A stretch of 58,120 nucleotides of DNA, taken from IMG/VR virus record IMGVR_UViG_3300027969_000117, positions 1 through 58,120 of that record. One strand, written 5' to 3'. Within the stretch, counting starts at the first letter, position 1. Every line of letters starts with the position of its first letter. Shown here in pieces: positions 1 to 58,120 of this stretch. The DNA is from a virus. The position numbers and the translations under genes were made by a program. The notes beneath the pieces are model-generated. The model saw only the letters and a list, made by a program, of their open reading frames with translations. It did no database searches and was not told the DNA's origin.

Positions 1-2
1 GG

Positions 3-116
3 CTTGCTTCCTGCCCCGTGAAGTATGAAGTTGACGATCTTCAAGGGTTTGACGGCGTCAGCGTAGCATTTTATCCACCAACAGAGGACGAAGAAGAGGA
101 GGCTGAAGATGAGTGA
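3..116 (+). CDS. C-terminal end of an unidentified protein (5' truncated by window)
   Basis: Only one of the three plus frames is open from the window edge to a TGA at 114-116. It encodes 37 residues ending in a strongly acidic tail (EDEEEEAEDE). The next ATG (109) overlaps its end, which suggests translational coupling. Too little remains to assign a function. Confidence 0.5.
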   Translation, partial: LASCPVKYEVDDLQGFDGVSVAFYPPTEDEEEEAEDE

Positions 117-222
117 TGTTATGACGTGGACCGTACTGTCAATGGCCAAGCTGGTCAAGCCCGTGGCTCTGCCTAGCAAGGTTAGTGCTACTATGTCGGG
201 AGGCAAAGTAGTCAAGACCTAG
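109..222 (+). CDS. Small early hypothetical protein (37 aa)
   Basis: ATG at 109 overlaps the end of the preceding frame and is preceded by a purine-rich AAGAGGAGG site at about 93-101. The 37-residue product starts MSDVMTWTVL and ends GGKVVKT; it has no recognised motif. It is followed by a promoter/terminator composite at 251-288. Short length limits confidence, but the ribosome-binding site and coupling support translation. Confidence 0.5.
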   Translation: MSDVMTWTVLSMAKLVKPVALPSKVSATMSGGKVVKT

Positions 223-250
223 ACCGTTGTTTTCATACAACAGAGGAATA

Positions 251-269
251 ACCCGCCGGTTGTGCGGGT
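251..269 (+). terminator. Stem-loop overlapping the next promoter
   Basis: ACCCGC (251-256) pairs with GCGGGT (264-269) around a 7-nt loop. The stem-loop overlaps the -35 hexamer (260-265) of the following promoter. Confidence 0.5.
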
Positions 270-288
270 TTCCCATTTGTGCTATAAT
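260..288 (+). promoter_or_regulatory. Early sigma-70-type promoter
   Basis: TTGTGC (260-265), 17-bp spacer, TATAAT (283-288). It drives the 49-aa gene at 315. Confidence 0.7.
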
Positions 289-314
289 ACACACATAGAC
301 AACAAAAGGAACTC

Positions 315-464
315 ATGTACGCAATCGTTAACACTACAACCAAAGCTATTACATTTTACAATAATTTTGCCGCCGCTTCCGAAGCGTGTCGCGCTTACAA
401 TGTGCTTCCGGGTCATAACGTATACGTTATTAACTTTGCCGTACCGGAAATCGAACAATTATAA
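315..464 (+). CDS. Small early hypothetical protein (49 aa)
   Basis: ATG at 315 follows AAAAGGAA about 7 nt upstream and lies about 27 nt below a TATAAT box. The 49-residue product begins MYAIVNTTTK and ends VPEIEQL. No motif is recognised. It sits between two terminator/promoter composites, so it is a single-gene early transcription unit. Confidence 0.6.
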   Translation: MYAIVNTTTKAITFYNNFAAASEACRAYNVLPGHNVYVINFAVPEIEQL

Positions 465-475
465 AATACGTAATA

Positions 476-503
476 ACCCGCCGCAAGCGCGGGTCTTTGT
501 TTT
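476..503 (+). terminator. Intrinsic terminator
   Basis: ACCCGC (476-481) and GCGGGT (489-494) form a stem with loop CGCAAGC, followed by CTTTGTTTT. It lies just after the 49-aa gene and just before an extended -10 promoter. Confidence 0.6.
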
Positions 504-504
504 A

Positions 505-513
505 TGTTATAAT
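505..513 (+). promoter_or_regulatory. Extended -10 early promoter
   Basis: TGT-TATAAT (TG at 505-506, TATAAT at 508-513) with no good -35 hexamer 17 bp upstream. The TG extension may compensate. It drives the gene at 540. Confidence 0.55.
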
Positions 514-539
514 ACACACTTGTTTTAAAAGGAATCAAA

Positions 540-782
540 ATGGGAATTTACGCAAGTACAGTTAACGCATTTGCAGAATCTGCCGCTCGTGCTAAAGTTT
601 ACACTATGCAAAATCGTCTGCAGAGCTACGGACAAACTGCACAGCAGTTAAATGTAAGCACAGCAAAGTTTCGCAGAGATATCGAAGCTAAAAAAGTAAA
701 GTTTATTGCAAAATTAGAAAAAGAACGTGTTGTAAAATTACAACAAGAACTCGCTAGTCTGCAAGCAAAGCATACACAATAA
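540..782 (+). CDS. Small charged, helical early protein (80 aa)
   Basis: ATG at 540 has AAAAGGA 6 nt upstream. The C-terminal half (about residues 45-80) is rich in Lys, Glu and Gln with heptad-like hydrophobic spacing, so a coiled coil is likely. Not recognised by family. It is monocistronic, between an extended -10 promoter and the composite terminator/promoter at 791-835. Confidence 0.65.
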   Translation: MGIYASTVNAFAESAARAKVYTMQNRLQSYGQTAQQLNVSTAKFRRDIEAKKVKFIAKLEKERVVKLQQELASLQAKHTQ

Positions 783-790
783 CACTACAG

Positions 791-824
791 CGCACAGGGT
801 CTTTACTTGACATCTGTGCGTTTT
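791..824 (+). terminator. Terminator hairpin enclosing the next -35 element
   Basis: CGCACAG (791-797) pairs with CTGTGCG (814-820), followed by TTTT. The 16-nt loop contains the TTGACA (807-812) of the downstream promoter. Confidence 0.55.
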
Positions 825-835
825 GGAGTTATAAT
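807..835 (+). promoter_or_regulatory. Consensus early sigma-70 promoter
   Basis: TTGACA (807-812), 17 bp, TATAAT (830-835). Perfect consensus; drives the gene at 861. Confidence 0.85.
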
Positions 836-860
836 ACACACATAGCAACAAAGGAAACAA

Positions 861-1085
861 ATGAAAAACACAATTAAACGCATTAACAAAGCATTTAGCA
901 AACTGTACGCAATGGGAGACAGCGGACTAGATTATTTGGACAAACACTATGCAGTAGATGCGGCTTTAATACAACATTTTTACGACGAGACACTTGACAC
1001 GCTAACTAAAGCACAGTTAAGCGAGCTAGCGGAGCAACTAGAGGAAGTTGCTAGCGATGCGGAATTTGACTTAGAGACAATTTGA
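861..1085 (+). CDS. Small acidic early protein (74 aa)
   Basis: ATG at 861 follows AAAGGAAAC. The 74 residues have an acidic, helical C-terminal half (LSELAEQLEEVASDAEFDLE). No family recognised. The next promoter's -35 (1066-1071) lies inside the end of this coding region. Confidence 0.65.
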   Translation: MKNTIKRINKAFSKLYAMGDSGLDYLDKHYAVDAALIQHFYDETLDTLTKAQLSELAEQLEEVASDAEFDLETI

Positions 1086-1094
1086 AGTTATAAT
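1066..1094 (+). promoter_or_regulatory. Early sigma-70-type promoter
   Basis: TTGACT (1066-1071), 17 bp, TATAAT (1089-1094). The -35 is within the upstream gene; drives the gene at 1132. Confidence 0.75.
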
Positions 1095-1131
1095 AAACAC
1101 TTAAACAAACAACGCAATAGGAGCGAAAACT

Positions 1132-1512
1132 ATGCAAGCAACTACATTTAATGTTAGCGACAAGCTGACACTAGCAAGTACAGACACAGACGAAGACAGC
1201 GTTAGTACAACATACAACTGCAACGTAGAAGTACAACTTGCGGGCGACAGCATATGGGACTGCGAGCTAGAGGCAGTTACAATTACAAGCATACACATTA
1301 GTGAGACAGACTGGGGCGATGGCGACACTAGCATACATATTGCAGTTTGCTATAGTGTAGACGGCTTTGACGATGGCGAAGCACTAGAGGGAAGCTGGCG
1401 TATATACACAGACAGCGGTTTTGAAGCGGCTGTTAGCGAGCTACTAGGCACAGACGTTACATTTACAGAGCAGGGAATGCAAGACGACGGCTACGCGAGC
1501 ATGGAACTGTAA
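1132..1512 (+). CDS. Acidic early hypothetical protein (126 aa)
   Basis: Start supported by AATAGGAGC 9 nt upstream of ATG 1132. The product is strongly acidic, with many Asp/Glu and Thr/Ser residues and predicted beta character (VEVQLAGDSIWDCELEAVTI). Very acidic small early proteins in phages sometimes act as DNA mimics or host-enzyme inhibitors, but nothing here demonstrates that. No family recognised. Confidence 0.7.
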   Translation: MQATTFNVSDKLTLASTDTDEDSVSTTYNCNVEVQLAGDSIWDCELEAVTITSIHISETDWGDGDTSIHIAVCYSVDGFDDGEALEGSWRIYTDSGFEAAVSELLGTDVTFTEQGMQDDGYASMEL

Positions 1513-1528
1513 TAGTTGAGTAAAGTGG

Positions 1529-1558
1529 AAGGGCTTTGGTTGACACTAGAGCCCTTTT
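1529..1558 (+). terminator. Terminator hairpin enclosing the next -35 element
   Basis: AAGGGCT (1529-1535) pairs with AGCCCTT (1550-1556), followed by TT. TTGACA (1540-1545) lies in the loop. Confidence 0.6.
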
Positions 1559-1568
1559 GCGTTATAAT
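1540..1568 (+). promoter_or_regulatory. Consensus early sigma-70 promoter
   Basis: TTGACA (1540-1545), 17 bp, TATAAT (1563-1568). Drives the two-gene unit at 1594 and 1770. Confidence 0.85.
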
Positions 1569-1593
1569 ACACTTACACTAACAAGGAGCACCT

Positions 1594-1773
1594 ATGCTAA
1601 CAACTCAGGAAAAAATCGAGCGTTTACAAATGGCAATCGCTTTGCTACAGGACGCAGACGCAGGCATACAAACTGCCTTAGGGGACACCGAAGCCTGCTA
1701 CGAAATTCACTGTGCTATAGAAAGTCTAATAGACGATGTACAAGACGCAATTAACGCTAAGGAGCAGGCATGA
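1594..1773 (+). CDS. Small acidic helical early protein (59 aa)
   Basis: ATG at 1594 has an ACAAGGAGC site 6 nt upstream. The product starts MLTTQEKIER and is almost entirely helical and acidic. Its TGA (1771-1773) overlaps the ATG of the next gene (ATGA at 1770), indicating translational coupling. Function unknown. Confidence 0.7.
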   Translation: MLTTQEKIERLQMAIALLQDADAGIQTALGDTEACYEIHCAIESLIDDVQDAINAKEQA

Positions 1774-2018
1774 TTACCCCAGACACCCTCAAAGAGCTTA
1801 TTTCCTATCATGCCCCTACGCTGACCAAGTTGGCTAGGGAAAGCGGCTACAAGGGCCCTGCGTTTAGCTCGTGTAAGTTCCTGGGCATTACAAACGGGGG
1901 ACAGTTCTGCTACATGGCAGTCTTCTTAGTAGAGGGCGGCACAGACAGCACCAAGTTGTTCTTAACCCACACAGGCAGTAGGGTTAACGTAGACTACCAC
2001 TTGACAGAAGTCTTCTAA
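1770..2018 (+). CDS. Small early hypothetical protein (82 aa)
   Basis: Coupled to the preceding gene by an ATGA overlap, with AAGGAGCAGGC as its ribosome-binding site. Sequence MITPDTLKEL...HLTEVF shows a helical N-terminus then alternating hydrophobics (beta). No family recognised. The -35 of the following promoter (2001-2006) lies inside its last codons. Confidence 0.7.
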   Translation: MITPDTLKELISYHAPTLTKLARESGYKGPAFSSCKFLGITNGGQFCYMAVFLVEGGTDSTKLFLTHTGSRVNVDYHLTEVF

Positions 2019-2029
2019 GACGTTATAAT
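2001..2029 (+). promoter_or_regulatory. Consensus early sigma-70 promoter
   Basis: TTGACA (2001-2006, inside the upstream gene), 17 bp, TATAAT (2024-2029), then a leader ending CAACAAGGAGC. Confidence 0.85.
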
Positions 2030-2055
2030 ACATATATCGCAACAAGGAGCACACT

Positions 2056-2325
2056 ATGTCAGCAGTCAACATCGGCGGTATTACTAAAGTTTACTCGGGC
2101 AAGGCAGGCACCTGTATGTGCGGCTGTGCCGGCAAGTACAGTTACACGTCTCACGGCGCTGTCAACGACAATCCGGGCTATGATGTAAGCGACAGCGTGA
2201 ACGAGCGCTCGGTCAAGATCATAGCAGGCAAAGTGTTGCGTAATCCCAACACTGATCACAGTGACGCAGGTTACGCAGTACTTGAGCAAAATGGTCGGGT
2301 ATTGGTTGTGTTTCTTAAAGACTGA
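2056..2325 (+). CDS. Small early protein with a CxCxC cluster (89 aa)
   Basis: ATG at 2056 follows CAAGGAGC. A cysteine cluster, TCMCGCAGKY at about residues 19-28, is followed by a beta-rich remainder (YAVLEQNGRVLVVFLKD). The cluster could bind metal, but no complete zinc-finger pattern is present. This type of small CxCG protein occurs in phage early regions without known function (family impression only). Confidence 0.7.
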   Translation: MSAVNIGGITKVYSGKAGTCMCGCAGKYSYTSHGAVNDNPGYDVSDSVNERSVKIIAGKVLRNPNTDHSDAGYAVLEQNGRVLVVFLKD

Positions 2326-2334
2326 TGTTATAAT
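2306..2334 (+). promoter_or_regulatory. Early promoter, extended -10
   Basis: TTGTGT (2306-2311), 17 bp, TATAAT (2329-2334) with a TGT extension. The -35 overlaps the upstream gene. The leader is nearly identical to that at 2024-2055. Confidence 0.65.
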
Positions 2335-2360
2335 ACATATATCGCAACAAGGAGCAGACA

Positions 2361-2606
2361 ATGAAAGTTAAAGATCTCATCGAGCAGTTAGGCTTCCAGG
2401 ACCCAGAAGCTGAAGTTCACTTTAGCTACAACTATGGCGATCACTGGCGCTCGCAGGTAGCCCCAAAGGTCAGTCAAGTGTTTGAGGGTGTTGTAGAGTT
2501 TAGCGAGTACCACCGCATGGACAAGCTCGTAGACGAAGAAGACACTTACGACGAAGATACTGGCGACTACAAAGCAGACGTTCGCCGTGTTGTTGTTATT
2601 GACTAA
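2361..2606 (+). CDS. Small acidic early protein (81 aa)
   Basis: ATG at 2361 has CAAGGAGC upstream. It begins MKVKDLIEQLGFQDPEAEVHF, a pattern common in small phage proteins of unknown function that start with a helix followed by a conserved 'P-E-A-x-V' strand. An acidic stretch (VDEEDTYDEDTGDY) precedes a C-terminal strand. Co-transcribed with the next gene, 11 nt downstream. Confidence 0.7.
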   Translation: MKVKDLIEQLGFQDPEAEVHFSYNYGDHWRSQVAPKVSQVFEGVVEFSEYHRMDKLVDEEDTYDEDTGDYKADVRRVVVID

Positions 2607-2617
2607 AGGAGAAAACT

Positions 2618-2827
2618 ATGTACGCAACGGTAGAAGGTCAGCAAATCAAAGTCGGCGACTATGTCTGCTTCAAGTCAGACGTAGAGCAATGTGGCAAGGT
2701 CGTGGCAATCAAGAAGAGCTACATGGGCACGGCACTCACGCTGGAGAATGAGAGTGGCTTCTCTGGGGGCTACATTGGCGGGCAGACCCGCACAGTTGAA
2801 GAAGCTAGCGACTGCTGGGTTGAATAA
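2618..2827 (+). CDS. Small SH3/KOW-like early protein (69 aa)
   Basis: The start follows AAAGGAGAAAACT. Residues 9-30 (KVGDYVCFKSDVEQCGKVVA) resemble the opening strands of SH3-like beta barrels seen in many small phage proteins. Function unknown. Second gene of a pair with 2361; followed by a hairpin/promoter composite. Confidence 0.65.
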   Translation: MYATVEGQQIKVGDYVCFKSDVEQCGKVVAIKKSYMGTALTLENESGFSGGYIGGQTRTVEEASDCWVE

Positions 2828-2846
2828 CCCTTCGGTTGACAGGGTT
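2826..2846 (+). terminator. Hairpin enclosing the next -35 element
   Basis: AACCCT (2826-2831) pairs with AGGGTT (2841-2846). The loop carries most of TTGACA (2836-2841). Confidence 0.5.
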
Positions 2847-2864
2847 TCCAAAAGACGTTATAAT
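2836..2864 (+). promoter_or_regulatory. Consensus early sigma-70 promoter
   Basis: TTGACA (2836-2841), 17 bp, TATAAT (2859-2864). Drives the gene at 2894. Confidence 0.85.
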
Positions 2865-2893
2865 TAAGACTTACACACACTGGAGCACACAAA

Positions 2894-3349
2894 ATGGGTA
2901 CACGAAGCACTATCGCGCTAGAGTTTGCAGACGGCACAGTAGAACAAGTCTACTGTCATTGGGACGGTTACTTGTCGCACAACGGCCATATCCTCGCTAA
3001 ACATTACAGCGATCCGTTCAAATTGCGCGACCTTATTGACTTGGGCGATGTTAGCTCGCTCCGTCCTGAAGTGGGTTCCGGTCATCCCTTTAGTCAGTTT
3101 GACACTACAATGACTACAGAGCAATTTGATGCGCTCTACGGCAATATGTGTACATTCTACGGACGTGACCGTAAAGAGACAGGCACGGGTGCTAAGAAGT
3201 TTGTTGACTTCCAGGACTACTTAGCTCGTCATCAGTATGAGGAATACGAGTATATCCTGCGCAAAGACGGCAACTGGTATGTCAAACAGCACAGCGCAGA
3301 ATACGAGCTGTTGGCGCCAGCATTGGCCAAAGAGCTAGAAACAGCGTGA
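2894..3349 (+). CDS. Conserved phage hypothetical protein, MGTRSTI family (151 aa)
   Basis: Begins MGTRSTIALEFADGTVEQVY and continues with a CHWDGYLSHNG motif, a combination I recognise from a widespread phage family of unknown function. The WDGY motif sits at about residues 23-26. The ORF is complete and preceded by a TGGAGC site. It is the largest protein of the first 7 kb. Biochemical role unknown. Confidence 0.8.
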   Translation: MGTRSTIALEFADGTVEQVYCHWDGYLSHNGHILAKHYSDPFKLRDLIDLGDVSSLRPEVGSGHPFSQFDTTMTTEQFDALYGNMCTFYGRDRKETGTGAKKFVDFQDYLARHQYEEYEYILRKDGNWYVKQHSAEYELLAPALAKELETA

Positions 3350-3367
3350 CAGGGTTCAACAGCAAAC

Positions 3368-3379
3368 GGGCTTCGGCCC
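3368..3379 (+). terminator. UUCG tetraloop hairpin
   Basis: GGGC (3368-3371), loop TTCG, GCCC (3376-3379), followed directly by TTGACA at 3380. A weak terminator or RNA-processing element; no T-run. Confidence 0.35.
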
Positions 3380-3402
3380 TTGACAAACTCAAAGGACAAG
3401 GT

Positions 3403-3618
3403 ATGAAGACAGCAATGGTAACCACTATCCTGCGTCAAGAGATTCAAGTGCCCGATGACTGGGAGCGTGAGGATGTATTGGACTTCTTAGGCGAGTTCCA
3501 ATCGTTCCGTACAGCGTTCCAGGGTGTATCAAACGAAGACCAAACAGCCCGCATCGTTGACTTGTGCGTTGTGGAAGAAGAGATCACAGAGTTAGGCGAT
3601 GTTGCCTACGATAATTAA
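3403..3618 (+). CDS. Small acidic early protein (71 aa)
   Basis: ATG 3403 is chosen because AAAGGA lies about 7 nt upstream; the open frame extends upstream but without a comparable site. Sequence MKTAMVTTIL...ELGDVAYDN is acidic with mixed alpha/beta character. A GGGC-TTCG-GCCC hairpin (3368-3379) and an orphan TTGACA (3380-3385) precede it, but no good -10 is present at 17 bp. Confidence 0.65.
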   Translation: MKTAMVTTILRQEIQVPDDWEREDVLDFLGEFQSFRTAFQGVSNEDQTARIVDLCVVEEEITELGDVAYDN

Positions 3619-3627
3619 GGAGTTGAT

Positions 3628-3807
3628 ATGAGCGGTATTAAAGATTTGGCTTATGACATTGAGCAACTGTACATCGAAGGACACAGTGCCAAAATGATTT
3701 CGATCATGCTGGACTGCCCAATCGAGCAGGTGTTGGGCTTCTTGGAAGACATTGGTGTGGCAGATGCGCCACAAGAGGAGGTCTATAGTCCATATTACGG
3801 TGCTTGA
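3628..3807 (+). CDS. Small HTH-like phage protein (59 aa)
   Basis: ATG 3628 is preceded by TTAAGGAGTTG. Residues about 8-43 (YDIEQLYIEGHSAKMISIML, then PIEQVLGFLEDIGV) look like a helix-turn-helix: helix, 'G-H/Y-S' turn, helix, conserved C-P, recognition helix. Similar short HTH proteins recur in phage early regions. It could bind DNA, perhaps at the repeated early promoters, but that is inference. Co-transcribed with 3403. Confidence 0.7.
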   Translation: MSGIKDLAYDIEQLYIEGHSAKMISIMLDCPIEQVLGFLEDIGVADAPQEEVYSPYYGA

Positions 3808-3813
3808 TTTCGG

Positions 3814-3842
3814 TTGACAGCCAATCCAAATGGTTGTATAAT
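3814..3842 (+). promoter_or_regulatory. Consensus early sigma-70 promoter
   Basis: TTGACA (3814-3819), 17 bp, TATAAT (3837-3842). Drives the gene at 3909 with a leader of about 60 nt, longer than at other early promoters. Confidence 0.8.
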
Positions 3843-3908
3843 AGAGTTATGGTTAGGACAGTTCTTAACCATGTTAGTTAACAGACATTCACACACAAGG
3901 AGTTTTAT

Positions 3909-4322
3909 ATGTCTTCATTTTCACATGCTGGTGTTTCTAAACTGGACGGCGAATTCAAAGTTCGCTTCTGTAACGATGCTCTTCGTCAGAAGGTGCTGAT
4001 CAAGAACGGTCACACTGATATTGATATCCTTGAGCTCAAGCACCCTATGACCAAGGTCGAGGCTGTTGAGTTCCTGTTGTCAATTGACTTTGACAATGGC
4101 AATAAGGCTGTCCGTGCCGCACTTGAGCAGGCTTTGGACAAGCGTTCTGCTCCTGAGGCTGCTAATCGCGACAAGCCTAAGAAGGAAGCTAAGAAGCCCA
4201 AGGCTCCTGCTAAGCCTAAGGCCAAGGGTCCAACGATGGATGCTATCAAGGCCAAGGTTGCAGCCAAGACTGCTGTTACCAAAGCTGACGTTACGGCACA
4301 GCTGGAAGACGCTCCGTTCTAA
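3909..4322 (+). CDS. Hypothetical protein with a Lys/Ala/Pro-rich linker (137 aa)
   Basis: ATG 3909 has an ACAAGGAG site. Residues 1-75 form a compact alpha/beta segment (GEFKVRFCNDALRQKVLIKN...). Residues about 80-115 are a basic KPKKEAKKPKAPAKPKAKG linker, and the C-terminus is short and helical. The basic tail suggests nucleic-acid contact, but the family is not recognised. Followed by strong terminators. Confidence 0.7.
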   Translation: MSSFSHAGVSKLDGEFKVRFCNDALRQKVLIKNGHTDIDILELKHPMTKVEAVEFLLSIDFDNGNKAVRAALEQALDKRSAPEAANRDKPKKEAKKPKAPAKPKAKGPTMDAIKAKVAAKTAVTKADVTAQLEDAPF

Positions 4323-4325
4323 CCC

Positions 4326-4347
4326 AAAGAGGCCCGAGTGCCTCTTT
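4326..4347 (+). terminator. Terminator hairpin
   Basis: AAAGAGGC (4326-4333) and GCCTCTTT (4340-4347) with loop CCGAGT. First of two nested or adjacent hairpins after the gene ending at 4322. Confidence 0.65.
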
Positions 4348-4388
4348 GTAGAGCTCATTAAATAACGTGAGCTCTACAAAGAGCTTTT
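4345..4388 (+). terminator. Long hairpin, likely terminator
   Basis: TTTGTAGAGCTCA (4345-4357) pairs with TGAGCTCTACAAA (4368-4380), a 13-bp stem, followed by GAGCTTTT. It shares TTT with the previous stem, so the two could be alternative structures. Confidence 0.6.
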
Positions 4389-4403
4389 AACCAAGGAGTG
4401 AAT

Positions 4404-4595
4404 ATGAAAGAACTATTAGTCATTGCCGCTGTGATCCTAGTGATCATCTTCGGACCCTTTGCTTCCATTTGGGCGCTGAATGTATTCGGTGACACCTTGT
4501 GGCCGGGCAAGCAGATACCCTACACATTCGAAACTTGGGCGGCCGCTATCATCATGGCAGGCGTCTTCAAGTCTACCATCACTAAGAAGGATTGA
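4404..4595 (+). CDS. Small membrane protein (63 aa)
   Basis: ATG 4404 is chosen because AAGGAG (4393-4398) is correctly placed; an upstream in-frame GTG overlaps that site. Residues about 3-27 are a hydrophobic transmembrane helix (LLVIAAVILVIIFGPFASIW). A second hydrophobic stretch (TWAAAIIMAGVF) follows the conserved-looking IPYTFETWAA. Small proteins with this IPYT-ETWAA pattern occur in many phages, function unknown. Confidence 0.75.
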   Translation: MKELLVIAAVILVIIFGPFASIWALNVFGDTLWPGKQIPYTFETWAAAIIMAGVFKSTITKKD

Positions 4596-4598
4596 TCC

Positions 4599-4817
4599 AT
4601 GAGCCGATTACAACTACACGGGCGTCCGTGGGTAGTGTTTGACGCAAAGAACAAGGATCACCGTAAATGGTTTGCGGACTTTAACCAAACGTCCATGTGG
4701 GGTCATTGCCCAGTTCGATTCGTGGTCAACGAGGATCACGGTGACTTGATCACCCAAATCCAACGTGAATTGATTGCCTATTACGTGAATCGAGAGTTTG
4801 GACAAAAAAGTTCTTGA
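4599..4817 (+). CDS. Conserved small phage protein (72 aa)
   Basis: Lies 4 nt after the membrane protein. The sequence FDAKNKDHRKWFADF and CPVRFVVNEDHGDLITQIQR matches a short phage protein family I recognise but whose function is unknown. Its TGA (4815-4817) is embedded in the TTGACG of the next promoter. Confidence 0.75.
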   Translation: MSRLQLHGRPWVVFDAKNKDHRKWFADFNQTSMWGHCPVRFVVNEDHGDLITQIQRELIAYYVNREFGQKSS

Positions 4818-4842
4818 CGAGACCGTAATAAGGCTGTAACAT
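4814..4842 (+). promoter_or_regulatory. Weaker early promoter
   Basis: TTGACG (4814-4819), 17 bp, TAACAT (4837-4842). The stop codon of the upstream gene lies in the -35. Drives the gene at 4886. Confidence 0.45.
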
Positions 4843-4885
4843 AGTATTAACTGTTTAATTACAGTCTTATATAGGAAACTAAAAA

Positions 4886-5158
4886 ATGTTAAACAAAATC
4901 AATTCAGGAACTAAGACACACAAGTTGTTCACAGCCCTACAGTCAGGCGAGCGTTTGACTGCTAGCCAAGCAGAAAAGCGTTTTGGTGTTAAGAACATCA
5001 GCGCCGAAGTAAGCCGCATCCGCCAAGCAGGCTATGCCGTTTACGCCAACAAGCGTACAGCTGGCAACAACGTTGAAGTCACTGAGTATCAGATTGGTAC
5101 ACCAAGCCGCACACTCGTTGCCGCTGGTTACAAGGCTATGGCACTTGGCCTAGTCTAA
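4886..5158 (+). CDS. Winged-helix/HTH-like protein (90 aa)
   Basis: Residues about 8-60 form a typical helix-turn-helix with wing: THKLFTALQSGERLTASQAE, then KRFGVKNISAEVSRIRQAGY and an AVYANKRT wing. Such phage proteins are usually annotated as HTH-domain proteins of unknown target. It could regulate the early array, but no direct evidence exists. Followed by a strong terminator region. Confidence 0.75.
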   Translation: MLNKINSGTKTHKLFTALQSGERLTASQAEKRFGVKNISAEVSRIRQAGYAVYANKRTAGNNVEVTEYQIGTPSRTLVAAGYKAMALGLV

Positions 5159-5204
5159 GAGTTCGCTCCGAAAGTCCTAGGATTCGCTCCCCTAGGCACC
5201 CTTA

Positions 5205-5242
5205 GCCCTCGCCTACTGTGAAGTACGCGGGGGCATCTTTTT
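5205..5242 (+). terminator. Intrinsic terminator
   Basis: GCCCTCGC (5205-5212) pairs with GCGGGGGC (5227-5234), one G-U pair, followed by ATCTTTTT. Upstream CCTAGG repeats at 5175-5196 can form a further hairpin. Confidence 0.65.
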
Positions 5243-5244
5243 GG

Positions 5245-5273
5245 TTGACAACTGGTAAAACCGGTGCTATAAT
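5245..5273 (+). promoter_or_regulatory. Consensus early promoter with spacer dyad
   Basis: TTGACA (5245-5250), 17 bp, TATAAT (5268-5273). The spacer contains the dyad ACTGGT-AAA-ACCGGT. Confidence 0.85.
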
Positions 5274-5300
5274 TAACATATAGACAGCAAGGAGTAGAAG

Positions 5301-5441
5301 ATGGAATATACCGTAATTTACCCTAATGGCACTGAGCAGAAGTTCTACATCAGAGCAGTGGCAGAGATGTACGCTATGACCAACAAGGGTCGTGTTGTAG
5401 GAAAGCCACAGTTAGTTTTGGTTGACAAGAAGGCCGCTTGA
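5301..5441 (+). CDS. Very small early protein (46 aa)
   Basis: ATG 5301 follows AAGGAGTAGAAG. The product begins MEYTVIYPNG and ends LVLVDKKAA. No family recognised. The -35 hexamer of the next promoter (5422-5427) lies inside its last codons, so gene and promoter are overlapped. Confidence 0.6.
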   Translation: MEYTVIYPNGTEQKFYIRAVAEMYAMTNKGRVVGKPQLVLVDKKAA

Positions 5442-5450
5442 GAGTATAAT
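5422..5450 (+). promoter_or_regulatory. Consensus early promoter for a leaderless gene
   Basis: TTGACA (5422-5427), 17 bp, TATAAT (5445-5450). The ATG at 5457 is 7 nt after the -10, i.e. at the expected transcription start. Confidence 0.8.
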
Positions 5451-5456
5451 ACACAT

Positions 5457-5660
5457 ATGACAAAACGATATATCTACCTAGAGACTACAGAGTGGCCCGA
5501 AGGCACCGCAACCAACAACGTCTATGTCTTCGATAAGAAGCCCGAAGGACGGACTGCGACCTGTGTGGCGTATGTGCCACAAGGACATACTAAGGTACAG
5601 ATCCTACGCACACCGTTGAAACTCGACCTAAAAGGCAGGACATTCAAAGAGCTTGGTTGA
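5457..5660 (+). CDS. Small early protein, predicted leaderless mRNA (67 aa)
   Basis: Sequence MTKRYIYLETTEWPEG...GRTFKELG is predicted beta-rich. The start has no Shine-Dalgarno and coincides with the expected +1 of the promoter at 5422-5450, so translation is probably leaderless. Its TGA (5658-5660) is part of the TTGACA of the next promoter. Function unknown. Confidence 0.7.
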   Translation: MTKRYIYLETTEWPEGTATNNVYVFDKKPEGRTATCVAYVPQGHTKVQILRTPLKLDLKGRTFKELG

Positions 5661-5685
5661 CAAAGTGGTAAAACCGCGTTATAAT
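5657..5685 (+). promoter_or_regulatory. Consensus early promoter with spacer dyad
   Basis: TTGACA (5657-5662, containing the upstream stop codon), 17 bp, TATAAT (5680-5685). Spacer dyad GTGGT-AAA-ACCGC. Confidence 0.85.
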
Positions 5686-5718
5686 ACACACATGAAACAA
5701 ACAAAGAAGGAGCGAGAT

Positions 5719-5943
5719 ATGACAGCGATTACAGTTAAAGAGATGATAGAGGCATTGAGCCGTTTGCCCGGAGACGCAGAGTTGGTAGTGACCGAAAGCG
5801 GTTATTACTGCTATGGCGAATTCGCAACGATCATGTTGCCAGAAGCCTACACCATAGAAGGTGTTGGTATGGACGGAGCCGTGGCTGACGAAAATGTTGG
5901 TCGGGTGGTATACCGCATCGGTCACAGTCACCAAAGCTATTAA
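5719..5943 (+). CDS. Small early hypothetical protein (74 aa)
   Basis: ATG 5719 follows AGAAGGAGCGAG. An in-frame ATG at 5692, near +1, could give a longer leaderless form. N-terminal MTAITVKEMIEALSRLPGDAELVV is the 'helix-LPGDAEV' opening seen in several small phage proteins of unknown function. The next gene starts 10 nt after its stop. Confidence 0.65.
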   Translation: MTAITVKEMIEALSRLPGDAELVVTESGYYCYGEFATIMLPEAYTIEGVGMDGAVADENVGRVVYRIGHSHQSY

Positions 5944-5953
5944 GGAGCAAAGC

Positions 5954-6337
5954 ATGCAACTGACAATCCGTAAAACCGTTGAAGTAACCCCATGTACCTA
6001 CAAAGAGATGTGCCGAGCTATCAGCCACGGTAGCTGGGATCCAGGTTGGGATCCTGTAGTCATGCGTCGAATGAAGATGAGCAAGGCCCGGCTCTATGCC
6101 CAACTGTTGGCTGACGAAGTGGGTGCCGCCCACTTCAACAAGACGATGAAGAAGACCTTGAAGAGCGCCGAGAACACCTACTCCGTAGAGAATCCTGAGT
6201 ACTTCCGCTATACTTGGATGTGGGCCCTGCCCAAGAAGCATTGGTTCGCCCTGTGGGCAGATGCCTACGCAGAAGCCGAAGAGAACTACTGGGAAGAGTC
6301 CGATCGCAAGAACTTCCCAGAGGACTTTGAGGAATAA
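5954..6337 (+). CDS. Hypothetical protein, Trp-rich (127 aa)
   Basis: ATG 5954 has TTAAGGAGC 6 nt upstream and is preferred over longer in-frame starts that overlap the previous gene. The middle contains MKKTLKSAENTYSVENPEYF, then a Trp/Ala-rich helical segment (TWMWALPKKHWFALWADAYA) and an acidic C-terminus. No family recognised. Second gene of a pair with 5719. Confidence 0.65.
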   Translation: MQLTIRKTVEVTPCTYKEMCRAISHGSWDPGWDPVVMRRMKMSKARLYAQLLADEVGAAHFNKTMKKTLKSAENTYSVENPEYFRYTWMWALPKKHWFALWADAYAEAEENYWEESDRKNFPEDFEE

Positions 6338-6341
6338 AATA

Positions 6342-6407
6342 ATGGTTGCCAATGTGTCAACTCCACCACTAGACCCTGCAACTCGCCTGGGTACTTCGTG
6401 GGGTTGA
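6342..6407 (+). CDS. Possible micro-ORF (21 aa)
   Basis: Starts MVANVSTPPL and ends GTSWG, with AGGAA about 8 nt upstream. Its TGA (6405-6407) lies inside the TTGACA of the next promoter, as in five other early genes, which supports it being real. Too short to be sure. Confidence 0.35.
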   Translation: MVANVSTPPLDPATRLGTSWG

Positions 6408-6432
6408 CACTGAGGCTTTTTGGTTATATAAT
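6404..6432 (+). promoter_or_regulatory. Consensus early sigma-70 promoter
   Basis: TTGACA (6404-6409), 17 bp, TATAAT (6427-6432), then leader ACACTAACAAGGAGC. Confidence 0.85.
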
Positions 6433-6460
6433 ACACACATACACTAACAAGGAGCAAACT

Positions 6461-6700
6461 ATGAAACAGAACGAAATCGTAGACTACAAGGGCATTGGCA
6501 CCATCCAGATGACTCTTGATGAGGACGGCAAGAAAGTCTACCTCTATACTCACAATTTCTTCAAGAGGACCAATGATGAAGACACCATCAAGGGTGCCAA
6601 AGAGATGCTGGATTGGGAAGATGGCCAAGCCCGTGAGGTCCGTAATGCTATTAGCATCCTTAGTTCTAGAGGCTACAAAATCTACAGAGAAATCGCTTGA
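6461..6700 (+). CDS. Small early hypothetical protein (79 aa)
   Basis: ATG 6461 follows AACAAGGAGC. It starts MKQNEIVDYKGIGTIQM, with a predicted strand-rich N-terminus and helical C-terminus (REVRNAISILSSRGYKIYRE). No family recognised. Its TGA (6698-6700) is embedded in the next TTGACA. Confidence 0.65.
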   Translation: MKQNEIVDYKGIGTIQMTLDEDGKKVYLYTHNFFKRTNDEDTIKGAKEMLDWEDGQAREVRNAISILSSRGYKIYREIA

Positions 6701-6725
6701 CAATCTGGTAAAAAGGCCGTATAAT
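6697..6725 (+). promoter_or_regulatory. Consensus early promoter, stop codon in -35
   Basis: TTGACA (6697-6702), 17 bp, TATAAT (6720-6725); spacer begins ATCTGGTAAAA. Confidence 0.85.
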
Positions 6726-6752
6726 ACACACTTACACTAACAAGGAGCTGAT

Positions 6753-6971
6753 ATGAAAATTCCAAAACCAGAATCAACTTACAACATCGTAGACAACCCA
6801 ATCCCAAAGAGTGGCATGTGGGCCACCTACAGCCTGGAAGAACTACAGACCCAGGTAGAGAATCTGTCAGGTGCAGAGCGAGCTCTAGCATGGCACTATG
6901 TCATGCTCACACTTAATGCCTGCAACAAGACAGTAGAGGACGAGATCTTGAGCAGAGAAGTATTTGCATAA
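6753..6971 (+). CDS. Small early hypothetical protein (72 aa)
   Basis: ATG 6753 follows AACAAGGAGC. It has a Pro-rich N-terminus (MKIPKPESTYNIVDNPIPK), then helices with YSLEELQTQVENLSGAERAL. No family recognised; a single-gene early unit between two near-identical promoters. Confidence 0.65.
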   Translation: MKIPKPESTYNIVDNPIPKSGMWATYSLEELQTQVENLSGAERALAWHYVMLTLNACNKTVEDEILSREVFA

Positions 6972-6976
6972 TTAGG

Positions 6977-7005
6977 TTGACCTTTTGGTAAAACCCTGCT
7001 ATAAT
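6977..7005 (+). promoter_or_regulatory. Early promoter with spacer dyad
   Basis: TTGACC (6977-6982), 17 bp, TATAAT (7000-7005); spacer contains TGGTAAAACC. Confidence 0.8.
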
Positions 7006-7033
7006 ACACACATACACTAGATAGGAGCGAACA

Positions 7034-7408
7034 ATGGAAGACTTCAAAAGCTGGGAAGAGATGTCCGTAGTCGAGCAGTATGCCTGCCAGTTCTGGGATA
7101 TGTACAAGGATGCCTACGGTGTTCGCCCACGCGGTATTGACACTTCTGCTTGGACCGAAGCTGACTTCGAAGCCGAGTTCGTTAGCCTAAGCAAGGTCAT
7201 TGAGCAGGAAGAGATCGCTCGTAAGGCCTCCGAAGAAAAAGCTGAACACGACTTCGAAATGCGTGTCCTGGGCCTACTACAAACAGGTGCCAAGGATCGT
7301 GCTATGGCGCTCCGTTGGATCCACGAAGCAGAAGGTTCGAATGGTGACGACGAGTTCCTGTGCTATTTGGTAGGCTTGCCCTACGGTTATTTTAGAAAGG
7401 CAGCTTAA
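7034..7408 (+). CDS. Conserved early phage protein (124 aa)
   Basis: N-terminal FWDMYKDAYGVRPRGIDTSA, followed by WTEADFEAEF, is a signature I recognise from a widespread small phage protein of unknown function. The rest is helical and charged. The start follows ATAGGAGC. Its TAA shares an A with the next ATG (7408), so the two genes are coupled. Confidence 0.8.
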   Translation: MEDFKSWEEMSVVEQYACQFWDMYKDAYGVRPRGIDTSAWTEADFEAEFVSLSKVIEQEEIARKASEEKAEHDFEMRVLGLLQTGAKDRAMALRWIHEAEGSNGDDEFLCYLVGLPYGYFRKAA

Positions 7409-7599
7409 TGATACATGGTAGCCCATACGATCGCGGCGCGGCCGATAGCTGGTACCGTCGTCCTAAACATCCACACAAGGGCGGCGTTGGTGGAGACTCA
7501 GGCCCCCGCATTGAAGACCTAACAGCAGAGGAGATCGCTCTGTACAACGAGGGCTACGACTGGAACGAACAGTTCGGCGACAAGAAGAACTGGGATTAA
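7408..7599 (+). CDS. Conserved small phage protein, MIHGSPYDRGAADS family (63 aa)
   Basis: Begins MIHGSPYDRGAADSWYRRP, a motif I recognise from short phage proteins that often follow the 'GVRPRG' family upstream. A C-terminal LTAEEIALYNEGYD helix is also typical. Coupled to the previous gene. Function unknown. Confidence 0.8.
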   Translation: MIHGSPYDRGAADSWYRRPKHPHKGGVGGDSGPRIEDLTAEEIALYNEGYDWNEQFGDKKNWD

Positions 7600-7619
7600 C
7601 CCGCCGGTTGACAGGGTTA
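7597..7619 (+). terminator. Hairpin enclosing the next -35 element
   Basis: TAACCC (7597-7602) pairs with GGGTTA (7614-7619). The loop contains TTGACA (7608-7613), and the TAA stop of the upstream gene forms part of the stem. Confidence 0.5.
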
Positions 7620-7636
7620 CCAAATCCTGTTATAAT
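7608..7636 (+). promoter_or_regulatory. Consensus early sigma-70 promoter
   Basis: TTGACA (7608-7613), 17 bp, TATAAT (7631-7636). The leader nearly matches those at 2024 and 2329 (ATCGCAACAAGGAGC). Confidence 0.85.
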
Positions 7637-7664
7637 ACATACATCGCAACAAGGAGCACACACA

Positions 7665-7751
7665 ATGGAACAAGCATACATTAACCTAGCAATCATGTTG
7701 AGCCCACTGGCCATCATGCTGGTGGCAATGATCATAGCAGGAGAGTGGTAA
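7665..7751 (+). CDS. Single-TM micropeptide (28 aa)
   Basis: ATG 7665 follows AAGGAGC. Sequence MEQAYINLAIMLSPLAIMLV ends in IIAGEW and is one transmembrane helix. The stop overlaps the next ATG (TAATG at 7749-7753). It is the first of three tightly coupled genes under the promoter at 7608. Confidence 0.6.
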   Translation: MEQAYINLAIMLSPLAIMLVAMIIAGEW

Positions 7752-7870
7752 TGGTACAGTTTATCTTTTGGGTGCTGGTCCTGTGGTTCCTTATCCACTA
7801 CGGCATCCTAAGTGCCTTCTTGTTGTTCTGTTCTAATGTCTTTTTGTTCCTAGCAGGAGTTGTAGCATGA
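7751..7870 (+). CDS. Small membrane peptide (39 aa)
   Basis: Coupled by TAATG to the 28-aa peptide upstream and by ATGA to the gene at 7867. Almost entirely hydrophobic and aromatic (MVQFIFWVLVLWFLIHYGIL), so one or two membrane passes. It may affect the membrane or be a decoy; function unknown. Confidence 0.6.
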   Translation: MVQFIFWVLVLWFLIHYGILSAFLLFCSNVFLFLAGVVA

Positions 7871-8112
7871 TTGAATTTACCCTAGAAGGTCTTACCCAGC
7901 GTCAGCAGGTCCTAGCAGACATCATGTGGTCGTTGGAAGAATACGATCAAGTCGAACGATTCATTGCTACCTTGCCCGATCGCGAAGCCTGTGAGTGCCA
8001 GACGATCATTGAGATGATGAAGATGGCCGTTGTTGAACAATGCTATGACGGTGTCCAGAAGCTGGATGAAGCCCAGAAGGTGTTGCGAAAATACAACACC
8101 AAAAGAGGTTGA
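7867..8112 (+). CDS. Conserved small helical phage protein (81 aa)
   Basis: The pattern QRQQVLADIMWSLEEYDQVE followed by FIATLPDREACECQTIIEMM resembles a recurring short phage family of unknown function. Coupled upstream by ATGA at 7867-7870. Its TGA (8110-8112) is embedded in the next TTGACA. Confidence 0.75.
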   Translation: MIEFTLEGLTQRQQVLADIMWSLEEYDQVERFIATLPDREACECQTIIEMMKMAVVEQCYDGVQKLDEAQKVLRKYNTKRG

Positions 8113-8137
8113 CAGTCTGGTAAAACCACGCTATAAT
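8109..8137 (+). promoter_or_regulatory. Consensus early promoter with spacer dyad
   Basis: TTGACA (8109-8114), 17 bp, TATAAT (8132-8137); spacer contains TGGT-AAA-ACCA. Confidence 0.85.
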
Positions 8138-8168
8138 ACATACTTAAACAACACACAGGAGCGAACCT

Positions 8169-8513
8169 ATGCAAGTTACTACACAAGAGCAAGTCAACGC
8201 AATCGTCAAAGAAGCACAAGCCGCCGCATACAAGGCCGCAATGGAGTTCTTCTATGACAAGCTGAACGGGCGCGATCAGTTCGCATGTGGCTTTGCCTGG
8301 ACCAACATCTACAAGGTCAAAGGCAACACCAAGCTGGGCAAGATGCTCAAAGCGGCGGGCGTCAAGCAGGACTACACCAAAGCGTTCAGCATCTGGAACC
8401 CATCGGGCATGCCAGTTCAGAACGTAGACACACTGGAGGCAGGTGCCCAAGCGGCCGCAGAGGTGTTTCGCAAGCATGGCTTCGAAGCCTACGCAGGCTC
8501 AAGACTCGATTGA
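8169..8513 (+). CDS. Conserved phage protein of unknown function (114 aa)
   Basis: Motifs FACGFAWTNIYKVKGNTKLG, IWNPSGMPVQNVD and AAEVFRKHGFEAYAGSRLD are hallmarks of a phage family I recognise, common in diverse tailed phages and without known function. The start follows CACAGGAGC. The TGA (8511-8513) lies in the TTGACA of the next promoter. Confidence 0.85.
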   Translation: MQVTTQEQVNAIVKEAQAAAYKAAMEFFYDKLNGRDQFACGFAWTNIYKVKGNTKLGKMLKAAGVKQDYTKAFSIWNPSGMPVQNVDTLEAGAQAAAEVFRKHGFEAYAGSRLD

Positions 8514-8538
8514 CACCAGCGCCGCAAGGCGCTATAAT
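8510..8538 (+). promoter_or_regulatory. Consensus early promoter with hairpin spacer
   Basis: TTGACA (8510-8515), 17 bp, TATAAT (8533-8538). The spacer holds AGCGCC-GCAA-GGCGCT (8518-8533), a GNRA-type stem-loop that could be an operator or weak terminator. Confidence 0.8.
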
Positions 8539-8574
8539 TACACACTTCAACAAACGTTTTATAAGGACACACAA

Positions 8575-9447
8575 ATGGCTACAGCAAAGAGCAAGACAGC
8601 ATCCAAGGGCACAACCGTTCTGGAATTTGATACCGATAAGATCAAGGCACGTGAAGCAGAAGTTGCTCGCGAGTCTGACGAGCAGATCTATGAGCGTTTG
8701 GCTGAACGCTTTGATATCCTCCATGAGATGACCATTGCGGTTAAGAAGGGCGATGTACGTGCTATGATTGTATCGGGCCCTCCAGGTGTGGGCAAGAGCC
8801 ACGGTGTTGAGCAGGTACTGAGCAAGGACGATCTGTTTGATACGCTGGGCAACCGTAAGCCACGCTATGAGATTGTCAAGGGTGCCATGTCTAGCATTGG
8901 ACTCTACGCCAAGTTGTACGAATACTCCGACGCTAAGAATGTTATCGTGTTCGACGACTGCGACTCAATCCTTATGGAAGACTTGAGCTTGAACATTCTC
9001 AAGGGTGCGCTTGACTCTAGCCCAAAGCGAGTTATCCAGTGGAACACGGACTCACGTTTGCTACGCTCAGAAGGCATTCCAGACAAGTTTGAGTTCAAGG
9101 GTGCGGCTATTTTTATTACCAACATCAAGTTTGAACACGTTAAGAGCAAGCGCCTCCGTGATCACTTGGATGCTTTGGAAAGCCGTTGCCACTACATTGA
9201 TCTGCAAATGGATACAGAGCGTGAGAAGATCTTGCGTATCAAGCAGGTGGTTAAGGAAGCAGACATGCTGGCCCGCTATGAGTTTACAGACGCAGTCAAG
9301 GACGAGCTTGTGGCATTCATTGACACTAACAAGAGCAAGTTGCGTGAGCTGAGTCTGCGTATGGTACTGAAGATTGCGGACTTGCGTAAGAGCTTTCCTA
9401 ACTCTTGGGTGGCTATGGCACGTACTACCTGTATGAAGCGTGTATGA
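8575..9447 (+). CDS. AAA+ ATPase (290 aa)
   Basis: Start at ATG 8575 after ATAAGGAC. The Walker A motif GPPGVGKS lies at about residues 68-75 and Walker B NVIVFDDCDS at about 122-131. An Asn/Thr sensor-like segment (AAIFITNI) is at about 178-185 and an arginine-rich region (KSKRLRDHL) follows. This is the phage-encoded AAA+ family of stand-alone ATPases, 280-330 residues, of unknown substrate. It probably remodels a protein or nucleoprotein complex in the cytoplasm. The next gene overlaps its stop by ATGA, so they are coupled. Confidence 0.9.
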   Translation: MATAKSKTASKGTTVLEFDTDKIKAREAEVARESDEQIYERLAERFDILHEMTIAVKKGDVRAMIVSGPPGVGKSHGVEQVLSKDDLFDTLGNRKPRYEIVKGAMSSIGLYAKLYEYSDAKNVIVFDDCDSILMEDLSLNILKGALDSSPKRVIQWNTDSRLLRSEGIPDKFEFKGAAIFITNIKFEHVKSKRLRDHLDALESRCHYIDLQMDTEREKILRIKQVVKEADMLARYEFTDAVKDELVAFIDTNKSKLRELSLRMVLKIADLRKSFPNSWVAMARTTCMKRV

Positions 9448-9686
9448 TTACCAAGGTAGTACTCCTAACAGCACTGGGCCTAGTGCTCAGTGCACTGGAC
9501 ATAGAAGCCTGGGCCAGCTGGAGTATCTGTGGATGCTTCCTGGCTTGGGGCTGGCACATGCGAGCAGAAGGCTATGATGATGCTACTGAAACAGCACAGG
9601 CCGTATGGCAGGCAGCACAGCGAGCAGTGGAAGAAGTAAGAGCACACAACAACAAGCAACAAGGACAGGACACAGGCAATGACTAA
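9444..9686 (+). CDS. Small membrane-anchored protein (80 aa)
   Basis: ATG 9444 overlaps the TGA of the AAA+ gene. Residues about 3-35 (VVLLTALGLVLSALDIEAWA and a following hydrophobic stretch) make one or two transmembrane helices. The C-terminal half is a charged helix (TAQAVWQAAQRAVEEVRAHN). It could be a membrane partner of the ATPase; that is inference from coupling only. Confidence 0.65.
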   Translation: MITKVVLLTALGLVLSALDIEAWASWSICGCFLAWGWHMRAEGYDDATETAQAVWQAAQRAVEEVRAHNNKQQGQDTGND

Positions 9687-9963
9687 GCACATCAACTCTA
9701 CATGTACCTACATTGGGCACACAGGTACACAGGCTACATGCTGTGAGCGTACTGTACTAGGCTCTAGCTACTGTGCTACACACTACCCTATGATCTACGC
9801 TAGCGGCACAAAGCTAGGGCGTAGACTCAAGGATGCGGCTCGGGCAGAAGCCATACGCCAGCTGGTGTCAGACTTCAACGATGCGGTTGCTCAGTTAGAA
9901 GCAGAAGGCTACGATGTCTACGGTGATAGTGAGCGGGTAGATGGTGAGATGGACTTTACCTGA
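9679..9963 (+). CDS. Cys/His-rich zinc-binding-like protein (94 aa)
   Basis: It overlaps the preceding gene by 8 nt. Residues 9-37 contain CTYIGHTGTQATCCERTVLG followed by SSYCATHYP. The C...CC...C-x2-H spacing looks like a small zinc-binding knuckle seen in phage and transcription-related proteins. The C-terminal half is helical and acidic. It is the last clear gene of the early plus-strand block. Confidence 0.7.
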   Translation: MTKHINSTCTYIGHTGTQATCCERTVLGSSYCATHYPMIYASGTKLGRRLKDAARAEAIRQLVSDFNDAVAQLEAEGYDVYGDSERVDGEMDFT

Positions 9964-10010
9964 CCCGGTGGTGGGAGGCATGGTGGGGTGGCCAGGTGTC
10001 TTCTACAAGT

Positions 10011-10032
10011 GCTGTTGCTTTTACGCAACAGC
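10011..10032 (+). terminator. Stem-loop after early block
   Basis: GCTGTTGC (10011-10018) and GCAACAGC (10025-10032) with loop TTTTAC. No T-run directly follows, so it may be a processing site rather than a terminator. Confidence 0.4.
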
Positions 10033-10166
10033 GCATGCCAAAAGTTTTCCAAAACCACCCCCTGTTAGAGTAAAAACCGGTAGATCTAGATCTCGAACCT
10101 CTACTTATTTTGCGCGGCAGATTTGCACTGCATGCAAGTCGGTCTGGGCTAAATCGGGATCTAAAA

Positions 10167-10205
10167 AATTTTTACGCAGTAAAAATTAGGTCTAGCCATA
10201 GACCT
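10167..10205. other. Tandem hairpins before the first late promoter
   Basis: AATTTTTAC/GTAAAAATT (10167-10187, loop GCA) directly abuts AGGTCTA/TAGACCT (10188-10205, loop GCCA). They could end early transcription or insulate the late region. Confidence 0.4.
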
Positions 10206-10221
10206 CGGGCTGTAGGCTCAC

Positions 10222-10229
10222 TATAAATA
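10222..10229 (+). promoter_or_regulatory. T4-type late promoter
   Basis: TATAAATA ending 8 nt before ATG 10238; no Shine-Dalgarno in between. Confidence 0.8.
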
Positions 10230-10237
10230 AACCTACA

Positions 10238-10453
10238 ATGCGCCCCTTACAATACTATGTACTCACGCTGGATCCCAACATGCCCCATGTTATACACTGG
10301 ATTCATGCTAATAGTGTCAAATTTGAAGCACACTTAAATCGCACTCGTTTTTGGGTACCGCCAGGTACTCCACTTCATACAGAGTTTCTACTACGCTTTG
10401 CTCACTGCTGTCCCCTAGTTGATCCTACAGTAGATTTAGCAACAGGCTTATAA
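10238..10453 (+). CDS. Small late hypothetical protein (71 aa)
   Basis: ATG 10238 lies 8 nt after TATAAATA without ribosome-binding site, so leaderless expression is predicted. The sequence MRPLQYYVLTLDPNMPHVIH is aromatic- and His-rich, with a beta-like pattern. Its last codons run into the next late promoter (10449-10456). No family recognised. Confidence 0.65.
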   Translation: MRPLQYYVLTLDPNMPHVIHWIHANSVKFEAHLNRTRFWVPPGTPLHTEFLLRFAHCCPLVDPTVDLATGL

Positions 10454-10456
10454 ATA
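10449..10456 (+). promoter_or_regulatory. T4-type late promoter
   Basis: TATAAATA overlapping the stop of the previous gene, 8 nt before ATG 10465. Confidence 0.75.
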
Positions 10457-10464
10457 CTCTTACT

Positions 10465-10587
10465 ATGATGATCTTCAGACCACCTAATCCATGCGACCCA
10501 GTGCCAGAACGCTGGCAAATTCCCGGTCCTCCACAAAAATCACCTCCCCCGGATCCCATACCCGATCCAACTCCCACTCCAGAATAA
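10465..10587 (+). CDS. Proline-rich late micropeptide (40 aa)
   Basis: About 40% proline: MMIFRPPNPCDPVPERW then a PPPDPIPDPTPTP tail. Predicted leaderless from the late promoter 8 nt upstream. The promoter, intact frame and strong compositional bias support a real short gene. It could be an extended linker or adaptor; function unknown. Confidence 0.5.
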   Translation: MMIFRPPNPCDPVPERWQIPGPPQKSPPPDPIPDPTPTPE

Positions 10588-10601
10588 TCTACAGTTCATA
10601 A

Positions 10602-10609
10602 TGTAAATA
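10602..10609 (+). promoter_or_regulatory. Late promoter variant
   Basis: TGTAAATA, 6 nt before ATG 10616. Confidence 0.7.
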
Positions 10610-10615
10610 TACGTT

Positions 10616-10873
10616 ATGCGAATGCTTTGGGACCGTTATCCTGAAATGCCATATACGGCAGTTGTACGCTGGCCCATGGTCGAGTATCGTGGACAGTGGG
10701 ACTTTATAGCTTCAGTTGACTGTGTAGAGACATGGTTAGAGAGGCGCATAGGACCACACTGGGTACGCTGGACTTGGAACATGTGGAGTCTGCATCAAAA
10801 TGATCTCTGCGGTGTGGGCTTTAAACATGAGCAGGATGTGACACTATTCTTACTACGCTGGGATAGTATGTAG
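10616..10873 (+). CDS. Small Trp-rich late protein (85 aa)
   Basis: Predicted leaderless (late promoter 6 nt upstream, no Shine-Dalgarno). Very rich in Trp (9 of 85) and Arg. The segment LERRIGPHWVRWTWNMWSLH is followed by a C-terminal beta-like 'GVGFKHEQDVTLFLLRW'. The tail resembles small proteins with a 'F..e.da..f.l.w' ending, but no family is assigned. Confidence 0.65.
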   Translation: MRMLWDRYPEMPYTAVVRWPMVEYRGQWDFIASVDCVETWLERRIGPHWVRWTWNMWSLHQNDLCGVGFKHEQDVTLFLLRWDSM

Positions 10874-10922
10874 AGTATTAAGTTGGTGGTTAACCGAGTG
10901 TAAAAAATCTCGCGTACCGGTC

Positions 10923-10938
10923 GCGCTTCGCGCTCTTT
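10923..10938 (+). terminator. Short GC hairpin with U-rich tail
   Basis: GCGC-TTC-GCGC (10923-10933) followed by TCTTT, between 10873 and the adhesin gene. Confidence 0.4.
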
Positions 10939-10965
10939 CTGGCTCTTGGTTCCGAAACGGTCCTT

Positions 10966-10973
10966 GGTAAATA
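10966..10973 (+). promoter_or_regulatory. Late promoter variant
   Basis: GGTAAATA, 8 nt before ATG 10982. Confidence 0.7.
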
Positions 10974-10981
10974 CTATCACT

Positions 10982-12025
10982 ATGACACTACCAGTATCAA
11001 ACGACATTTCATTTAATGCTATCAACGTAGAGCTTGGCAGAACCGCCACAGCTCAGCTCAGCATCAACGATTCAGAACTTAGAACTCTGTTTGGCATCGC
11101 CAGTGGTGCTATTGACATCAACACAGGGCACGGTAAATCAAACCGTGTTGTTCGAAGTGTTACTTTTACTTCAGATCGGACCGGCGACACCGTGGATCTC
11201 ATCGGGCTGAGTGGGTATGTAGCTGGCAAAACTGATTTTGTAATCACCGTGAATCCCGGAGTCTATCTCTATGGTGCCAATGTTACCGGCTACGGCCTGG
11301 TGATCAATGGCAATGGTATTGCAGCAGGAGATACAGTTAGACTAATCAATCAGGGCTATATTATGGGCTTTGGGGGAGATGGTGGCACCGGTGCCAGCTA
11401 TAGTTCACAAATAGCTGGCACCAAAGGTAATGATGGCCGCACGGCCCTTGACGTCTACTGTAACATAACCATTGATAACACCTATGCTGGAGCCTACATA
11501 GGTGGTGGAGGGGGCGGTGGTGGAGGGGGCGGATGTAGTCCTAGCGGTAGTAAATTTGCGACCAGTGGAGGGGGCGGTGGTGGAGGAGCTGGTGGCGGCC
11601 GTGGCGGAGGCTGGAGTGGAGGTAATGACGGAGGTGCTGGCGGAGGTCCAGGTCAGATAGGCGCTCAGGGAGTTGGCGGTGAAATTAGTCCCGGAAATGG
11701 CGCAGTTGCCGATGGTGGTGGAGCAGGAGGTGGCGGCGGAAACTTTATCGGAAGTGGTGGAGGAGGCGGGAGACAATTCCCAGGCAGTGGTGGTACAAAC
11801 GCGGTATCGGGTGGCAGCGCCAATAACTCAGGAACAACTCCGACTGATTACTCTAGCGCCGGTGGGAGTGGCGGTGGTTGGGGAGCTGCAGGAGGTAACG
11901 GCGGGACTGGCGGCGGCGCTATTCCAGGAGCAGGTGGTGCGGGCGGCAAGGCAGTCAATCTAAATGGCTATACTGTAACCTGGGTGTCGGGCGATACCTC
12001 TAGAATTTATGGAGCCGTATCATGA
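10982..12025 (+). CDS. Polyglycine receptor-binding adhesin-like protein 1 (347 aa)
   Basis: Residues 1-38 (MTLPVSNDISFNAINVELGR, then TAQLSINDSELRTLFG) are nearly identical to the start of the gene at 12440. Residues about 50-165 form a beta-rich segment. Residues about 175-330 are dominated by Gly runs (up to 10 in a row) separated by short variable loops, then a short C-terminal strand. This architecture resembles T-even gp38-type adhesins, whose polyglycine helices carry receptor-binding loops at the fibre tip. Role in host recognition is inferred. Start is predicted leaderless. Confidence 0.75.
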   Translation: MTLPVSNDISFNAINVELGRTATAQLSINDSELRTLFGIASGAIDINTGHGKSNRVVRSVTFTSDRTGDTVDLIGLSGYVAGKTDFVITVNPGVYLYGANVTGYGLVINGNGIAAGDTVRLINQGYIMGFGGDGGTGASYSSQIAGTKGNDGRTALDVYCNITIDNTYAGAYIGGGGGGGGGGGCSPSGSKFATSGGGGGGGAGGGRGGGWSGGNDGGAGGGPGQIGAQGVGGEISPGNGAVADGGGAGGGGGNFIGSGGGGGRQFPGSGGTNAVSGGSANNSGTTPTDYSSAGGSGGGWGAAGGNGGTGGGAIPGAGGAGGKAVNLNGYTVTWVSGDTSRIYGAVS

Positions 12026-12435
12026 TATTAACAGAAGCGTTCCTAATTGCCGCAGATGCCTGTGCCGAAGGCATGGACATAGCAAGACAAAATAACTATA
12101 TTGGTAAAGACTATGACTGGGTCATGCGAAATCTACTGTCATTGGGCAATAGAGATTTTGCCGGATGGATGTTAGATCAAAAACGAACAGAAACTTATGT
12201 AAGACATAACGGGAGTATAATAACGATGGGAAATTTTCAAGTATTTGATCCCTTAACGGGTCAGCACACAGAATATCCAGACGAGGACAGCGCAAGATTG
12301 GCGATGATAGAAATATCAAAAAAAATACTAGACAAATATAAAATTACTCTAGTAAGATCTATAGTTAATGAGAATGGCGACACCGCTTGGACCAGCGCAC
12401 AGCTGACTAGTCCGCTGACAGTGAGTATCGTCTAG
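12022..12435 (+). CDS. Hypothetical protein between the two adhesins (137 aa)
   Basis: ATG 12022 overlaps the TGA of the first adhesin, so it is translationally coupled. It has an N-terminal helix (MILTEAFLIAADACAEGMDI) and an alpha/beta middle with GNFQVFDPLTGQHTEYPDED. No family recognised. Its position suggests a tail-fibre assembly chaperone or adhesin accessory protein. Local base composition is more A/T-rich than the flanking polyglycine genes. Confidence 0.6.
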   Translation: MILTEAFLIAADACAEGMDIARQNNYIGKDYDWVMRNLLSLGNRDFAGWMLDQKRTETYVRHNGSIITMGNFQVFDPLTGQHTEYPDEDSARLAMIEISKKILDKYKITLVRSIVNENGDTAWTSAQLTSPLTVSIV

Positions 12436-12439
12436 AAAT

Positions 12440-13471
12440 ATGACACTACCAGTATCAAACAACATTTCATTTAACGGTATCAACGTAGAGCTTGGCAGAA
12501 CTGCCACAGCTCAGCTCAGCATCAACGATTCAGAGATTAGAACGCTGTTTGGACAGCCCACTGGCCCTGTTGATCTCGGATCGGGACTGGGCAAATCATA
12601 CTCGTTGACTGTTGACATAACCCTAGTCGGGGGTGGAGGTGGTGGCGCAGGTGGGGGATTTGGTGAAGGTTCTGGCGGAGGGGGCGGAGGTGGCGCCCTA
12701 CGATATTTTTCAAGTGTTGTTGCCCCTGGAGCGTCAACTTACGACATCACAGTGGGGCTAGGGGGTACAGGTAGCAGTGGAGGTGACGCTGGCGGAGATC
12801 CAACAATATTTGACGGTGGTATTTCATCTATAGTAAAGGCCGGAGTATTATCGTACTCAGCCGCTGGAGGCGGTGGGGGTGGATCTGTTACTGGCAATGT
12901 CCCAGGCGCTGGAAGAAATGGCGGGTCTGGAGGCGGAGGGGCAGCGCAAGGAAACAATACCTCAGCAGGCGGCACGGCCAGCACGGGCGGCAACAACGGA
13001 GCAGCCGGTGTATTTTCATCTTTTTCCGGAGAATCAGTTGGAGTAGGTGGGGGTGGAGGAGGAGCAGGTGGATCCGGTAGTGTAGGAAGTACCAATGCCA
13101 TTTCGGGTTATGGCCAAGGCGGCGTCGGAGGCCCGGGCACATCGGACATTATAACTGGCACCGTTAGAGGTGGGGGAGGTTCTGCTGGCAGCTTTGGCGT
13201 AGCCACTAACTCACTGGGCGGTTCAGGTGGCGGGGGTAATGGAGATCTAAACGGAACCGATGCCGGAACTGCAGGAGCGGACGGATATGGCGGTGGCGGT
13301 GGCGGCCATTACACAGACGGGGGTTCGGGCTATGCGGGTGGGTCAGGAATTGTATTAATTAGATATCCAATGAGCGCAGGATCTAATAGAGCAACAGGTG
13401 GAACAAAAACCAACGACGGCACGTATTACATACATACATTTACGGCATCGGGCACATTTGTAATAAATTAA
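12440..13471 (+). CDS. Polyglycine receptor-binding adhesin-like protein 2 (343 aa)
   Basis: Paralogue of the gene at 10982, sharing the first ~38 residues and about 110 bp of DNA. From residue 55, Gly-rich stretches (LVGGGGGGAGGG, GGSGGGGAAQGN, GVGGGGGGAGGS) alternate with variable loops. The C-terminus (GSGIVLIRYPMS...YYIHTFTASGTFVIN) matches the glycine-rich domain tail found in phage fibre-tip proteins ('I.IRY', 'TF.ASGTF'). Likely forms a tail-fibre tip. No late promoter is placed for leaderless expression; it follows the previous stop by 4 nt. Confidence 0.8.
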   Translation: MTLPVSNNISFNGINVELGRTATAQLSINDSEIRTLFGQPTGPVDLGSGLGKSYSLTVDITLVGGGGGGAGGGFGEGSGGGGGGGALRYFSSVVAPGASTYDITVGLGGTGSSGGDAGGDPTIFDGGISSIVKAGVLSYSAAGGGGGGSVTGNVPGAGRNGGSGGGGAAQGNNTSAGGTASTGGNNGAAGVFSSFSGESVGVGGGGGGAGGSGSVGSTNAISGYGQGGVGGPGTSDIITGTVRGGGGSAGSFGVATNSLGGSGGGGNGDLNGTDAGTAGADGYGGGGGGHYTDGGSGYAGGSGIVLIRYPMSAGSNRATGGTKTNDGTYYIHTFTASGTFVIN

Positions 13472-13818
13472 AAATGTTGCGCCAGTACCATACAGCTTAA
13501 CCAAGCCCACATGGTATTGAATGCTACCAGGGTAGGTAGGAGTTTCTTATTGCTGGCCCAGATAAGTGTTAGGCTTGTTAGTAGTGTTAGCCAATAAAAC
13601 TGCCAAATGTTGACGCCAAATATCAATCCCGGAATAATAATCAGTGCTTTAGCAGTCCAACTGGCGGCTTCTACTAGATTATAAAAGTGTGACCAGTATT
13701 CCCGTGTAAACCACATGGCGTAGCAGTCACGAATCTTATCCCAACCTGTTTTGTGGTATGTAATGGCTACCAGGACCAGGGCGGCTGAAGTGGCCCAAAC
13801 TATCTGTTCTAATGTCAT
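13468..13818 (-). CDS. Small multi-pass membrane protein (116 aa)
   Basis: ATG 13818 is chosen because a late element (CCTAAATA, 13831-13824) lies 5 nt upstream, as for other leaderless late genes; the frame is open further upstream to 13908. Three to four transmembrane segments: IVWATSAALVLVAITY, TAKALIIIPGLIFGVNIW, YWLTLLTSLTLIWASN and LVAFNTMWAWLSCMVLA. Embedded between fibre genes on the opposite strand. A holin role is possible but there is no specific signature. Confidence 0.65.
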   Translation of the reverse strand: MTLEQIVWATSAALVLVAITYHKTGWDKIRDCYAMWFTREYWSHFYNLVEAASWTAKALIIIPGLIFGVNIWQFYWLTLLTSLTLIWASNKKLLPTLVAFNTMWAWLSCMVLAQHF

Positions 13819-13823
13819 ACAGG

Positions 13824-13831
13824 TATTTAGG
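13824..13831 (-). promoter_or_regulatory. Late promoter variant
   Basis: Minus strand CCTAAATA, 5 nt before ATG 13818. Confidence 0.65.
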
Positions 13832-13881
13832 CTGGGCAGTTGCGGAGTGCCAAAAATTAGGTTTTCAGTTAAGGTAACTTG

Positions 13882-13889
13882 ACTAAATA
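13882..13889 (+). promoter_or_regulatory. Late promoter variant for the collagen-like fibre
   Basis: ACTAAATA at 13882-13889, 40 nt before GTG 13930; a leadered late gene if that start is right. Confidence 0.55.
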
Positions 13890-13929
13890 CGTTACCAAAC
13901 CATATCACACGTCAAGGGAATACACTACT

Positions 13930-16900
13930 GTGGGAACAGAAAATCGTAACATTACTACATTAACAGAGTTTGTCGACGCAATTGACATTCATTTCCCAAT
14001 TGCGGGTAAAAACAACTCTAGCGAAGGCTTCCGTGAAAACTTTCGCAATATCAACGCCGCTTTAACAGAAGCAACAGACAGAATTCAAGACCTCCAAGAT
14101 AACGTTATCATTAGTGGTAAAACAGCCGCGGGTAACCCAGTTAGCAACGGACTAGGTGGCGCAGAAATTAACGATGTACAGCTAAACCAAGTTACATACC
14201 GTGTAAAGAACTGGGGCATACAATCCGGTACTATAGCGATCAGCTGGAATGATGCCGCAATACATAGAGTTACTCCGTTTGGTACGGGCACAGTTACTCT
14301 TAATATCATTGACTTACCACCAGCAAGTGAAAGCGCCTATGTTGACAGTGGTTATACAAAATTTGGTGCTGTCCGTGTTTTAGTTGACGTTAAAAATGCG
14401 GCCAGCACAATTAGTCTTGCCAATGTAAGCAAGTATGACAACTATATTCGTTTACCGAATGCTACAGGTACAAACTCGATCAAACTGGCACACACTGGTA
14501 CAATTGGATTTGACTTCTTTAGCTGGAACGGCGACAACTTCAGTATTGTTGAACTTGATCCTGCCCTATTAGGTGGTAGTGGTACAGGTTCGAGTGGTGG
14601 TGTCAGTTACTTTGGTGACTTGTTGGGTATTCCTTATGCCAGTACATCAAGTGCGGGTATTGCCCAAGCTGGACAAGGTCTAAGCGTAAGTGGCCAAGGC
14701 ATATTGGCAGTTGACTCAGCGGTTGTTACAGCCATTGCTGGCACAGTACTTGGTAACTTTACAGCCACAGGTGACACGCTATATGCGCCAACTGATGTAG
14801 ATTCAAACTTTATTACACAAGGTGACGGCAATTTATATATTCATGCTGTTGAGCCCAACTCAAGTGTTAACCTGGGTACAACTGACAACTATGTCAAAGC
14901 AACACCTACACAGATTAAAATGTTCAGTCAGGGCTCTATTGAAGTAGAAAGCCCACTGAGCTTTCCGGACGCTAGTCAACAGATCACAGCCTACTTGGGT
15001 ACAGCGACAGATGTAAGAGTTGGCGGTATTAAACTAGGCTTTGGTCTAGCAGCCGATGCTGACGGTACAGTCAGTGTTCCTGGAATTTTAGCCACAGTTG
15101 GATCAACTGGTGCTACCGGGCCTGCTATTCCTGGACCCCCTGGTCCACTAGGTGCTACTGGTTCAACTGGTCCACAAGGTCCGTTAGGACCAGAAGGCGC
15201 AACAGGTTCAACTGGTCCAGAAGGCCCCCCAGGGCCCGACGGAGCAACTGGTTCTCAGGGAGATTTGGGTGCCACTGGTGCCACAGGTCCTCGAGGTACA
15301 GATGGTACTCTTGGTGGAGACGGAGCCACGGGCTCTACAGGCCCACAAGGTGGCCCAGGTGCTACTGGCGCTACTGGTGTTCAAGGAGCAACTGGTATAA
15401 CAGCATTCGGCGGACCTCCAGGAGCAACTGGTGCTACTGGATCAGCAGGTGCTACTGGCCCACAAGGTTCTACTGGAATGGGAGCCACAGGTGCTACAGG
15501 ATCATTGGGAGCAACTGGCCCAGCGGGTGCTACAGGTGCTGGCGCAACAGGTTCTACTGGCGCAACTGGCGCAACTGGCCCACAAGGAGATTTAGGAAGC
15601 ACAGGTGCTACAGGTCCTCAAGGTGCTACAGGTCCCACAGGTTTTACAGGTAACATTGGATCAACTGGTGCTACTGGATTACGCGGAGCAACAGGCGCAG
15701 GAGCAACAGGAGCAATTGGTGCTACTGGCGCAACAGGAAGTCAAGGTTCTACTGGTGTTCCGGGATCAACAGGCGCAGGTGCTACAGGAGTTGGCGGAGC
15801 AACCGGCGCTAGCGGAGCAACCGGTCCAGCAGGTGCTACAGGAGCAGGCTCTACTGGTGCCACTGGCGCAATTGGCGCTACAGGTTTACAAGGTATTTCA
15901 GGCGCAACCGGTCCAGCAGGTGCTACAGGAGCAGGTGCTACAGGTATTCCAGGAGCAAACGGTAATCCGGGGTCAACTGGTGCTACAGGCCCACAAGGAC
16001 AAACGGGAGCAACTGGTGCTGGCGCTACAGGAGCATCTGGCCCAACAGGTGCTACAGGTATTAACGGTGTTAACGGATTAAATGGCGGGACTGGTGCTAC
16101 AGGCGCAGGCGCAACGGGTGCCGCAGGTGCTACTGGCGCAACAGGAATTGCTGGCGCAAACGGTGGTATTGGTGCTACTGGTTCAACAGGCCCACAAGGT
16201 GTTATTGGTATTCAGGGCGTTAATGGAGCAGACGGATCATCGGGTGCTACTGGTGCCACTGGTGCCACTGGACCAATTGGCGCTACTGGTGTATTAGGTG
16301 GCCCAGGTGCTACTGGCGCTACTGGTGTTGGAGCAACGGGTGCTACAGGATACACTGGAGCAACTGGAGCAGACGGACGAAATCCTGCTTCATATACCAG
16401 TACAGGTAGTGTTCTTATTAAACAAGGTTACGGACTAAAGGTAGAGAATGATGCTATAATAGGTGCCGGTTTACTATCGTTAGGTGCGTCAACACTTGAC
16501 GGGTTTACTATTAATAATGCTACTAACGCAACAACATTAGGCACCGGATCATTAGTGCTAAGTGCTGGTGGACTTAGTGTTGCTCTTGATGCACGTTTTG
16601 GCAACGACATGTTTGTAACCAGAGATTTTAAATCTGGTGGATCATCAACATTCTTTGACACCATTATTGGTAGTGTTAGATCTGCAGCTTATTCGCAAGG
16701 AGACCCCCCAACAGGCGCATTGATTGTAGAAGGCGGCGCATGGATTAAAGAAGCATTTAACGTTATAGGCACATTTACCAACTTGGCACTAGCAGGAGTA
16801 GGTAATAGAGCAATCGGTGTTAATGCCCTTGGTACTGTACAAATTCAACCATCTGATGCTAGACTAAAAACAAATATCAGACCAATTGATCAAGGACTAA

Positions 16901-17157
16901 GTCAAGTATTAGAACTTACACCAGTGTCATTTACATTCATTGACACTAAGCTGTACGGAACACATACCGAAATTGGATTCATTGCCCAAGACGTCCAAAG
17001 AATATTCCCAGAGGTTGTTGGCAGCGGTGCTGACGGTGTCCTATCACTAGATTATTCTAAATTAGTAAGTCCGTTAGCCAAGGCTATTCAAGAACTAAAT
17101 GCCATTGTTGAAGCACAGGGTCGACGCATTACTGAGCTAGAATCCAAGATACAGTAA
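13930..17157 (+). CDS. Collagen-like tail fibre with S74 chaperone domain (1075 aa)
   Basis: GTG 13930 has AAGGGA 10 nt upstream; the longer TTG start at 13879 would precede the late promoter and is rejected. Residues about 1-390 form the N-terminal structural part ([20 protein letters not shown]). Residues about 392-817 are collagen-like G-x-y triplets (mostly GAT, GST, GPQ), which should trimerise as a stiff rod. The last 101 residues are an intramolecular chaperone of the peptidase S74 family: [12 protein letters not shown] with the Ser-Asp cleavage site, [24 protein letters not shown], and a C-terminal coiled coil. It is normally released by self-cleavage before the Ser. Likely a host-contact or decoration fibre. 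Confidence 0.85.
15106..16380 (+). repeat. Collagen-like GXY coding repeat
   Basis: About 1.3 kb of degenerate 9-nt periodic sequence encoding G-A-T, G-S-T and G-P-Q triplets. A recombination-prone length-variable tract. Confidence 0.85.
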
Positions 17158-17161
17158 TCAC

Positions 17162-17191
17162 TTGACAACAGGTCCGTAAATATGTTTTAAT
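17162..17191 (+). promoter_or_regulatory. Possible sigma-70 promoter inside terminator
   Basis: TTGACA (17162-17167), 18 bp, TTTAAT (17186-17191); the -10 lies in the loop of the hairpin at 17172-17205. Confidence 0.45.
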
Positions 17192-17210
17192 AACATATTA
17201 CGGACTTTTT
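17172..17210 (+). terminator. Intrinsic terminator of the fibre gene
   Basis: GTCCGTA (17172-17178)/TACGGAC (17199-17205) plus inner ATATGTT/AACATAT, loop TTAAT, then five T. It ends 1 nt before ATG 17212. Confidence 0.7.
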
Positions 17211-17211
17211 C

Positions 17212-17991
17212 ATGACTAATTTACAATTCAGCCATAGCGGCACATTCGGCGACATTATTTACAGTTTACAAATTGTTAAACACTTGGGCGGGGGAGATTA
17301 CTTCCTTCGCTTATATAATATTGACAATATGGCCAGAGAAACATTTGGCCCAAACGCATCAGCAGGTGATCATACCGGTGAGATGACTACCGCACAACAC
17401 GAGAGCTTGATTTCTTTTATGGAAGCACAGCCCTACATCAAGAGTTACGGAGTATGGAAAGAAGGACAACACATCGATCACGCATTAGAATACAGCGGTC
17501 GAGAAATTGTCAAACGTGAAGGTAATTATTCTTGGGGCTACGCAAAGGCCGCAGGTGTTACTCCCGATCACTACTATAAAGAGTTTATGCTTGACCCTTG
17601 GTTAACAGTACCCGATCCTATTAAGATTAAAGATAAACCTGTTGTAGTAAACTGGTTAGATAGACATCGTTATGGTTGCCAATCAAAACCCGAATCTATT
17701 AAAAATTTAATTAGTAGAGGATTGGCGGAGCAAAGTGTGTTTGTTGGAATGCCTCAACAGCATGAAGCATTTCAAAAATATTGGAGTGTTAAGATTGATT
17801 TTTATCCAACCAAAGATGTACTAGAATGTGCCCGCGTTATTGCCGGAGCAGAGCAGTTTGTTGGCACACAGAGTATGTGTTTAAGCATCGCACTAGGATT
17901 AGGTAAGACTATCCTGTGCGAGCCTAGAAAAGATTTAGCACCCCAACAAAACGAGTGCTACTACGTTAGATCAAACGCTCATTACATTTAA
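17212..17991 (+). CDS. Glycosyltransferase-like protein, GT9/heptosyltransferase-type (259 aa)
   Basis: N-terminal HSGTFGDIIYSLQIVKHLGG matches the 'GDii.slp' strand-loop that opens GT-B family 9 enzymes. C-terminal QFVGTQSMCLSIALGLGKTI matches the 'fvG.dsg..hlA.alg.pt' donor-binding region. At 259 residues it is shorter than bacterial heptosyltransferases (about 320-350). Such phage enzymes may modify host LPS or virion glycans; the substrate is unknown. No Shine-Dalgarno is visible. Ends tail-to-tail with the minus-strand nucleotidase, overlapping by 4 nt. Confidence 0.65.
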   Translation: MTNLQFSHSGTFGDIIYSLQIVKHLGGGDYFLRLYNIDNMARETFGPNASAGDHTGEMTTAQHESLISFMEAQPYIKSYGVWKEGQHIDHALEYSGREIVKREGNYSWGYAKAAGVTPDHYYKEFMLDPWLTVPDPIKIKDKPVVVNWLDRHRYGCQSKPESIKNLISRGLAEQSVFVGMPQQHEAFQKYWSVKIDFYPTKDVLECARVIAGAEQFVGTQSMCLSIALGLGKTILCEPRKDLAPQQNECYYVRSNAHYI

Positions 17992-18527
17992 ACTGAACGC
18001 AGGGCATGAAAAATGTCCTGTAGTTCTGTCAACGCATCATCGTATCCGTTCTTCTTAACTCGAACAGCAACGCCACCTCTAGATTCCCATTGTTCACAAT
18101 TATCATAGCGGTCGTCTACCAAGATATCCCCGTCGACTAAACAATGATCTTGCTTGTCGTATGAGTAAGGACCAAAGTGAACTTCAATGCCCGGGTAGCG
18201 TTCATCCATCCATTTAATTTTATCGTGGAATACTTCAAAGCAATCGTTGCCCCGCGGAATAGCGGTAAGCATAACTAGGTTCCACCCCAACTCATCGCGG
18301 AATCGTTTGGCTAAGGCAACTAGCTCATCTGCTTTTTCCATCTTAGGCAAGTTTCGATAAAAGTGTGGTGCGTGGCGCAATTCTTCCCATAAGTGAGTTG
18401 GCCAGCGCCCTTCTGGTTTATTAGCGGCGTCGATTGGAAATTCGGAGTGGAGATATTCTGTGGCGGCGGTATCCCAATCTGCTACAACGCCGTCCATATC
18501 AAGGTGAATAGTATGTTTTGATTTCAT
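17988..18527 (-). CDS. HAD-family 5'(3')-deoxyribonucleotidase (179 aa)
   Basis: HAD motif I HLDMDGVVADWD lies at residues 8-19, with the nucleophile and acid Asp in DxDG. Motif II (VMLTAIP) is at about residues 84-90, and motif IV-like 'ILVDDRYDNC' at about 136-145. Size and the pattern of the 5' nucleotidase NT5C type fit dephosphorylation of dNMPs in nucleotide salvage or degradation. The ATG is 5 nt after TATAAT on the minus strand, so a leaderless transcript is predicted. Confidence 0.8.
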   Translation of the reverse strand: MKSKHTIHLDMDGVVADWDTAATEYLHSEFPIDAANKPEGRWPTHLWEELRHAPHFYRNLPKMEKADELVALAKRFRDELGWNLVMLTAIPRGNDCFEVFHDKIKWMDERYPGIEVHFGPYSYDKQDHCLVDGDILVDDRYDNCEQWESRGGVAVRVKKNGYDDALTELQDIFHALRSV

Positions 18528-18532
18528 AAGTT

Positions 18533-18541
18533 ATTATAACA
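18533..18541 (-). promoter_or_regulatory. Extended -10 promoter
   Basis: Minus strand TGT-TATAAT (TATAAT 18538-18533), directly after a terminator, 5 nt before ATG 18527. Confidence 0.55.
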
Positions 18542-18542
18542 C

Positions 18543-18566
18543 AAAAGCACACCTTGGTGTGCTTTT
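18543..18566 (-). terminator. Bidirectional intrinsic terminator
   Basis: AAAAGCACACC/GGTGTGCTTTT with loop TT; U-tract on both strands. Follows the ORF ending at 18565. Confidence 0.75.
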
Positions 18567-18750
18567 ATGATTGCCATTTATTTCTATAAGCCTCCATTGC
18601 CTTGGCACGGGCAACGGCTAATCTCACTTTAACGTAATCTGATAATTCATCTTCATGTACTATCCTTCCAAAGTCTTCACTTCTTCTATTACGACCAAAT
18701 GTGACCTCATCATCAATAATGAGGCCATCATTATCATCAAGTTCGTTATT
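18565..18750 (-). CDS. Start-less frame, possible frameshift extension (about 60 aa)
   Basis: This frame continues from the exported peptide gene in the +1 frame and reads SNNELDDNDGLIIDDEVTFG, then ends VRLAVARAKAMEAYRNKWQS. The composition looks like a real coding region and is directly followed by a terminator, yet no ATG, GTG or TTG is present near its beginning. Options: programmed +1 frameshift, a rare start such as ATT, a recent single-base indel, or an assembly error. Confidence 0.4.
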   Translation of the reverse strand, partial: NNELDDNDGLIIDDEVTFGRNRRSEDFGRIVHEDELSDYVKVRLAVARAKAMEAYRNKWQS

Positions 18751-18973
18751 ACTTAGCGGCTGGCTTTGCGGCTGGTGTTGCTTCAGTAGTGGCTTTTGCG
18801 TCTTTCTTAGCAGGCTCACTTTTGACAGGCTTTTTTTCATCTTTCTTAACTTCTGCCTTAGCCGGTGCTGGAGCACTTGCTGTAGCGGCAGGAGTTGCTG
18901 GAGCCTTAGCTGGTTCAGCGGCGAATACTGTTGCGGCAAACATTGTTGCGATTAGAGTTGCGATCAATTTCAT
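18749..18973 (-). CDS. Exported Lys/Ala/Pro-rich peptide (74 aa)
   Basis: ATG 18973 follows AAAAGGAAAT. Residues 1-19 (MKLIATLIATMFAATVFAAE) form a classic Sec signal peptide with an AFA or AAE cleavage region. The mature part is low complexity: AKAPATPAATASAPAPAKAE and KKDEKKPVKSEPAKKD repeats. It would be secreted to the periplasm in a Gram-negative host. Similar Lys/Ala/Pro peptides are known as host periplasmic proteins, so it may have been acquired from a host. Role in infection unknown. Confidence 0.7.
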   Translation of the reverse strand: MKLIATLIATMFAATVFAAEPAKAPATPAATASAPAPAKAEVKKDEKKPVKSEPAKKDAKATTEATPAAKPAAK

Positions 18974-19043
18974 GATATTTCCTTTTGGTTATATACAGAA
19001 TTATCTCTGTATGCATATATAACGCGGTAGCTCTAGGAAACGT

Positions 19044-19733
19044 TTACAAACTTAATTCTTTATCTTCCAAATGTCGAATACTTGCCATTAGTAGTCGAAT
19101 TTTATTTGAATTGCGGAGACTTTTAAATGTTAAATTAGCAATACCAAACTCGCCCTCTTTGGCAAGTCCTTCTTTACGATATCTGGCTAGCATGTCCTTA
19201 ACATGATTTAACATGTCTAAACTTCTGCTTTTAAGAGCACCGTCGATGATCCCACCCCATTTTTTAGTTTCGGATCTTACTGCTTCGACATCATAGTCCA
19301 TTGTTGGAGCTGGTGGTGATTTAAGCCATTTCTTTTCAACAAGACTGTACACAGCACTAACCGCAGGTTTATCTAAGTCTTCTACATATAACTCTACGGG
19401 GATTCCACGCATTGTAATGTTATGCTGTTCCTTCCATAACTTTCGTTTAGTATCAAAATATTCGTCAACCGGTAAGTCACAAAACACATGATTAAACGGT
19501 ATAATAAGATGTAGATCTAAATCAGACTGGTCTGTGTAGTTGTAATTACTTTGACTACCAGTAATTACTATATCTACTAGCGTAGCATCTGTTTCTAAAA
19601 AGTTATAAAACACTTTTGCTAATTTCATTAACGCAGAATGAACTTCTGGTCGTAAATTACCGTCCTCATTCCATAGTTTAGGATTTAGGTCTTTGTGTAA
19701 TTCAATTGGAGGGGAAAAGTCAAACAAGCGCAT
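19044..19733 (-). CDS. Nucleotidyltransferase-like protein (229 aa)
   Basis: VDIVITGSQSNYNYTDQSDL followed by DLHLIIPF at about residues 53-80 gives the GS-x(n)-[DS]-D-x-D signature of the polymerase-beta nucleotidyltransferase fold. PVELYVEDL at about 117-125 supplies the probable third acidic strand. The N-terminal PPIELHKDLNPKLWNEDGNL is typical of a phage family I recognise with the same domain. Transferred nucleotide and acceptor unknown. Predicted leaderless from a late promoter 6 nt upstream, divergent from the gene at 19764. Confidence 0.75.
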   Translation of the reverse strand: MRLFDFSPPIELHKDLNPKLWNEDGNLRPEVHSALMKLAKVFYNFLETDATLVDIVITGSQSNYNYTDQSDLDLHLIIPFNHVFCDLPVDEYFDTKRKLWKEQHNITMRGIPVELYVEDLDKPAVSAVYSLVEKKWLKSPPAPTMDYDVEAVRSETKKWGGIIDGALKSRSLDMLNHVKDMLARYRKEGLAKEGEFGIANLTFKSLRNSNKIRLLMASIRHLEDKELSL

Positions 19734-19739
19734 ATAATG

Positions 19740-19747
19740 TATTTATT
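19740..19747 (-). promoter_or_regulatory. Late promoter
   Basis: Minus strand AATAAATA, 6 nt before ATG 19733; back-to-back with 19750-19757. Confidence 0.75.
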
Positions 19748-19749
19748 GG

Positions 19750-19757
19750 ATTAAATA
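19750..19757 (+). promoter_or_regulatory. Late promoter
   Basis: ATTAAATA, 6 nt before ATG 19764; 2 bp from the divergent minus promoter. Confidence 0.7.
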
Positions 19758-19763
19758 TTCTTT

Positions 19764-20327
19764 ATGCAAGGTTCTTTAAATCTAACGGGACATTTTTTAT
19801 GTGCCCAACCAAAATGTATTGACTCATTTTTCGCCAGAAGTGTTGTAGTTGTTGCCCAACACGACGATAAACACAGCTGGGGTGTAGTAGTTAATAAACC
19901 CCATCAGACTATTACTCTGTCGGATATCATGAGAACTGCGGGGATTGAATACTTTATCAATGATAGACCAATATACATCGGCGGCCCCGTGGATCCTGGA
20001 AGAGTTCATGTAATTCATAGTTTAGATTGGACGGGCAGTTCTACTATTGCAGTTACTCCCGAAATTGGTATTACTGGAGACATTTCAATCTTAGCTGCAA
20101 TAGCAGGCGGAGACGGGCCTAGTTTATATCGCATTGTAGCAGGTGTGTGCGTGTGGGGATCAAAACAACTAGATGGCGAATATAAAGGGTTACCGCCCTG
20201 GAAGCCAGAGCACAGATGGCTCGATGCCCCGGCTACTTTAGAGGCTGTTTTCGATCAATATGGTGACGATCAGTGGCAAAAATCAATAGAAATTATAGCA
20301 AAATCAGTCATTTCGACTTGGTTTTAA
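19764..20327 (+). CDS. AlgH/YqgE (UPF0301, DUF179) family protein (187 aa)
   Basis: Starts MQGSLNLTGHFLCAQPKCID, then SFFARSVVVVAQHDDKHSWG and GVVVNKP, YIGGPVDPGRVHVIHSLD and YRIVAGVCVWGSKQLDGEY. These are the defining segments of the bacterial YqgE/AlgH family in order, at the usual length of about 185 residues. In bacteria the family is linked to regulation of exopolysaccharide and ribosome-related processes, but the biochemical role is unsettled. A phage copy is unusual. Predicted leaderless late expression. It overlaps the minus-strand 55-aa gene at its 3' end. Confidence 0.85.
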   Translation: MQGSLNLTGHFLCAQPKCIDSFFARSVVVVAQHDDKHSWGVVVNKPHQTITLSDIMRTAGIEYFINDRPIYIGGPVDPGRVHVIHSLDWTGSSTIAVTPEIGITGDISILAAIAGGDGPSLYRIVAGVCVWGSKQLDGEYKGLPPWKPEHRWLDAPATLEAVFDQYGDDQWQKSIEIIAKSVISTWF

Positions 20328-20471
20328 ATCGGGGTATACATACCCGTACTCTTTGTACATCCATTGAATAAAACGTTCAACTTCTAATTTTGGTCCTACA
20401 GTATCCTTGTAGACTTCATAGGCTTTTTGTATTCGTTTTAACATTTCTGATTCAGTAATAGTTCCGCTCAT
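20304..20471 (-). CDS. Small hypothetical protein downstream of the helicase (55 aa)
   Basis: ATG 20471 overlaps the TAA of the helicase gene (TAATG), indicating coupling. The product MSGTITESEMLKRIQKAYEV continues into a Trp/Tyr-rich 'VERFIQWMYKEYGYVYPDL' helix. No family recognised. Last gene of the replication operon; its 3' end overlaps the convergent AlgH-like gene by 24 nt. Confidence 0.65.
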   Translation of the reverse strand: MSGTITESEMLKRIQKAYEVYKDTVGPKLEVERFIQWMYKEYGYVYPDLKPSRND

Positions 20472-21925
20472 TAATCTTTCTCCGAATTTAAACTGGAAAT
20501 TAAGTCCCTAATTTTAGCATTTCCAGTAGCTTTTACTTTGGCAATTCCAATACCCTCAGTTGGGTCAGTTCTAATTTCGCCAGTTTCCTGATCGACAACT
20601 GTGCTGGTCTTTTTAAGATTTAAATTTTGATAAACTGAACTAGGGCCAGTTGTTTGTTTTGTCTGCCCACTAGGCGTATAGTTTGATTCACCTTCTTCAC
20701 CTAGGTCTGAAATACGTAATGTATCTACATCAAACTCTAAATCAACCTTTTGTCCTACACCCGAGCTAGAACGTGTTTTCATAAACTGAATTTGATAGCG
20801 TCCACGCTCTTTCATAGCACGACTTGTAAAGATACCAATAACGTTATCTGCTGTCATAATCTTTGACAAGCCACCAGAAATGTGACTGTGATCAAACTCG
20901 ATTTCTTCAACAGCACTACGATTTAATTGTGATGCTGTAACTGTAATGCATTTTGTTTCCATTGCTAAGTTACGAATTTCTTCCGATACATACTTGTCCT
21001 TAACAAACAAATCACTTGGGCTAACCTTAACGCTTAACGGCATCATTAAGTCCAAGTAGTCAATCAAAATAACATCGGGAGCAAAGCCTTTCTTAACTTG
21101 ATATTCTTTCAAATACGCACGGATGTCATTACAGTTTTTACCCGATGGCATATATTTGATCTGCATGTCGCCTGCTTTCTTTTGAAGCATCTTAACCTTA
21201 AGTTCAACATCATCAATATTCTTAAACACATCTCTAGTACCGATGCCTGTCATCATACTGTCAATACGCATCGACACCAAGCCCTCTGCCAATTCAAATG
21301 TAAGGTACAATACATTAAGTCCTGCCAGTGCCCAGTTGACACCTAAGTTTGCCAAGAACAAAGATTTACCGCCGCCTGAGCCAGCACAGAAAATGTTCAA
21401 CTCACCTCGGTTAAATCCGCCATACAGCTTCTTATCGATACTAGGCCATCCTGTACTAATCTGCCCATTCCCATCTTTTAACTTGCTCAATCGTGCTCTC
21501 GGATCTTCAAAATAATCTGTACCCATATCCTTGTTTAACGATATCTGGATAGCATCCTTGATCAACTTTTCAACAGGGTTATAGTCACCTGCTTCAATCA
21601 TGTCAGCACTTTTTAAAATTGCTCTTTCAAGTGCTTTGTGTCTACTAAACTTTTCAAAGTCGTCTAGTAACCATTCATAGTTTTCTTTAGGTACTTGTGC
21701 CGCAATAAAGTCAGTGCCGCATGTTGCGTTGACAATATTTGTCTCTGGCATAACTTTATATTCATCAACGTATTTCTTAATAAACGTTGCGCCATCTTGT
21801 AGTTTTCTATCAAAACTTTCAGGATCAAAGATGTTAGAACATCGCATATAAGTTTCGGCATCGCCTAGAAACATATCGAGATATAGTTTTTGTATTTCGC
21901 TATTATAGTTTGTTTTTTCACTCAT
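20471..21925 (-). CDS. 41: Replicative DNA helicase, DnaB/gp41-like (484 aa)
   Basis: RecA-type helicase core: GGFNRGELNIFCAGSGGGKS (Walker A, about residues 169-188), VILIDYLDLM (Walker B, about 283-292), and TASQLNR (about 325-331, the motif 3 'SQLNR' of DnaB-family helicases). Residues 1-140 form the N-terminal helical domain. Length agrees with T4 gp41 (475 aa). It should form the hexameric 5'-3' replication helicase and work with the primase encoded immediately upstream, whose stop overlaps this start by 8 nt. Confidence 0.93.
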   Translation of the reverse strand: MSEKTNYNSEIQKLYLDMFLGDAETYMRCSNIFDPESFDRKLQDGATFIKKYVDEYKVMPETNIVNATCGTDFIAAQVPKENYEWLLDDFEKFSRHKALERAILKSADMIEAGDYNPVEKLIKDAIQISLNKDMGTDYFEDPRARLSKLKDGNGQISTGWPSIDKKLYGGFNRGELNIFCAGSGGGKSLFLANLGVNWALAGLNVLYLTFELAEGLVSMRIDSMMTGIGTRDVFKNIDDVELKVKMLQKKAGDMQIKYMPSGKNCNDIRAYLKEYQVKKGFAPDVILIDYLDLMMPLSVKVSPSDLFVKDKYVSEEIRNLAMETKCITVTASQLNRSAVEEIEFDHSHISGGLSKIMTADNVIGIFTSRAMKERGRYQIQFMKTRSSSGVGQKVDLEFDVDTLRISDLGEEGESNYTPSGQTKQTTGPSSVYQNLNLKKTSTVVDQETGEIRTDPTEGIGIAKVKATGNAKIRDLISSLNSEKD

Positions 21926-22913
21926 CCATTCTCTCCAGTTTCTTTTTCTCTAGTTCTATTTTTATCTTGTTTGTTTCACGAGCACCTATGATCGTGAGCA
22001 AAGTATATACTCGGCCATATCGCTTTACAGCATCTGCTACGTCTTTAATATCATGTTCCCATTCTGGCAAACTAATTGCCCAATCGTTATCCAGTGCGGC
22101 TTTTATGAGTTTAGCACCGGGTTTATCTCTGTCAGGAACTACTATAACTTCTTTACCTAATTGACGTAATCTCATTACATGAGCTTCATTAGGTTCATTA
22201 GTCATGATGGCAACACCGTCAACAGCAATAGCGTCAAACTGACCTTCGACTACAATTACATACTGTCTACTATTGTCCTGAGCATCAATGTTAAACAGAT
22301 ATGTGCCTTGACTATCAGTTAGGTACTTTGGCTTACCGTCTTTAATTTTTCGACCAGTATATCCCACAATTTTACCATTGTTATAAAACGGAATTAATAC
22401 ACGGTCTTTATATCCAGGAGCAGGCGTCCACATCCAGTTATACCATTCTAACTTAAATCCCCGTTCAATTACATAGGTAACAGCATTAATAAAATCAGGA
22501 TCAGTACATCCTTCGTTGGCTAGTTCTGTAAAGGTTTTGCTGTCGTCTGGTAATGAGCGTTCTTGTAGTGTTAGTTCGACAACTTTTCTAACTGTTGGCA
22601 AATCTTCTCGTTCACGCATTGCAGTTAGCATTAGCTCAGACACTTTGCTATCTGGCATACCTAACCAATTAAACAACTGCTTGGTATTATTTGATAATAG
22701 TTTACCTTTAGACCAACCTGCTTTGAATCCACAATTAAAGCAATGATATTGAAAGCCTCCAATTGGATTCATTAGGACGCCGCCCCGCTTTCTATCATCG
22801 GGTTTTTCTCCTTTATGGTGGCAACACACAGCGTTGAAACTAATCCAGCCGCTGGGCGTTTGCTTTCTTTTTGGAGGTAAGAATAATTGTAGTTCTGCGT
22901 CAATGACACTCAT
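21918..22913 (-). CDS. 61: DNA primase, gp61-like (331 aa)
   Basis: N-terminal zinc-binding region with CCHHKGEKPDD and YHCFNCGFKAGW (about residues 30-65). The Toprim core follows: VIVVEGQFDAIAVDG (acidic Glu-Gly, about 218-232) and VIVVPDRDKPGAKL (DxD-like, about 255-268). Length fits T4 gp61 (342 aa). It would synthesise RNA primers for lagging-strand replication and lies directly upstream of the helicase in one operon. Confidence 0.92.
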   Translation of the reverse strand: MSVIDAELQLFLPPKRKQTPSGWISFNAVCCHHKGEKPDDRKRGGVLMNPIGGFQYHCFNCGFKAGWSKGKLLSNNTKQLFNWLGMPDSKVSELMLTAMREREDLPTVRKVVELTLQERSLPDDSKTFTELANEGCTDPDFINAVTYVIERGFKLEWYNWMWTPAPGYKDRVLIPFYNNGKIVGYTGRKIKDGKPKYLTDSQGTYLFNIDAQDNSRQYVIVVEGQFDAIAVDGVAIMTNEPNEAHVMRLRQLGKEVIVVPDRDKPGAKLIKAALDNDWAISLPEWEHDIKDVADAVKRYGRVYTLLTIIGARETNKIKIELEKKKLERMDE

Positions 22914-22922
22914 GCTACAATT

Positions 22923-23774
22923 TTAACTTCTATAGACTAACTTGTCAAAGGTTCCGGTGTATTCAGTATTGTCGTTTTGACCTGGTAAACCAACAGGAGT
23001 ATCTGGTAAAAACATTAAGCGAACATATGTGAACGCTCCTTGGAAGTTAACGTAGTCAACTCCGGTAAATCCATTGTAGTGTCTGGCAACAACAGTGGCA
23101 AATGTACTTTGATTACCACTTGGAGGAGGATTGTTATCCAGGCTTCCCTGCATGTAGACCCAACCTTTAAATTTAGTCATGTAGTAAGCGGCAGTATGAT
23201 ATTCACCGTGACTATGAAAACTAGGATTGGCAGGAATATTACTTGTATCCCACATAAAGTTACCGGCACCTGGATCTCTATTAATATGTTTTTGGAATGC
23301 TGTGATTCCAATGCTAGGCTGCAACGCAGGTAGTAAGTCATGTACAATGTGTAATGTTCCTGCCATTCCATAATATGTATTGGCAAACGCAGGAGTATAC
23401 GTTCCGTCATCTTCTAACATACGTACACCAAACTGGTAGCTGGTACTGTCTAGTCCCCAGGTATCGCCTTCATTTAATGTTAATAAGGCAAGTCCGCGAG
23501 ATGCTAATGTAGTACCATCATCGATGACGTCGATTGTTTTTTCTATCATTAATCTTTGGTTGCGTGTATCAAACATACTGAACACAAAACTCTTACCGGC
23601 AATTGGAATTGGCTTTTGATCGCTGTTTTTAAACTGCAGTTGTATCTTATTTTTAAGTCCTTTTTGGACCTTAAGTTCGTGCTGGTACATAACGTTGTGT
23701 ATCCTTTGATTATTGTCCAGATCCAATAATAGGTCGTATGAATTCTGGTATAAATAGACTGGTAATTTAATCAT
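22923..23774 (-). CDS. Putative structural protein (283 aa)
   Basis: Predicted leaderless late gene (AATAAATA 6 nt upstream). The N-terminal half (LKVQKGLKNKIQLQFKNSDQ followed by KPIPIAGKSFVFSMFD) has the alternating pattern of an immunoglobulin- or BppU-like beta domain. The C-terminal half holds aromatic, Gly-rich strands (SFHSHGEYHTAAYY, GFTGVDYVNFQGAF). Likely a virion or baseplate-associated protein, though it lies next to the primase. No family named with confidence. Confidence 0.6.
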   Translation of the reverse strand: MIKLPVYLYQNSYDLLLDLDNNQRIHNVMYQHELKVQKGLKNKIQLQFKNSDQKPIPIAGKSFVFSMFDTRNQRLMIEKTIDVIDDGTTLASRGLALLTLNEGDTWGLDSTSYQFGVRMLEDDGTYTPAFANTYYGMAGTLHIVHDLLPALQPSIGITAFQKHINRDPGAGNFMWDTSNIPANPSFHSHGEYHTAAYYMTKFKGWVYMQGSLDNNPPPSGNQSTFATVVARHYNGFTGVDYVNFQGAFTYVRLMFLPDTPVGLPGQNDNTEYTGTFDKLVYRS

Positions 23775-23780
23775 ATCATA

Positions 23781-23788
23781 TATTTATT
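23781..23788 (-). promoter_or_regulatory. Late promoter
   Basis: Minus strand AATAAATA, 6 nt before ATG 23774. Confidence 0.7.
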
Positions 23789-23790
23789 CA

Positions 23791-24177
23791 ATGACCACTA
23801 AGGACGAATTCCAAGCAAAATTTCCATTTATTACCTGTATAAAAATAGGTGATAGTGAATACGTGGGCATCATTATTAATTTAGATGACAATGTTGTTAG
23901 CATCTATAACTTTTCTGATATTAGATCCGAGCCCGATAAGCAATCGTTTTTAGAATTAGGTGATGTTTGGTGGTGGGAAAGTAATCGTAAGATTCCTATT
24001 AACATTTTCTTAAAACAAGAAATGACAATGTATAGAAGTTGTATTAAAACTTTTAATAGTAAAGACGTTGAGGTTGTGTTTGGACCAACAGTGAACCTTA
24101 GTGAAATTGCCGAGAAGCGTGTTAAGAGAAAATCAATTCAACTTGTTAGAACACCTAACAAACGTCCAAGTCGTTAA
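23791..24177 (+). CDS. Hypothetical protein (128 aa)
   Basis: Lone plus-strand gene inside the minus-strand replication block, divergent from 23774 and convergent with the DnaE-like gene (4-nt overlap). Sequence MTTKDEFQAKFPFITCIKIG then IINLDDNVVSIYNFSDI suggests a small beta barrel. ELGDVWWWESNRKIPINIFL is a conspicuous, probably conserved segment that I associate with T4-like phage unknowns. The C-terminus is basic (RVKRKSIQLVRTPNKRPSR). No Shine-Dalgarno or plus-strand late element is obvious. Confidence 0.6.
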   Translation: MTTKDEFQAKFPFITCIKIGDSEYVGIIINLDDNVVSIYNFSDIRSEPDKQSFLELGDVWWWESNRKIPINIFLKQEMTMYRSCIKTFNSKDVEVVFGPTVNLSEIAEKRVKRKSIQLVRTPNKRPSR

Positions 24178-24755
24178 CTAAATCCGTAACTTATTTTTTC
24201 ACAGATTAAATTCATCTGTACTACAATTGCCACGGCATAAGCAACTGCGTGAGCCTTCTTAAAGAAATATTCGTCAGTAGTCGGACGGATCCATACTTCC
24301 TTCATTATCGTCTGCCAGTCCTGGCCAATCAAGTGTCTCTTTGCCGGACGGATCATAGCGAGGACCGCACTTAATTGTTCCACGGAAGTAGGGCAAGTCT
24401 TCCTCAGTACCGTCCCATGCCCGTTCAAATGAAATAACAGATTCACAAAGTCGTCTTGTAAAAGTAAATCCCATAGTGGTTCAGTCTCCATTAGTTGTTT
24501 CAGGTGTTCTTCGTTTCTTACACCTTCATAGACTCCGACATTTAGAAAGTCAATTTTAAAATAACCTCTACGTTCTGCCTCTTTATAATCTATTGTACTT
24601 ATTCCTGTCAGAGGATTGTACGGAATAGAAGTACAATATACACCGGTATTGTGCTTTTTAAAAGTTCCATCTTTATCAGTCATAGCCGCTGGGATATGCT
24701 TGATAACATCAAGTGCTTTCTTTCTGTCAGCAAAGTCGATATCAATATCAGGCAT
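24174..24755 (-). CDS. Miniature DNA polymerase III alpha (DnaE)-like protein (193 aa)
   Basis: ATG 24755 is used; longer TTG or GTG starts overlap the upstream gene. In DnaE order it retains MPDIDIDFADR (PDxDxDF, the two catalytic aspartates D401/D403 of E. coli DnaE), KKHNTGVYCTSI, DYKEAERRGYFKIDFLNVGV (the third catalytic Asp, KxDFLG), LLFHLNGHGTVLRKTCPTSV with AVLAMIRPAK, and KKAHAVAYAVAIV (SHAxAYA). The whole is 193 residues against more than 1,100 in DnaE; PHP, thumb and beta-binding parts are absent. Polymerase or nucleotidyltransferase activity is possible but unproven. Confidence 0.75.
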   Translation of the reverse strand: MPDIDIDFADRKKALDVIKHIPAAMTDKDGTFKKHNTGVYCTSIPYNPLTGISTIDYKEAERRGYFKIDFLNVGVYEGVRNEEHLKQLMETEPLWDLLLQDDFVNLLFHLNGHGTVLRKTCPTSVEQLSAVLAMIRPAKRHLIGQDWQTIMKEVWIRPTTDEYFFKKAHAVAYAVAIVVQMNLICEKISYGFS

Positions 24756-25149
24756 TAGGTAAATCCGATTGTCCACCGTTAGCAAGTGATAACATCAAAC
24801 TATATTGTTCGTATGCCTTTTTAACAGCTGGATATCTATCACGCAAATATTTTTCGTTTTCTTTTTGTTCCATTAGCATTTCAAACATATTGTAATGACC
24901 TTTTTTACTCATGTTGTTAAACACTTCATTTTCAAAATGAGCAATGCGTTCTAGTTCACTTTCACTAATTTCAATTGTATATAATGTTTCAGTTTCAAAG
25001 TCATTTGTTATTGAATCAATTCGATTATAATCGTTTTGATATTGAAACCATTGTACATTCATTTTAGTAAATTTGTAAGCACGTTTTCCGGAGTCTAATA
25101 CTTTAATTCCGTGTTTGTGACAAAATTCTTTTGTAGTGATATCAGTCAA
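24748..25149 (-). CDS. Hypothetical protein next to the mini-DnaE (133 aa)
   Basis: Overlaps both neighbours by 8 nt, so translational coupling in the replication operon is likely. The N-terminus (MTDITTKEFCHKHGIKVLDS) is HTH-like, followed by helices with HFENEVFNNMSKKGHYNMFE and a long charged helix (LMEQKENEKYLRDRYPAVKK). No family recognised. Tight coupling suggests it works with the DnaE-like protein. Confidence 0.65.
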   Translation of the reverse strand: MTDITTKEFCHKHGIKVLDSGKRAYKFTKMNVQWFQYQNDYNRIDSITNDFETETLYTIEISESELERIAHFENEVFNNMSKKGHYNMFEMLMEQKENEKYLRDRYPAVKKAYEQYSLMLSLANGGQSDLPNA

Positions 25150-25840
25150 TTCCAGTCTCCTTACAAACTTCTTTTACAAGAATTGCGTCAGCAGGATAAT
25201 CTTTAAATTTTGCCAACCAGTGAGGTACATCAAATGCTGGTTCAATAATGTCCATCTGTTCGTCGTTAAACTTTCCAATCATATCTCTACCAGACCTACA
25301 ATTTAATACAAGCCATGGACTAATATAACCGTTTCGAATATCATTTACGGCCCTGTTTAGATTTACATATAAGAAGTAGTGTTGAAATTCTGCGTTGTTA
25401 GCATCGGCCCATTCCATCATATGTTTTAAACTACGTTGTACTGCCGCTTCAACCGGTTCTACTTTTAACATTTCAAATAGGTATGTGTCGTATAATTCAT
25501 CACGGCACCAATGGTCTAATTTAACGCCACTTCTAATTACAAAATCCATGAACTTTTCTGGATATAAGGGCATTACATTGTTGACAAAACTTCCAAATTT
25601 AACAAACGCATTATAGTAAGGGCTCTTACAAAAATCATCGTATGTCTTGTCTTTTTTAGCACCTTGTGTTAATCTAAAGAACTTGTTAAACGCAAGGAAT
25701 CCAGCTTGTACACGCTTTTCATCTTTTTGCATTGCTCGACGTTTTGGCTCGCACATGTGAGCATACAAGGTCTTTTCTTTCATAAAGGCCTTGCCACAAT
25801 GTACGCAACCAAAAGGTTGTTCTTCTAATTTAATAATCAC
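25142..25840 (-). CDS. Zinc-finger phage protein (232 aa)
   Basis: Residues about 8-33 (PFGCVHCGKAFMKEKTLYAH followed by MCEPKRR) form a C2H-C type zinc finger. The remainder is helical and aromatic (YDDFCKSPYYNAFVKFGSFV, VKLDHWCRDELYDTYLFEML). I recognise the 'CEPKRR...QKDEK' plus 'SPYYNAFVKFG' combination from T4-like phage genomes, where its function is unknown. Four-nt overlap with the upstream gene; part of the replication operon. Confidence 0.75.
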   Translation of the reverse strand: MIIKLEEQPFGCVHCGKAFMKEKTLYAHMCEPKRRAMQKDEKRVQAGFLAFNKFFRLTQGAKKDKTYDDFCKSPYYNAFVKFGSFVNNVMPLYPEKFMDFVIRSGVKLDHWCRDELYDTYLFEMLKVEPVEAAVQRSLKHMMEWADANNAEFQHYFLYVNLNRAVNDIRNGYISPWLVLNCRSGRDMIGKFNDEQMDIIEPAFDVPHWLAKFKDYPADAILVKEVCKETGID

Positions 25841-26292
25841 TCGTATTCTTTCCGTTGCTTTTTATCAAAGCCCATTTTATCAAATAGTTCGTCTTTATCT
25901 TTCTTATCCATCATACTAGCCATTAGTTTAATATCTTCCATTTTTCTAGCAGGATAGATTTCACATAATAGTTTTTCAATCTTATTTGCTTTTTCTTTCT
26001 TACCAGCGGCTAGATATGGATGATATGCCGGAACTCCTACTCCAGTAACAGCAAACAATTTCCATAATAGTGCTTTATGATTTTTACTTAACTCCCAATG
26101 ATTTTTATTAACACACTCATTGGTCATTTCGAGGAAGTGAGCTTGAACATCATAGTCACCTTGTACGCTGGCTGTATATCTCATAAGAACAAACGGACTA
26201 AAAGATTTCTTTTCTTCATCCGTTAGATTATCATAAAAGTTATAATTTTTTGTGTCAACTGCTTTGAGTTCTCTTTTAATGTCAAGTGCCAT
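25837..26292 (-). CDS. Possible clamp-loader small subunit, gp62-like (151 aa)
   Basis: N-terminal MALDIKRELKAVDTKNYNFY, then SFSPFVLMRYTASVQGDYDV and NECVNKNHWELSKNHKALLW resemble the 'sPFvl.r..s' and 'N..vNk.f..l.k' segments of clamp-loader gp62-type proteins in T4-like phages. The C-terminal helical half (KIEKLLCEIYPARKMEDIKL) fits too. The match is from memory and not exact. No gp44 or gp45 gene is in the window. Confidence 0.5.
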   Translation of the reverse strand: MALDIKRELKAVDTKNYNFYDNLTDEEKKSFSPFVLMRYTASVQGDYDVQAHFLEMTNECVNKNHWELSKNHKALLWKLFAVTGVGVPAYHPYLAAGKKEKANKIEKLLCEIYPARKMEDIKLMASMMDKKDKDELFDKMGFDKKQRKEYE

Positions 26293-26554
26293 GATCTTTA
26301 ATAGTATAATAGATTGTTAGTGCGTGGTCAAGTGCCTTGGCTAAAGATGCATTTTCTTTAGCGGCCATTCGAACATCGTGCCAAAGTTGGCTTTCTCCGG
26401 GGGTGCTCATGTAGTTTCTATGATCGAGCGGATCTCTATGTTGCGGCAAGTTATACCCTACAAGGGTTCTTTCCGATTTACCAAATTCTCTAGCGTACAC
26501 TTCTCCTCCGTTTCTTTCATAGATGTATGTTGCTCCTGGTGTTAATGATCCCAT
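26282..26554 (-). CDS. Conserved small phage protein (90 aa)
   Basis: The pattern GATYIYERNGGEVYAREFGK ... TLVGYNLPQHRDP ... QLWHDVRMAAKENASLAKAL is one I recognise from many T4-like and other phages, with unknown function. It overlaps the next gene (26292) by 11 nt and is separated from the oxygenase upstream by 1 nt. Confidence 0.75.
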   Translation of the reverse strand: MGSLTPGATYIYERNGGEVYAREFGKSERTLVGYNLPQHRDPLDHRNYMSTPGESQLWHDVRMAAKENASLAKALDHALTIYYTIKDHGT

Positions 26555-26555
26555 A

Positions 26556-27149
26556 TTATGCTACCTTAGTAAGTGGGGCAATGTTTGATACTACTGCCCA
26601 TCGTAGTTGCCCCTTTGTACCGGTATGTTTTTCTGTCCTGTGTTCTATCCATCCTGGAAACATTATTACATCGCCGGAGGATATAGGAACTTTATACCAT
26701 CCCTTAGATACACTTTTTTTAGGTTGTAGTCTCCAAAAAGATTCTAACGGATCTGCTAGTTCTAGATATCCTGAATTGTTTGGAACATTCATATAGGCTA
26801 TTGTAGTTAACGGAACACCCCTGTGTATATGAGATTCAGTTAAACTTCCGTAGTCTTGATAATTGACCCAGCTTGATAAACATCCAAATTGTATGTCCAT
26901 CATATTCCATTTTTTAAAGAGTATAGTGCCTATTTCTCCAGATAACCAATTGTAGTAATCTTGAAATTCTGTAGAGGTGTGCGGCTGTTCATTCTTGTTA
27001 TTAACTGAACTACCTGTATCACCTTGTCCCAACGCTGTCTTTATTGTTGATCCGTTTATAAGTCTATTACACACAGGCAACATACTTCCTAAGTCCCATT
27101 CGTATCGACTTCTCCATACAATATTAGGAAATAGGATTTCTTCAGTCAT
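26556..27149 (-). CDS. 2OG-Fe(II) oxygenase-like protein (197 aa)
   Basis: Resembles the phage/cyanophage putative 2-oxoglutarate-Fe(II) oxygenases: a central double-stranded beta helix with ESHIHRGVPLTTIAYMNVPN (first metal His region), GYLELADPLESF, VISSGDVIMFPGWIEHRTEK-like segment (distal His) and RWAVVSNIA (Arg for 2OG). The middle contains aromatic residues in W-NYQDYGS. The exact metal triad needs modelling, since the first motif is H-x-H rather than H-x-D. Substrate unknown. Part of the recombination operon. Confidence 0.65.
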   Translation of the reverse strand: MTEEILFPNIVWRSRYEWDLGSMLPVCNRLINGSTIKTALGQGDTGSSVNNKNEQPHTSTEFQDYYNWLSGEIGTILFKKWNMMDIQFGCLSSWVNYQDYGSLTESHIHRGVPLTTIAYMNVPNNSGYLELADPLESFWRLQPKKSVSKGWYKVPISSGDVIMFPGWIEHRTEKHTGTKGQLRWAVVSNIAPLTKVA

Positions 27150-27653
27150 TTACCAACACTTAGTATAATCAACAATTTCACTCTGACGACTAACATCCTT
27201 GACAAAGAACGCACATACTGGCTTCGGTCCAGGTGTTAGTGGAGTTGTTAGTAACTGTCCAGGTTTCATTTTAGGGAAGTACCATTTAACATCTTGATAA
27301 ACATCAATAATGTCAATATCATGAAACTCGGGTCTAAAACTTGATAACGGATTAAAACAGAATGTTCTAAACCCCCGATCGTTTAAACTTGTTAAGGGCA
27401 ATACTTCCATATCGGGTCCTGTAGGATCCCCAACAATAGTACACCAGTCTAATGGCATATTAATTGTGTATGGTCCTACTTTAAGTACAGCGGCTGGTGC
27501 TGTAAATGATTCCAAGAAGATCAACGGAATAAAGAAATAGTCAGGGTTACTCGAATCACTATTATCAAGTACGCTGAATCGTAAATCTTCATCGATTTCA
27601 TCTGGAAGTTCGTTCAGATAAAATGTCTGATCGTCTAGTGTTAAAATTTGCAT
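27150..27653 (-). CDS. Conserved T4-like phage protein (167 aa)
   Basis: Contains LKVGPYTINMPLDWCTIVGD, MEVLPLTSLNDRGFRTFCFN and DVYQDVKWYFPKMKPGQLLT, segments I recognise from a phage family of unknown function usually found among replication or structural genes. Starts directly after the UvsW stop (1 nt). Confidence 0.7.
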   Translation of the reverse strand: MQILTLDDQTFYLNELPDEIDEDLRFSVLDNSDSSNPDYFFIPLIFLESFTAPAAVLKVGPYTINMPLDWCTIVGDPTGPDMEVLPLTSLNDRGFRTFCFNPLSSFRPEFHDIDIIDVYQDVKWYFPKMKPGQLLTTPLTPGPKPVCAFFVKDVSRQSEIVDYTKCW

Positions 27654-29111
27654 TTAGTATTTTACCTTTTCAACTGAGAACGGATATTTCGCCTCTTTAT
27701 AAAACTTCTTACGTTCTGTAAGATGTTTTTTCGCATATTTGCTACTAGCAGTTAAGTCCCAAATTTGTACAAAATCCTTGTCATCGGCTTTTCTTATCCC
27801 CCGTCCAATGCTTTGGATAACACGGACAAAACTTTTTCCGGGTTCCAAAAGAACCATATTAAAAATACGAGGGATATTAATACCCACAGCGGCAACACCA
27901 TAGGTAGCCACAATAATCTTGTTATCGCTTGTCGCCACGTCATCGTATTCTTCCTTGCGATCCTTTGTTTTTACTTCACCACTAATGAACACAGAATTTT
28001 CTATGTTACTAGTTATTATACGCCCTGATTCAATTCTGTCAACCAGTACTAGTGTATTCCCAGTTTCACCAATACCCTTAACTAAGTTACTAATAAAATT
28101 CATTCTATCTTCATTGGTAACTAGATATTTTAGTTCTTCGGGGTAACTGCCAAACTCTTTCCATTCGGCTGTTTGAATAATATTAACATGACAGGTACTT
28201 AATACTCCAGACTCTTGTAGTGTATGAGCCTTAACTTGATTAACAACTTCTCCTAGGCCGCACTTGATATTTTGAAAATCAATATCTTCTTTAGGCACAG
28301 TTCCTGTTAATCCCCAACGAATGGCACAATTTGCTAGATGATTAGTTAATAGTTTTTTAAGTACTTCGGCCTTGGCCATGTGTACTTCATCGACCATAAC
28401 AGTTTGAACACCATCAAGAAAAACTGCCAATGTTAACGCATCGTCATCAGTGGAATCTTTGGATTTTTTGTCTAAAATATTTAAACTTTGCCATGTACAT
28501 ATAGTATGTGTTTTGTCCAAGTTCTTTCTATCACCGTAGTACACTCCAACGTCTAATCCACAGTTGATAAAATCTTCTTCTGTCTGTTCAACAAGGCTTT
28601 TGTTAGGAACAATAGTTACTGTTCGACCATATTTTTCACAAATTTTTGATAACGTTGCGGTGGTAATAGTCTTACCAAATCCAGTAGCAATCTCTTGGAT
28701 ACATTGCGGGTTTTCGAGGAACATATTAACTACATCGACTTGGTCGCCTCGTAGTCTAATCTTTTCTCCGGCAAATCGATGGCCTTCTGGCCAAGTTGTA
28801 TCACCCCAAAAATCTTCAGAAACTTTGGCAAATTCTAATACCGGACTATTACGATGATCCTCAATTTCTGGGTCGTAACCTAAGCGGACAATTTCTTCAA
28901 TTACCTCTGGTAACAGACTCATGTACGTTGTACCACCTAGACCAAAAAAACTTGTACAGCCATCCCAACGGCCTAATTTGTACGCAGGAAGATATCGAGC
29001 TTTTTGGTCGAAATATTTGAATTTTTTAACCAAAGACTTGCGTGTGTCAAGATCTAAATTTTCTATCTTAACATTAACTTCATCTTTAATTACAATTTTA
29101 CAATATTTCAT
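27654..29111 (-). CDS. uvsW: UvsW-type recombination helicase (485 aa)
   Basis: SF2 helicase: CIQEIATGFGKTITTAT (Walker A, about residues 137-153), TVMVDEVHMAKAE (DExH box, about 237-249), WGLTGTVPKE (motif III), VATYGVAAVGINIP (motif V) and VIQSIGRGIRK (motif VI). Length near T4 UvsW (503 aa). The N-terminal KARYLPAYKLGRWDGCTSFF matches the UvsW DNA-binding domain. It would unwind R-loops and branch-migrate recombination intermediates. Overlaps the upstream HARP-like gene by 14 nt. Confidence 0.93.
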   Translation of the reverse strand: MKYCKIVIKDEVNVKIENLDLDTRKSLVKKFKYFDQKARYLPAYKLGRWDGCTSFFGLGGTTYMSLLPEVIEEIVRLGYDPEIEDHRNSPVLEFAKVSEDFWGDTTWPEGHRFAGEKIRLRGDQVDVVNMFLENPQCIQEIATGFGKTITTATLSKICEKYGRTVTIVPNKSLVEQTEEDFINCGLDVGVYYGDRKNLDKTHTICTWQSLNILDKKSKDSTDDDALTLAVFLDGVQTVMVDEVHMAKAEVLKKLLTNHLANCAIRWGLTGTVPKEDIDFQNIKCGLGEVVNQVKAHTLQESGVLSTCHVNIIQTAEWKEFGSYPEELKYLVTNEDRMNFISNLVKGIGETGNTLVLVDRIESGRIITSNIENSVFISGEVKTKDRKEEYDDVATSDNKIIVATYGVAAVGINIPRIFNMVLLEPGKSFVRVIQSIGRGIRKADDKDFVQIWDLTASSKYAKKHLTERKKFYKEAKYPFSVEKVKY

Positions 29112-30306
29112 TATCTTCTAATTCGTCTACCCACATGATAGAATTGTATTTGTCATCTAGAATCTTTTTTAGTGACTGATGACTACCCAACGGATCACAA
29201 CTAATAACTAGACCAAAATCTATGCCACTTTTTACCAGTGGCTTTTTAATACGTCTACTAACAAATACAACTTTCATGTCTTTTCTAATGGGGGTGTTTA
29301 ATTTGTTATCTCTAACATAATCATTAAACGCTTTATTTGTAATATTGTCAACCCTAAACATCACCGTCATATCATTTTCAGTGTATCCCAGCGAAAATAA
29401 GTACCTGTGCCATTTTTTTAGGTGGCCTAGTTCTTGGTGTTCGGGGATAACAACCATGATAGAATCAATTGAATTAATCAATTGAGTAAAACAGGTAAGC
29501 TCGTGCTCTTTTGCCTTAACAGTCATTTCGTGACCAATTTCCTTTTTCAGGAATTTTCTGGTGATAGGCGAAATTTCCGAGGAATTTATGAAATTTTCAC
29601 ATTGTTCGTCCCACACGTCAATACCATATAGCTTGGCCAAAAACAGGGCATCGAGGATTTTGTCACTAGTAGGTAACGGCACACTAGAGTGAGCGTTCTT
29701 GAACGTTGGCTTGTTGTTTTCAATAACCATGGACGGAACATAGTCCTCCATTTTTTCCATAATTTCTTGGATTTTTTCATAAAATTCCAAAAATTGTGAA
29801 TCTGCCGAAAAACCAAGTGGAATCAGGTTATTGCCTAACCAATTGATACTACCTTCAGTGAGGCTGAACATCCATGTCTTCTCATCTGGGTTCCAGTCGG
29901 CCCAATCACCCGACTTGTCATTTTTAAATTCTCTCACTTTTTTGACCAAATTTTCGTCATATGGGAAAGATACCTTAATGTAGTGTTTAAATTTAAACTC
30001 AGAGTTCTTTACTACTTCAATGCGTTTGGTCTGTGGTGTAAATTCTCTTAGAGGCTGACCCCAAATTTCATTATCGATGATCCTATCAACATTGTGGCCG
30101 AGTTTAACAACTAACTGTTGACGATATTTTCGGCATAATTTCAAAGCCAATGACCCCTGCTTGATCGTAAGGGCTCGACCCATCATAATTTGATTGTCAA
30201 AACTTGAAATAATTTTTTCGTCTGGTTTGAAGACAGTTGCCTGTCCCCATGCCATTGATGAAATCAAGTCCTCGATAGTCTTAGGAGATTGGTTGTTGAA
30301 GATCAT
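29098..30306 (-). CDS. HARP-like domain protein upstream of UvsW (402 aa)
   Basis: Residues about 108-180 (FKHYIKVSFPYDENLVKKVR, DWADWNPDEKTWMFSLTEGS) resemble the HARP domain of SMARCAL1/annealing helicases: a conserved 'F.Y......vk......W.p..k.W.f'. The C-terminal part (VVFVSRRIKKPLVKSGIDFG then LVISCDPLGSHQ) resembles a receiver-like alpha/beta segment. No helicase motifs. Overlaps UvsY upstream by 4 nt and UvsW downstream by 14 nt, so a split partner of UvsW is plausible. Confidence 0.6.
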   Translation of the reverse strand: MIFNNQSPKTIEDLISSMAWGQATVFKPDEKIISSFDNQIMMGRALTIKQGSLALKLCRKYRQQLVVKLGHNVDRIIDNEIWGQPLREFTPQTKRIEVVKNSEFKFKHYIKVSFPYDENLVKKVREFKNDKSGDWADWNPDEKTWMFSLTEGSINWLGNNLIPLGFSADSQFLEFYEKIQEIMEKMEDYVPSMVIENNKPTFKNAHSSVPLPTSDKILDALFLAKLYGIDVWDEQCENFINSSEISPITRKFLKKEIGHEMTVKAKEHELTCFTQLINSIDSIMVVIPEHQELGHLKKWHRYLFSLGYTENDMTVMFRVDNITNKAFNDYVRDNKLNTPIRKDMKVVFVSRRIKKPLVKSGIDFGLVISCDPLGSHQSLKKILDDKYNSIMWVDELEDNEIL

Positions 30307-30758
30307 ATTGTAATATCTTCCATGCCTGCGGTGCGAAGTTTAATAATGTTGGACAGTTGCCATTGTTTGATGTCAATTGCCTTAATGATACCGAGCCAGT
30401 GGTTACGTAGCAGGGCAAATTCGTTAATGATCTTGTCCATGTCTACAACGTCGGCTTCACCGTCAACATATTTTTCAACATCTCGACTGCTTAATGCTCG
30501 TTGGTAGTTTTCAAGGTATTTCTTAAACACCTTAGAACGTAGTCTGCGAGATTCTATGTTGAGGTACTCAAGGATTGCTTCGATCTCTTGAAGTTGATTG
30601 AACCTATGCTCAACAATACCAGGAAGAGCGGCAGAGGCTCGTTCTATGTTTCCATAGACTTTGATCTCTTTCCGCGCTTCATCTAGCTCTGTATAATAGT
30701 GGTCAATACAATCTGGGAGATGAGCAATGTCCTTGCTCACCTTTGAGTACCAACTCAT
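30303..30758 (-). CDS. uvsY: UvsY recombination mediator (151 aa)
   Basis: Helical protein with IEAILEYLNIESRRLRSKVF, YQRALSSRDVEKYVDGEADV and INEFALLRNHWLGIIKAIDI-KQWQLSNIIKLRTAG, which are the characteristic UvsY segments. Length is close to T4 UvsY (137 aa). It should load UvsX onto gp32-coated single-stranded DNA; all three genes are in this operon. Confidence 0.9.
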   Translation of the reverse strand: MSWYSKVSKDIAHLPDCIDHYYTELDEARKEIKVYGNIERASAALPGIVEHRFNQLQEIEAILEYLNIESRRLRSKVFKKYLENYQRALSSRDVEKYVDGEADVVDMDKIINEFALLRNHWLGIIKAIDIKQWQLSNIIKLRTAGMEDITI

Positions 30759-31006
30759 TAATAGTCCTCGTCTTCCTCATAGAATGTGTCATCATCACCG
30801 TCGTCAAACGATTCTTCTTCGTCTTGTACGGCTTTGATAGCATCATCCAGGTGGGGATCGTATCCGGTATAAGTTGCCAGGTCTTCAATACTAATATCTT
30901 TTCCTAATAGAAAATCTACGTATTGATTTGCTGCCATCTCTCTATTTTTTTCTGGGATATACTCACGAAATGTATCCCAAATTTCCATAATTAATGATTC
31001 ATCCAT
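30758..31006 (-). CDS. Small acidic protein between UvsX and UvsY (82 aa)
   Basis: Sequence MDESLIMEIWDTFREYIPEK is followed by NREMAANQYVDFLLGKDISI and a very acidic tail (EEESFDDGDDDTFYEEDEDY). Small proteins with this 'lm.iWD..reyIp.k.re.aA..yv..l' pattern lie next to uvsX in many T4-like phages; role unknown. One-nt overlap with UvsY. Confidence 0.75.
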   Translation of the reverse strand: MDESLIMEIWDTFREYIPEKNREMAANQYVDFLLGKDISIEDLATYTGYDPHLDDAIKAVQDEEESFDDGDDDTFYEEDEDY

Positions 31007-31008
31007 TT

Positions 31009-32073
31009 TTATGCTTCCTCACTGTCCTCAGTAATTTTTGATGTAGTTAAAGATTCCGCCGCCTTAGCATCCCACTCGTTCATAATAACGTGTAGTTTGT
31101 CTTCGGTCCAATTCTTACGGAACTCAGCAACAATTTCACCAGTATCTTTACTGGTGTATGCTAATTTATTCCCAACTTTAGATAATACACCCATTTTCTC
31201 GAACATGTCAACTAAACCGGATGTAGGACTCATACCAGTTGAATATGGAATCTCAACTTGTACTGATTCGAACGGTTTGGCATAGCGAGTTTTCATAATT
31301 TTACATGCTGAACGAATACCCAATACTTCAGTTACCTTGTTGCCGTCGGCATCAACTTTAAGTTTGAGTTTTTTCATGGCAACTACAATAGAACTTGCGT
31401 AAACAAAGCCTTGTCCACCACTAATCTTGTCGTCTGGGTCAAACATATCTTGGCTTGCGTATGTGTGATTTGTACAAACCATACCTACGTTATAACTGCC
31501 AAACATGTTCACACAGTTACGAACAAGTGATGTAAGTGCTTTGGGTTTACGACCCATATCACCTTTCATTTCACCTGCTTCAAACTGATTAACGTCTGTA
31601 GGAGTTAGCAACATGCCCAAAGAATCAATTACAAACAACACCTTTGGACGTTCTTCCAACGGCATTACTTTATACTCTTTCATGAACTCTGAAATAGTTT
31701 TAGCTACATCGTCAATCATGGCCATATTAAGTTTAAGCAACTTATCTTCAGCTGTATCAACACCCAAATCTAGCAACCACTGTTTGTCCAAAGCATTTTC
31801 GCTGTCAACTAGGACAACAAAAATACCTTGTGCTTGAGCGGCTTTAATAATGTTACCGGAACAGATATATGATTTACCTGCGCCTGATTCACCCGCAAAA
31901 ACTGTTACTTTACCCAGGGGAACTCCCTTAAAGAAGTCCCCTGAGATAAGATAGTTTAGGGCGTAGTTACCGGTTGAGATCCAATCGGTTGGGTCGTTAA
32001 ACCCGATTCCCAAGCCATCAATAGATTTAGTGATAGACTTGCGGAACTTCGAAATATCGAAGGCCTTTGCCAT
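31009..32073 (-). CDS. uvsX: UvsX, RecA-like recombinase (354 aa)
   Basis: Walker A TVFAGESGAGKSYI (about residues 57-70), Walker B-like KVLFVIDSLGML (about 143-154), and a DNA-binding loop region at GMVCTNHTYASQ with ISGGQGFVYASS. Length is near T4 UvsX (391 aa). It forms the presynaptic filament for recombination-dependent replication. Two nt from the acidic gene downstream. Confidence 0.95.
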   Translation of the reverse strand: MAKAFDISKFRKSITKSIDGLGIGFNDPTDWISTGNYALNYLISGDFFKGVPLGKVTVFAGESGAGKSYICSGNIIKAAQAQGIFVVLVDSENALDKQWLLDLGVDTAEDKLLKLNMAMIDDVAKTISEFMKEYKVMPLEERPKVLFVIDSLGMLLTPTDVNQFEAGEMKGDMGRKPKALTSLVRNCVNMFGSYNVGMVCTNHTYASQDMFDPDDKISGGQGFVYASSIVVAMKKLKLKVDADGNKVTEVLGIRSACKIMKTRYAKPFESVQVEIPYSTGMSPTSGLVDMFEKMGVLSKVGNKLAYTSKDTGEIVAEFRKNWTEDKLHVIMNEWDAKAAESLTTSKITEDSEEA

Positions 32074-32084
32074 AGTCTATCTCC

Positions 32085-33086
32085 TTACTCTGACTTGCTA
32101 CGATTACGGATCATTGCCAGAATGTTCTGAGCACGATCACTTGCGTCACCACCTGCGGATTCTGCTACTGGAGCAGGAGCAACCTTAGCTACTGGAGTAG
32201 CTGGTTCTTCCCACGGAGCATCTTCAGACTCGTCTGCTACCGGAGCCGGAGCTGCCTTAGCTGGAGCAGGAGTACTATTACCAGTTGCTTGACCACTACC
32301 GCCCATACCGGCTGGTTTGAAATATTGTCCCCAACGTTCCATATCAAATGCTTCACCGTCAACTGACGCTTCAAACATTTGCATCATAACTTTGAGTTCA
32401 ACGTCGCCGGGCTTCTTAGGCAAGAAGTCTTTGAGGTTAAATGGGCCGTGTTGCTTGATTGCCGCATTTTCTTCTTCACTCAAGGCACGTTCACGACGAG
32501 CCCAGTTAGAAGTAGAATAGTCTGCGTAACCACCCTTGCTTGTTTTAACAATCTTAAAATCCAAACCACGAACGTAGTCTGTTGGGATTTCTTCAATCTC
32601 AGAATCCATCAAAGCGGCTTTGATGATATTGTGAATTTGACTGCCGATAATGAAACGGCGGATTGGATTCTCAGGAGTCTTATCTTCCTGGAATTTTGTA
32701 TCTACTACAAAGCCTTGATACAAGTATGAACGCTTTTTCCAGTACTTACGACCCATATCTTCTAGGTTTTTATCCTTGAACCATGGACGTACTTCTGTTA
32801 GAATTGGACAGTTCTCGCCCCACATTTCCATACAAGGAACTTGTACAGTAACAGGTTTTGAGTTTGTTTCACCTTTGACTCCGGCGAATGGCAATTTGAT
32901 CATTGCTCGTTCGATCCAGAAAAAAGTGTTTGAAGGGTCTGCGTCAGGTAAGAATCTTACTGTTGCTGTTTGACCTTCTTGGATGTTCCAGTGTGGAAAG
33001 ATTGCGTTGTCACCACCGCCCGTGCCGCCGGTGTTTTGTTGACTTGCTTGTTGAAGTTTTGCGCGGATTTCTGCTAAAGTTGCCAT
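32085..33086 (-). CDS. 32: gp32-type single-stranded DNA-binding protein (333 aa)
   Basis: N-terminal helix MATLAEIRAKLQQASQQ (cooperativity domain type), then the OB-fold core with TATVRFLPDADPSNTFFWIE, PCMEMWGENCPILTEVRPWF (zinc-binding Cys/His area), YWKKRSYLYQGFVVDTKFQE. An acidic, Ala/Pro-rich C-terminal tail (ESEDAPWEEPATP) is typical for protein partners. It coats single-stranded DNA at replication forks. Preceded by a consensus sigma-70 promoter embedded in a terminator on the minus strand. Confidence 0.92.
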   Translation of the reverse strand: MATLAEIRAKLQQASQQNTGGTGGGDNAIFPHWNIQEGQTATVRFLPDADPSNTFFWIERAMIKLPFAGVKGETNSKPVTVQVPCMEMWGENCPILTEVRPWFKDKNLEDMGRKYWKKRSYLYQGFVVDTKFQEDKTPENPIRRFIIGSQIHNIIKAALMDSEIEEIPTDYVRGLDFKIVKTSKGGYADYSTSNWARRERALSEEENAAIKQHGPFNLKDFLPKKPGDVELKVMMQMFEASVDGEAFDMERWGQYFKPAGMGGSGQATGNSTPAPAKAAPAPVADESEDAPWEEPATPVAKVAPAPVAESAGGDASDRAQNILAMIRNRSKSE

Positions 33087-33150
33087 AATGTTTTTCCTTA
33101 ATGATTTAATTTATGTGCCATTTCTTTAAAGCCAACTGACTAAAAAGAAA

Positions 33151-33178
33151 AAGTGCATATAGTTAACTATACGCACTT
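33151..33178 (-). terminator. Terminator between the 750-aa gene and gp32
   Basis: AAGTGC-a-TATAGTT/AACTATA-c-GCACTT stem. On the minus strand it is followed by TTTTTCTTTTT. It overlaps the -10 of the gp32 promoter. Confidence 0.7.
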
Positions 33179-33194
33179 TTATTTATCTTGTCAA
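33166..33194 (-). promoter_or_regulatory. gp32 operon promoter
   Basis: Minus strand TTGACA (33194-33189), 17 bp, TATAGT (33171-33166). Matches the early sigma-70 format and likely drives the gp32-uvsX operon. Confidence 0.65.
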
Positions 33195-33217
33195 CAAGAA
33201 TTGTATTTAAAACTGGT

Positions 33218-35470
33218 TTATTTTGCCAAACCTGCTAAACGTAGCATAACATCAAAACTTTCGTCTTTCTTTAATCTGCCATCAGCTTCTGCTGATTTTA
33301 ACATAGCGGCACGGTCAGCATAGCTTCCACGCTTAACATCTTTGGCTGCTTTCTTTTCACCTGGTGTTGGATTTTTTACGTGTTTTAATGGGTCAAACCC
33401 TTCGCTAGATTTCTTTTCAGTTTCACGACGAGCTTTATCGCTTAAATTAGTAACCTTTCCACGGGGCTCTTTATTTTTAGACTTTTCCCAATCGCCTTCG
33501 TGTTTCCAAGATTTAACTTTACCATCTTTATCTTTTTCTACGGTATCAGTTGCTTCTGGAACAGCAATACCGGCAAGTTTCATAACTTCGGAGAACTCGT
33601 GATTACTTTGAGATCGTTGTTGCATTCTGGTAACCATTAACTCTACAACTTTTCCAGCCCTATCTCCAAACTGTTTACCAGCCATAATTCCTAGTTCAGT
33701 TGCGCCCTTGCGCCATTCGCCTAATCCTTGCTCACGTGCGTGTGGGTTATAGAACGCACCAATAAATTCGGCTAGTTCTTTTAAGTTAGGTTTAGGATCT
33801 TCAAGGTGTTGTTCTTTGTTATCCATTTGCTCTTCTTCAGCAACTGGTTGTTCTACGCCCCCAGCTTCTGGAGCAGGCGGTGCTTCTGGAGCAGGTGCTG
33901 GCTCTTCTGCCGGTGGTGCTTCTGGAGCAGGTTGCTCTTCTTCGCCGCCACCTAATTGTGATAATACTTCTGGGTCATTTACTTTTAACCAAGCTTCAAT
34001 TGTCTCTAACGGATCTGCGGCAGGATCAACTGCGGCAAGTCCTTTTAGTGCTTGCTCCAACGCAGGATCTTCAATACCAATTCCTGCTAATGCTTCAATA
34101 GCACTTGTACCGTCTGGTCCTAGTGTTAATCCAGAACTAATTAGATCTTTAAATTGAGCAACTTGATCAGGAGTCATTGTACCTTCAGAGATAGCGTCGG
34201 CCCAGTTTTCAAAATTTTCAAAGCCAACACTTTCGCGTTCCATACGAGCATTATAATCATTTCTCATCCGTTCTTCTTTATCATTTAATGATTGTAAACG
34301 CTTTTTAGCAGAGTCGTCTCCACTCTTTGCTTTTGTTTCAAGGTCTTTCCTGTGATGGGCTTTTAACTCACGAGCATGTTCTGCGCCTGCCGAATTAGGA
34401 TTATATGCTTCATCTACATCATCACATTCACACTTGCTTTCTAACATACCGCACTCGTTGCAAGTTTCTTCTTCGCCTTCGTGTACTAGATCTTCTAGAT
34501 CAACAGTACCTGCTTCTTTCATAATAGAATGGATTAATGGAAATACACTTGCCAGTGTTTCGTCAAACTGTTTAACTGTAAACTTATTTTTGTAATCTTC
34601 CATTGTAACTGGATCTAATTCGCTGTCAATTGAAGACGGAACAAAACTTTCCATCCATGACTCATAAGACTTTTGTCCTTGAATACTGTTTAAGTTATGA
34701 CGTAGTTGTTCTAACTTTGCTCCAACACGAGCATGAATCATATTAGCATCGTCATTAAGTTGACCAGTTTTAGCATGACGTTTGAATGTTGCTAGTTGAC
34801 TAATTTGTTCACTCATTTGAATGATAGCAGTCCCACCATCATCATACGGTCGGCCTCCGTTAGCAACGTGACGTTGCATTGCCTTAGCGCCTGCTAAATG
34901 ATTGTATGGATATTTGAAACGTTCGCCGTCTGCATTTTCAATAAACAAAGCGTTAATGTGGCGACTACGATCACCTGCCTTTGCTTCGTCTACTGCTTTA
35001 CCATGTCGTATAACAAGGCGTGTATTTTCTAACTTGCGGTAGCTTGTCTTACTGCTACCATACATAGATGATTCGTTCATATCTGTTTCCTTAGATCCGT
35101 TTTGTGCTAGGTATTGAAAATCATTCTTATTCAAATTACCTTTTGTAATATCTCTAGTGTCAAATCTCATCATTCTTCGCTTGGCAAAGTAACGCATTTC
35201 TTTTAAGAAATCGTACCATAGTCCCCGAGTAATTGAGTCTGTACCTTCTGTAATTCCTTGACTATAGAAAATCTTTAGTGAACCGCGGTCATTGATGCTA
35301 AGACTTACACGGCCTAAATTATTGCCTTCGAGTACAAAATCGAAGTCGAAAAACCTAGCTTCTTTTGGATCACTAGTTACTGCGCCTTCTTCGGTACCCA
35401 TCTGTAAATTGGTAAAACGAGAGCGTACTTTATCAAACAGGTCTTGTGCAATGATTTCTATAATGTTCAT
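33218..35470 (-). CDS. Large late structural or internal virion protein (750 aa)
   Basis: Predicted leaderless late gene downstream of the terminase. Low-complexity Glu/Pro/Ala segment at about residues 517-560 (PAPEAPPAEEPAPAPEAPPA). Cys cluster CNECGMLESKCECDD at about 337-351. Two copies of a short motif, EVMKLAGIA and VMLRLAGLA, occur near the C-terminus, and the central part is rich in Lys/Glu helices. Similar proteins lie beside terminase in large T4-like phages, annotated as structural. Function not established. Confidence 0.65.
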   Translation of the reverse strand: MNIIEIIAQDLFDKVRSRFTNLQMGTEEGAVTSDPKEARFFDFDFVLEGNNLGRVSLSINDRGSLKIFYSQGITEGTDSITRGLWYDFLKEMRYFAKRRMMRFDTRDITKGNLNKNDFQYLAQNGSKETDMNESSMYGSSKTSYRKLENTRLVIRHGKAVDEAKAGDRSRHINALFIENADGERFKYPYNHLAGAKAMQRHVANGGRPYDDGGTAIIQMSEQISQLATFKRHAKTGQLNDDANMIHARVGAKLEQLRHNLNSIQGQKSYESWMESFVPSSIDSELDPVTMEDYKNKFTVKQFDETLASVFPLIHSIMKEAGTVDLEDLVHEGEEETCNECGMLESKCECDDVDEAYNPNSAGAEHARELKAHHRKDLETKAKSGDDSAKKRLQSLNDKEERMRNDYNARMERESVGFENFENWADAISEGTMTPDQVAQFKDLISSGLTLGPDGTSAIEALAGIGIEDPALEQALKGLAAVDPAADPLETIEAWLKVNDPEVLSQLGGGEEEQPAPEAPPAEEPAPAPEAPPAPEAGGVEQPVAEEEQMDNKEQHLEDPKPNLKELAEFIGAFYNPHAREQGLGEWRKGATELGIMAGKQFGDRAGKVVELMVTRMQQRSQSNHEFSEVMKLAGIAVPEATDTVEKDKDGKVKSWKHEGDWEKSKNKEPRGKVTNLSDKARRETEKKSSEGFDPLKHVKNPTPGEKKAAKDVKRGSYADRAAMLKSAEADGRLKKDESFDVMLRLAGLAK

Positions 35471-35475
35471 ATCTA

Positions 35476-35483
35476 TATTTAGT
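35476..35483 (-). promoter_or_regulatory. Late promoter
   Basis: Minus strand ACTAAATA; the TAA is also the stop codon of the terminase gene. It ends 5 nt before ATG 35470. Confidence 0.75.
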
Positions 35484-37062
35484 TAAAACTGTTGATGTAG
35501 ATGGGCATGGGTAGATCCATATCGTCCAGCAACCGGTCTTCTGTCATTTTTGCGTAAACAGCTGGATCCCAATCTCCTAGCATCATCATCATACGTATTG
35601 CTAGTAAAAACGCGGCCACTAGGTCATCATGCTGTGTTTCTTTTGCTTCAAATGTAACGCCACGAGCAATAAATGTCTTAAGTTCTGATATTAAACTACG
35701 ACTATGAATTGTAATTTGGCGCTGTTCAACCATCTGTTTTAGCTTGGCACACGCATTAATCTTGCTGGTATTTGTCGTGTTAAATCCCTTACGGAAACGT
35801 CTAACATGTCCTCTTTTGACTGGTTCGCTGAGAAACATGCCAGGAATAGTTTCTTCTCCCATTTCGCTGATAGCAACTAGCGCGGCTTCGCCCATTGTAT
35901 TATTTTCTACTGAGAAGTATAGATTAGGTGCCTGAGAGCATTCTTGATCGATATACTTACATATATCTCGTAAGATTCTAACCTGTGCCTGTACTGTGGT
36001 CATATTGTGATGCCACTCTGCTACCTGTATCATACTGGGTATTTCAAGTACTTCAATTGCGGAATAGTCTCCACCTGTTCCCATAGCTGGGTCATGGGCA
36101 ACAATGTAGATGGCAGATGGATCTATCTTTTTGTACCATCGAACTTGCCCCATTTTCATAATTGGTTCAGTTGATTCTAATCCTGCTAAACTAATAGAAC
36201 TAATAAGTGTCTCGTCGAATACTAAGAATTCACACTCGTGCTCACGACGGAACCGTTCTTCCCCAATACGTGACATTTCTTCTGCTTTCCACTTATCATC
36301 GCGATCAGGATGTTCGCTCCAATGTGCCTTGAACGGAAAGAATCCGTTCTTTCCAACTTCTTGTTCGTTACCAAACTCGTCTGTGCGTTTGTTTGCTTCG
36401 TACCATATTAGCGCAAATTGATCTTCGTCCGAGTTAGGAGTTGATGTAATAATTGCCTTACCACCAGTTGCTAGTGTAGGTGAAATAGATGTCCAGAATT
36501 CACTAGCCACGTTAGGCGGAACGAACGCAAATTCGTCGGCGTATAGTAATGATAGCGACATACCACGACCTGTTGTTTCTGTAGTTGTCTGTGCTACAAT
36601 ACGTGATCCATTATCAAATTCAATACTTTCTTTATTATAACTTGTAACACCGGGCCGTATAAAGTTAGGACATAGTTCATAAGCATAACGAATACGTGTC
36701 ATAATTTCTTTAGCACCAGTGTACTTGTGCGCGGCAATTAGAATGGTACTATCTGGAATAAACATCGCATACCATAGTAAATATCCGCCGGCTGTTGTAG
36801 TCTTGCCTGTTTGACGAGGTAACATATTAACATTAAAACGATGTCCGTGATAACTGTCAATTAGTCTTTTTTGATATTCAAAAGGAGCATACAACAACTT
36901 ACCTTTAGTAGGATGTTGGATATGGAAGAAATGATCTAAGAAATAATGTGGCCCATTAACAGGATCCATACAGTTCTTTAAATGCTCAATTTCTTCTTCA
37001 GTCCACTTTTGTGTAGAGTGGGCTTTTTTAACGAGTTGACTATCTAAGTTTTTACTTGGCAT
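35479..37062 (-). CDS. 17: Terminase large subunit, gp17-like (527 aa)
   Basis: ATPase Walker A NMLPRQTGKTTTAG (about residues 79-92), Walker B SLLYADEFAF (about 171-180) with catalytic Glu, and coupling motif ITSTPN (about 204-209). The C-terminal nuclease has acidic motifs VAHDPAMGTGGDYSAIEV, YFSVENNTMGEAAL and ETQHDDLVAAFLLA. Length is near T4 gp17 (610 aa). It packages DNA into proheads with the small subunit. Predicted leaderless late expression. Confidence 0.95.
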   Translation of the reverse strand: MPSKNLDSQLVKKAHSTQKWTEEEIEHLKNCMDPVNGPHYFLDHFFHIQHPTKGKLLYAPFEYQKRLIDSYHGHRFNVNMLPRQTGKTTTAGGYLLWYAMFIPDSTILIAAHKYTGAKEIMTRIRYAYELCPNFIRPGVTSYNKESIEFDNGSRIVAQTTTETTGRGMSLSLLYADEFAFVPPNVASEFWTSISPTLATGGKAIITSTPNSDEDQFALIWYEANKRTDEFGNEQEVGKNGFFPFKAHWSEHPDRDDKWKAEEMSRIGEERFRREHECEFLVFDETLISSISLAGLESTEPIMKMGQVRWYKKIDPSAIYIVAHDPAMGTGGDYSAIEVLEIPSMIQVAEWHHNMTTVQAQVRILRDICKYIDQECSQAPNLYFSVENNTMGEAALVAISEMGEETIPGMFLSEPVKRGHVRRFRKGFNTTNTSKINACAKLKQMVEQRQITIHSRSLISELKTFIARGVTFEAKETQHDDLVAAFLLAIRMMMMLGDWDPAVYAKMTEDRLLDDMDLPMPIYINSFN

Positions 37063-37067
37063 GAGAA

Positions 37068-37075
37068 TATTTACC
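37068..37075 (-). promoter_or_regulatory. Late promoter
   Basis: Minus strand GGTAAATA, 5 nt before ATG 37062, directly after a terminator. Confidence 0.75.
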
Positions 37076-37080
37076 GAAAA

Positions 37081-37104
37081 AAATAGCTCCCGGAGGAGCT
37101 ATTT
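37081..37104 (-). terminator. Intrinsic terminator
   Basis: AAATAGCTCC/GGAGCTATTT with loop TCCG on the minus strand, then a T-run. It separates 37119 from the terminase. Confidence 0.75.
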
Positions 37105-37118
37105 GACTGTCTTACAGA

Positions 37119-38258
37119 TTAATCATACTTGTTGTATTTGTCTCTAATTTTATCTAAAGATTTTCCTTCTTTACCAGCCTTGGCCAATGCTTGCATGCCA
37201 GCCTTACCATATTTTTCATGGCCCTTGGCCGCACGACTCATAGTTTTTTCACCTTCTTTGACAGAATATTCTTTCCCGCCAACTTTGATTTTTTCGCCCT
37301 TTTGAACACCATCTGATTTAGCGTCACGTACTGCTTTTCCAAATGCGTTACCTTCTTTAGCTTTGCCTTCACCTACAAAGTTCTTATAGTCTGCAAATAG
37401 TTGTGCCTCAAATGCTGCCTGTGATTCTTCTTTCTTTTCTTCTTTGTCGTCTTCGCTTTCTTCCTCTTGGTCTTTCATTGGATTAGATCCACTACCTGGA
37501 GGTGTATATTTTTTCTCGCCCGAGTCAACTTTATCGCGTAAGTCGGCCATGCTGTTAGGATCAAACTTTGGAGGCTTTGTAGGATCGGCAGGAGTATTAC
37601 TATATTCTTCATCCTCTGGCTGCTCTTCGTCATCTCCACCAGATTTCTTAACTTCCTGGTCTGTGCTTACTTTAACTGGATTGTCTGTTGTAATCTTTAC
37701 TGGCTCGCCTGTACGGATTTTTTTGATAAGATCCATGATTTCTTGGTCGCCAGCATTGTCAACATCAACTGGGCCATTGCCAGCTGGCAACATTCCGTTT
37801 GCTGGTTCTGCGTCATGATCATCCATGTCGTGATCACCGTCGTTGTCGATGTCGCCATGTGACTTGCTAACATCATCCATTCCGCCCATTGGAGGAAGTA
37901 AACTTGGTAAATCTCCGCCCATACTTGGCATTGGCGCTCCCATACCTGGCATACCTGCTGTTGGCATATCGCCTTTTGCTAGGTCCATAATACCACGCAT
38001 CATAGCAACAATTTCGCCGGCGTTGCCTGCGCTCATGTTTAAGCTAGCTGGCAATGTTGGGGGCATTGGTGCTCCCATACCTGGCATACCACACTCAACA
38101 ATTTTAGTAGACTGTTGACCAGATAGCATTTTTAATGCTGTTGTGTCAAAGCCTTCGTCTAATTGAATAGGTGCGCTGGATTTTTTAGATTCTGTAATGA
38201 TCTTCGGTTGATTTGATTCAATTGCGTCGATCTTTTTTAATACACTATTAAAGTTCAT
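37119..38258 (-). CDS. Acidic internal or structural virion protein (379 aa)
   Basis: ATG 38258 with AGAAGGAAAA upstream is preferred. The sequence is low complexity: Met/Gly/Pro repeats (GMPGMGAPMPP, GMPGMGAPMPSMGG), an EF-hand-like Asp loop (SHGDIDNDGDHDMDDHDAEP), acidic stretches and a basic C-terminus (KYGKAGMQALAKAGKEGKSL). Dockerin-type DIDNDGDxD loops can bind calcium. Similar proteins near terminase in T4-like phages are considered internal or scaffold-type. Function inferred only. Confidence 0.6.
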   Translation of the reverse strand: MNFNSVLKKIDAIESNQPKIITESKKSSAPIQLDEGFDTTALKMLSGQQSTKIVECGMPGMGAPMPPTLPASLNMSAGNAGEIVAMMRGIMDLAKGDMPTAGMPGMGAPMPSMGGDLPSLLPPMGGMDDVSKSHGDIDNDGDHDMDDHDAEPANGMLPAGNGPVDVDNAGDQEIMDLIKKIRTGEPVKITTDNPVKVSTDQEVKKSGGDDEEQPEDEEYSNTPADPTKPPKFDPNSMADLRDKVDSGEKKYTPPGSGSNPMKDQEEESEDDKEEKKEESQAAFEAQLFADYKNFVGEGKAKEGNAFGKAVRDAKSDGVQKGEKIKVGGKEYSVKEGEKTMSRAAKGHEKYGKAGMQALAKAGKEGKSLDKIRDKYNKYD

Positions 38259-38259
38259 A

Positions 38260-38784
38260 TTATTTTCCTTCTGTAGCAGTTGGACGTACCTCACCGCGAT
38301 CTTTTTGCTGTTGCTTAAGAGTAGCGTTTAGGTCTTTTAAAAGGCCACTGTTAAATTTTTCACCATAGTAATTGCTACCATCAATCTTTTCGGCTTCTTT
38401 AAATTCACCGTCTGATAATAGTGCGCCACTACGCTTTTCTTTTTCTACTTGATATTCTTCTGTAGGCTCGTATGGGCTACGAACTACTAAATTCTGTCTA
38501 TTAAAATGTAGACCTGCTACTAGATATTCTGATAATTCGTTTGATGTTGTTGGGTAGTCTAATGTAACTTCGTATATAGAGACTTCACAGTTCTTGACTT
38601 GCGGGAAGTCTAGTGGAAGGGATTGTATTGGTGTCTTTCCAACTTTCTTGAACCCAGCCATGCTGAAACGCTCTAACATTGTCTTCATTTGCCCTTCGTG
38701 CTCTGAAGTTACATCACCCGCTACTTTGATTTTAAAAGTATAGGTTTTCTTGTTCTCAGTAAGGTATTCTGTAAAGGTTTTCAT
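38260..38784 (-). CDS. Prohead/internal protein with a capsid-targeting-like N-terminus (174 aa)
   Basis: Begins MKTFTEYLTENKKTYTFKIK. The MKT-F/Y-xEY/F start resembles capsid-targeting sequences of T4 internal proteins, which are cleaved off by the prohead protease. The body is alpha/beta (VTSEHEGQMKTMLERFSMAG, EVTLDYPTTSNELSEYLVAG). It may be packaged into the head. Predicted leaderless late promoter 5 nt upstream. No family name. Confidence 0.6.
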   Translation of the reverse strand: MKTFTEYLTENKKTYTFKIKVAGDVTSEHEGQMKTMLERFSMAGFKKVGKTPIQSLPLDFPQVKNCEVSIYEVTLDYPTTSNELSEYLVAGLHFNRQNLVVRSPYEPTEEYQVEKEKRSGALLSDGEFKEAEKIDGSNYYGEKFNSGLLKDLNATLKQQQKDRGEVRPTATEGK

Positions 38785-38788
38785 ACGA

Positions 38789-39265
38789 TTATTTATCCAT
38801 ATTTTTAAGTTTTTCTAACAAACTATTGCGGTCTGATATAAGATACCCCTGTGCTTCTACTGTACTATTATCAGCATCTCCGTTCTTCTTATCAAGTCCG
38901 TACTTCTTAATTTGTAGCTCAACCATCTTTAATTTTTTGTCAATTTTGGCTGATTTAGCGTTGATTGCGGCATTTAACATGTTGCCTGCTACTTCAAACA
39001 TACGTGAACTATAGCGAGGTTCAACTTGCATTCCCAAGTCCATAATGTCGTCATATGCTTGTTCTGCCTTGGCAGCGAGTCCATCTAATTCGGCATCACT
39101 AATATCGCCAAGTCCTTTAACTCTAGGAAGGGCAGAGCTGATTTTATCAAATTCTTCAAGTTTTTCTTGTAAATTTAGGGTCGGTGTAGGTACAGTTTCC
39201 GCAGGAACAACTTTTTCTACTTTTTCTTCGGGTAGGTTAAAAACCTCTTCAAGTTTCTTTGTCAT
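38789..39265 (-). CDS. 16: Terminase small subunit, gp16-like (158 aa)
   Basis: Coiled-coil helical protein. QAYDDIMDLGMQVEPRYSSR followed by MFEVAGNMLNAAINAKSAKI and DKKLKMVELQIKKYG matches the conserved core of T4-like gp16 proteins ('MdLGmnvepR...eva..MLk.ai.ak..K'). Length near T4 gp16 (164 aa). It recognises DNA and regulates gp17. Close to the gp17 gene, although not adjacent. Confidence 0.8.
   Translation of the reverse strand: MTKKLEEVFNLPEEKVEKVVPAETVPTPTLNLQEKLEEFDKISSALPRVKGLGDISDAELDGLAAKAEQAYDDIMDLGMQVEPRYSSRMFEVAGNMLNAAINAKSAKIDKKLKMVELQIKKYGLDKKNGDADNSTVEAQGYLISDRNSLLEKLKNMDK
38790..38797 (-). promoter_or_regulatory. Late promoter
   Basis: Minus strand GATAAATA, 5 nt before ATG 38784; overlaps the end of the gp16-like gene. 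Confidence 0.7.
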
Positions 39266-39280
39266 AGTATATTACTTATT

Positions 39281-39718
39281 TTATTTTGTACCAGATTGAA
39301 AAATATCGTTCTCGTTAATGATGCGAAATTTACAGTTATTTTGTGCAGCCCACGCATTAGCCATCTTCCATTTTACCATATTGCGTACATACTGTGCTTG
39401 GTTGTACGGATTCTTCCCTACCTTCTCAATTAGGGTTTGATTGGCTGGTTTGATTTCAATTAGCTCGGCATGCTTCTTCTGATTCTTGTCAACGTAGACC
39501 ATAAAAAAATCAGGTACATATATTGTATGCTTACCTGTTAACGGATCTCTATAGGGAATTTTTATACTTTCGCTAGCCCACTGCTGTATAGAAGGGTTGT
39601 TATCACAAAATCTCATAAAGGCCAATTCCCAGCTTGATCTGTAATATGGAGTTCCGATCCCTATATATTTTTCAGGGTTCTGTACTTTATATTGACCTTT
39701 GGCAAACTTAAAACTCAT
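39281..39718 (-). CDS. 4: Head-completion nuclease, gp4-like (145 aa)
   Basis: YYRSSWELAFMRFCDNNPSI, QWASESIKIPYRDPLTGKHT, IYVPDFFMVYVD and ELIEIKPANQT match T4-like gp4 (gp50/gp65 class), which has a TnsA-like endonuclease fold. Probable active-site residues are the Glu of SSWE, PDF Asp, and EIKP Glu/Lys. Length is near T4 gp4 (150 aa). It completes filled heads before tail joining. Overlaps the upstream gene by 4 nt. Confidence 0.85.
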   Translation of the reverse strand: MSFKFAKGQYKVQNPEKYIGIGTPYYRSSWELAFMRFCDNNPSIQQWASESIKIPYRDPLTGKHTIYVPDFFMVYVDKNQKKHAELIEIKPANQTLIEKVGKNPYNQAQYVRNMVKWKMANAWAAQNNCKFRIINENDIFQSGTK

Positions 39719-40083
39719 GCTAAAATGTTACGTTTGATATCTTCTACTGGACTTGTACTTTGTACAACTCCTAATGTGCTTGTCTTAAATCTATTGTAAT
39801 TTAAAATCTCTGCTACCATGCCACTTAGGGTTGCGGTATCTGTGCCTTTCAACGTTCTTAAAATTTCATAAGCATCGTAGCCATCTGTCTTAGCCTGTTT
39901 TAAAATTGTAATAGCAATAAATTCAGAACTGGGATTTTTAAAATTCCTGCTTTCTAAGAATCCAACCATGGCTGTTAGTACAGCATTGTTTAATTCTGTA
40001 GGTTTACTGTTAACACCGTCAAACACCTTTAATGTTTGATCACTGCTCGATGCTGTTTTTTCACTTGGTAAATTACTATACAT
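39715..40083 (-). CDS. T4-like conserved virion-associated protein (122 aa)
   Basis: ATG 40083 overlaps the stop of the preceding gene (TAATG). ELNNAVLTAMVGFLESRNFK, then AITILKQAKTDGYDAYEILR and LSGMVAEILNYNRFKTSTLG match a conserved family in T4-like phages, found beside structural genes. Function unknown. Coupling to the structural gene upstream and gp4 downstream suggests a role in assembly. Confidence 0.7.
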   Translation of the reverse strand: MYSNLPSEKTASSSDQTLKVFDGVNSKPTELNNAVLTAMVGFLESRNFKNPSSEFIAITILKQAKTDGYDAYEILRTLKGTDTATLSGMVAEILNYNRFKTSTLGVVQSTSPVEDIKRNILA

Positions 40084-41861
40084 TATGCCCATCCATCTGT
40101 TGGCCAATTTTCATCATTCCATGCCACTTGCCCGTAATCTTCTTCTTCATCGGGATTATTAATACTAAGTTCGTTGTCGGGATTAACTGCTTTCTCTCCC
40201 TGGTCTTGGTCAACTGCATCCTGATCAGATTTTCCGTCTTCTCCTAGATTTGCTTCACTAGTGGCTGCGTCATTTGCTTCTTGAATTGCTGTAGTCAATG
40301 TTTCTAAATTAGAATTTATCAATTCTATTTTATTTGATAGTAAATCTGGATCTGTATATCCTTCCGCTTTTAATTCGTCGTACAATGAATTTAATAAATC
40401 ATCGTTGCCGTCTTGCTGTGCCTGAGCAATTTGATCAGCATATTGATCCTTTAGTCCTTGATTACGTAACACCGCATCAGTAGTTTCACTTAATAAATCT
40501 TGTTGAATTTGCTGAAGTGTTTCTAAGTCTGCTACATTATCTGGTAGTGGATCTGGCAATTCGGCATCTGTTAAATCTGGAGGATTGCTGGCATTTGCTA
40601 AAAAGCTATCCGTACCATTGCCTGCGGCGCTAGTAGATGCAGCGGCAATCGATCTAGTGCCAGCGGCTGTTGCTACCTTGGCGGCCTTTGCCGTTGTCTT
40701 GCCATCTATTGTTGCGTTGTTGCCTTTAAATAATTTAATACCAGCGCCAGCAAGGCCTGCGCCCGCTGCCGCAAGTCCACCTAAGTTTCTTCCATTGCCT
40801 AACAAGCCGAATAGCTCTCCACTAACTCCGGCACCTGAAACATTTTTTGTATTCTTTAATAAGTTTCCAGTCTTTAATGCTGTACCTAGTATACTCAATG
40901 GACTAGCATTGCCGTTAGCAATATTACTAAAGTCTCCAAAAACTTCACTTGCTCCGTCAATGATACCACCGGGGCCAAATAAACTATTATTACCACCTCC
41001 AGCAATGCTTAACGGACTAGGTGTTAAGTCGTAATGGAAAGTGGCAAAGCCGCTTGGATTATCTTTTTTAACATACCCTTCACCGTACATTACTGACTCG
41101 TATCCAATAGTTGCTTTGTTTTCAAGGACCTTTGCTCCGTTACTTTGATCTAGTCTATCATGATCCCATTGTAGAATCATTGGATTGACTAAAATAAAAC
41201 TTGTAAAACGTTTGCGGTTTAACTGATATATACAGATGCTATCAAAGAATGGTTCTACTGCCCCGTTGTTTAATCCGTAGTTTGTAGGACCAAATATACT
41301 AGAATTAGATTTGTATTTTGTATCTTTGTATGCGGCAGGTAAACTACCTACCTGAAAACTATTACCATTTCCGTAATTACTATCAGCAAAATAATACTTG
41401 TAATAATATGTCCATAACCTGTGTGTTACGTTGCTCATATCATCGTGAAAAATCATATTAACTGGATTATAAGTCATAGATTTTTGAATGTAAGTTTTTC
41501 TGTTATACTGGTTTAACACTTCGTTTTGAATTGCAAATTTAGGAAGATCTGTTGCCTTGACTAACATTCCAATTTCAGGTTGACGTCTAACTTTCCAGTC
41601 GTCTAATGTGTTTGCCACACCTTTTAATAAGTCTAATAGTCCGCCAGTCGGTCCAGTAGTTGAACCAGCATTGCTATTATTGCCTAACGCAGATTGATTA
41701 ATGTTAAACACAACATAATAAATCCATCCATTTTTTGGTGCTAGGGCAAATGTATCATCTACATATAAACGAGTTGCGTGGGCAAATGAACCAAGTTGCC
41801 CTTTCGGGTTACCTGCCCCATTGATCATTTGACCTAAGAAATTATTAAACGGATTTGACAT
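40083..41861 (-). CDS. T4-like tail/virion structural protein (592 aa)
   Basis: The N-terminal 300 residues (LGSFAHATRLYVDDTFALAP, PKFAIQNEVLNQYNRKTYIQ, SMTYNPVNMIFHDDMSN, LWTYYYKYYFADSNYG, RFTSFILVNPMILQWDHDRL) resemble T4-like structural proteins that share the tail-tube beta fold. The C-terminal part is Ala/Gly/Asp-rich and acidic, probably extended. It may cap or initiate the tail tube; exact homology uncertain. Predicted leaderless late start. Confidence 0.75.
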   Translation of the reverse strand: MSNPFNNFLGQMINGAGNPKGQLGSFAHATRLYVDDTFALAPKNGWIYYVVFNINQSALGNNSNAGSTTGPTGGLLDLLKGVANTLDDWKVRRQPEIGMLVKATDLPKFAIQNEVLNQYNRKTYIQKSMTYNPVNMIFHDDMSNVTHRLWTYYYKYYFADSNYGNGNSFQVGSLPAAYKDTKYKSNSSIFGPTNYGLNNGAVEPFFDSICIYQLNRKRFTSFILVNPMILQWDHDRLDQSNGAKVLENKATIGYESVMYGEGYVKKDNPSGFATFHYDLTPSPLSIAGGGNNSLFGPGGIIDGASEVFGDFSNIANGNASPLSILGTALKTGNLLKNTKNVSGAGVSGELFGLLGNGRNLGGLAAAGAGLAGAGIKLFKGNNATIDGKTTAKAAKVATAAGTRSIAAASTSAAGNGTDSFLANASNPPDLTDAELPDPLPDNVADLETLQQIQQDLLSETTDAVLRNQGLKDQYADQIAQAQQDGNDDLLNSLYDELKAEGYTDPDLLSNKIELINSNLETLTTAIQEANDAATSEANLGEDGKSDQDAVDQDQGEKAVNPDNELSINNPDEEEDYGQVAWNDENWPTDGWA

Positions 41862-41866
41862 ATGAA

Positions 41867-41874
41867 TATTTATC
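41867..41874 (-). promoter_or_regulatory. Late promoter
   Basis: Minus strand GATAAATA, 5 nt before ATG 41861, immediately after a terminator. Confidence 0.75.
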
Positions 41875-41882
41875 CGTAAAAA

Positions 41883-41909
41883 AAGACCTGGATTTTTGGT
41901 CCAGGTCTT
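41883..41909 (-). terminator. Intrinsic terminator after tail tube gene
   Basis: AAGACCTGGA/TCCAGGTCTT, 10-bp stem, 7-nt loop, T-run on the minus strand. Confidence 0.8.
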
Positions 41910-41926
41910 CCATGTCTTGCCGACTA

Positions 41927-42553
41927 TTAACCAGTGATCATTGTACCTAGTGTGCGGCCAACTGCTTGACCAACACCTAGTGGCTGACCACTAGCACCAA
42001 TTTGAATAGCATTATCGAACTTGATTGTCATAGCAATCTGTACGGGTTCGCTAGTCTTATAATCTAAACCTTGGTAGTCTACGTCACTTAAGAAACATCC
42101 GTCAACTTCCCATGTTTCTAAAACTTGTGCTTCATTAGCTCCGTTACCACCATCTAACATTTCGATTACAGTAGTAAACTTATAATCGATACCACTAGCA
42201 GCCGCTGCCTGTTCATAAAAGTCAAACTGCTTTTGTAATTGCTCTCCAACTAATTTGCTAGATGCGCCTGTGACGTCATCACGAATTGTTAGGGTCATGT
42301 CGCCCCAAGAGTGCTTACCTGCTAATTTTACACGACTATTGTAAACATCGATAACAATGTCATCGAATGTTACTTTAGGGCGTGTTACATCAACTACTTG
42401 CTTGGTAAGTTCAGTAGTTGGTTTGCTTACACCAAAATTTTGAAGTGTCACTCTGAAGCGATACTTTAGTTTTGGCATCAGCAAGCCTTGTACACTTGCT
42501 GATTGGCCTGCACCTAACGGTACTGTGAATCTGCTTAAACTTGCGATTGCCAT
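41927..42553 (-). CDS. 19: Tail tube protein, gp19-like (208 aa)
   Basis: LLMPKLKYRFRVTLQNFGVS, VVDVTRPKVTFDDIVIDVYN, VKLAGKHSWGDMTLTIRDDV and WEVDGCFLSDVDYQGLDYKT are conserved tail-tube segments of T4-like phages. Length near T4 gp19 (163 aa) with extra C-terminus. It forms the inner tail tube inside the sheath. The gene has a TATAAATA promoter and, unlike most late genes here, a leader with AGGAGC, consistent with high expression. Confidence 0.92.
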   Translation of the reverse strand: MAIASLSRFTVPLGAGQSASVQGLLMPKLKYRFRVTLQNFGVSKPTTELTKQVVDVTRPKVTFDDIVIDVYNSRVKLAGKHSWGDMTLTIRDDVTGASSKLVGEQLQKQFDFYEQAAAASGIDYKFTTVIEMLDGGNGANEAQVLETWEVDGCFLSDVDYQGLDYKTSEPVQIAMTIKFDNAIQIGASGQPLGVGQAVGRTLGTMITG

Positions 42554-42574
42554 ATTGTTTGCTCCTGTCCTTTA

Positions 42575-42582
42575 TATTTATA
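42575..42582 (-). promoter_or_regulatory. Late promoter with leader
   Basis: Minus strand TATAAATA, 21 nt before ATG 42553, with GACAGGAGC between. Confidence 0.8.
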
Positions 42583-45500
42583 TTAAACGCCGGCCTTAAT
42601 TTCGCCAGTGTTTTTGAGACGTAAAGGAATGTAGATAAACTCTACTGCCTTAACTGGCTCAATCGCTACGTCTAACCATAGTTCACTACGATCAATTCTG
42701 CTTGGAGTGTTGTTAGATTCATCGCAAACTACGATGAAGTCATACAATGCTCGTTGACCTACTAGTTCTAGTAATAGGCTTTCTGCGGCACGTTTGATCT
42801 CGTTACGTGTAATTTTATCATTTGGCTCAAACAAGTATGGCTTGGCCAAGATGCCCATTTGCCTACGTAGGAATGCTACTAGACGAGCAACGTTGATACG
42901 ATCCAAGCTACTTGCGTTCTTAGCACGAGTGTATTGACCCATGTTAACAACACCAACACCTGTTAGTGTAGCAATTGGGTTAATCTTAACACTTGCTAAA
43001 ACACTACGTAGGCTTTCTGGTAAAGCTGTTGTACGGAACTCGTTGTTAGCGTCTAAGTAACCTACGCTACTTGCGTTATCAACACCGCCTCGGCGTGTAC
43101 CCGCTGGAGCAAACCATTGATAACTCTTCTGGTCGCTTGTAGCAATAGTACGTAACATCATGTGACTTGGTGGAACAACAATAAAGTTTCCTGTATTGTC
43201 TGTTGTGTAACCACTTGGGTAGAACATGGCCATGTACTCGTCATAACTTGTTCCGCCAACATCACCGTTGTCAAACGCACCGTTTACGTTAAAGCCCCAC
43301 TCACTTAATGCTGTGCCAGTTGGTGCTAAACGGAATGGTGTGTCGCCAACAACAAATGCTGTTTGTCCACGATCTGCGTTTAGTGCAATTTCATTTTGGA
43401 TGGCTTCTGGATAACCAGGAGTAGACATTAAGTTAAACACTAGAGTATCTGTGTCACGGATTGCTGAACTTGTATCAATTAGGGCTTTTAGGCCTGCTAC
43501 TACAAATCCGCGCTGTGCGTGACGACCAAATTTACCAGAACCGTTTTCATTGTTAGGTGTTACACTAACCCAACGATCTGCGTTGTATAATGTTGCGCCG
43601 CCTGAACCGTCCATGTTTTCGTTTTGATAACGAATGTTTTTACCGTCGTTAGCATCAACGTTGATATAGTTCTTAACAAACTTCTTAACGTTAAACCCAC
43701 TACGGCGTAAGTTCCATAGATGTGTACCTTTTGGATACAATGCTGGATCTGGAGCATCTGGGTCTACGTAGTTGCTTGATAACAATGTCTTAATTGATGA
43801 AGCATCTGTAGCGTAACCAGTATTTGCCCAACGAGCATTAGCAAACACCCATGCGTTTGGACTTGTCTGATCGCTCGGATCTTGTTTGATCCACTTTAAT
43901 GTTGTACCGTTCCAAACATAAATGTTCTGACCGTACTCTTCTAAAGAAGCTGTGCTGATCCAAATATCACCGTTAACTAAGTCAGTACCATCGCTGTGAC
44001 CACCGTTTAACTTAGGAGCAACTGATGCTACAATCGGACCGTTAATGTCTGTGCCTGGGAAAGCGTTTTTATAACCAACCCACTTAGAGCCATCGTGATA
44101 CATAATATCAACTTGGTCAACTACTGAGCTGTACCATAATTGTCCGTCTACTGGATCTGTAAATGGTGCTGTTTGTTTTGCTTCAAATACTAATGGCTTC
44201 CAATTAGAAGCATGGAAGTCAAACTCATCTGCATCGTAGTCGCCTTTATAGTATAGGTTCTTTGTACCTGTTTCTACACCAGACTCTGAACGTGCCCAAG
44301 CAACAAATCCCATATCTGCTAAGGGAGTACGAACATTATCAGTTAAACGAATCTCTCCGCCACCTGTGTGATTGATTGCCAATTGGAATGTTTCTGGATT
44401 ATAACTTGCGCTCAATCCATATAACGCACTTTCGGCACCTGTGTTGTTTAATAACAATTGAGCAACAGTTTCTAAAGTGTCGCCTGGTTCAACTTCAATG
44501 TTTACAACGGCTCCAAATACGCCCTGACTACTAACTTTAATATCAAAGCTAGAAGTTGATGTAAATGTCAATGCGGACGTTCTACTTGGAGTCATAACGG
44601 TTGTAAAACCAGTTGCGTTACGACGATACATCTTGAAACTTACTAGTGCCGGAGAACTAGGAGCGCCTGTACCATGATCGTAATTTTGTTCAACGTATAT
44701 CTGTCCTGCTGGAATTGCCTTGCCGTCACCAACTGGATCAATACCGTAGATTGCCGCTTCCGGGCTAGCATAGATCGGAGCCTTGCTTGTGACCCATGAC
44801 TTTGTAGTTGCGTTGTATGATTTAACTATCCAATCAGCGCCTTTGTTAGGGCTTGTTGTCTTAACGTAAACAGAACCACTTGGGTTTGTACTAAAATCTG
44901 GATACTGTGTATGCGGACCTTGGAATAAACTTACTGCTCCGTATGTACCCACTGTTAGTCCTAAAGTAGTTAATAAAGTAGCTGTTGAACCAACCTTAAT
45001 CTCAATGCGGCCATCACGAGCATCAGTATCCGCTGTACTAATAGAAACTGTAGGAATAGAAGTATATCCGCTACCGTCGTCAGTTACAGCAATACCAGTA
45101 ATTCCGCCACTAACAATAGTAACGGCGCCTAAGTGAGCGTTTCCGCCAATACTAACTGTAGGAGGAGTATTACCATCGTATTCAAAACCAGGTGCTGTTA
45201 TATTAATCATTTCTACCTTAAATCTTAAAGATAGTGCAGCATTTGTTCCTGTTCCTGTGTTGACTGTTGTAAGTGCGTTCGAAACAGAAGGAATAGTATT
45301 AGTATATTCTCCGCGATCAGCAAATGAGAACCCAGTAATAGAACCGCTAGCATTAACACCAGATACTGTAAGTGATGCAGCAGTGCCGTTTCCACCCAGT
45401 ACCGTTAAAACGTTGCCTACAGCATAATTTGTACCAGTATTAACAAATGTTGCGGTATCAACAGTCATTACGGCAATAGCTGTCGCGCCACTTGCTCCGT

Positions 45501-46419
45501 TGCTTGATGCGGTTTGGTCAGCATATAGTTCTAGAACATTACTGGTTCCTACACGAGCATTAACACCTTTTGTACGCATTGTTGCATTAATACTAGATGC
45601 CATTGCAATTATGTCAGTACCGCTCAGTGTAATTTCTTGTCCGTTGATTAGCATTGTTGCGCCATTTGGCAATGTACCTGCTGCAACAGACTTTGTTCCC
45701 TTAACTACTGGGAAGCTTGTTTGCCATGCTGTTGCGTTAAACGAACTACCAGAGCTAAATCCAGTTTCTGTATTTGACCCAACTTCAACCCAATTGCCGT
45801 CTTTGTTTTTGTACCATAGTGTAATCATGTTAGCACTTGTTGCGACAATTGCGTAAGTTCCTGCTACACCAAATGCTTGTTTTGGCATATCACCGTCAAG
45901 CAATGCAGCTTTAGTTGTGTTATCAATAACTGCTGGAATTTTGTTAACAAATTGACTTGTTGTTGCGTTCCATTCAAAAATACCCCATGAAGTATTTGAA
46001 GTTGTATCTAACCAAAATGTTCCATCAGCGGCTTCGCCAACTGGAACACCGGATGTTGGTAATAGTGATCCTAAATCAACATCAGCGCGGGTAATATAAG
46101 CACGTGAACTTACGCCCAGTAAACTATATGCGGCTTGTAGGCCGTATTCGTTTAATTCTCCGCCGTTAATCGGATTGCCGCCAGCGTCTGTATAGAACAA
46201 TGGTGTGCCGAATGTATCTGTTAAATCTCTTTGACTTGTAATCAAATATACTCGTCCAGCATTTTCTTTTATTGTACCAACTGCGGTGCCTGTGCCGCTG
46301 GCATTTTGTTTGTCTTCTGCTGAAGCGACGATAATTAGTGGAACAGTACCTGGTGCGGCTGGAGTGTAAAAACTCTCGTCGATAACAGTTACTTGTACGC
46401 CTGGTGAACTTAGTGCCAT
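42583..46419 (-). CDS. 18: Tail sheath protein, gp18-like, oversized (1278 aa)
   Basis: N-terminal MALSSPGVQVTVIDESFYTP and C-terminal QMGILAKPYLFEPNDKITRN, ELVGQRALYDFIVVCDESNN, SELWLDVAIEPVKAVEFIYI mark the contractile sheath family. T4 gp18 is 659 residues, so about 600 residues are inserted between sheath domains. The insertion includes 'GxGY..P.V.I' repeats (DDGSGYTSIPTVSIS) and several W-rich modules such as NGDIWIS...YVWNGTTLKW. These probably project outward from the tail. A leader with GGGAG precedes the ATG. Confidence 0.92.
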   Translation of the reverse strand: MALSSPGVQVTVIDESFYTPAAPGTVPLIIVASAEDKQNASGTGTAVGTIKENAGRVYLITSQRDLTDTFGTPLFYTDAGGNPINGGELNEYGLQAAYSLLGVSSRAYITRADVDLGSLLPTSGVPVGEAADGTFWLDTTSNTSWGIFEWNATTSQFVNKIPAVIDNTTKAALLDGDMPKQAFGVAGTYAIVATSANMITLWYKNKDGNWVEVGSNTETGFSSGSSFNATAWQTSFPVVKGTKSVAAGTLPNGATMLINGQEITLSGTDIIAMASSINATMRTKGVNARVGTSNVLELYADQTASSNGASGATAIAVMTVDTATFVNTGTNYAVGNVLTVLGGNGTAASLTVSGVNASGSITGFSFADRGEYTNTIPSVSNALTTVNTGTGTNAALSLRFKVEMINITAPGFEYDGNTPPTVSIGGNAHLGAVTIVSGGITGIAVTDDGSGYTSIPTVSISTADTDARDGRIEIKVGSTATLLTTLGLTVGTYGAVSLFQGPHTQYPDFSTNPSGSVYVKTTSPNKGADWIVKSYNATTKSWVTSKAPIYASPEAAIYGIDPVGDGKAIPAGQIYVEQNYDHGTGAPSSPALVSFKMYRRNATGFTTVMTPSRTSALTFTSTSSFDIKVSSQGVFGAVVNIEVEPGDTLETVAQLLLNNTGAESALYGLSASYNPETFQLAINHTGGGEIRLTDNVRTPLADMGFVAWARSESGVETGTKNLYYKGDYDADEFDFHASNWKPLVFEAKQTAPFTDPVDGQLWYSSVVDQVDIMYHDGSKWVGYKNAFPGTDINGPIVASVAPKLNGGHSDGTDLVNGDIWISTASLEEYGQNIYVWNGTTLKWIKQDPSDQTSPNAWVFANARWANTGYATDASSIKTLLSSNYVDPDAPDPALYPKGTHLWNLRRSGFNVKKFVKNYINVDANDGKNIRYQNENMDGSGGATLYNADRWVSVTPNNENGSGKFGRHAQRGFVVAGLKALIDTSSAIRDTDTLVFNLMSTPGYPEAIQNEIALNADRGQTAFVVGDTPFRLAPTGTALSEWGFNVNGAFDNGDVGGTSYDEYMAMFYPSGYTTDNTGNFIVVPPSHMMLRTIATSDQKSYQWFAPAGTRRGGVDNASSVGYLDANNEFRTTALPESLRSVLASVKINPIATLTGVGVVNMGQYTRAKNASSLDRINVARLVAFLRRQMGILAKPYLFEPNDKITRNEIKRAAESLLLELVGQRALYDFIVVCDESNNTPSRIDRSELWLDVAIEPVKAVEFIYIPLRLKNTGEIKAGV

Positions 46420-46453
46420 TTGTTAATCTCCCATAAATGGTTTTTCTTTAACA

Positions 46454-46461
46454 TATTTAGT
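46454..46461 (-). promoter_or_regulatory. Late promoter for tail sheath
   Basis: Minus strand ACTAAATA, 34 nt before ATG 46419; leader contains GGGAG. Confidence 0.65.
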
Positions 46462-46483
46462 GACTTTGGACAAAAAGCCCCTG

Positions 46484-46491
46484 GTTAAATA
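46484..46491 (+). promoter_or_regulatory. Late promoter for the HNH-like gene
   Basis: GTTAAATA, 29 nt before ATG 46521; AAGGGCGGG ribosome-binding site between. Confidence 0.6.
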
Positions 46492-46520
46492 CTACCGAAA
46501 AGGGAACAAAAAGGGCGGGT

Positions 46521-46856
46521 ATGAGAGAACTATGTAAAACTTGTGGTCAACGACCAGTTGCTATTAATTATATAAAAGAAGGTAGAACATACTACAGGTC
46601 AAAGTGCGACCATTGTTCTAAAGGACGTGACACGGGTATACCAAAATGGTATTTAGACGGATATCGACAAAAAGATCAATGCGAGAAATGCGGATTTAAA
46701 AGTAAGCACAAGGAACAGTTTAATGTGTTTCACGTTGACGGAACCTTGACTAATTCCCGTCCTAACAATTTAAAAACTATTTGTGCTAACTGTCAGCGAA
46801 CACTACACCAGACAGGCGTTAAATGGCGACAAGGGGATCTGACACCTGATTTTTAA
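46521..46856 (+). CDS. HNH-like zinc-binding protein (111 aa)
   Basis: Two CxxC pairs in the N-terminal half (CKTCGQRPVAIN, CDHCSKGRDT), then CEKCGFKS, FNVFHVDGTLTNSRPNNLKT and ICANCQRTLHQ. The last segments match an HNH/zinc-ribbon pattern: H-x-D, N-N-L, C-x-x-C. Similar small proteins are free-standing HNH endonuclease-like genes. It lies on the opposite strand between the sheath gene and the dNMP kinase, the kind of site homing genes occupy. It overlaps the kinase gene tail-to-tail by 38 nt. Confidence 0.7.
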   Translation: MRELCKTCGQRPVAINYIKEGRTYYRSKCDHCSKGRDTGIPKWYLDGYRQKDQCEKCGFKSKHKEQFNVFHVDGTLTNSRPNNLKTICANCQRTLHQTGVKWRQGDLTPDF

Positions 46857-47469
46857 TAGCGTCATATAACGAATCAATAGTCCCGTCGTTTAAAATAGTA
46901 ATATCGATATTCCCGCCAACCCATGCTGTTTCGCTAGCATGGATTCCTAGCTTTTCGAGACGATTTCGTCCAGTTGCCCAACCTACGTTACCGTCTGGTC
47001 CTTTATTATAATCTAATGCGTATTGGTACCACTCGGGTTCAGGGCCTCGCTTAACACGGATTACTTTGCCACCTGCGTTGTGGATGGCTTTAATTTCATT
47101 AGGAAAGCGTACATCGCTAATAACAATATCATCTTTGGTTTTACGCATCTTATTTTCAAGTGATGCTATCCAAATATCATCATGGAAACCATTACGGCAA
47201 ACTTCAGTTCCCCAATACTGTAGCACCCATCTAGGTGTAAGTTTTGGCTTGCCTAATCTGTCTGCCCACCACGTATCAACTTCTTCGCGCCAGGCACGAG
47301 CCTCTGCTGTACGGCCCTCTAGGAGCACTCTGTCCCAACCAAATACGGCTGCGACTGCGTCTTTCAGTGTGTTAGCAAAGCTATCTCGACGGAATCCGTG
47401 AAAATTAACTAGATAATCTGCGGCAGTATCTTTGCCACTACCAATAAAGCCCACGAATCCAATAATCAT
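46819..47469 (-). CDS. 1: Deoxynucleoside monophosphate kinase, gp1-like (216 aa)
   Basis: ATG 47469 after TGGGGGATGC is used; an in-frame ATG at 47481 is also possible. P-loop GFVGFIGSGKDTAADYL (about residues 4-20), ISDVRFPNEIKAI (about 121-133, catalytic Arg region) and a C-terminal alpha/beta part. T4 gp1 is 241 residues. It phosphorylates dNMPs to dNDPs for phage DNA synthesis. Confidence 0.88.
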   Translation of the reverse strand: MIIGFVGFIGSGKDTAADYLVNFHGFRRDSFANTLKDAVAAVFGWDRVLLEGRTAEARAWREEVDTWWADRLGKPKLTPRWVLQYWGTEVCRNGFHDDIWIASLENKMRKTKDDIVISDVRFPNEIKAIHNAGGKVIRVKRGPEPEWYQYALDYNKGPDGNVGWATGRNRLEKLGIHASETAWVGGNIDITILNDGTIDSLYDAIKNQVSDPLVAI

Positions 47470-47529
47470 AGCATCCCCCAAGTGATGTATTAATTATATT
47501 ACGGGCTGATTACAATGTCAATAAGTGAT

Positions 47530-48288
47530 TTAACCAATTACAAAACTCAACGGAGTTGATCCGTCTTTGTAATTGATAAGGTCCATTTCTAATGCTTCAA
47601 TTTCGGCTTTGCCTTCTGCTTTTAGAGCAGTACCGTTTAGATTTGTACCGCCTTGTGGACTGGCAATAGTGGCAAACTTTTCACGAGCTTCGCCTAGCAT
47701 AATTTTACAATTTGCTAATGCGTAGTCTTTAATCCATACGCCTGCGTAGTTATCTTGAAACAATACAAAATCTGGTCTGTGATTGTACATCCATAACAAT
47801 ACACTTTCGTCGCCTTGAGGACGTTGACTAATACGCAACTTCTTTGTAGTTGAATTCCAGTCAAAGTTAATGTAACTACCAAACATTTTACCAACCATCT
47901 TCTGATAACCAGCAAACATAAAGTATGTTGCTAACCCGCCCATGTTACTAGATGCTAGCAAATAGGTATTTGTATAAGCCAAGTTAAACGGTTCAAACAA
48001 ACTTCCACCGTCGCCACCTCCTGATCTAGAACCAACAGAGCGTCTAAACACTTGTCGAACTTCCATTACTTCTGGTCCCAGTGTATATTCGTTCTGATTT
48101 TGCTTTAGGGTTAAAAATCCGTAGCTTTCTTCTGTGCTGTTGGTCGCACGTTGACGGTATTTTAACAGGGCACGATTAATTGCGGTGTCGTAGTGTTTAG
48201 GGTCTAATTCAACATCAACCATTCCGTCGCCGAGAAAGGTCTTAATGTATTCTACCACTTGTTGTTTTTCGTTTTCAAGATCGCTCAT
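47530..48288 (-). CDS. 13: Neck protein, gp13-like (252 aa)
   Basis: Contains VVEYIKTFLGDGMVDVELDP, AINRALLKYRQRATNSTEES and the beta/alpha segment SYINFDWNSTTKKLRISQRP, with WIKDYALANCKIMLGEAREK near the C-terminus. These segments correspond to the neck protein family of T4-like phages (T4 gp13, 309 aa). It closes the filled head. It is divergent from the gp14-like gene at 48317, and both are predicted leaderless. Confidence 0.7.
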   Translation of the reverse strand: MSDLENEKQQVVEYIKTFLGDGMVDVELDPKHYDTAINRALLKYRQRATNSTEESYGFLTLKQNQNEYTLGPEVMEVRQVFRRSVGSRSGGGDGGSLFEPFNLAYTNTYLLASSNMGGLATYFMFAGYQKMVGKMFGSYINFDWNSTTKKLRISQRPQGDESVLLWMYNHRPDFVLFQDNYAGVWIKDYALANCKIMLGEAREKFATIASPQGGTNLNGTALKAEGKAEIEALEMDLINYKDGSTPLSFVIG

Positions 48289-48293
48289 GCTGT

Positions 48294-48301
48294 TATTTAC
48301 C
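48294..48301 (-). promoter_or_regulatory. Late promoter
   Basis: Minus strand GGTAAATA, 5 nt before ATG 48288; abuts the plus promoter at 48302 with no gap. Confidence 0.75.
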
Positions 48302-48309
48302 TATAAATA
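48302..48309 (+). promoter_or_regulatory. Late promoter
   Basis: TATAAATA, 7 nt before ATG 48317; back-to-back with the minus promoter. Confidence 0.8.
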
Positions 48310-48316
48310 TACTACT

Positions 48317-49531
48317 ATGCCAAGACTATCCATGTACCGTCCTGAAAAGGGCAACGATTTCAAAATGCTCGATCGTGTAATCAACGAGCAATTTCAGGTG
48401 GGCGGGACTGATATTTTTATTCACAAATACCTAGGTCCTGTTAACCCCGAAGTAGGAACCGCAACTCCTGCGGTTCCCACAAATACTAACCCTATTCCAG
48501 AACTTGGTATCCAAGATCTAATATTTATGGAAAATAGGGATAGGCACTACGATGCCGACATTTATCAAATTCGTGGTATCTATACAATGCAAGATTTAGA
48601 TTTTAACCTAATGCAGTTTGGGTTATTTTTACACGGTGATAGTGTTATGATCACATTTCATTTACGTGGATGTGTAGAAACTCTAGGGCGTAAGTTAATG
48701 AACGGCGATGTTTTAGAACTTCCCCACTTAAAAGATGAGTATGCTCTAGGTGACGAAATAGTTGCTCTAAAAAGATTCTATGTTGTAACCGATGTAATGC
48801 GACCTGCTTCTGGATATAGTCAAACTTGGTACCCACATTTGATTCGTGCTAAATGCGAGCCACTAGTTGACAGTCAAGAATTTAAAGAAATACTTGATGC
48901 TCCTGCCGGGGATGGAGCAAAAACACTACGCGATGTTCTTAGTGTATATCAAACTAGTTTAGAAATTAACAATGCTATTGTTGCTCAAGCAGAAGCAGAT
49001 GCTCCTACAGCAGGGTATGATACTAGTAACTTGTTTGTATTGCCACTTAAAGATGATGGTACATTAGATATTCAGGATGCTAGTCGCACTGATGTTGATG
49101 CTAGTACAGAAAATCCTGCCACAGATGCCAGTGCTATTTTACAAAGTCCACAAAAAGATCTGTATGTTGGATACTTAACTGGTGACGGAATTCCTCCAAA
49201 CGGGGCTCCATATAGTTTTGGAATAGAGTTTCCTACTACCGCAGTAAAAGGTCAATTCTTTTTACGTACAGATTTCTTTCCTAACAGACTGTTTAGATAT
49301 AGCGGAGCACGTTGGTTCAAGTACGAAGACAATGTACGCATGACAATGACAAACTCATATGATGCTACTAAAGATAATTCGGACAAGACACAACCACAGA
49401 ATAATACCGCTAATCGTCAGACTCTCAAAACAGGATTTATTAACAACAATAATACTGCTACGATTGCCGGCAAGGTTATACAAGAACGTCAAGCACTAAG
49501 TAAAGCACTAAAACCCAAGGCAGATAATTAA
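48317..49531 (+). CDS. 14: Neck protein, gp14-like (404 aa)
   Basis: ATG 48317 is chosen since the late promoter ends 7 nt upstream. MYRPEKGNDFKMLDRVINEQ followed by FQVGGTDIFIHKYLGPVNPE is the characteristic start of T4-like gp14; FMENRDRHYDADIYQIRGIY and LDFNLMQFGLFLHGDSVMIT support it. T4 gp14 is 256 residues; the C-terminal extension includes a W-rich module (FFPNRLFRYSGARWFKYEDN). It forms the neck with gp13. Overlaps the start of the next gene by 1 nt. Confidence 0.85.
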   Translation: MPRLSMYRPEKGNDFKMLDRVINEQFQVGGTDIFIHKYLGPVNPEVGTATPAVPTNTNPIPELGIQDLIFMENRDRHYDADIYQIRGIYTMQDLDFNLMQFGLFLHGDSVMITFHLRGCVETLGRKLMNGDVLELPHLKDEYALGDEIVALKRFYVVTDVMRPASGYSQTWYPHLIRAKCEPLVDSQEFKEILDAPAGDGAKTLRDVLSVYQTSLEINNAIVAQAEADAPTAGYDTSNLFVLPLKDDGTLDIQDASRTDVDASTENPATDASAILQSPQKDLYVGYLTGDGIPPNGAPYSFGIEFPTTAVKGQFFLRTDFFPNRLFRYSGARWFKYEDNVRMTMTNSYDATKDNSDKTQPQNNTANRQTLKTGFINNNNTATIAGKVIQERQALSKALKPKADN

Positions 49532-50916
49532 TGGAACATTTTTATGATGGTCAGGTTAAGAGATATCTTAACCAATTTATGAGACTTATGAGCGGATTTG
49601 GCTACAAAGATGCCAAAGGAAACTTAGTTCAAGTACCAGTGCGGTATGGAGATATGACTAGGCAAGTTGCCAACGTCTTGAAAAAGAACAGTGAAAACAT
49701 TGTAAACTCTGCTCCTTTTATTGCCTGCTATATTAAGGGTGTTGACTACGATAGATCACGTATACAAAATCCCTATCACATTGATAAAATGCAAATTAGA
49801 GAACGTGCTTTTGACGAACAAGGTAACGAGTACATAAATGAGCAGGGCGAAAATTATACTGTAGAGCGTATTATGCCTACTCCGTACACACTAACTTTTG
49901 CCGCAGATATATGGACAACAAACACTGATCAGAAACTACAGTTGTGGGAACAAATTGCTGTGTTGTTTAATCCGGCAATGGAGATTCAAACAACAAATAA
50001 CTTTGTTGATTGGACTAGTTTAAGTTACGTAGAATTAACTGCCACCGTGTGGTCAAGTAGAAGTATACCGCAAGGAACTGAAAATGATATTGACATTGCC
50101 AACTTAACTTTTTCAACTCCTATTTGGATTACGCCACCGGCTAAAGTTAAAAAGATGGGTATCATTACTAAAATTATTACAAACATCTTTACAGAACCAG
50201 AGGGTACTGTGTTCAGTGATAATCTATCATTTGGAAATAAAGTAGCAACAGTTAACGTAACTCCAGGGAATCTCAGCATACTTGTATTAGGTAATACAGC
50301 AAAACTTATGAAGGAATCTGACACACTAGTTGGAAATGAATATGTTCAAGTTCCTGTTAAGACAGGTGTAGATATTAACTGGTTTACTTTATTAGATCTA
50401 TATCCAGGAAAATTTAGATCGGGACTAAGTCAAATTAGATTTACAAAGCCGGATGGAAACGAAGTTGTTGGATACTTAACATTAAATCAAAATGACGACA
50501 GAGAAATGTTAATTAACTATGAAGGTGACACGTTACTTAATACTCCCATAGCAGACTTAACATCTACGTATAGTCGAGGAACAGTTAACGCAGTTATAAA
50601 TCCTCAAACATATAATCCTGGCACACCCGACACGGACACTCGTTATCTAATATTAGAAGACTTAGGCAACATTGACAATCAAGACGGCCCAGATGCTTGG
50701 AAGAATAGTGACAATACAAACTTCTTTGCCTATGCCAACGACATTATTCAGTGGGACGGCACCCACTGGAATGTTATTTTCAATTCTGCCGAACGCACAG
50801 ATGCTGTGTATATAACTAATTCATATACAGGGATACAATACAAGTGGGACGGAGAAGCTTGGAGTAAGAGCTTTGAAGGCGTGTATGATCCGGGCAACTG
50901 GCGTTTGGTACTATGA
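49531..50916 (+). CDS. 15: Tail sheath terminator/stabiliser, gp15-like (461 aa)
   Basis: HFYDGQVKRYLNQFMRLMSG, VPVRYGDMTRQVANVLKKNS, NYTVERIMPTPYTLTFAADI, WTTNTDQKLQLWEQIAVLFN and NFVDWTSLSYVELTATVWSS form the gp15-like core. T4 gp15 is 272 residues; the C-terminal extension contains two W-rich modules (DIIQWDGTHWNVIF, TGIQYKWDGEAWSKSF). It would terminate the tail tube/sheath and link tail to neck. Next gene overlaps by 4 nt. Confidence 0.85.
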   Translation: MEHFYDGQVKRYLNQFMRLMSGFGYKDAKGNLVQVPVRYGDMTRQVANVLKKNSENIVNSAPFIACYIKGVDYDRSRIQNPYHIDKMQIRERAFDEQGNEYINEQGENYTVERIMPTPYTLTFAADIWTTNTDQKLQLWEQIAVLFNPAMEIQTTNNFVDWTSLSYVELTATVWSSRSIPQGTENDIDIANLTFSTPIWITPPAKVKKMGIITKIITNIFTEPEGTVFSDNLSFGNKVATVNVTPGNLSILVLGNTAKLMKESDTLVGNEYVQVPVKTGVDINWFTLLDLYPGKFRSGLSQIRFTKPDGNEVVGYLTLNQNDDREMLINYEGDTLLNTPIADLTSTYSRGTVNAVINPQTYNPGTPDTDTRYLILEDLGNIDNQDGPDAWKNSDNTNFFAYANDIIQWDGTHWNVIFNSAERTDAVYITNSYTGIQYKWDGEAWSKSFEGVYDPGNWRLVL

Positions 50917-51347
50917 AAATAATATGTAGTGGCGGTTTATTTCTAAGCAAAGAAACAAATAGATTTTTATTCTTACTGAGAAATCAGGGAAGAACTGCGG
51001 GTACGTGGGGACTTGTAGGCGGAAAACAAGAGCCCAATGACGCCACTGCTTATCAAGCACTTGAAAGAGAAATTCAAGAAGAAGTTGGTAAGACTCCGCC
51101 AATTAAAAAAGTAATTCCATTAGAACTATACACTAGTGAAGACCATAATTTTCAATTTAACACTTATGTATTGCTAGTTGATAAAGAATTTATTCCTACC
51201 CTTAACGAAGAACACGTAGGGTATGCCTGGTGCAATCATGAGAACTGGCCAAAACCTTTACACCAGGGTGTAAAACGTAGTTTGACCAGTAAAATTAATC
51301 GAACTAAGATTGAACTTATCTTAGAAATATTAGGTAGGGCTAGCTGA
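50913..51347 (+). CDS. Nudix hydrolase-like protein (144 aa)
   Basis: ICSGGLFLSKETNRFLFLLR opens the Nudix fold, and the Nudix box is GGKQEPNDATAYQALEREIQ-EEVGK at about residues 36-60. The REIQEEVG half is intact, but the GX5E half has a one-residue longer spacing. Such enzymes hydrolyse nucleotide diphosphate derivatives (for example dNTPs or NAD-like compounds). It overlaps gp15 by 4 nt and the minus-strand gene at its 3' end. Confidence 0.85.
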   Translation: MKIICSGGLFLSKETNRFLFLLRNQGRTAGTWGLVGGKQEPNDATAYQALEREIQEEVGKTPPIKKVIPLELYTSEDHNFQFNTYVLLVDKEFIPTLNEEHVGYAWCNHENWPKPLHQGVKRSLTSKINRTKIELILEILGRAS

Positions 51348-51668
51348 CTCTTCCCAAGGCTTCCTTAGTTCTAAAACTACAGGTTCTTTTTGTCTTTGAA
51401 TCTGAGCATCAAGCATACGCTTATAATCATTTAAAGTTTCGCCTAGCGCAGACTCTACCATAATAGTAACTTGGTCTGCTGTTAGTTGTTCAAAAGTAAC
51501 AAACTCATCAGTTGGCTCATCTAGTCCTACAGTTCCAAAAACTTGGGCGGCGTGTTCCTCTCCGTCTGTTGCGTTTAAAATAAACTCAACATTGAAGACT
51601 ACTTTTTCACGCCCGTTAAGAGTAGAGTGTGCGTTAAATTTTAAAAAATCCCAGGTATATGTATTCAT
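51330..51668 (-). CDS. DUF7936-type phage protein A (112 aa)
   Basis: ATG 51668 is chosen because GATAAATA lies 5 nt upstream, making the ATG at 51686 upstream of the promoter. MNTYTWDFLKFNAHSTLNGR, FEQLTADQVTIMVESALGET follow the pattern of a small phage family with 'tW.i..l', central beta strands and 'Lteeqvi.wv...l'. A similar gene is at 52243. Function unknown; tail-region location. Confidence 0.7.
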   Translation of the reverse strand: MNTYTWDFLKFNAHSTLNGREKVVFNVEFILNATDGEEHAAQVFGTVGLDEPTDEFVTFEQLTADQVTIMVESALGETLNDYKRMLDAQIQRQKEPVVLELRKPWEESASPT

Positions 51669-51673
51669 AATAA

Positions 51674-51681
51674 TATTTATC
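51674..51681 (-). promoter_or_regulatory. Late promoter
   Basis: Minus strand GATAAATA, 5 nt before ATG 51668, overlapping the oxygenase 3' end. Confidence 0.75.
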
Positions 51682-52243
51682 TCCATTCAGGTCCTTCGTA
51701 CCACCCTACTAAACTGTATCTTTTACCCTTTGTTACTGGTGTAACTTTATGGTATGTAATACTAGGAAATATTATAGCGGTGCCCTGTGTTCGTATATTT
51801 ATAGATTTTGGGGGTAAGCCAACGTCCATAAATTCAAAATCCCCGCCCTCGTATTCATTAGGAGCACTTAATTGTACACTAATACTGAGCTTTCGATGAG
51901 GGCCAGGAAACGTTAAAAATGTATCTTTGTGTAGAGTGTATTCTCCCAAGTATGATTCGTCATACTCGGTAAACTGGAACGCATTACAGTAGTTGTAAGA
52001 TACAAAAAAATGCTCGTTATTTGCTCGAGCAATAAGAGAATCGACTTTAGAAAATAAGTCTAGCCAGGGCTCTCTACGCCTAATCCAACGTAATTTACTT
52101 CTACGAGTTGTGTCGTCTACTTTAAACTCACCGTCTTTTCCTATAACAGGATCTTCAGAGGGTAATTTTAGTGCGTCATCAATAATCTGTTGACATTGTT
52201 CAGCACTAAAATACTCTTTAAAATAGCACCACTCTGATTTCAT
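51677..52243 (-). CDS. 2OG-Fe(II) oxygenase, prolyl-4-hydroxylase-type (188 aa)
   Basis: HxD-H-R catalytic pattern: YTLHKDTFLTFPGPHRKLSI (H-x-D, about residues 103-122), FPSITYHKVTPVTKGKRYSL (distal His and the 2OG-binding Arg, about 158-178). GGDFEFMDVGLPPKSINIRT is typical of the double-stranded beta helix. Probably modifies a phage or host protein in the tail/fibre region. Coupled to the DUF7936-like gene by a TAATG overlap. Confidence 0.85.
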   Translation of the reverse strand: MKSEWCYFKEYFSAEQCQQIIDDALKLPSEDPVIGKDGEFKVDDTTRRSKLRWIRRREPWLDLFSKVDSLIARANNEHFFVSYNYCNAFQFTEYDESYLGEYTLHKDTFLTFPGPHRKLSISVQLSAPNEYEGGDFEFMDVGLPPKSINIRTQGTAIIFPSITYHKVTPVTKGKRYSLVGWYEGPEWR

Positions 52244-52596
52244 TACTCAGGAGTTTTATCGTCTGGGTCAACGTTTACTGCTACTGTTCCGGGAATATTT
52301 GCTTGAACATAACTATGTGTTTCGACATCAGGGTGTAAACTTGACTCAATTGACTGAACTGCTACTTTAGATTTGATCCAAGTAACAATTTGTTCTTCTG
52401 TTAAGTCGTCAAAACTAACAAAAGTCTCAGGGTTTAAATTGCTTACATCTAATTCGATTACACCGTATTGTTCTACAGTTTTTCCACTAGTTCCAGTTGC
52501 CGCGCATTTCCAGAAGCACTTGTGTACTACTTTTCTAAGATCGCCGACGGGAATTAACTCTACTTGAGCTACACTCCATTCATATGTTGTTGCCAT
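52243..52596 (-). CDS. DUF7936-type phage protein B (117 aa)
   Basis: MATTYEWSVAQVELIPVGDL, FDDLTEEQIVTWIKSKVAVQ and internal strands match the same small family as the gene at 51330. It is separated from it by the oxygenase gene. A late promoter AATAAATA lies 21 nt upstream with a weak GCGGAGA site. Function unknown. Confidence 0.7.
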   Translation of the reverse strand: MATTYEWSVAQVELIPVGDLRKVVHKCFWKCAATGTSGKTVEQYGVIELDVSNLNPETFVSFDDLTEEQIVTWIKSKVAVQSIESSLHPDVETHSYVQANIPGTVAVNVDPDDKTPE

Positions 52597-52617
52597 AAAA
52601 GGTCTCCGCTAAACAAC

Positions 52618-52625
52618 TATTTATT
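52618..52625 (-). promoter_or_regulatory. Late promoter with leader
   Basis: Minus strand AATAAATA, 21 nt before ATG 52596; overlaps the stop of the upstream gene. Confidence 0.65.
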
Positions 52626-52806
52626 GTTCTGCGCCAGGTGCCATTGCACCGCCGCCTTGTGCTGGCTGTAGTTGCTCTTGGGCTTGTTTTGCCACTTTGT
52701 CAAATACCTGAAATACCTGCTCGTATGGTAACTTGCCTAAACCGGCTAATAGTGTGTTTAGTTCGTTAACGTCGACAGTAAGGGTAACTTTTTGAATAAC
52801 TTGCAT
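52621..52806 (-). CDS. Small conserved tail-region protein (61 aa)
   Basis: VTLTVDVNELNTLLAGLGKL-PYEQVFQVFDKVAKQAQEQL is a short phage pattern I recognise (strand, then 'eLn.ll..L..lPyeqV...i.ki..Q..'), unknown function. A Gly/Pro-rich tail follows. TTGGAGATCC precedes ATG 52806, so translation is conventional. Confidence 0.7.
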   Translation of the reverse strand: MQVIQKVTLTVDVNELNTLLAGLGKLPYEQVFQVFDKVAKQAQEQLQPAQGGGAMAPGAEQ

Positions 52807-52833
52807 GTTGGATCTCCAATAATAATGTACGTT

Positions 52834-52841
52834 TATTTACG
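52834..52841 (-). promoter_or_regulatory. Late promoter with leader
   Basis: Minus strand CGTAAATA, about 27 nt before ATG 52806, with TTGGAG between. Confidence 0.6.
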
Positions 52842-52847
52842 TGTGTA

Positions 52848-53396
52848 TTATTCTGGCGGGGTCTTTCCTGGGCGATAATGCGCGGCCGGGATAGAAGTCG
52901 CTTTTGTACTCAACATTTGATCGTATCTTGCCATACCTGCTGCAACTTCTGCTTTGTGTAGAGGATTTTCTGCAGGATCAAGAGGAAGTTTAGTAGACGC
53001 ACAAAATGCCACATGTTCAATATGATCAGTAAAAGTTAAATTTACTCCAATAACTTCCATACTTCTAAGGGAAGGATTTTTTCTTGTTTCATCTTCGTCT
53101 TGGTGAGCATAGATTAAATTGCCAGTAGTGTCAATGTGTTCTTCATGAATTTCTGCTACTTTTGCGTTTAGTTCTGCTACAATACTAATAACTTCTGGAG
53201 AAACACCTGTAAGTTCCAAGTAATCCATACTTGGAACAGGATGCTGATTAGCATGATGATATTTGTCCTCGTGACACATCACTAGTCTGCCAGTTATAAA
53301 AGTACCTGGTGTTAGATAAGAAGCAGTTAACGCAGAATTTAAATTAGTCTTAATTACTTCTGCTTCTGCTATCAGTTCACTTGTTGTCTTTGCCAT
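52848..53396 (-). CDS. Hypothetical protein after the giant fibre (182 aa)
   Basis: Starts inside the end of the fibre gene (20-nt overlap), so coupled. Helical N-terminus (MAKTTSELIAEAEVIKTNLN), then beta/His-rich middle (CHEDKYHHANQHPVPSMDYL), and Met/Ala-rich C-terminus. No family recognised. Position right after a fibre gene suggests a fibre-assembly chaperone or cap, inferred only. Confidence 0.6.
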   Translation of the reverse strand: MAKTTSELIAEAEVIKTNLNSALTASYLTPGTFITGRLVMCHEDKYHHANQHPVPSMDYLELTGVSPEVISIVAELNAKVAEIHEEHIDTTGNLIYAHQDEDETRKNPSLRSMEVIGVNLTFTDHIEHVAFCASTKLPLDPAENPLHKAEVAAGMARYDQMLSTKATSIPAAHYRPGKTPPE

Positions 53397-56300
53397 TTAA
53401 TTGTCCTTTCAAGTCTGTGATTTCTGCTTTCATAGCATCCATCTCTTCTTTCATTTCACTTATATGTAGCCTCAACTGGTTAACAGCCTGAACTAAAATG
53501 GGCGTAATCTTATTGTAGTTAATTGACAGATAATCTGGTTGATCTGGACTGTCAACTGGAAGGTCTGGGTCGTTACTTGCCCTGTTTACACCAACGGCAT
53601 CAGGTAGTGCCGCCTGAACATCTTGTGCAATAAGACCAATTTCTTCTTTACCTGGAGTTAGATAATCGTATAGTACCGTTGCTTTTTCGTTCCAGTCAAA
53701 TCGATAAGTAGTCATCTTACCTAGAATTTCTAAGGCTTCATATCCAATAGGACGTAGATTTTCTTTAAGTCTACCGTCTGACCATCCTGCCATAACGTGA
53801 CCTGGACTATAGAAGTTACGTGATTCAGTATAGTACAACCAGTTGCCATACCCGTTACTATACATACCGCCAAAATAGTGGCCAGCTGTCATCCAAATAT
53901 TAGATGTGTTATAGTTATAAACTCCATACCAGCCGTTAGTAGAACCTTCTAGTCTCCATGATCCGTATGTACCAGTCTGCGGATACCAGTGTGTTCCACC
54001 ACCTGAACTAGGAGCATACAATCCCGTAGAGCCGTCGATCTGTAACCATGTGTGTACACGATAGTACGAAGTACCTTCTTGACTTAGAACAGGCGAGCCA
54101 CTGTAGGTATAAATTTGTGCGGCGGCATACATTGTTCCGCCCATGTCCAACTGCCATCTATTAGCAGCCGCAGACCAGCCACCAATACGTACTACGTTAT
54201 CAGCATCAAGACCAAAGTTAGTAGCATAGTATCCGCCTCTATGAAGACTCATTGAAGCTGTATAGTTACCTGTTGAATATGCCTGTAGAGCAAAACTGTT
54301 ACCACTGCCATTATAGTATGTAGCAAAGGTAGAGTTAGCTTGGAAATAGTTATAACTTGTCCAGGTGTTGCTTGAGCCACGGATATCACCAATAAATCCA
54401 GGTCCGTTACTCAACTGGTTTAAGTTACTTAGGCTGTTCCACCCGCCTGACGTCCAAACTGGTCCTCCTGATGCATACAGGTATGCCGCACGTAATTCTT
54501 TAGAGCCATTACCGCCTTGACCAATACGCACACCTTGTCCACGATAGTAAACAAGTTCTAATGGGTCGCCGTCATATCCAGAATCTACTGTGTCAAAGAA
54601 CGCAGAGTTGCCGTTGTAAGCAACACCAAGACCGTAGTTACCATCACTAATGCGTCTTAAGGATGTGTATGTTCCGTTGTCAACTAAGAAGCCAGAACCG
54701 TTGCTCAACTGGCTTACGCTGGTCAAGTTACTAGAGTCCCAGCTTGTAGCCTGTGTACCTCCACCGTAGTTGTTCTTGTAGATGTACATTGTACCACCTG
54801 ACCAGAAGAACTGCCATCCGTAACTTGGATTATGGAATCCAGTGTGGTTACTTGTTGGTAGAATCATCAAGTCAACTTGGCCGTTGCTTGCGTCAAATGA
54901 TAGGCCACCCCAACCGTTACGTGTTCCTGCTATTCTCCAAGAACCATATGATGCGTTATTTGGATAAAAGTGAGCACCATTCAACGAGCTGTATAGTCCA
55001 TGATAGCCAGTTGTTTGTAACCATGTGTCTAACTGATAATACGAATTACCAAACTTTCCTAAGAATCCTGGACCGTTAGTTAACTGTGATAGATTAGATA
55101 AGTTGCCGCTTGACCATAATAGATTGGAATATCGTCCTGTTCCATCCCATTGGGTTTCACTGTCTCGGGCGCTTCTATACCACATGTTATCGTTATACTG
55201 GAAATATAACTGAACAGCTGGAGTCGAGCCACCAATACCTGCTAAGTGTAACAATGCAGCAGAGTATCCTGTTTCGCCTACGGTATACCAGCCGCTTGTT
55301 AAAGCACCTTCAGTTTGACTACCGCCAGTGATAGAACCTTTGTAAACAAAAGAACTTCCACTTGTAATATATCCAGGGCCGTTAGTCAACTGTGATAAGT
55401 TGGTTAGGTTACCGCTATCCCAAACAGTATATGCGCCACCACGAGCATAAACAGGGCCACCACGATAGTAGTTTAGATAAATTGGATATCCACTACCTAA
55501 ACTTTCAAGATGTAAGTTACCGTTAGTAGTGGCAATCTGTGCGTAAGAGCCGTCAATGCCGTTACCGCCAATTTGTAAGTATTGTGTCCAACTTGAGTTA
55601 GGTCCGTATAGTGTTCTGTTATTTCCTTGAACACGCATTTGACCGTTTACATCAAGGTAATAACTCGGAGTTAATGTATTGATACCAACATAGCCGTTAA
55701 TAGGATCAATACACATACGTTCAACTGGCAAGTCGTTACCTGTACCACTTGTACCTGTACCGGGTTTTGTAGCAAATACTAAGTAGTCACGTTCAGAACC
55801 TGGAGTATCATATAATCTAGTACCAATCCATGCCTGAGGAGCGGCATTATAACTTGTGCTATCAGCATTTAATGTTCCACCGGCATAGTTTAACAAGTGG
55901 TTAAACGCAATACCACCGTAATAACTGTTGGCCGTTGTTATACGACTTGTTGCCGGTCCTACCTGAGCAGAATATGTTGTTGCATTGATTACACTAGCGC
56001 CAGTTCCACTTGAGTGTAACATGTGACTTCCGCCACGGAAATCTAACGGGCTTGTATAGTATGCTGAAACATAACCAGGTCCGTTAGTAAACTGACTCAA
56101 GTTAGTTAAGTTTTGACTATCATAGTTTGTACGAATTGGTAAGTCAATATAGTTACCAGACGGAGTAACTACAGTACAATAGTTTGTCCAGGTGCCGCCG
56201 CCTACTACCAATTCATAGAAAGATGTTGCTCCTAAAAATGCGCCAAAATAAGCGTATACATCGTAAGTACTTTGATCAACTTGTACTACACGGATAATGC

Positions 56301-58120
56301 TTGGAGCTGTAGAAGCTTCACCAAATCTTTCAGCAAAACCGTCAGCATAGTATGTTCCTGCGCCACTCGATCCAGCTTGTGCCGAACTTCCGTTACTTGT
56401 TTTAAAGTATACTTCCGTCATTTGATCTTGACCGGTGCTAGCATTGTATCCTGACATTGCCGTGATCATCATACGGAAGGCATAACCGCCTTGACCTGTG
56501 GCCCAACGACCTAAATAGATCCACTGTGCCGAGCCTGCGTTTTGTCCAATTGTATATTTTAACGCAACACTAGAACTACCAGAGCCGCCACCACCTGTAA
56601 TAAATCCAGGTCCGTTAGTTAACTGTGATAAGTTAGTTAAGTTACCAGCGTTCCAATCTACATAATAAGCACCATTATAGAAGTATGGTTGACTTCCGGT
56701 CGAACTCCAACGGTAACCAGTGTTGGTTCTATCGTTCCATAAGTATGCGTCAGTTGTTGTAAACTGTAGGTATCCGTTATTAGTGCCGCTAGTCTTCATT
56801 CTGATATAAGGACTAGTTTGTGTACTGTCTATGATTACAGAATCAGCAACACTTGTATTAAGCGTTAATCTACCAGCAGTATCAAGACCTACTCCCAATG
56901 AAGCAGAATCGCCGTTTGGACGTAGAGCAACAGTTGTACCACCAATCCTAACTGGTTGATATGCGCTTGCTCCACGATCATAACCTAATATATACGCAAT
57001 GCCTCCGCTATATCCGACTTCTAACGCCGGGCCTGTATCCTGTGAACCATTGTACCAACCAGTAGCTCGCATCATACCCGCAGAACTTACGTCTTGCGCT
57101 GAACCCAAACTTGTACTTGTTCTAGCATTACCGGTAACGTCAAGTGTATATACCGGAGTTGTTAAGCCACCGACACGCATTTTGCCGCCACCACCTGCGG
57201 CATACACTGATCCAGCAACGTATGCCTGTAGTAATACAGAACCACCTGCGGTAGCACTGTCAATTGCTATATCTCCCTGACCATAACCTTTAATGTTAGC
57301 AGTTCCAGATGCTCTATCTAGATATAACAAATCACTACGATGATCAGTTAAGTCAATAACGGTACCTGAGCAGATTTGCCAAGTTAGAGGGGCCCCGCCC
57401 GACGGAATAGGACTTCCTGATACTGAGAAAAAGTGTGTACTACTAAATGTTCCACTATCACCGCAGATTACAACGTAAACATATTCTTCCCATTTACCTG
57501 TTCCAACGTTATTTGTTGCCCAGTAGCTTTGTCCGTTTGTACCAATCGAGTTACTGTGATAGTTAAGTGTATAACCAGTTGCTAGTTTTGCCTTAAATGT
57601 TGCCACAAGAATTGCATTAGCACGAGTGCTAGTACCAAAATAGAATCCACCATAGTTAGGACTTTGTCCACTGCCTGTATGTTGAACCTGTAGTACATAT
57701 CCACTTGTAGTTGGCGTTCCGGCAGGACTAGCAATTCTAGTTACTGTTGTTTGTCCTGTTGCGTTGTTGTCATACACAGCAACACTATTAACACCACTAA
57801 AGAAATTCTCGTCCTGGAATATCTTTTTACCTTGCGTGGCAATAGAAGTAAAACTAATTGTTGGAGCACCCGACAACGAAGTATCTGCTTGATTCCAATT
57901 AAATTTACTGTTAAACTTTAGGCCACCACCAATGTTAAGATTGGATCCATCAAATGTTAAGTTAGCACTACCAGCAACGTTGTTGCCACTGTCTCGATAT
58001 AAAACTTGGTTAGCACTACCAGTCGATAATCCAACACCAGACGCACCTGCGGCGCCTGTTGCGCCTGCTGGCCCTGTTGCACCCGTTGCGCCAGTAGCAC
58101 CTTGTGGGCCTGTGGCCCCT
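53377..58120 (-). CDS. Giant tail fibre with S74 chaperone, 5' end outside window (at least 1,580 aa)
   Basis: The frame is open to the window end, so the protein is N-terminally truncated here. Near the edge it has collagen-like [13 protein letters not shown] triplets, then long beta-rich fibre sequence with six copies of a motif close to NLTNLSQLTNGPGF. The last 134 residues are a peptidase S74 chaperone: SDGRLKENLRPIGYEALEIL with Ser-Asp cleavage site, IGLIAQDVQAALPDAVGV, YNKITPILVQAVNQLRLHIS, coiled-coil end. Likely the main long tail fibre that binds the host receptor. Confidence 0.9.
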   Translation of the reverse strand, partial: GATGPQGATGATGATGPAGATGAAGASGVGLSTGSANQVLYRDSGNNVAGSANLTFDGSNLNIGGGLKFNSKFNWNQADTSLSGAPTISFTSIATQGKKIFQDENFFSGVNSVAVYDNNATGQTTVTRIASPAGTPTTSGYVLQVQHTGSGQSPNYGGFYFGTSTRANAILVATFKAKLATGYTLNYHSNSIGTNGQSYWATNNVGTGKWEEYVYVVICGDSGTFSSTHFFSVSGSPIPSGGAPLTWQICSGTVIDLTDHRSDLLYLDRASGTANIKGYGQGDIAIDSATAGGSVLLQAYVAGSVYAAGGGGKMRVGGLTTPVYTLDVTGNARTSTSLGSAQDVSSAGMMRATGWYNGSQDTGPALEVGYSGGIAYILGYDRGASAYQPVRIGGTTVALRPNGDSASLGVGLDTAGRLTLNTSVADSVIIDSTQTSPYIRMKTSGTNNGYLQFTTTDAYLWNDRTNTGYRWSSTGSQPYFYNGAYYVDWNAGNLTNLSQLTNGPGFITGGGGSGSSSVALKYTIGQNAGSAQWIYLGRWATGQGGYAFRMMITAMSGYNASTGQDQMTEVYFKTSNGSSAQAGSSGAGTYYADGFAERFGEASTAPSIIRVVQVDQSTYDVYAYFGAFLGATSFYELVVGGGTWTNYCTVVTPSGNYIDLPIRTNYDSQNLTNLSQFTNGPGYVSAYYTSPLDFRGGSHMLHSSGTGASVINATTYSAQVGPATSRITTANSYYGGIAFNHLLNYAGGTLNADSTSYNAAPQAWIGTRLYDTPGSERDYLVFATKPGTGTSGTGNDLPVERMCIDPINGYVGINTLTPSYYLDVNGQMRVQGNNRTLYGPNSSWTQYLQIGGNGIDGSYAQIATTNGNLHLESLGSGYPIYLNYYRGGPVYARGGAYTVWDSGNLTNLSQLTNGPGYITSGSSFVYKGSITGGSQTEGALTSGWYTVGETGYSAALLHLAGIGGSTPAVQLYFQYNDNMWYRSARDSETQWDGTGRYSNLLWSSGNLSNLSQLTNGPGFLGKFGNSYYQLDTWLQTTGYHGLYSSLNGAHFYPNNASYGSWRIAGTRNGWGGLSFDASNGQVDLMILPTSNHTGFHNPSYGWQFFWSGGTMYIYKNNYGGGTQATSWDSSNLTSVSQLSNGSGFLVDNGTYTSLRRISDGNYGLGVAYNGNSAFFDTVDSGYDGDPLELVYYRGQGVRIGQGGNGSKELRAAYLYASGGPVWTSGGWNSLSNLNQLSNGPGFIGDIRGSSNTWTSYNYFQANSTFATYYNGSGNSFALQAYSTGNYTASMSLHRGGYYATNFGLDADNVVRIGGWSAAANRWQLDMGGTMYAAAQIYTYSGSPVLSQEGTSYYRVHTWLQIDGSTGLYAPSSGGGTHWYPQTGTYGSWRLEGSTNGWYGVYNYNTSNIWMTAGHYFGGMYSNGYGNWLYYTESRNFYSPGHVMAGWSDGRLKENLRPIGYEALEILGKMTTYRFDWNEKATVLYDYLTPGKEEIGLIAQDVQAALPDAVGVNRASNDPDLPVDSPDQPDYLSINYNKITPILVQAVNQLRLHISEMKEEMDAMKAEITDLKGQLNGKDNK
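54395..56645 (-). repeat. Six fibre repeats (NLTNLSQLTNGPGF type)
   Basis: About 40-bp imperfect repeats near 54398, 54693, 55067, 55373, 56074 and 56605. The DNA is more conserved than the surroundings (for example GGTCCGTTAGTTAACTG). Confidence 0.8.

What the first reader, a model, noticed from the sequence alone, without database searches (positions are those of the whole stretch)
24174..24755. Miniature DnaE-like protein that keeps all three catalytic aspartate motifs
Five DnaE segments occur in the right order in 193 residues: PDIDIDF, HxTGVY, KIDFLN, a fingers-like segment with RPAK, and KKAHAVAYA. PHP, thumb and other parts are missing. It may be a minimal C-family polymerase or nucleotidyltransferase. 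It is coupled to an unknown 133-aa gene and lies in the replication operon, so it is unlikely to be a decaying fragment.
Basis: partly seen in the sequence, partly recalled or inferred. Interest (0 to 1): 0.75.

Follow-up and report, generated by a model that had tools for sequence, protein, structure and literature searches.

The report
Half of a split minimal polymerase
The small gene is real and conserved, but it encodes only the metal-binding half of a miniature bacterial-type DNA polymerase that T4-like giant phages make as two separate proteins, a system already described from sequence in 2021 whose activity, as far as I could find, has not been tested.

Summary
The ORF at 24174..24755 (-), 193 aa, carries the DnaE motifs in order; its aspartates D3/D5/D69 match E. 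coli D401/D403/D555 and are invariant in 159 non-redundant homologues. It belongs to PHROG_11778 (E 9e-67). Its confident AlphaFold model (pLDDT 93) aligns over residues 1-190 with C-family polymerases only (Z up to 9.7; next unrelated fold 3.5).

The interpretation needs one correction: it is not a minimal polymerase by itself. It lacks the palm part with the nucleotide-binding GxGRGS motif. That part is a separate ~172-aa protein (PHROG_11127) encoded elsewhere, present in all 10 isolate genomes tested that carry this gene. The two models cover adjacent, non-overlapping stretches of DnaE (E. coli 280-393 and 400-781), joined at the loop before PDxDxDF, with no intein. The partner is not in this 58-kb fragment.

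This split minimal Pol III alpha was described by Iyer et al. 2021 (PMC7824862). The 133-aa 'coupled' gene is a local neighbour (17/205 loci). Heterodimer formation, activity and role beside the phages' family-B polymerase are inferred.

The parts
24174..24755 (-). C-terminal (Mg2+-binding palm plus reduced fingers) half of the split minimal Pol III alpha, 193 aa, PHROG_11778
   Evidence: PHROG E 9.4e-67; AF2 pLDDT 93; C-family-only structural matches, Z 6.1-9.7
24732..24752 (-). PDIDIDF: D3 and D5 (= E. coli D401, D403, catalytic) and D7 (= D405, the DnaE-type Asp that is Asn in PolC)
   Evidence: Invariant in 159 nr95 sequences; E. coli numbering and DnaE/PolC distinction from PMC3919608; register from Taq 461.. 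and M. tuberculosis 419..
24636..24653 (-). HNTGVY palm strand (residues 35-40); follows the PDIDIDF unit almost directly because the thumb is deleted
   Evidence: H35 invariant in 159, G38 invariant in the 118-row alignment; strand E32-40 in the model
24540..24557 (-). KIDFLN: K67 and D69 (D69 = E. coli D555, third catalytic Asp)
   Evidence: K67 and D69 invariant in 159 nr95 sequences; strand E68-72
24339..24350 (-). RPAK (residues 136-139), counterpart of the RPG region of the DnaE fingers
   Evidence: R136, P137, K139 invariant in 159; aligned to the RPG region of M. tuberculosis DnaE1
24234..24260 (-). KKAHAVAYA (residues 166-174), counterpart of NKSHAAxY in DnaE fingers
   Evidence: H169 invariant, K166 158/159; aligned
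25142..25840 (-). 232-aa protein of unknown function (phrog_11058), conserved upstream neighbour; possible functional associate
   Evidence: 204 of 205 C-half loci with enough flank
25837..26292 (-). 151-aa protein of unknown function (phrog_11758), conserved upstream neighbour
   Evidence: 205 of 205 loci
23791..24177 (+). 128-aa convergent protein of unknown function (phrog_11637), overlapping the 3' end of the C-half gene by 4 nt
   Evidence: 220 of 224 loci; overlap distribution
24748..25149 (-). 133-aa gene overlapping the C-half start by 8 nt; NOT a conserved partner
   Evidence: found in 17 of 205 loci

Best explanation
The protein is the C-terminal half (metal-binding palm strands plus a stripped-down fingers domain) of a minimal C-family (Pol III alpha/DnaE-type) DNA polymerase made as two separate chains. 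It most likely pairs without covalent linkage with the separately encoded ~172-aa N-half (PHROG_11127), which brings the GxGRGS nucleotide-binding part of the palm, so that one active site is formed across the interface: catalytic Asp D3/D5/D69 on this chain, the GS motif on the other. The enzyme would act as an accessory polymerase (primer extension, gap filling or repair) in a T4-type replisome whose main polymerase is family B. Shown: homology, conservation, fold of each half, the split point, co-occurrence of the two halves, purifying selection. Inferred: binding of the halves, polymerase activity, the role in the cell, and that this phage's own genome carries the N-half (the record is a 58-kb fragment).
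For: PHROG_11778 E 9.4e-67. D3, D5, D7, H35, K67, D69, R136, P137, K139, H169 invariant in 159 nr95 homologues. AF2 pLDDT 93; top 15 structural matches all C-family polymerases over model residues 1-190, Z 6.1-9.7, then a drop to 3.5. N-half: standalone ORF in all 80 IMG/VR loci, ending at or within 9 residues of EFLK/R; GxGRGS in 57/57; AF2 pLDDT 91.9; its residues 71-174 match C-family polymerases only, E. coli 277/281-393, adjacent to and not overlapping the C-half range 400-781. Both halves, one match each, in 10/10 isolate genomes. N and C distance matrices correlate, r 0.92 over 17 genomes (mostly shared phage ancestry). No PHP domain in 13/13 genomes; family-B polymerase in 14/14. dN/dS 0.08. 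Prior description: PMC7824862.
Against: No binding or activity data were found. The pair could not be modelled as a complex. The N-half is not in the window. One 543-kb contig has an N-half and no detectable C-half, though its completeness is unknown. Without thumb, clamp-binding motif, OB and HhH parts, ordinary processive synthesis is doubtful.
Confidence: 0.68

Rival explanations
1. The C-half works alone as a minimal nucleotidyltransferase, template-dependent or not.
For: All metal-ligand aspartates are kept and the chain folds confidently by itself.
Against: It lacks the GS nucleotide-binding part of the palm, which is conserved on the partner present in every isolate genome tested.
Confidence: 0.06
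2. Catalytically inert scaffold or regulator: the two halves keep the fold to bind primer-template, primase or helicase, without synthesis.
For: Thumb, clamp-binding, OB and HhH parts are gone and a family-B polymerase is present to replicate the genome.
Against: Exact retention of all catalytic Asp and the GS motif over wide divergence, about 37-84% identity, is unexpected for a dead enzyme.
Confidence: 0.14
3. Decoy or inhibitor of the host replicase: the pieces bind host Pol III holoenzyme parts and help shut down host replication.
For: The fold is that of the host replicase palm/fingers.
Against: It lacks the known Pol III interaction regions (PHP/epsilon site, clamp motif, CTD); the catalytic residues are kept; it lies beside primase, helicase and UvsW rather than among early takeover genes.
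Confidence: 0.06
4. Relic or decaying fragment of a captured host dnaE gene.
For: Short, lacks most DnaE domains, no Pfam match.
Against: Intact in 236 loci with constant size 186-216 aa in the alignment; dN/dS 0.08; conserved synteny.
Confidence: 0.01

Closest known systems
Split minimal Pol III alpha of group 2.2 jumbo phages (Iyer et al. 2021, Viruses 13:63, PMC7824862); PHROG_11778 (C-half) and PHROG_11127 (N-half)
   Same: Same protein family, same division into an NTP-binding N-terminal unit and a Mg2+/template-binding C-terminal unit encoded far apart, same company of a family-B polymerase.
   Different: Nothing that sets this sequence apart as a different kind. Added here: junction mapped to the FL(N)..PDxDxDF loop, absence of inteins, conservation in 159 sequences, models of both halves, neighbours, and presence in 141-kb Alishewanella phages.
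Bacterial DnaE (Pol III alpha, C-family)
   Same: Palm/fingers fold and order of motifs, D401/D403/D555 equivalents, and D405 (DnaE-type, not PolC-type).
   Different: Lacks PHP, thumb, part of the fingers, HhH, clamp-binding motif, OB and CTD; in two chains.
Cyanobacterial DnaE split by a split intein
   Same: A Pol III alpha encoded by two distant genes (split cyanobacterial sequences are mentioned in PMC3919608).
   Different: In the phage proteins the N-half stops 0-9 residues after the conserved EFL[KR] and the C-half starts 1-18 residues before the first Asp, leaving no room for intein parts; the cyanobacterial enzyme is full-size and split elsewhere (my knowledge).
Adjacent two-gene Pol III alpha of Tenacibaculum phage Larrie (Cbastvirus)
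   Same: DnaE chain broken at the same FLN / PDIDSDF junction.
   Different: Two adjacent genes of near full size (about 515 and 676 aa), with a C-terminal extension on the N part.

Membership tests
Split minimal Pol III alpha, C-terminal subunit (PHROG_11778; Iyer et al. 2021) | Sequence match to the family over its whole length | tested here: met
   E 9.4e-67, residues 4-188 on 8-194 of 197
Split minimal Pol III alpha, C-terminal subunit (PHROG_11778; Iyer et al. 2021) | Partner N-terminal NTP-binding protein encoded elsewhere in the same genome | tested here: inconclusive
   Met in 10/10 isolate genomes and in contigs of 180-270 kb of near relatives; not present in this 58-kb fragment
Split minimal Pol III alpha, C-terminal subunit (PHROG_11778; Iyer et al. 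2021) | Family-B polymerase in the same genome | tested here: inconclusive
   14/14 related records; the window is a fragment and no such gene was recognised in it
C-family DNA polymerase (DnaE/PolC) | Three catalytic Asp (E. coli D401, D403, D555), absolutely conserved in the family (PMC3919608) | tested here: met
   D3, D5, D69 invariant in 159 nr95; register
C-family DNA polymerase (DnaE/PolC) | Pol beta-like palm with C-family fingers | tested here: met
   AF2 model matches C-family chains only, Z up to 9.7 over 188 residues, rmsd 3.5
C-family DNA polymerase (DnaE/PolC) | GxGRGS nucleotide-binding motif of the palm in the same chain | tested here: not met
   Absent from this protein and from six-frame translation of the window; on the separate N-half in relatives
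C-family DNA polymerase (DnaE/PolC) | PHP domain and thumb | tested here: not met
   No PHP match in 13 related genomes; about 40 residues here against about 141 in M. tuberculosis DnaE1 between the PDIDIDF and KIDFL regions
C-family DNA polymerase (DnaE/PolC) | Template-directed DNA synthesis | not testable with these tools
   -
Split-intein DnaE (cyanobacterial type) | Intein fragments flanking the break | tested here: not met
   Termini too short for intein parts in the 57 N-half and 118 C-half sequences aligned

The most novel reading that the evidence does not exclude
The two small proteins form an obligate heterodimeric DNA polymerase, the smallest C-family polymerase, with one active site shared between two separately encoded chains, acting beside primase and helicase as a dedicated primer-extending enzyme (a Pol alpha-like role) that hands over to the phage's family-B replicase.
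Probability: 0.15. Interest if true: 0.75.

Novelty: new member of a known kind. Interest (0 to 1): 0.4.

Why it matters
If active, it would be the smallest known C-family polymerase and a rare case of a polymerase active site built from two unlinked gene products, with the metal ligands on one chain and the nucleotide-binding loop on the other. It would define the minimum core of the bacterial replicase and show phages running a C-family and a B-family polymerase together. Iyer et al. see it as a possible model of the ancestral enzyme; reduction of a captured DnaE is as compatible with the data here. The pair is directly testable, since both proteins are small.

Tried and rejected
Split intein or trans-splicing: rejected, no room for intein parts at either terminus. 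Natural fusion of N and C, or adjacent genes: none among 90 N and 88 C ORFs, and no locus held both. N-half inside the window: no GxGR[GA][SA] motif in six frames. The 133-aa gene as obligatory partner: rejected (17/205). A DnaQ/epsilon-like proofreader as constant companion: rejected as universal, found in 5 of 14 records and not in the window. The tRNA-hydroxylase match (8fhc) has no shared motif or fold support and was treated as chance. Relation of the 133-aa gene to phrog_10066 (E 0.0074) was too weak to use. Pairwise-distance agreement of the halves (r 0.92) is mostly shared phage ancestry and is not evidence of binding.

Full report
WHAT WAS CHECKED. The ORF lies on the minus strand, ATG 24755 to stop 24174, 193 aa. 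It belongs to PHROG_11778, labelled 'DNA polymerase', 197 positions, E 9.4e-67; the long phage Pol III alpha family phrog_405 follows at 4.4e-07. Pfam has no match and NCBIfam only sub-threshold DnaE matches, which explains why relatives are often called hypothetical or, in some RaK2-like records, 'putative membrane protein'. Close relatives occur in 63 isolate phage records and in more than 560 IMG/VR stretches.

WHAT THE WINDOW IS. It is a 58,120-base IMG/VR virus record, treated here as a fragment. Its gene set is that of a T4-like myovirus: DnaB-type helicase 20471-21925, primase 21918-22913, UvsW-like helicase 27654-29111, UvsY-like 30303-30758, UvsX-like 31009-32073, gp32-like SSB 32085-33086, terminase 35479-37062, tail sheath 42583-46419. 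The same arrangement (SSB, UvsX, UvsW, conserved unknown genes, this gene, a convergent small gene, a structural-type gene, primase, helicase) is seen with variations in Phosso, Atu_ph07, Paride, RaK2 and GAP32.

CONSERVATION. In 159 sequences below 95% identity to each other, D3, D5, D7, H35, K67, D69, R136, P137, K139 and H169 are invariant. By register with Taq (M1 at 461) and M. tuberculosis DnaE1 (M1 at 419), D3/D5/D69 correspond to E. coli D401/D403/D555, and D7 to D405. PMC3919608 states that the first three are absolutely conserved in the C-family and that D405 is typical of DnaE and is Asn in PolC, so the phage protein is of DnaE type at this site. dN/dS is 0.08 (median of 245 pairs) and about 0.12 for the window against its three nearest relatives. 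It is not a decaying fragment.

FOLD. AlphaFold2 on a 118-row alignment of natural sequences gives pLDDT 93.0, pTM 0.78. Foldseek's best PDB matches are C-family polymerases (best E 6.8e-4; TM on the query about 0.4-0.5, lowered by the missing inserted domains). VIA-align gives Z 6.1-9.7 with 181-192 residues aligned for 15 C-family entries and then falls to 3.5. About 190 model residues span about 380 residues of E. coli DnaE (400-781), so roughly half of that stretch is deleted. The sequence alignment to M. tuberculosis DnaE1 places one deletion between the PDIDIDF and KIDFL regions (the thumb) and one within the fingers.

THE MISSING HALF. C-family polymerases bind the incoming nucleotide with a GxGRGS-type motif upstream of PDxDxDF. 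That motif is not in this protein, nor anywhere in the six frames of the window. In all five complete relatives first tested, PF07733 matches over its cut-off at one other place, tens to hundreds of kilobases away. That place encodes a ~172-aa protein (PHROG_11127) with G[VL]GRGSSV[AS]S and an end at EFLK/R, equivalent to E. coli DnaE residues up to 392/393. Its model (pLDDT 91.9) matches only C-family polymerases over its residues 71-174, E. coli 277/281-393, Z up to 11.8; its first ~70 residues are phage-specific and untested. The two proteins therefore cover DnaE 280-393 and 400-781 without overlap, and the break falls in the short loop just before the catalytic aspartates.

CO-OCCURRENCE. 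Every one of ten isolate genomes tested has one match for each half: Phosso, Atu_ph07, Paride, RaK2, GAP32, Slicko01, Vibrio phage 2.275.O, fENko-Kae01, RAS14, SCTP-2. Among IMG/VR contigs with the C-half, the three largest (270, 223, 181 kb) have the N-half and shorter fragments do not. Of nine contigs above 250 kb found through the N-half, eight have the C-half; the exception is a 543-kb contig, G025. No fusion was found. The genomic distance varies widely: about 11 kb in Slicko01, 34 kb in RaK2, 184 kb in Atu_ph07 and G002. Pairwise distances of the halves agree (r 0.92 over 17 genomes), as expected from common descent of the phages.

MECHANISM. Most likely the two chains assemble into one active site: the C-half supplies the two-metal aspartates, the K67/D69 strand and the reduced fingers; the N-half supplies the GS nucleotide-binding loop. 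Every genome examined also has a family-B polymerase (14/14) and none of 13 a PHP domain, so the split enzyme is probably an accessory polymerase rather than the replicase. The neighbourhood of primase and helicase suggests primer extension or gap filling; this is inference. Whether it polymerises at all is untested as far as the searched papers show.

PRIOR ART. Iyer et al. [quoted passage not shown] PMC5259590 noted a truncated 172-aa alpha-like protein, CBB_328, in phage CBB, and PMC6102473 an alpha subunit, gp316, in Atu_ph07. Klebsiella phage fENko-Kae01 ENKO_317 carries an HHpred note to E. coli Pol III alpha, and Phosso's two genes are both annotated DnaE-like. The present sequence is a new member of that known kind.

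NEIGHBOURS. The constant neighbours are phrog_11058, phrog_11758 and the convergent phrog_11637, all of unknown function. In many relatives the gene that ends at the C-half start is a different one, with overlaps of 0-13 nt common, so translational coupling as such is conserved better than the identity of the upstream gene.

VERDICT. Observation confirmed; interpretation right on homology and constraint, incomplete on function, because the protein is half of an enzyme. Known kind, experimentally open.

Noticed in passing
L361:600-1522 (Tenacibaculum phage Larrie, ON950054): Near full-size Pol III alpha in two adjacent genes broken at the same FLN / PDIDSDF junction; the N part carries a ~50-residue extension after FLNSGRMGEY that looks faintly like a Hint/intein-type segment (by eye only).
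   Followed up: partly
G025 / L107 (543-kb IMG/VR contig): Has an N-half and a family-B polymerase in separate ORFs (549 and 572 aa) but no C-half detectable even at E 10; either an incomplete record or a real loss.
   Followed up: partly
L355:4611-5123 and L355:15962-16573 (Alishewanella phage Slicko01): A 141-kb phage carries both halves about 11 kb apart, so the split enzyme is not confined to jumbo phages.
   Followed up: partly
window:25142-25840, 25837-26292, 23791-24177: Three proteins of unknown function (phrog_11058, phrog_11758, phrog_11637) accompany the C-half in over 98% of loci; the first has a C2H2-like Cys/His start (sub-threshold Pfam).
   Followed up: partly
window:29098-30306: 402-aa ORF between the UvsY-like and UvsW-like genes with no Pfam or PHROG match.
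   Followed up: no
window:13879-17157: Collagen-like GAT/GXY-repeat tail fibre of 1092 aa.
   Followed up: no
window:26556-27149 and 51677-52243: Two 2OG-Fe(II) oxygenase genes, the first inside the replication gene cluster.
   Followed up: no
window:19764-20327: AlgH-like (DUF179) protein in a phage.
   Followed up: no
window:42583-46419: Tail sheath of 1278 aa, longer than the 915-position PHROG model.
   Followed up: no
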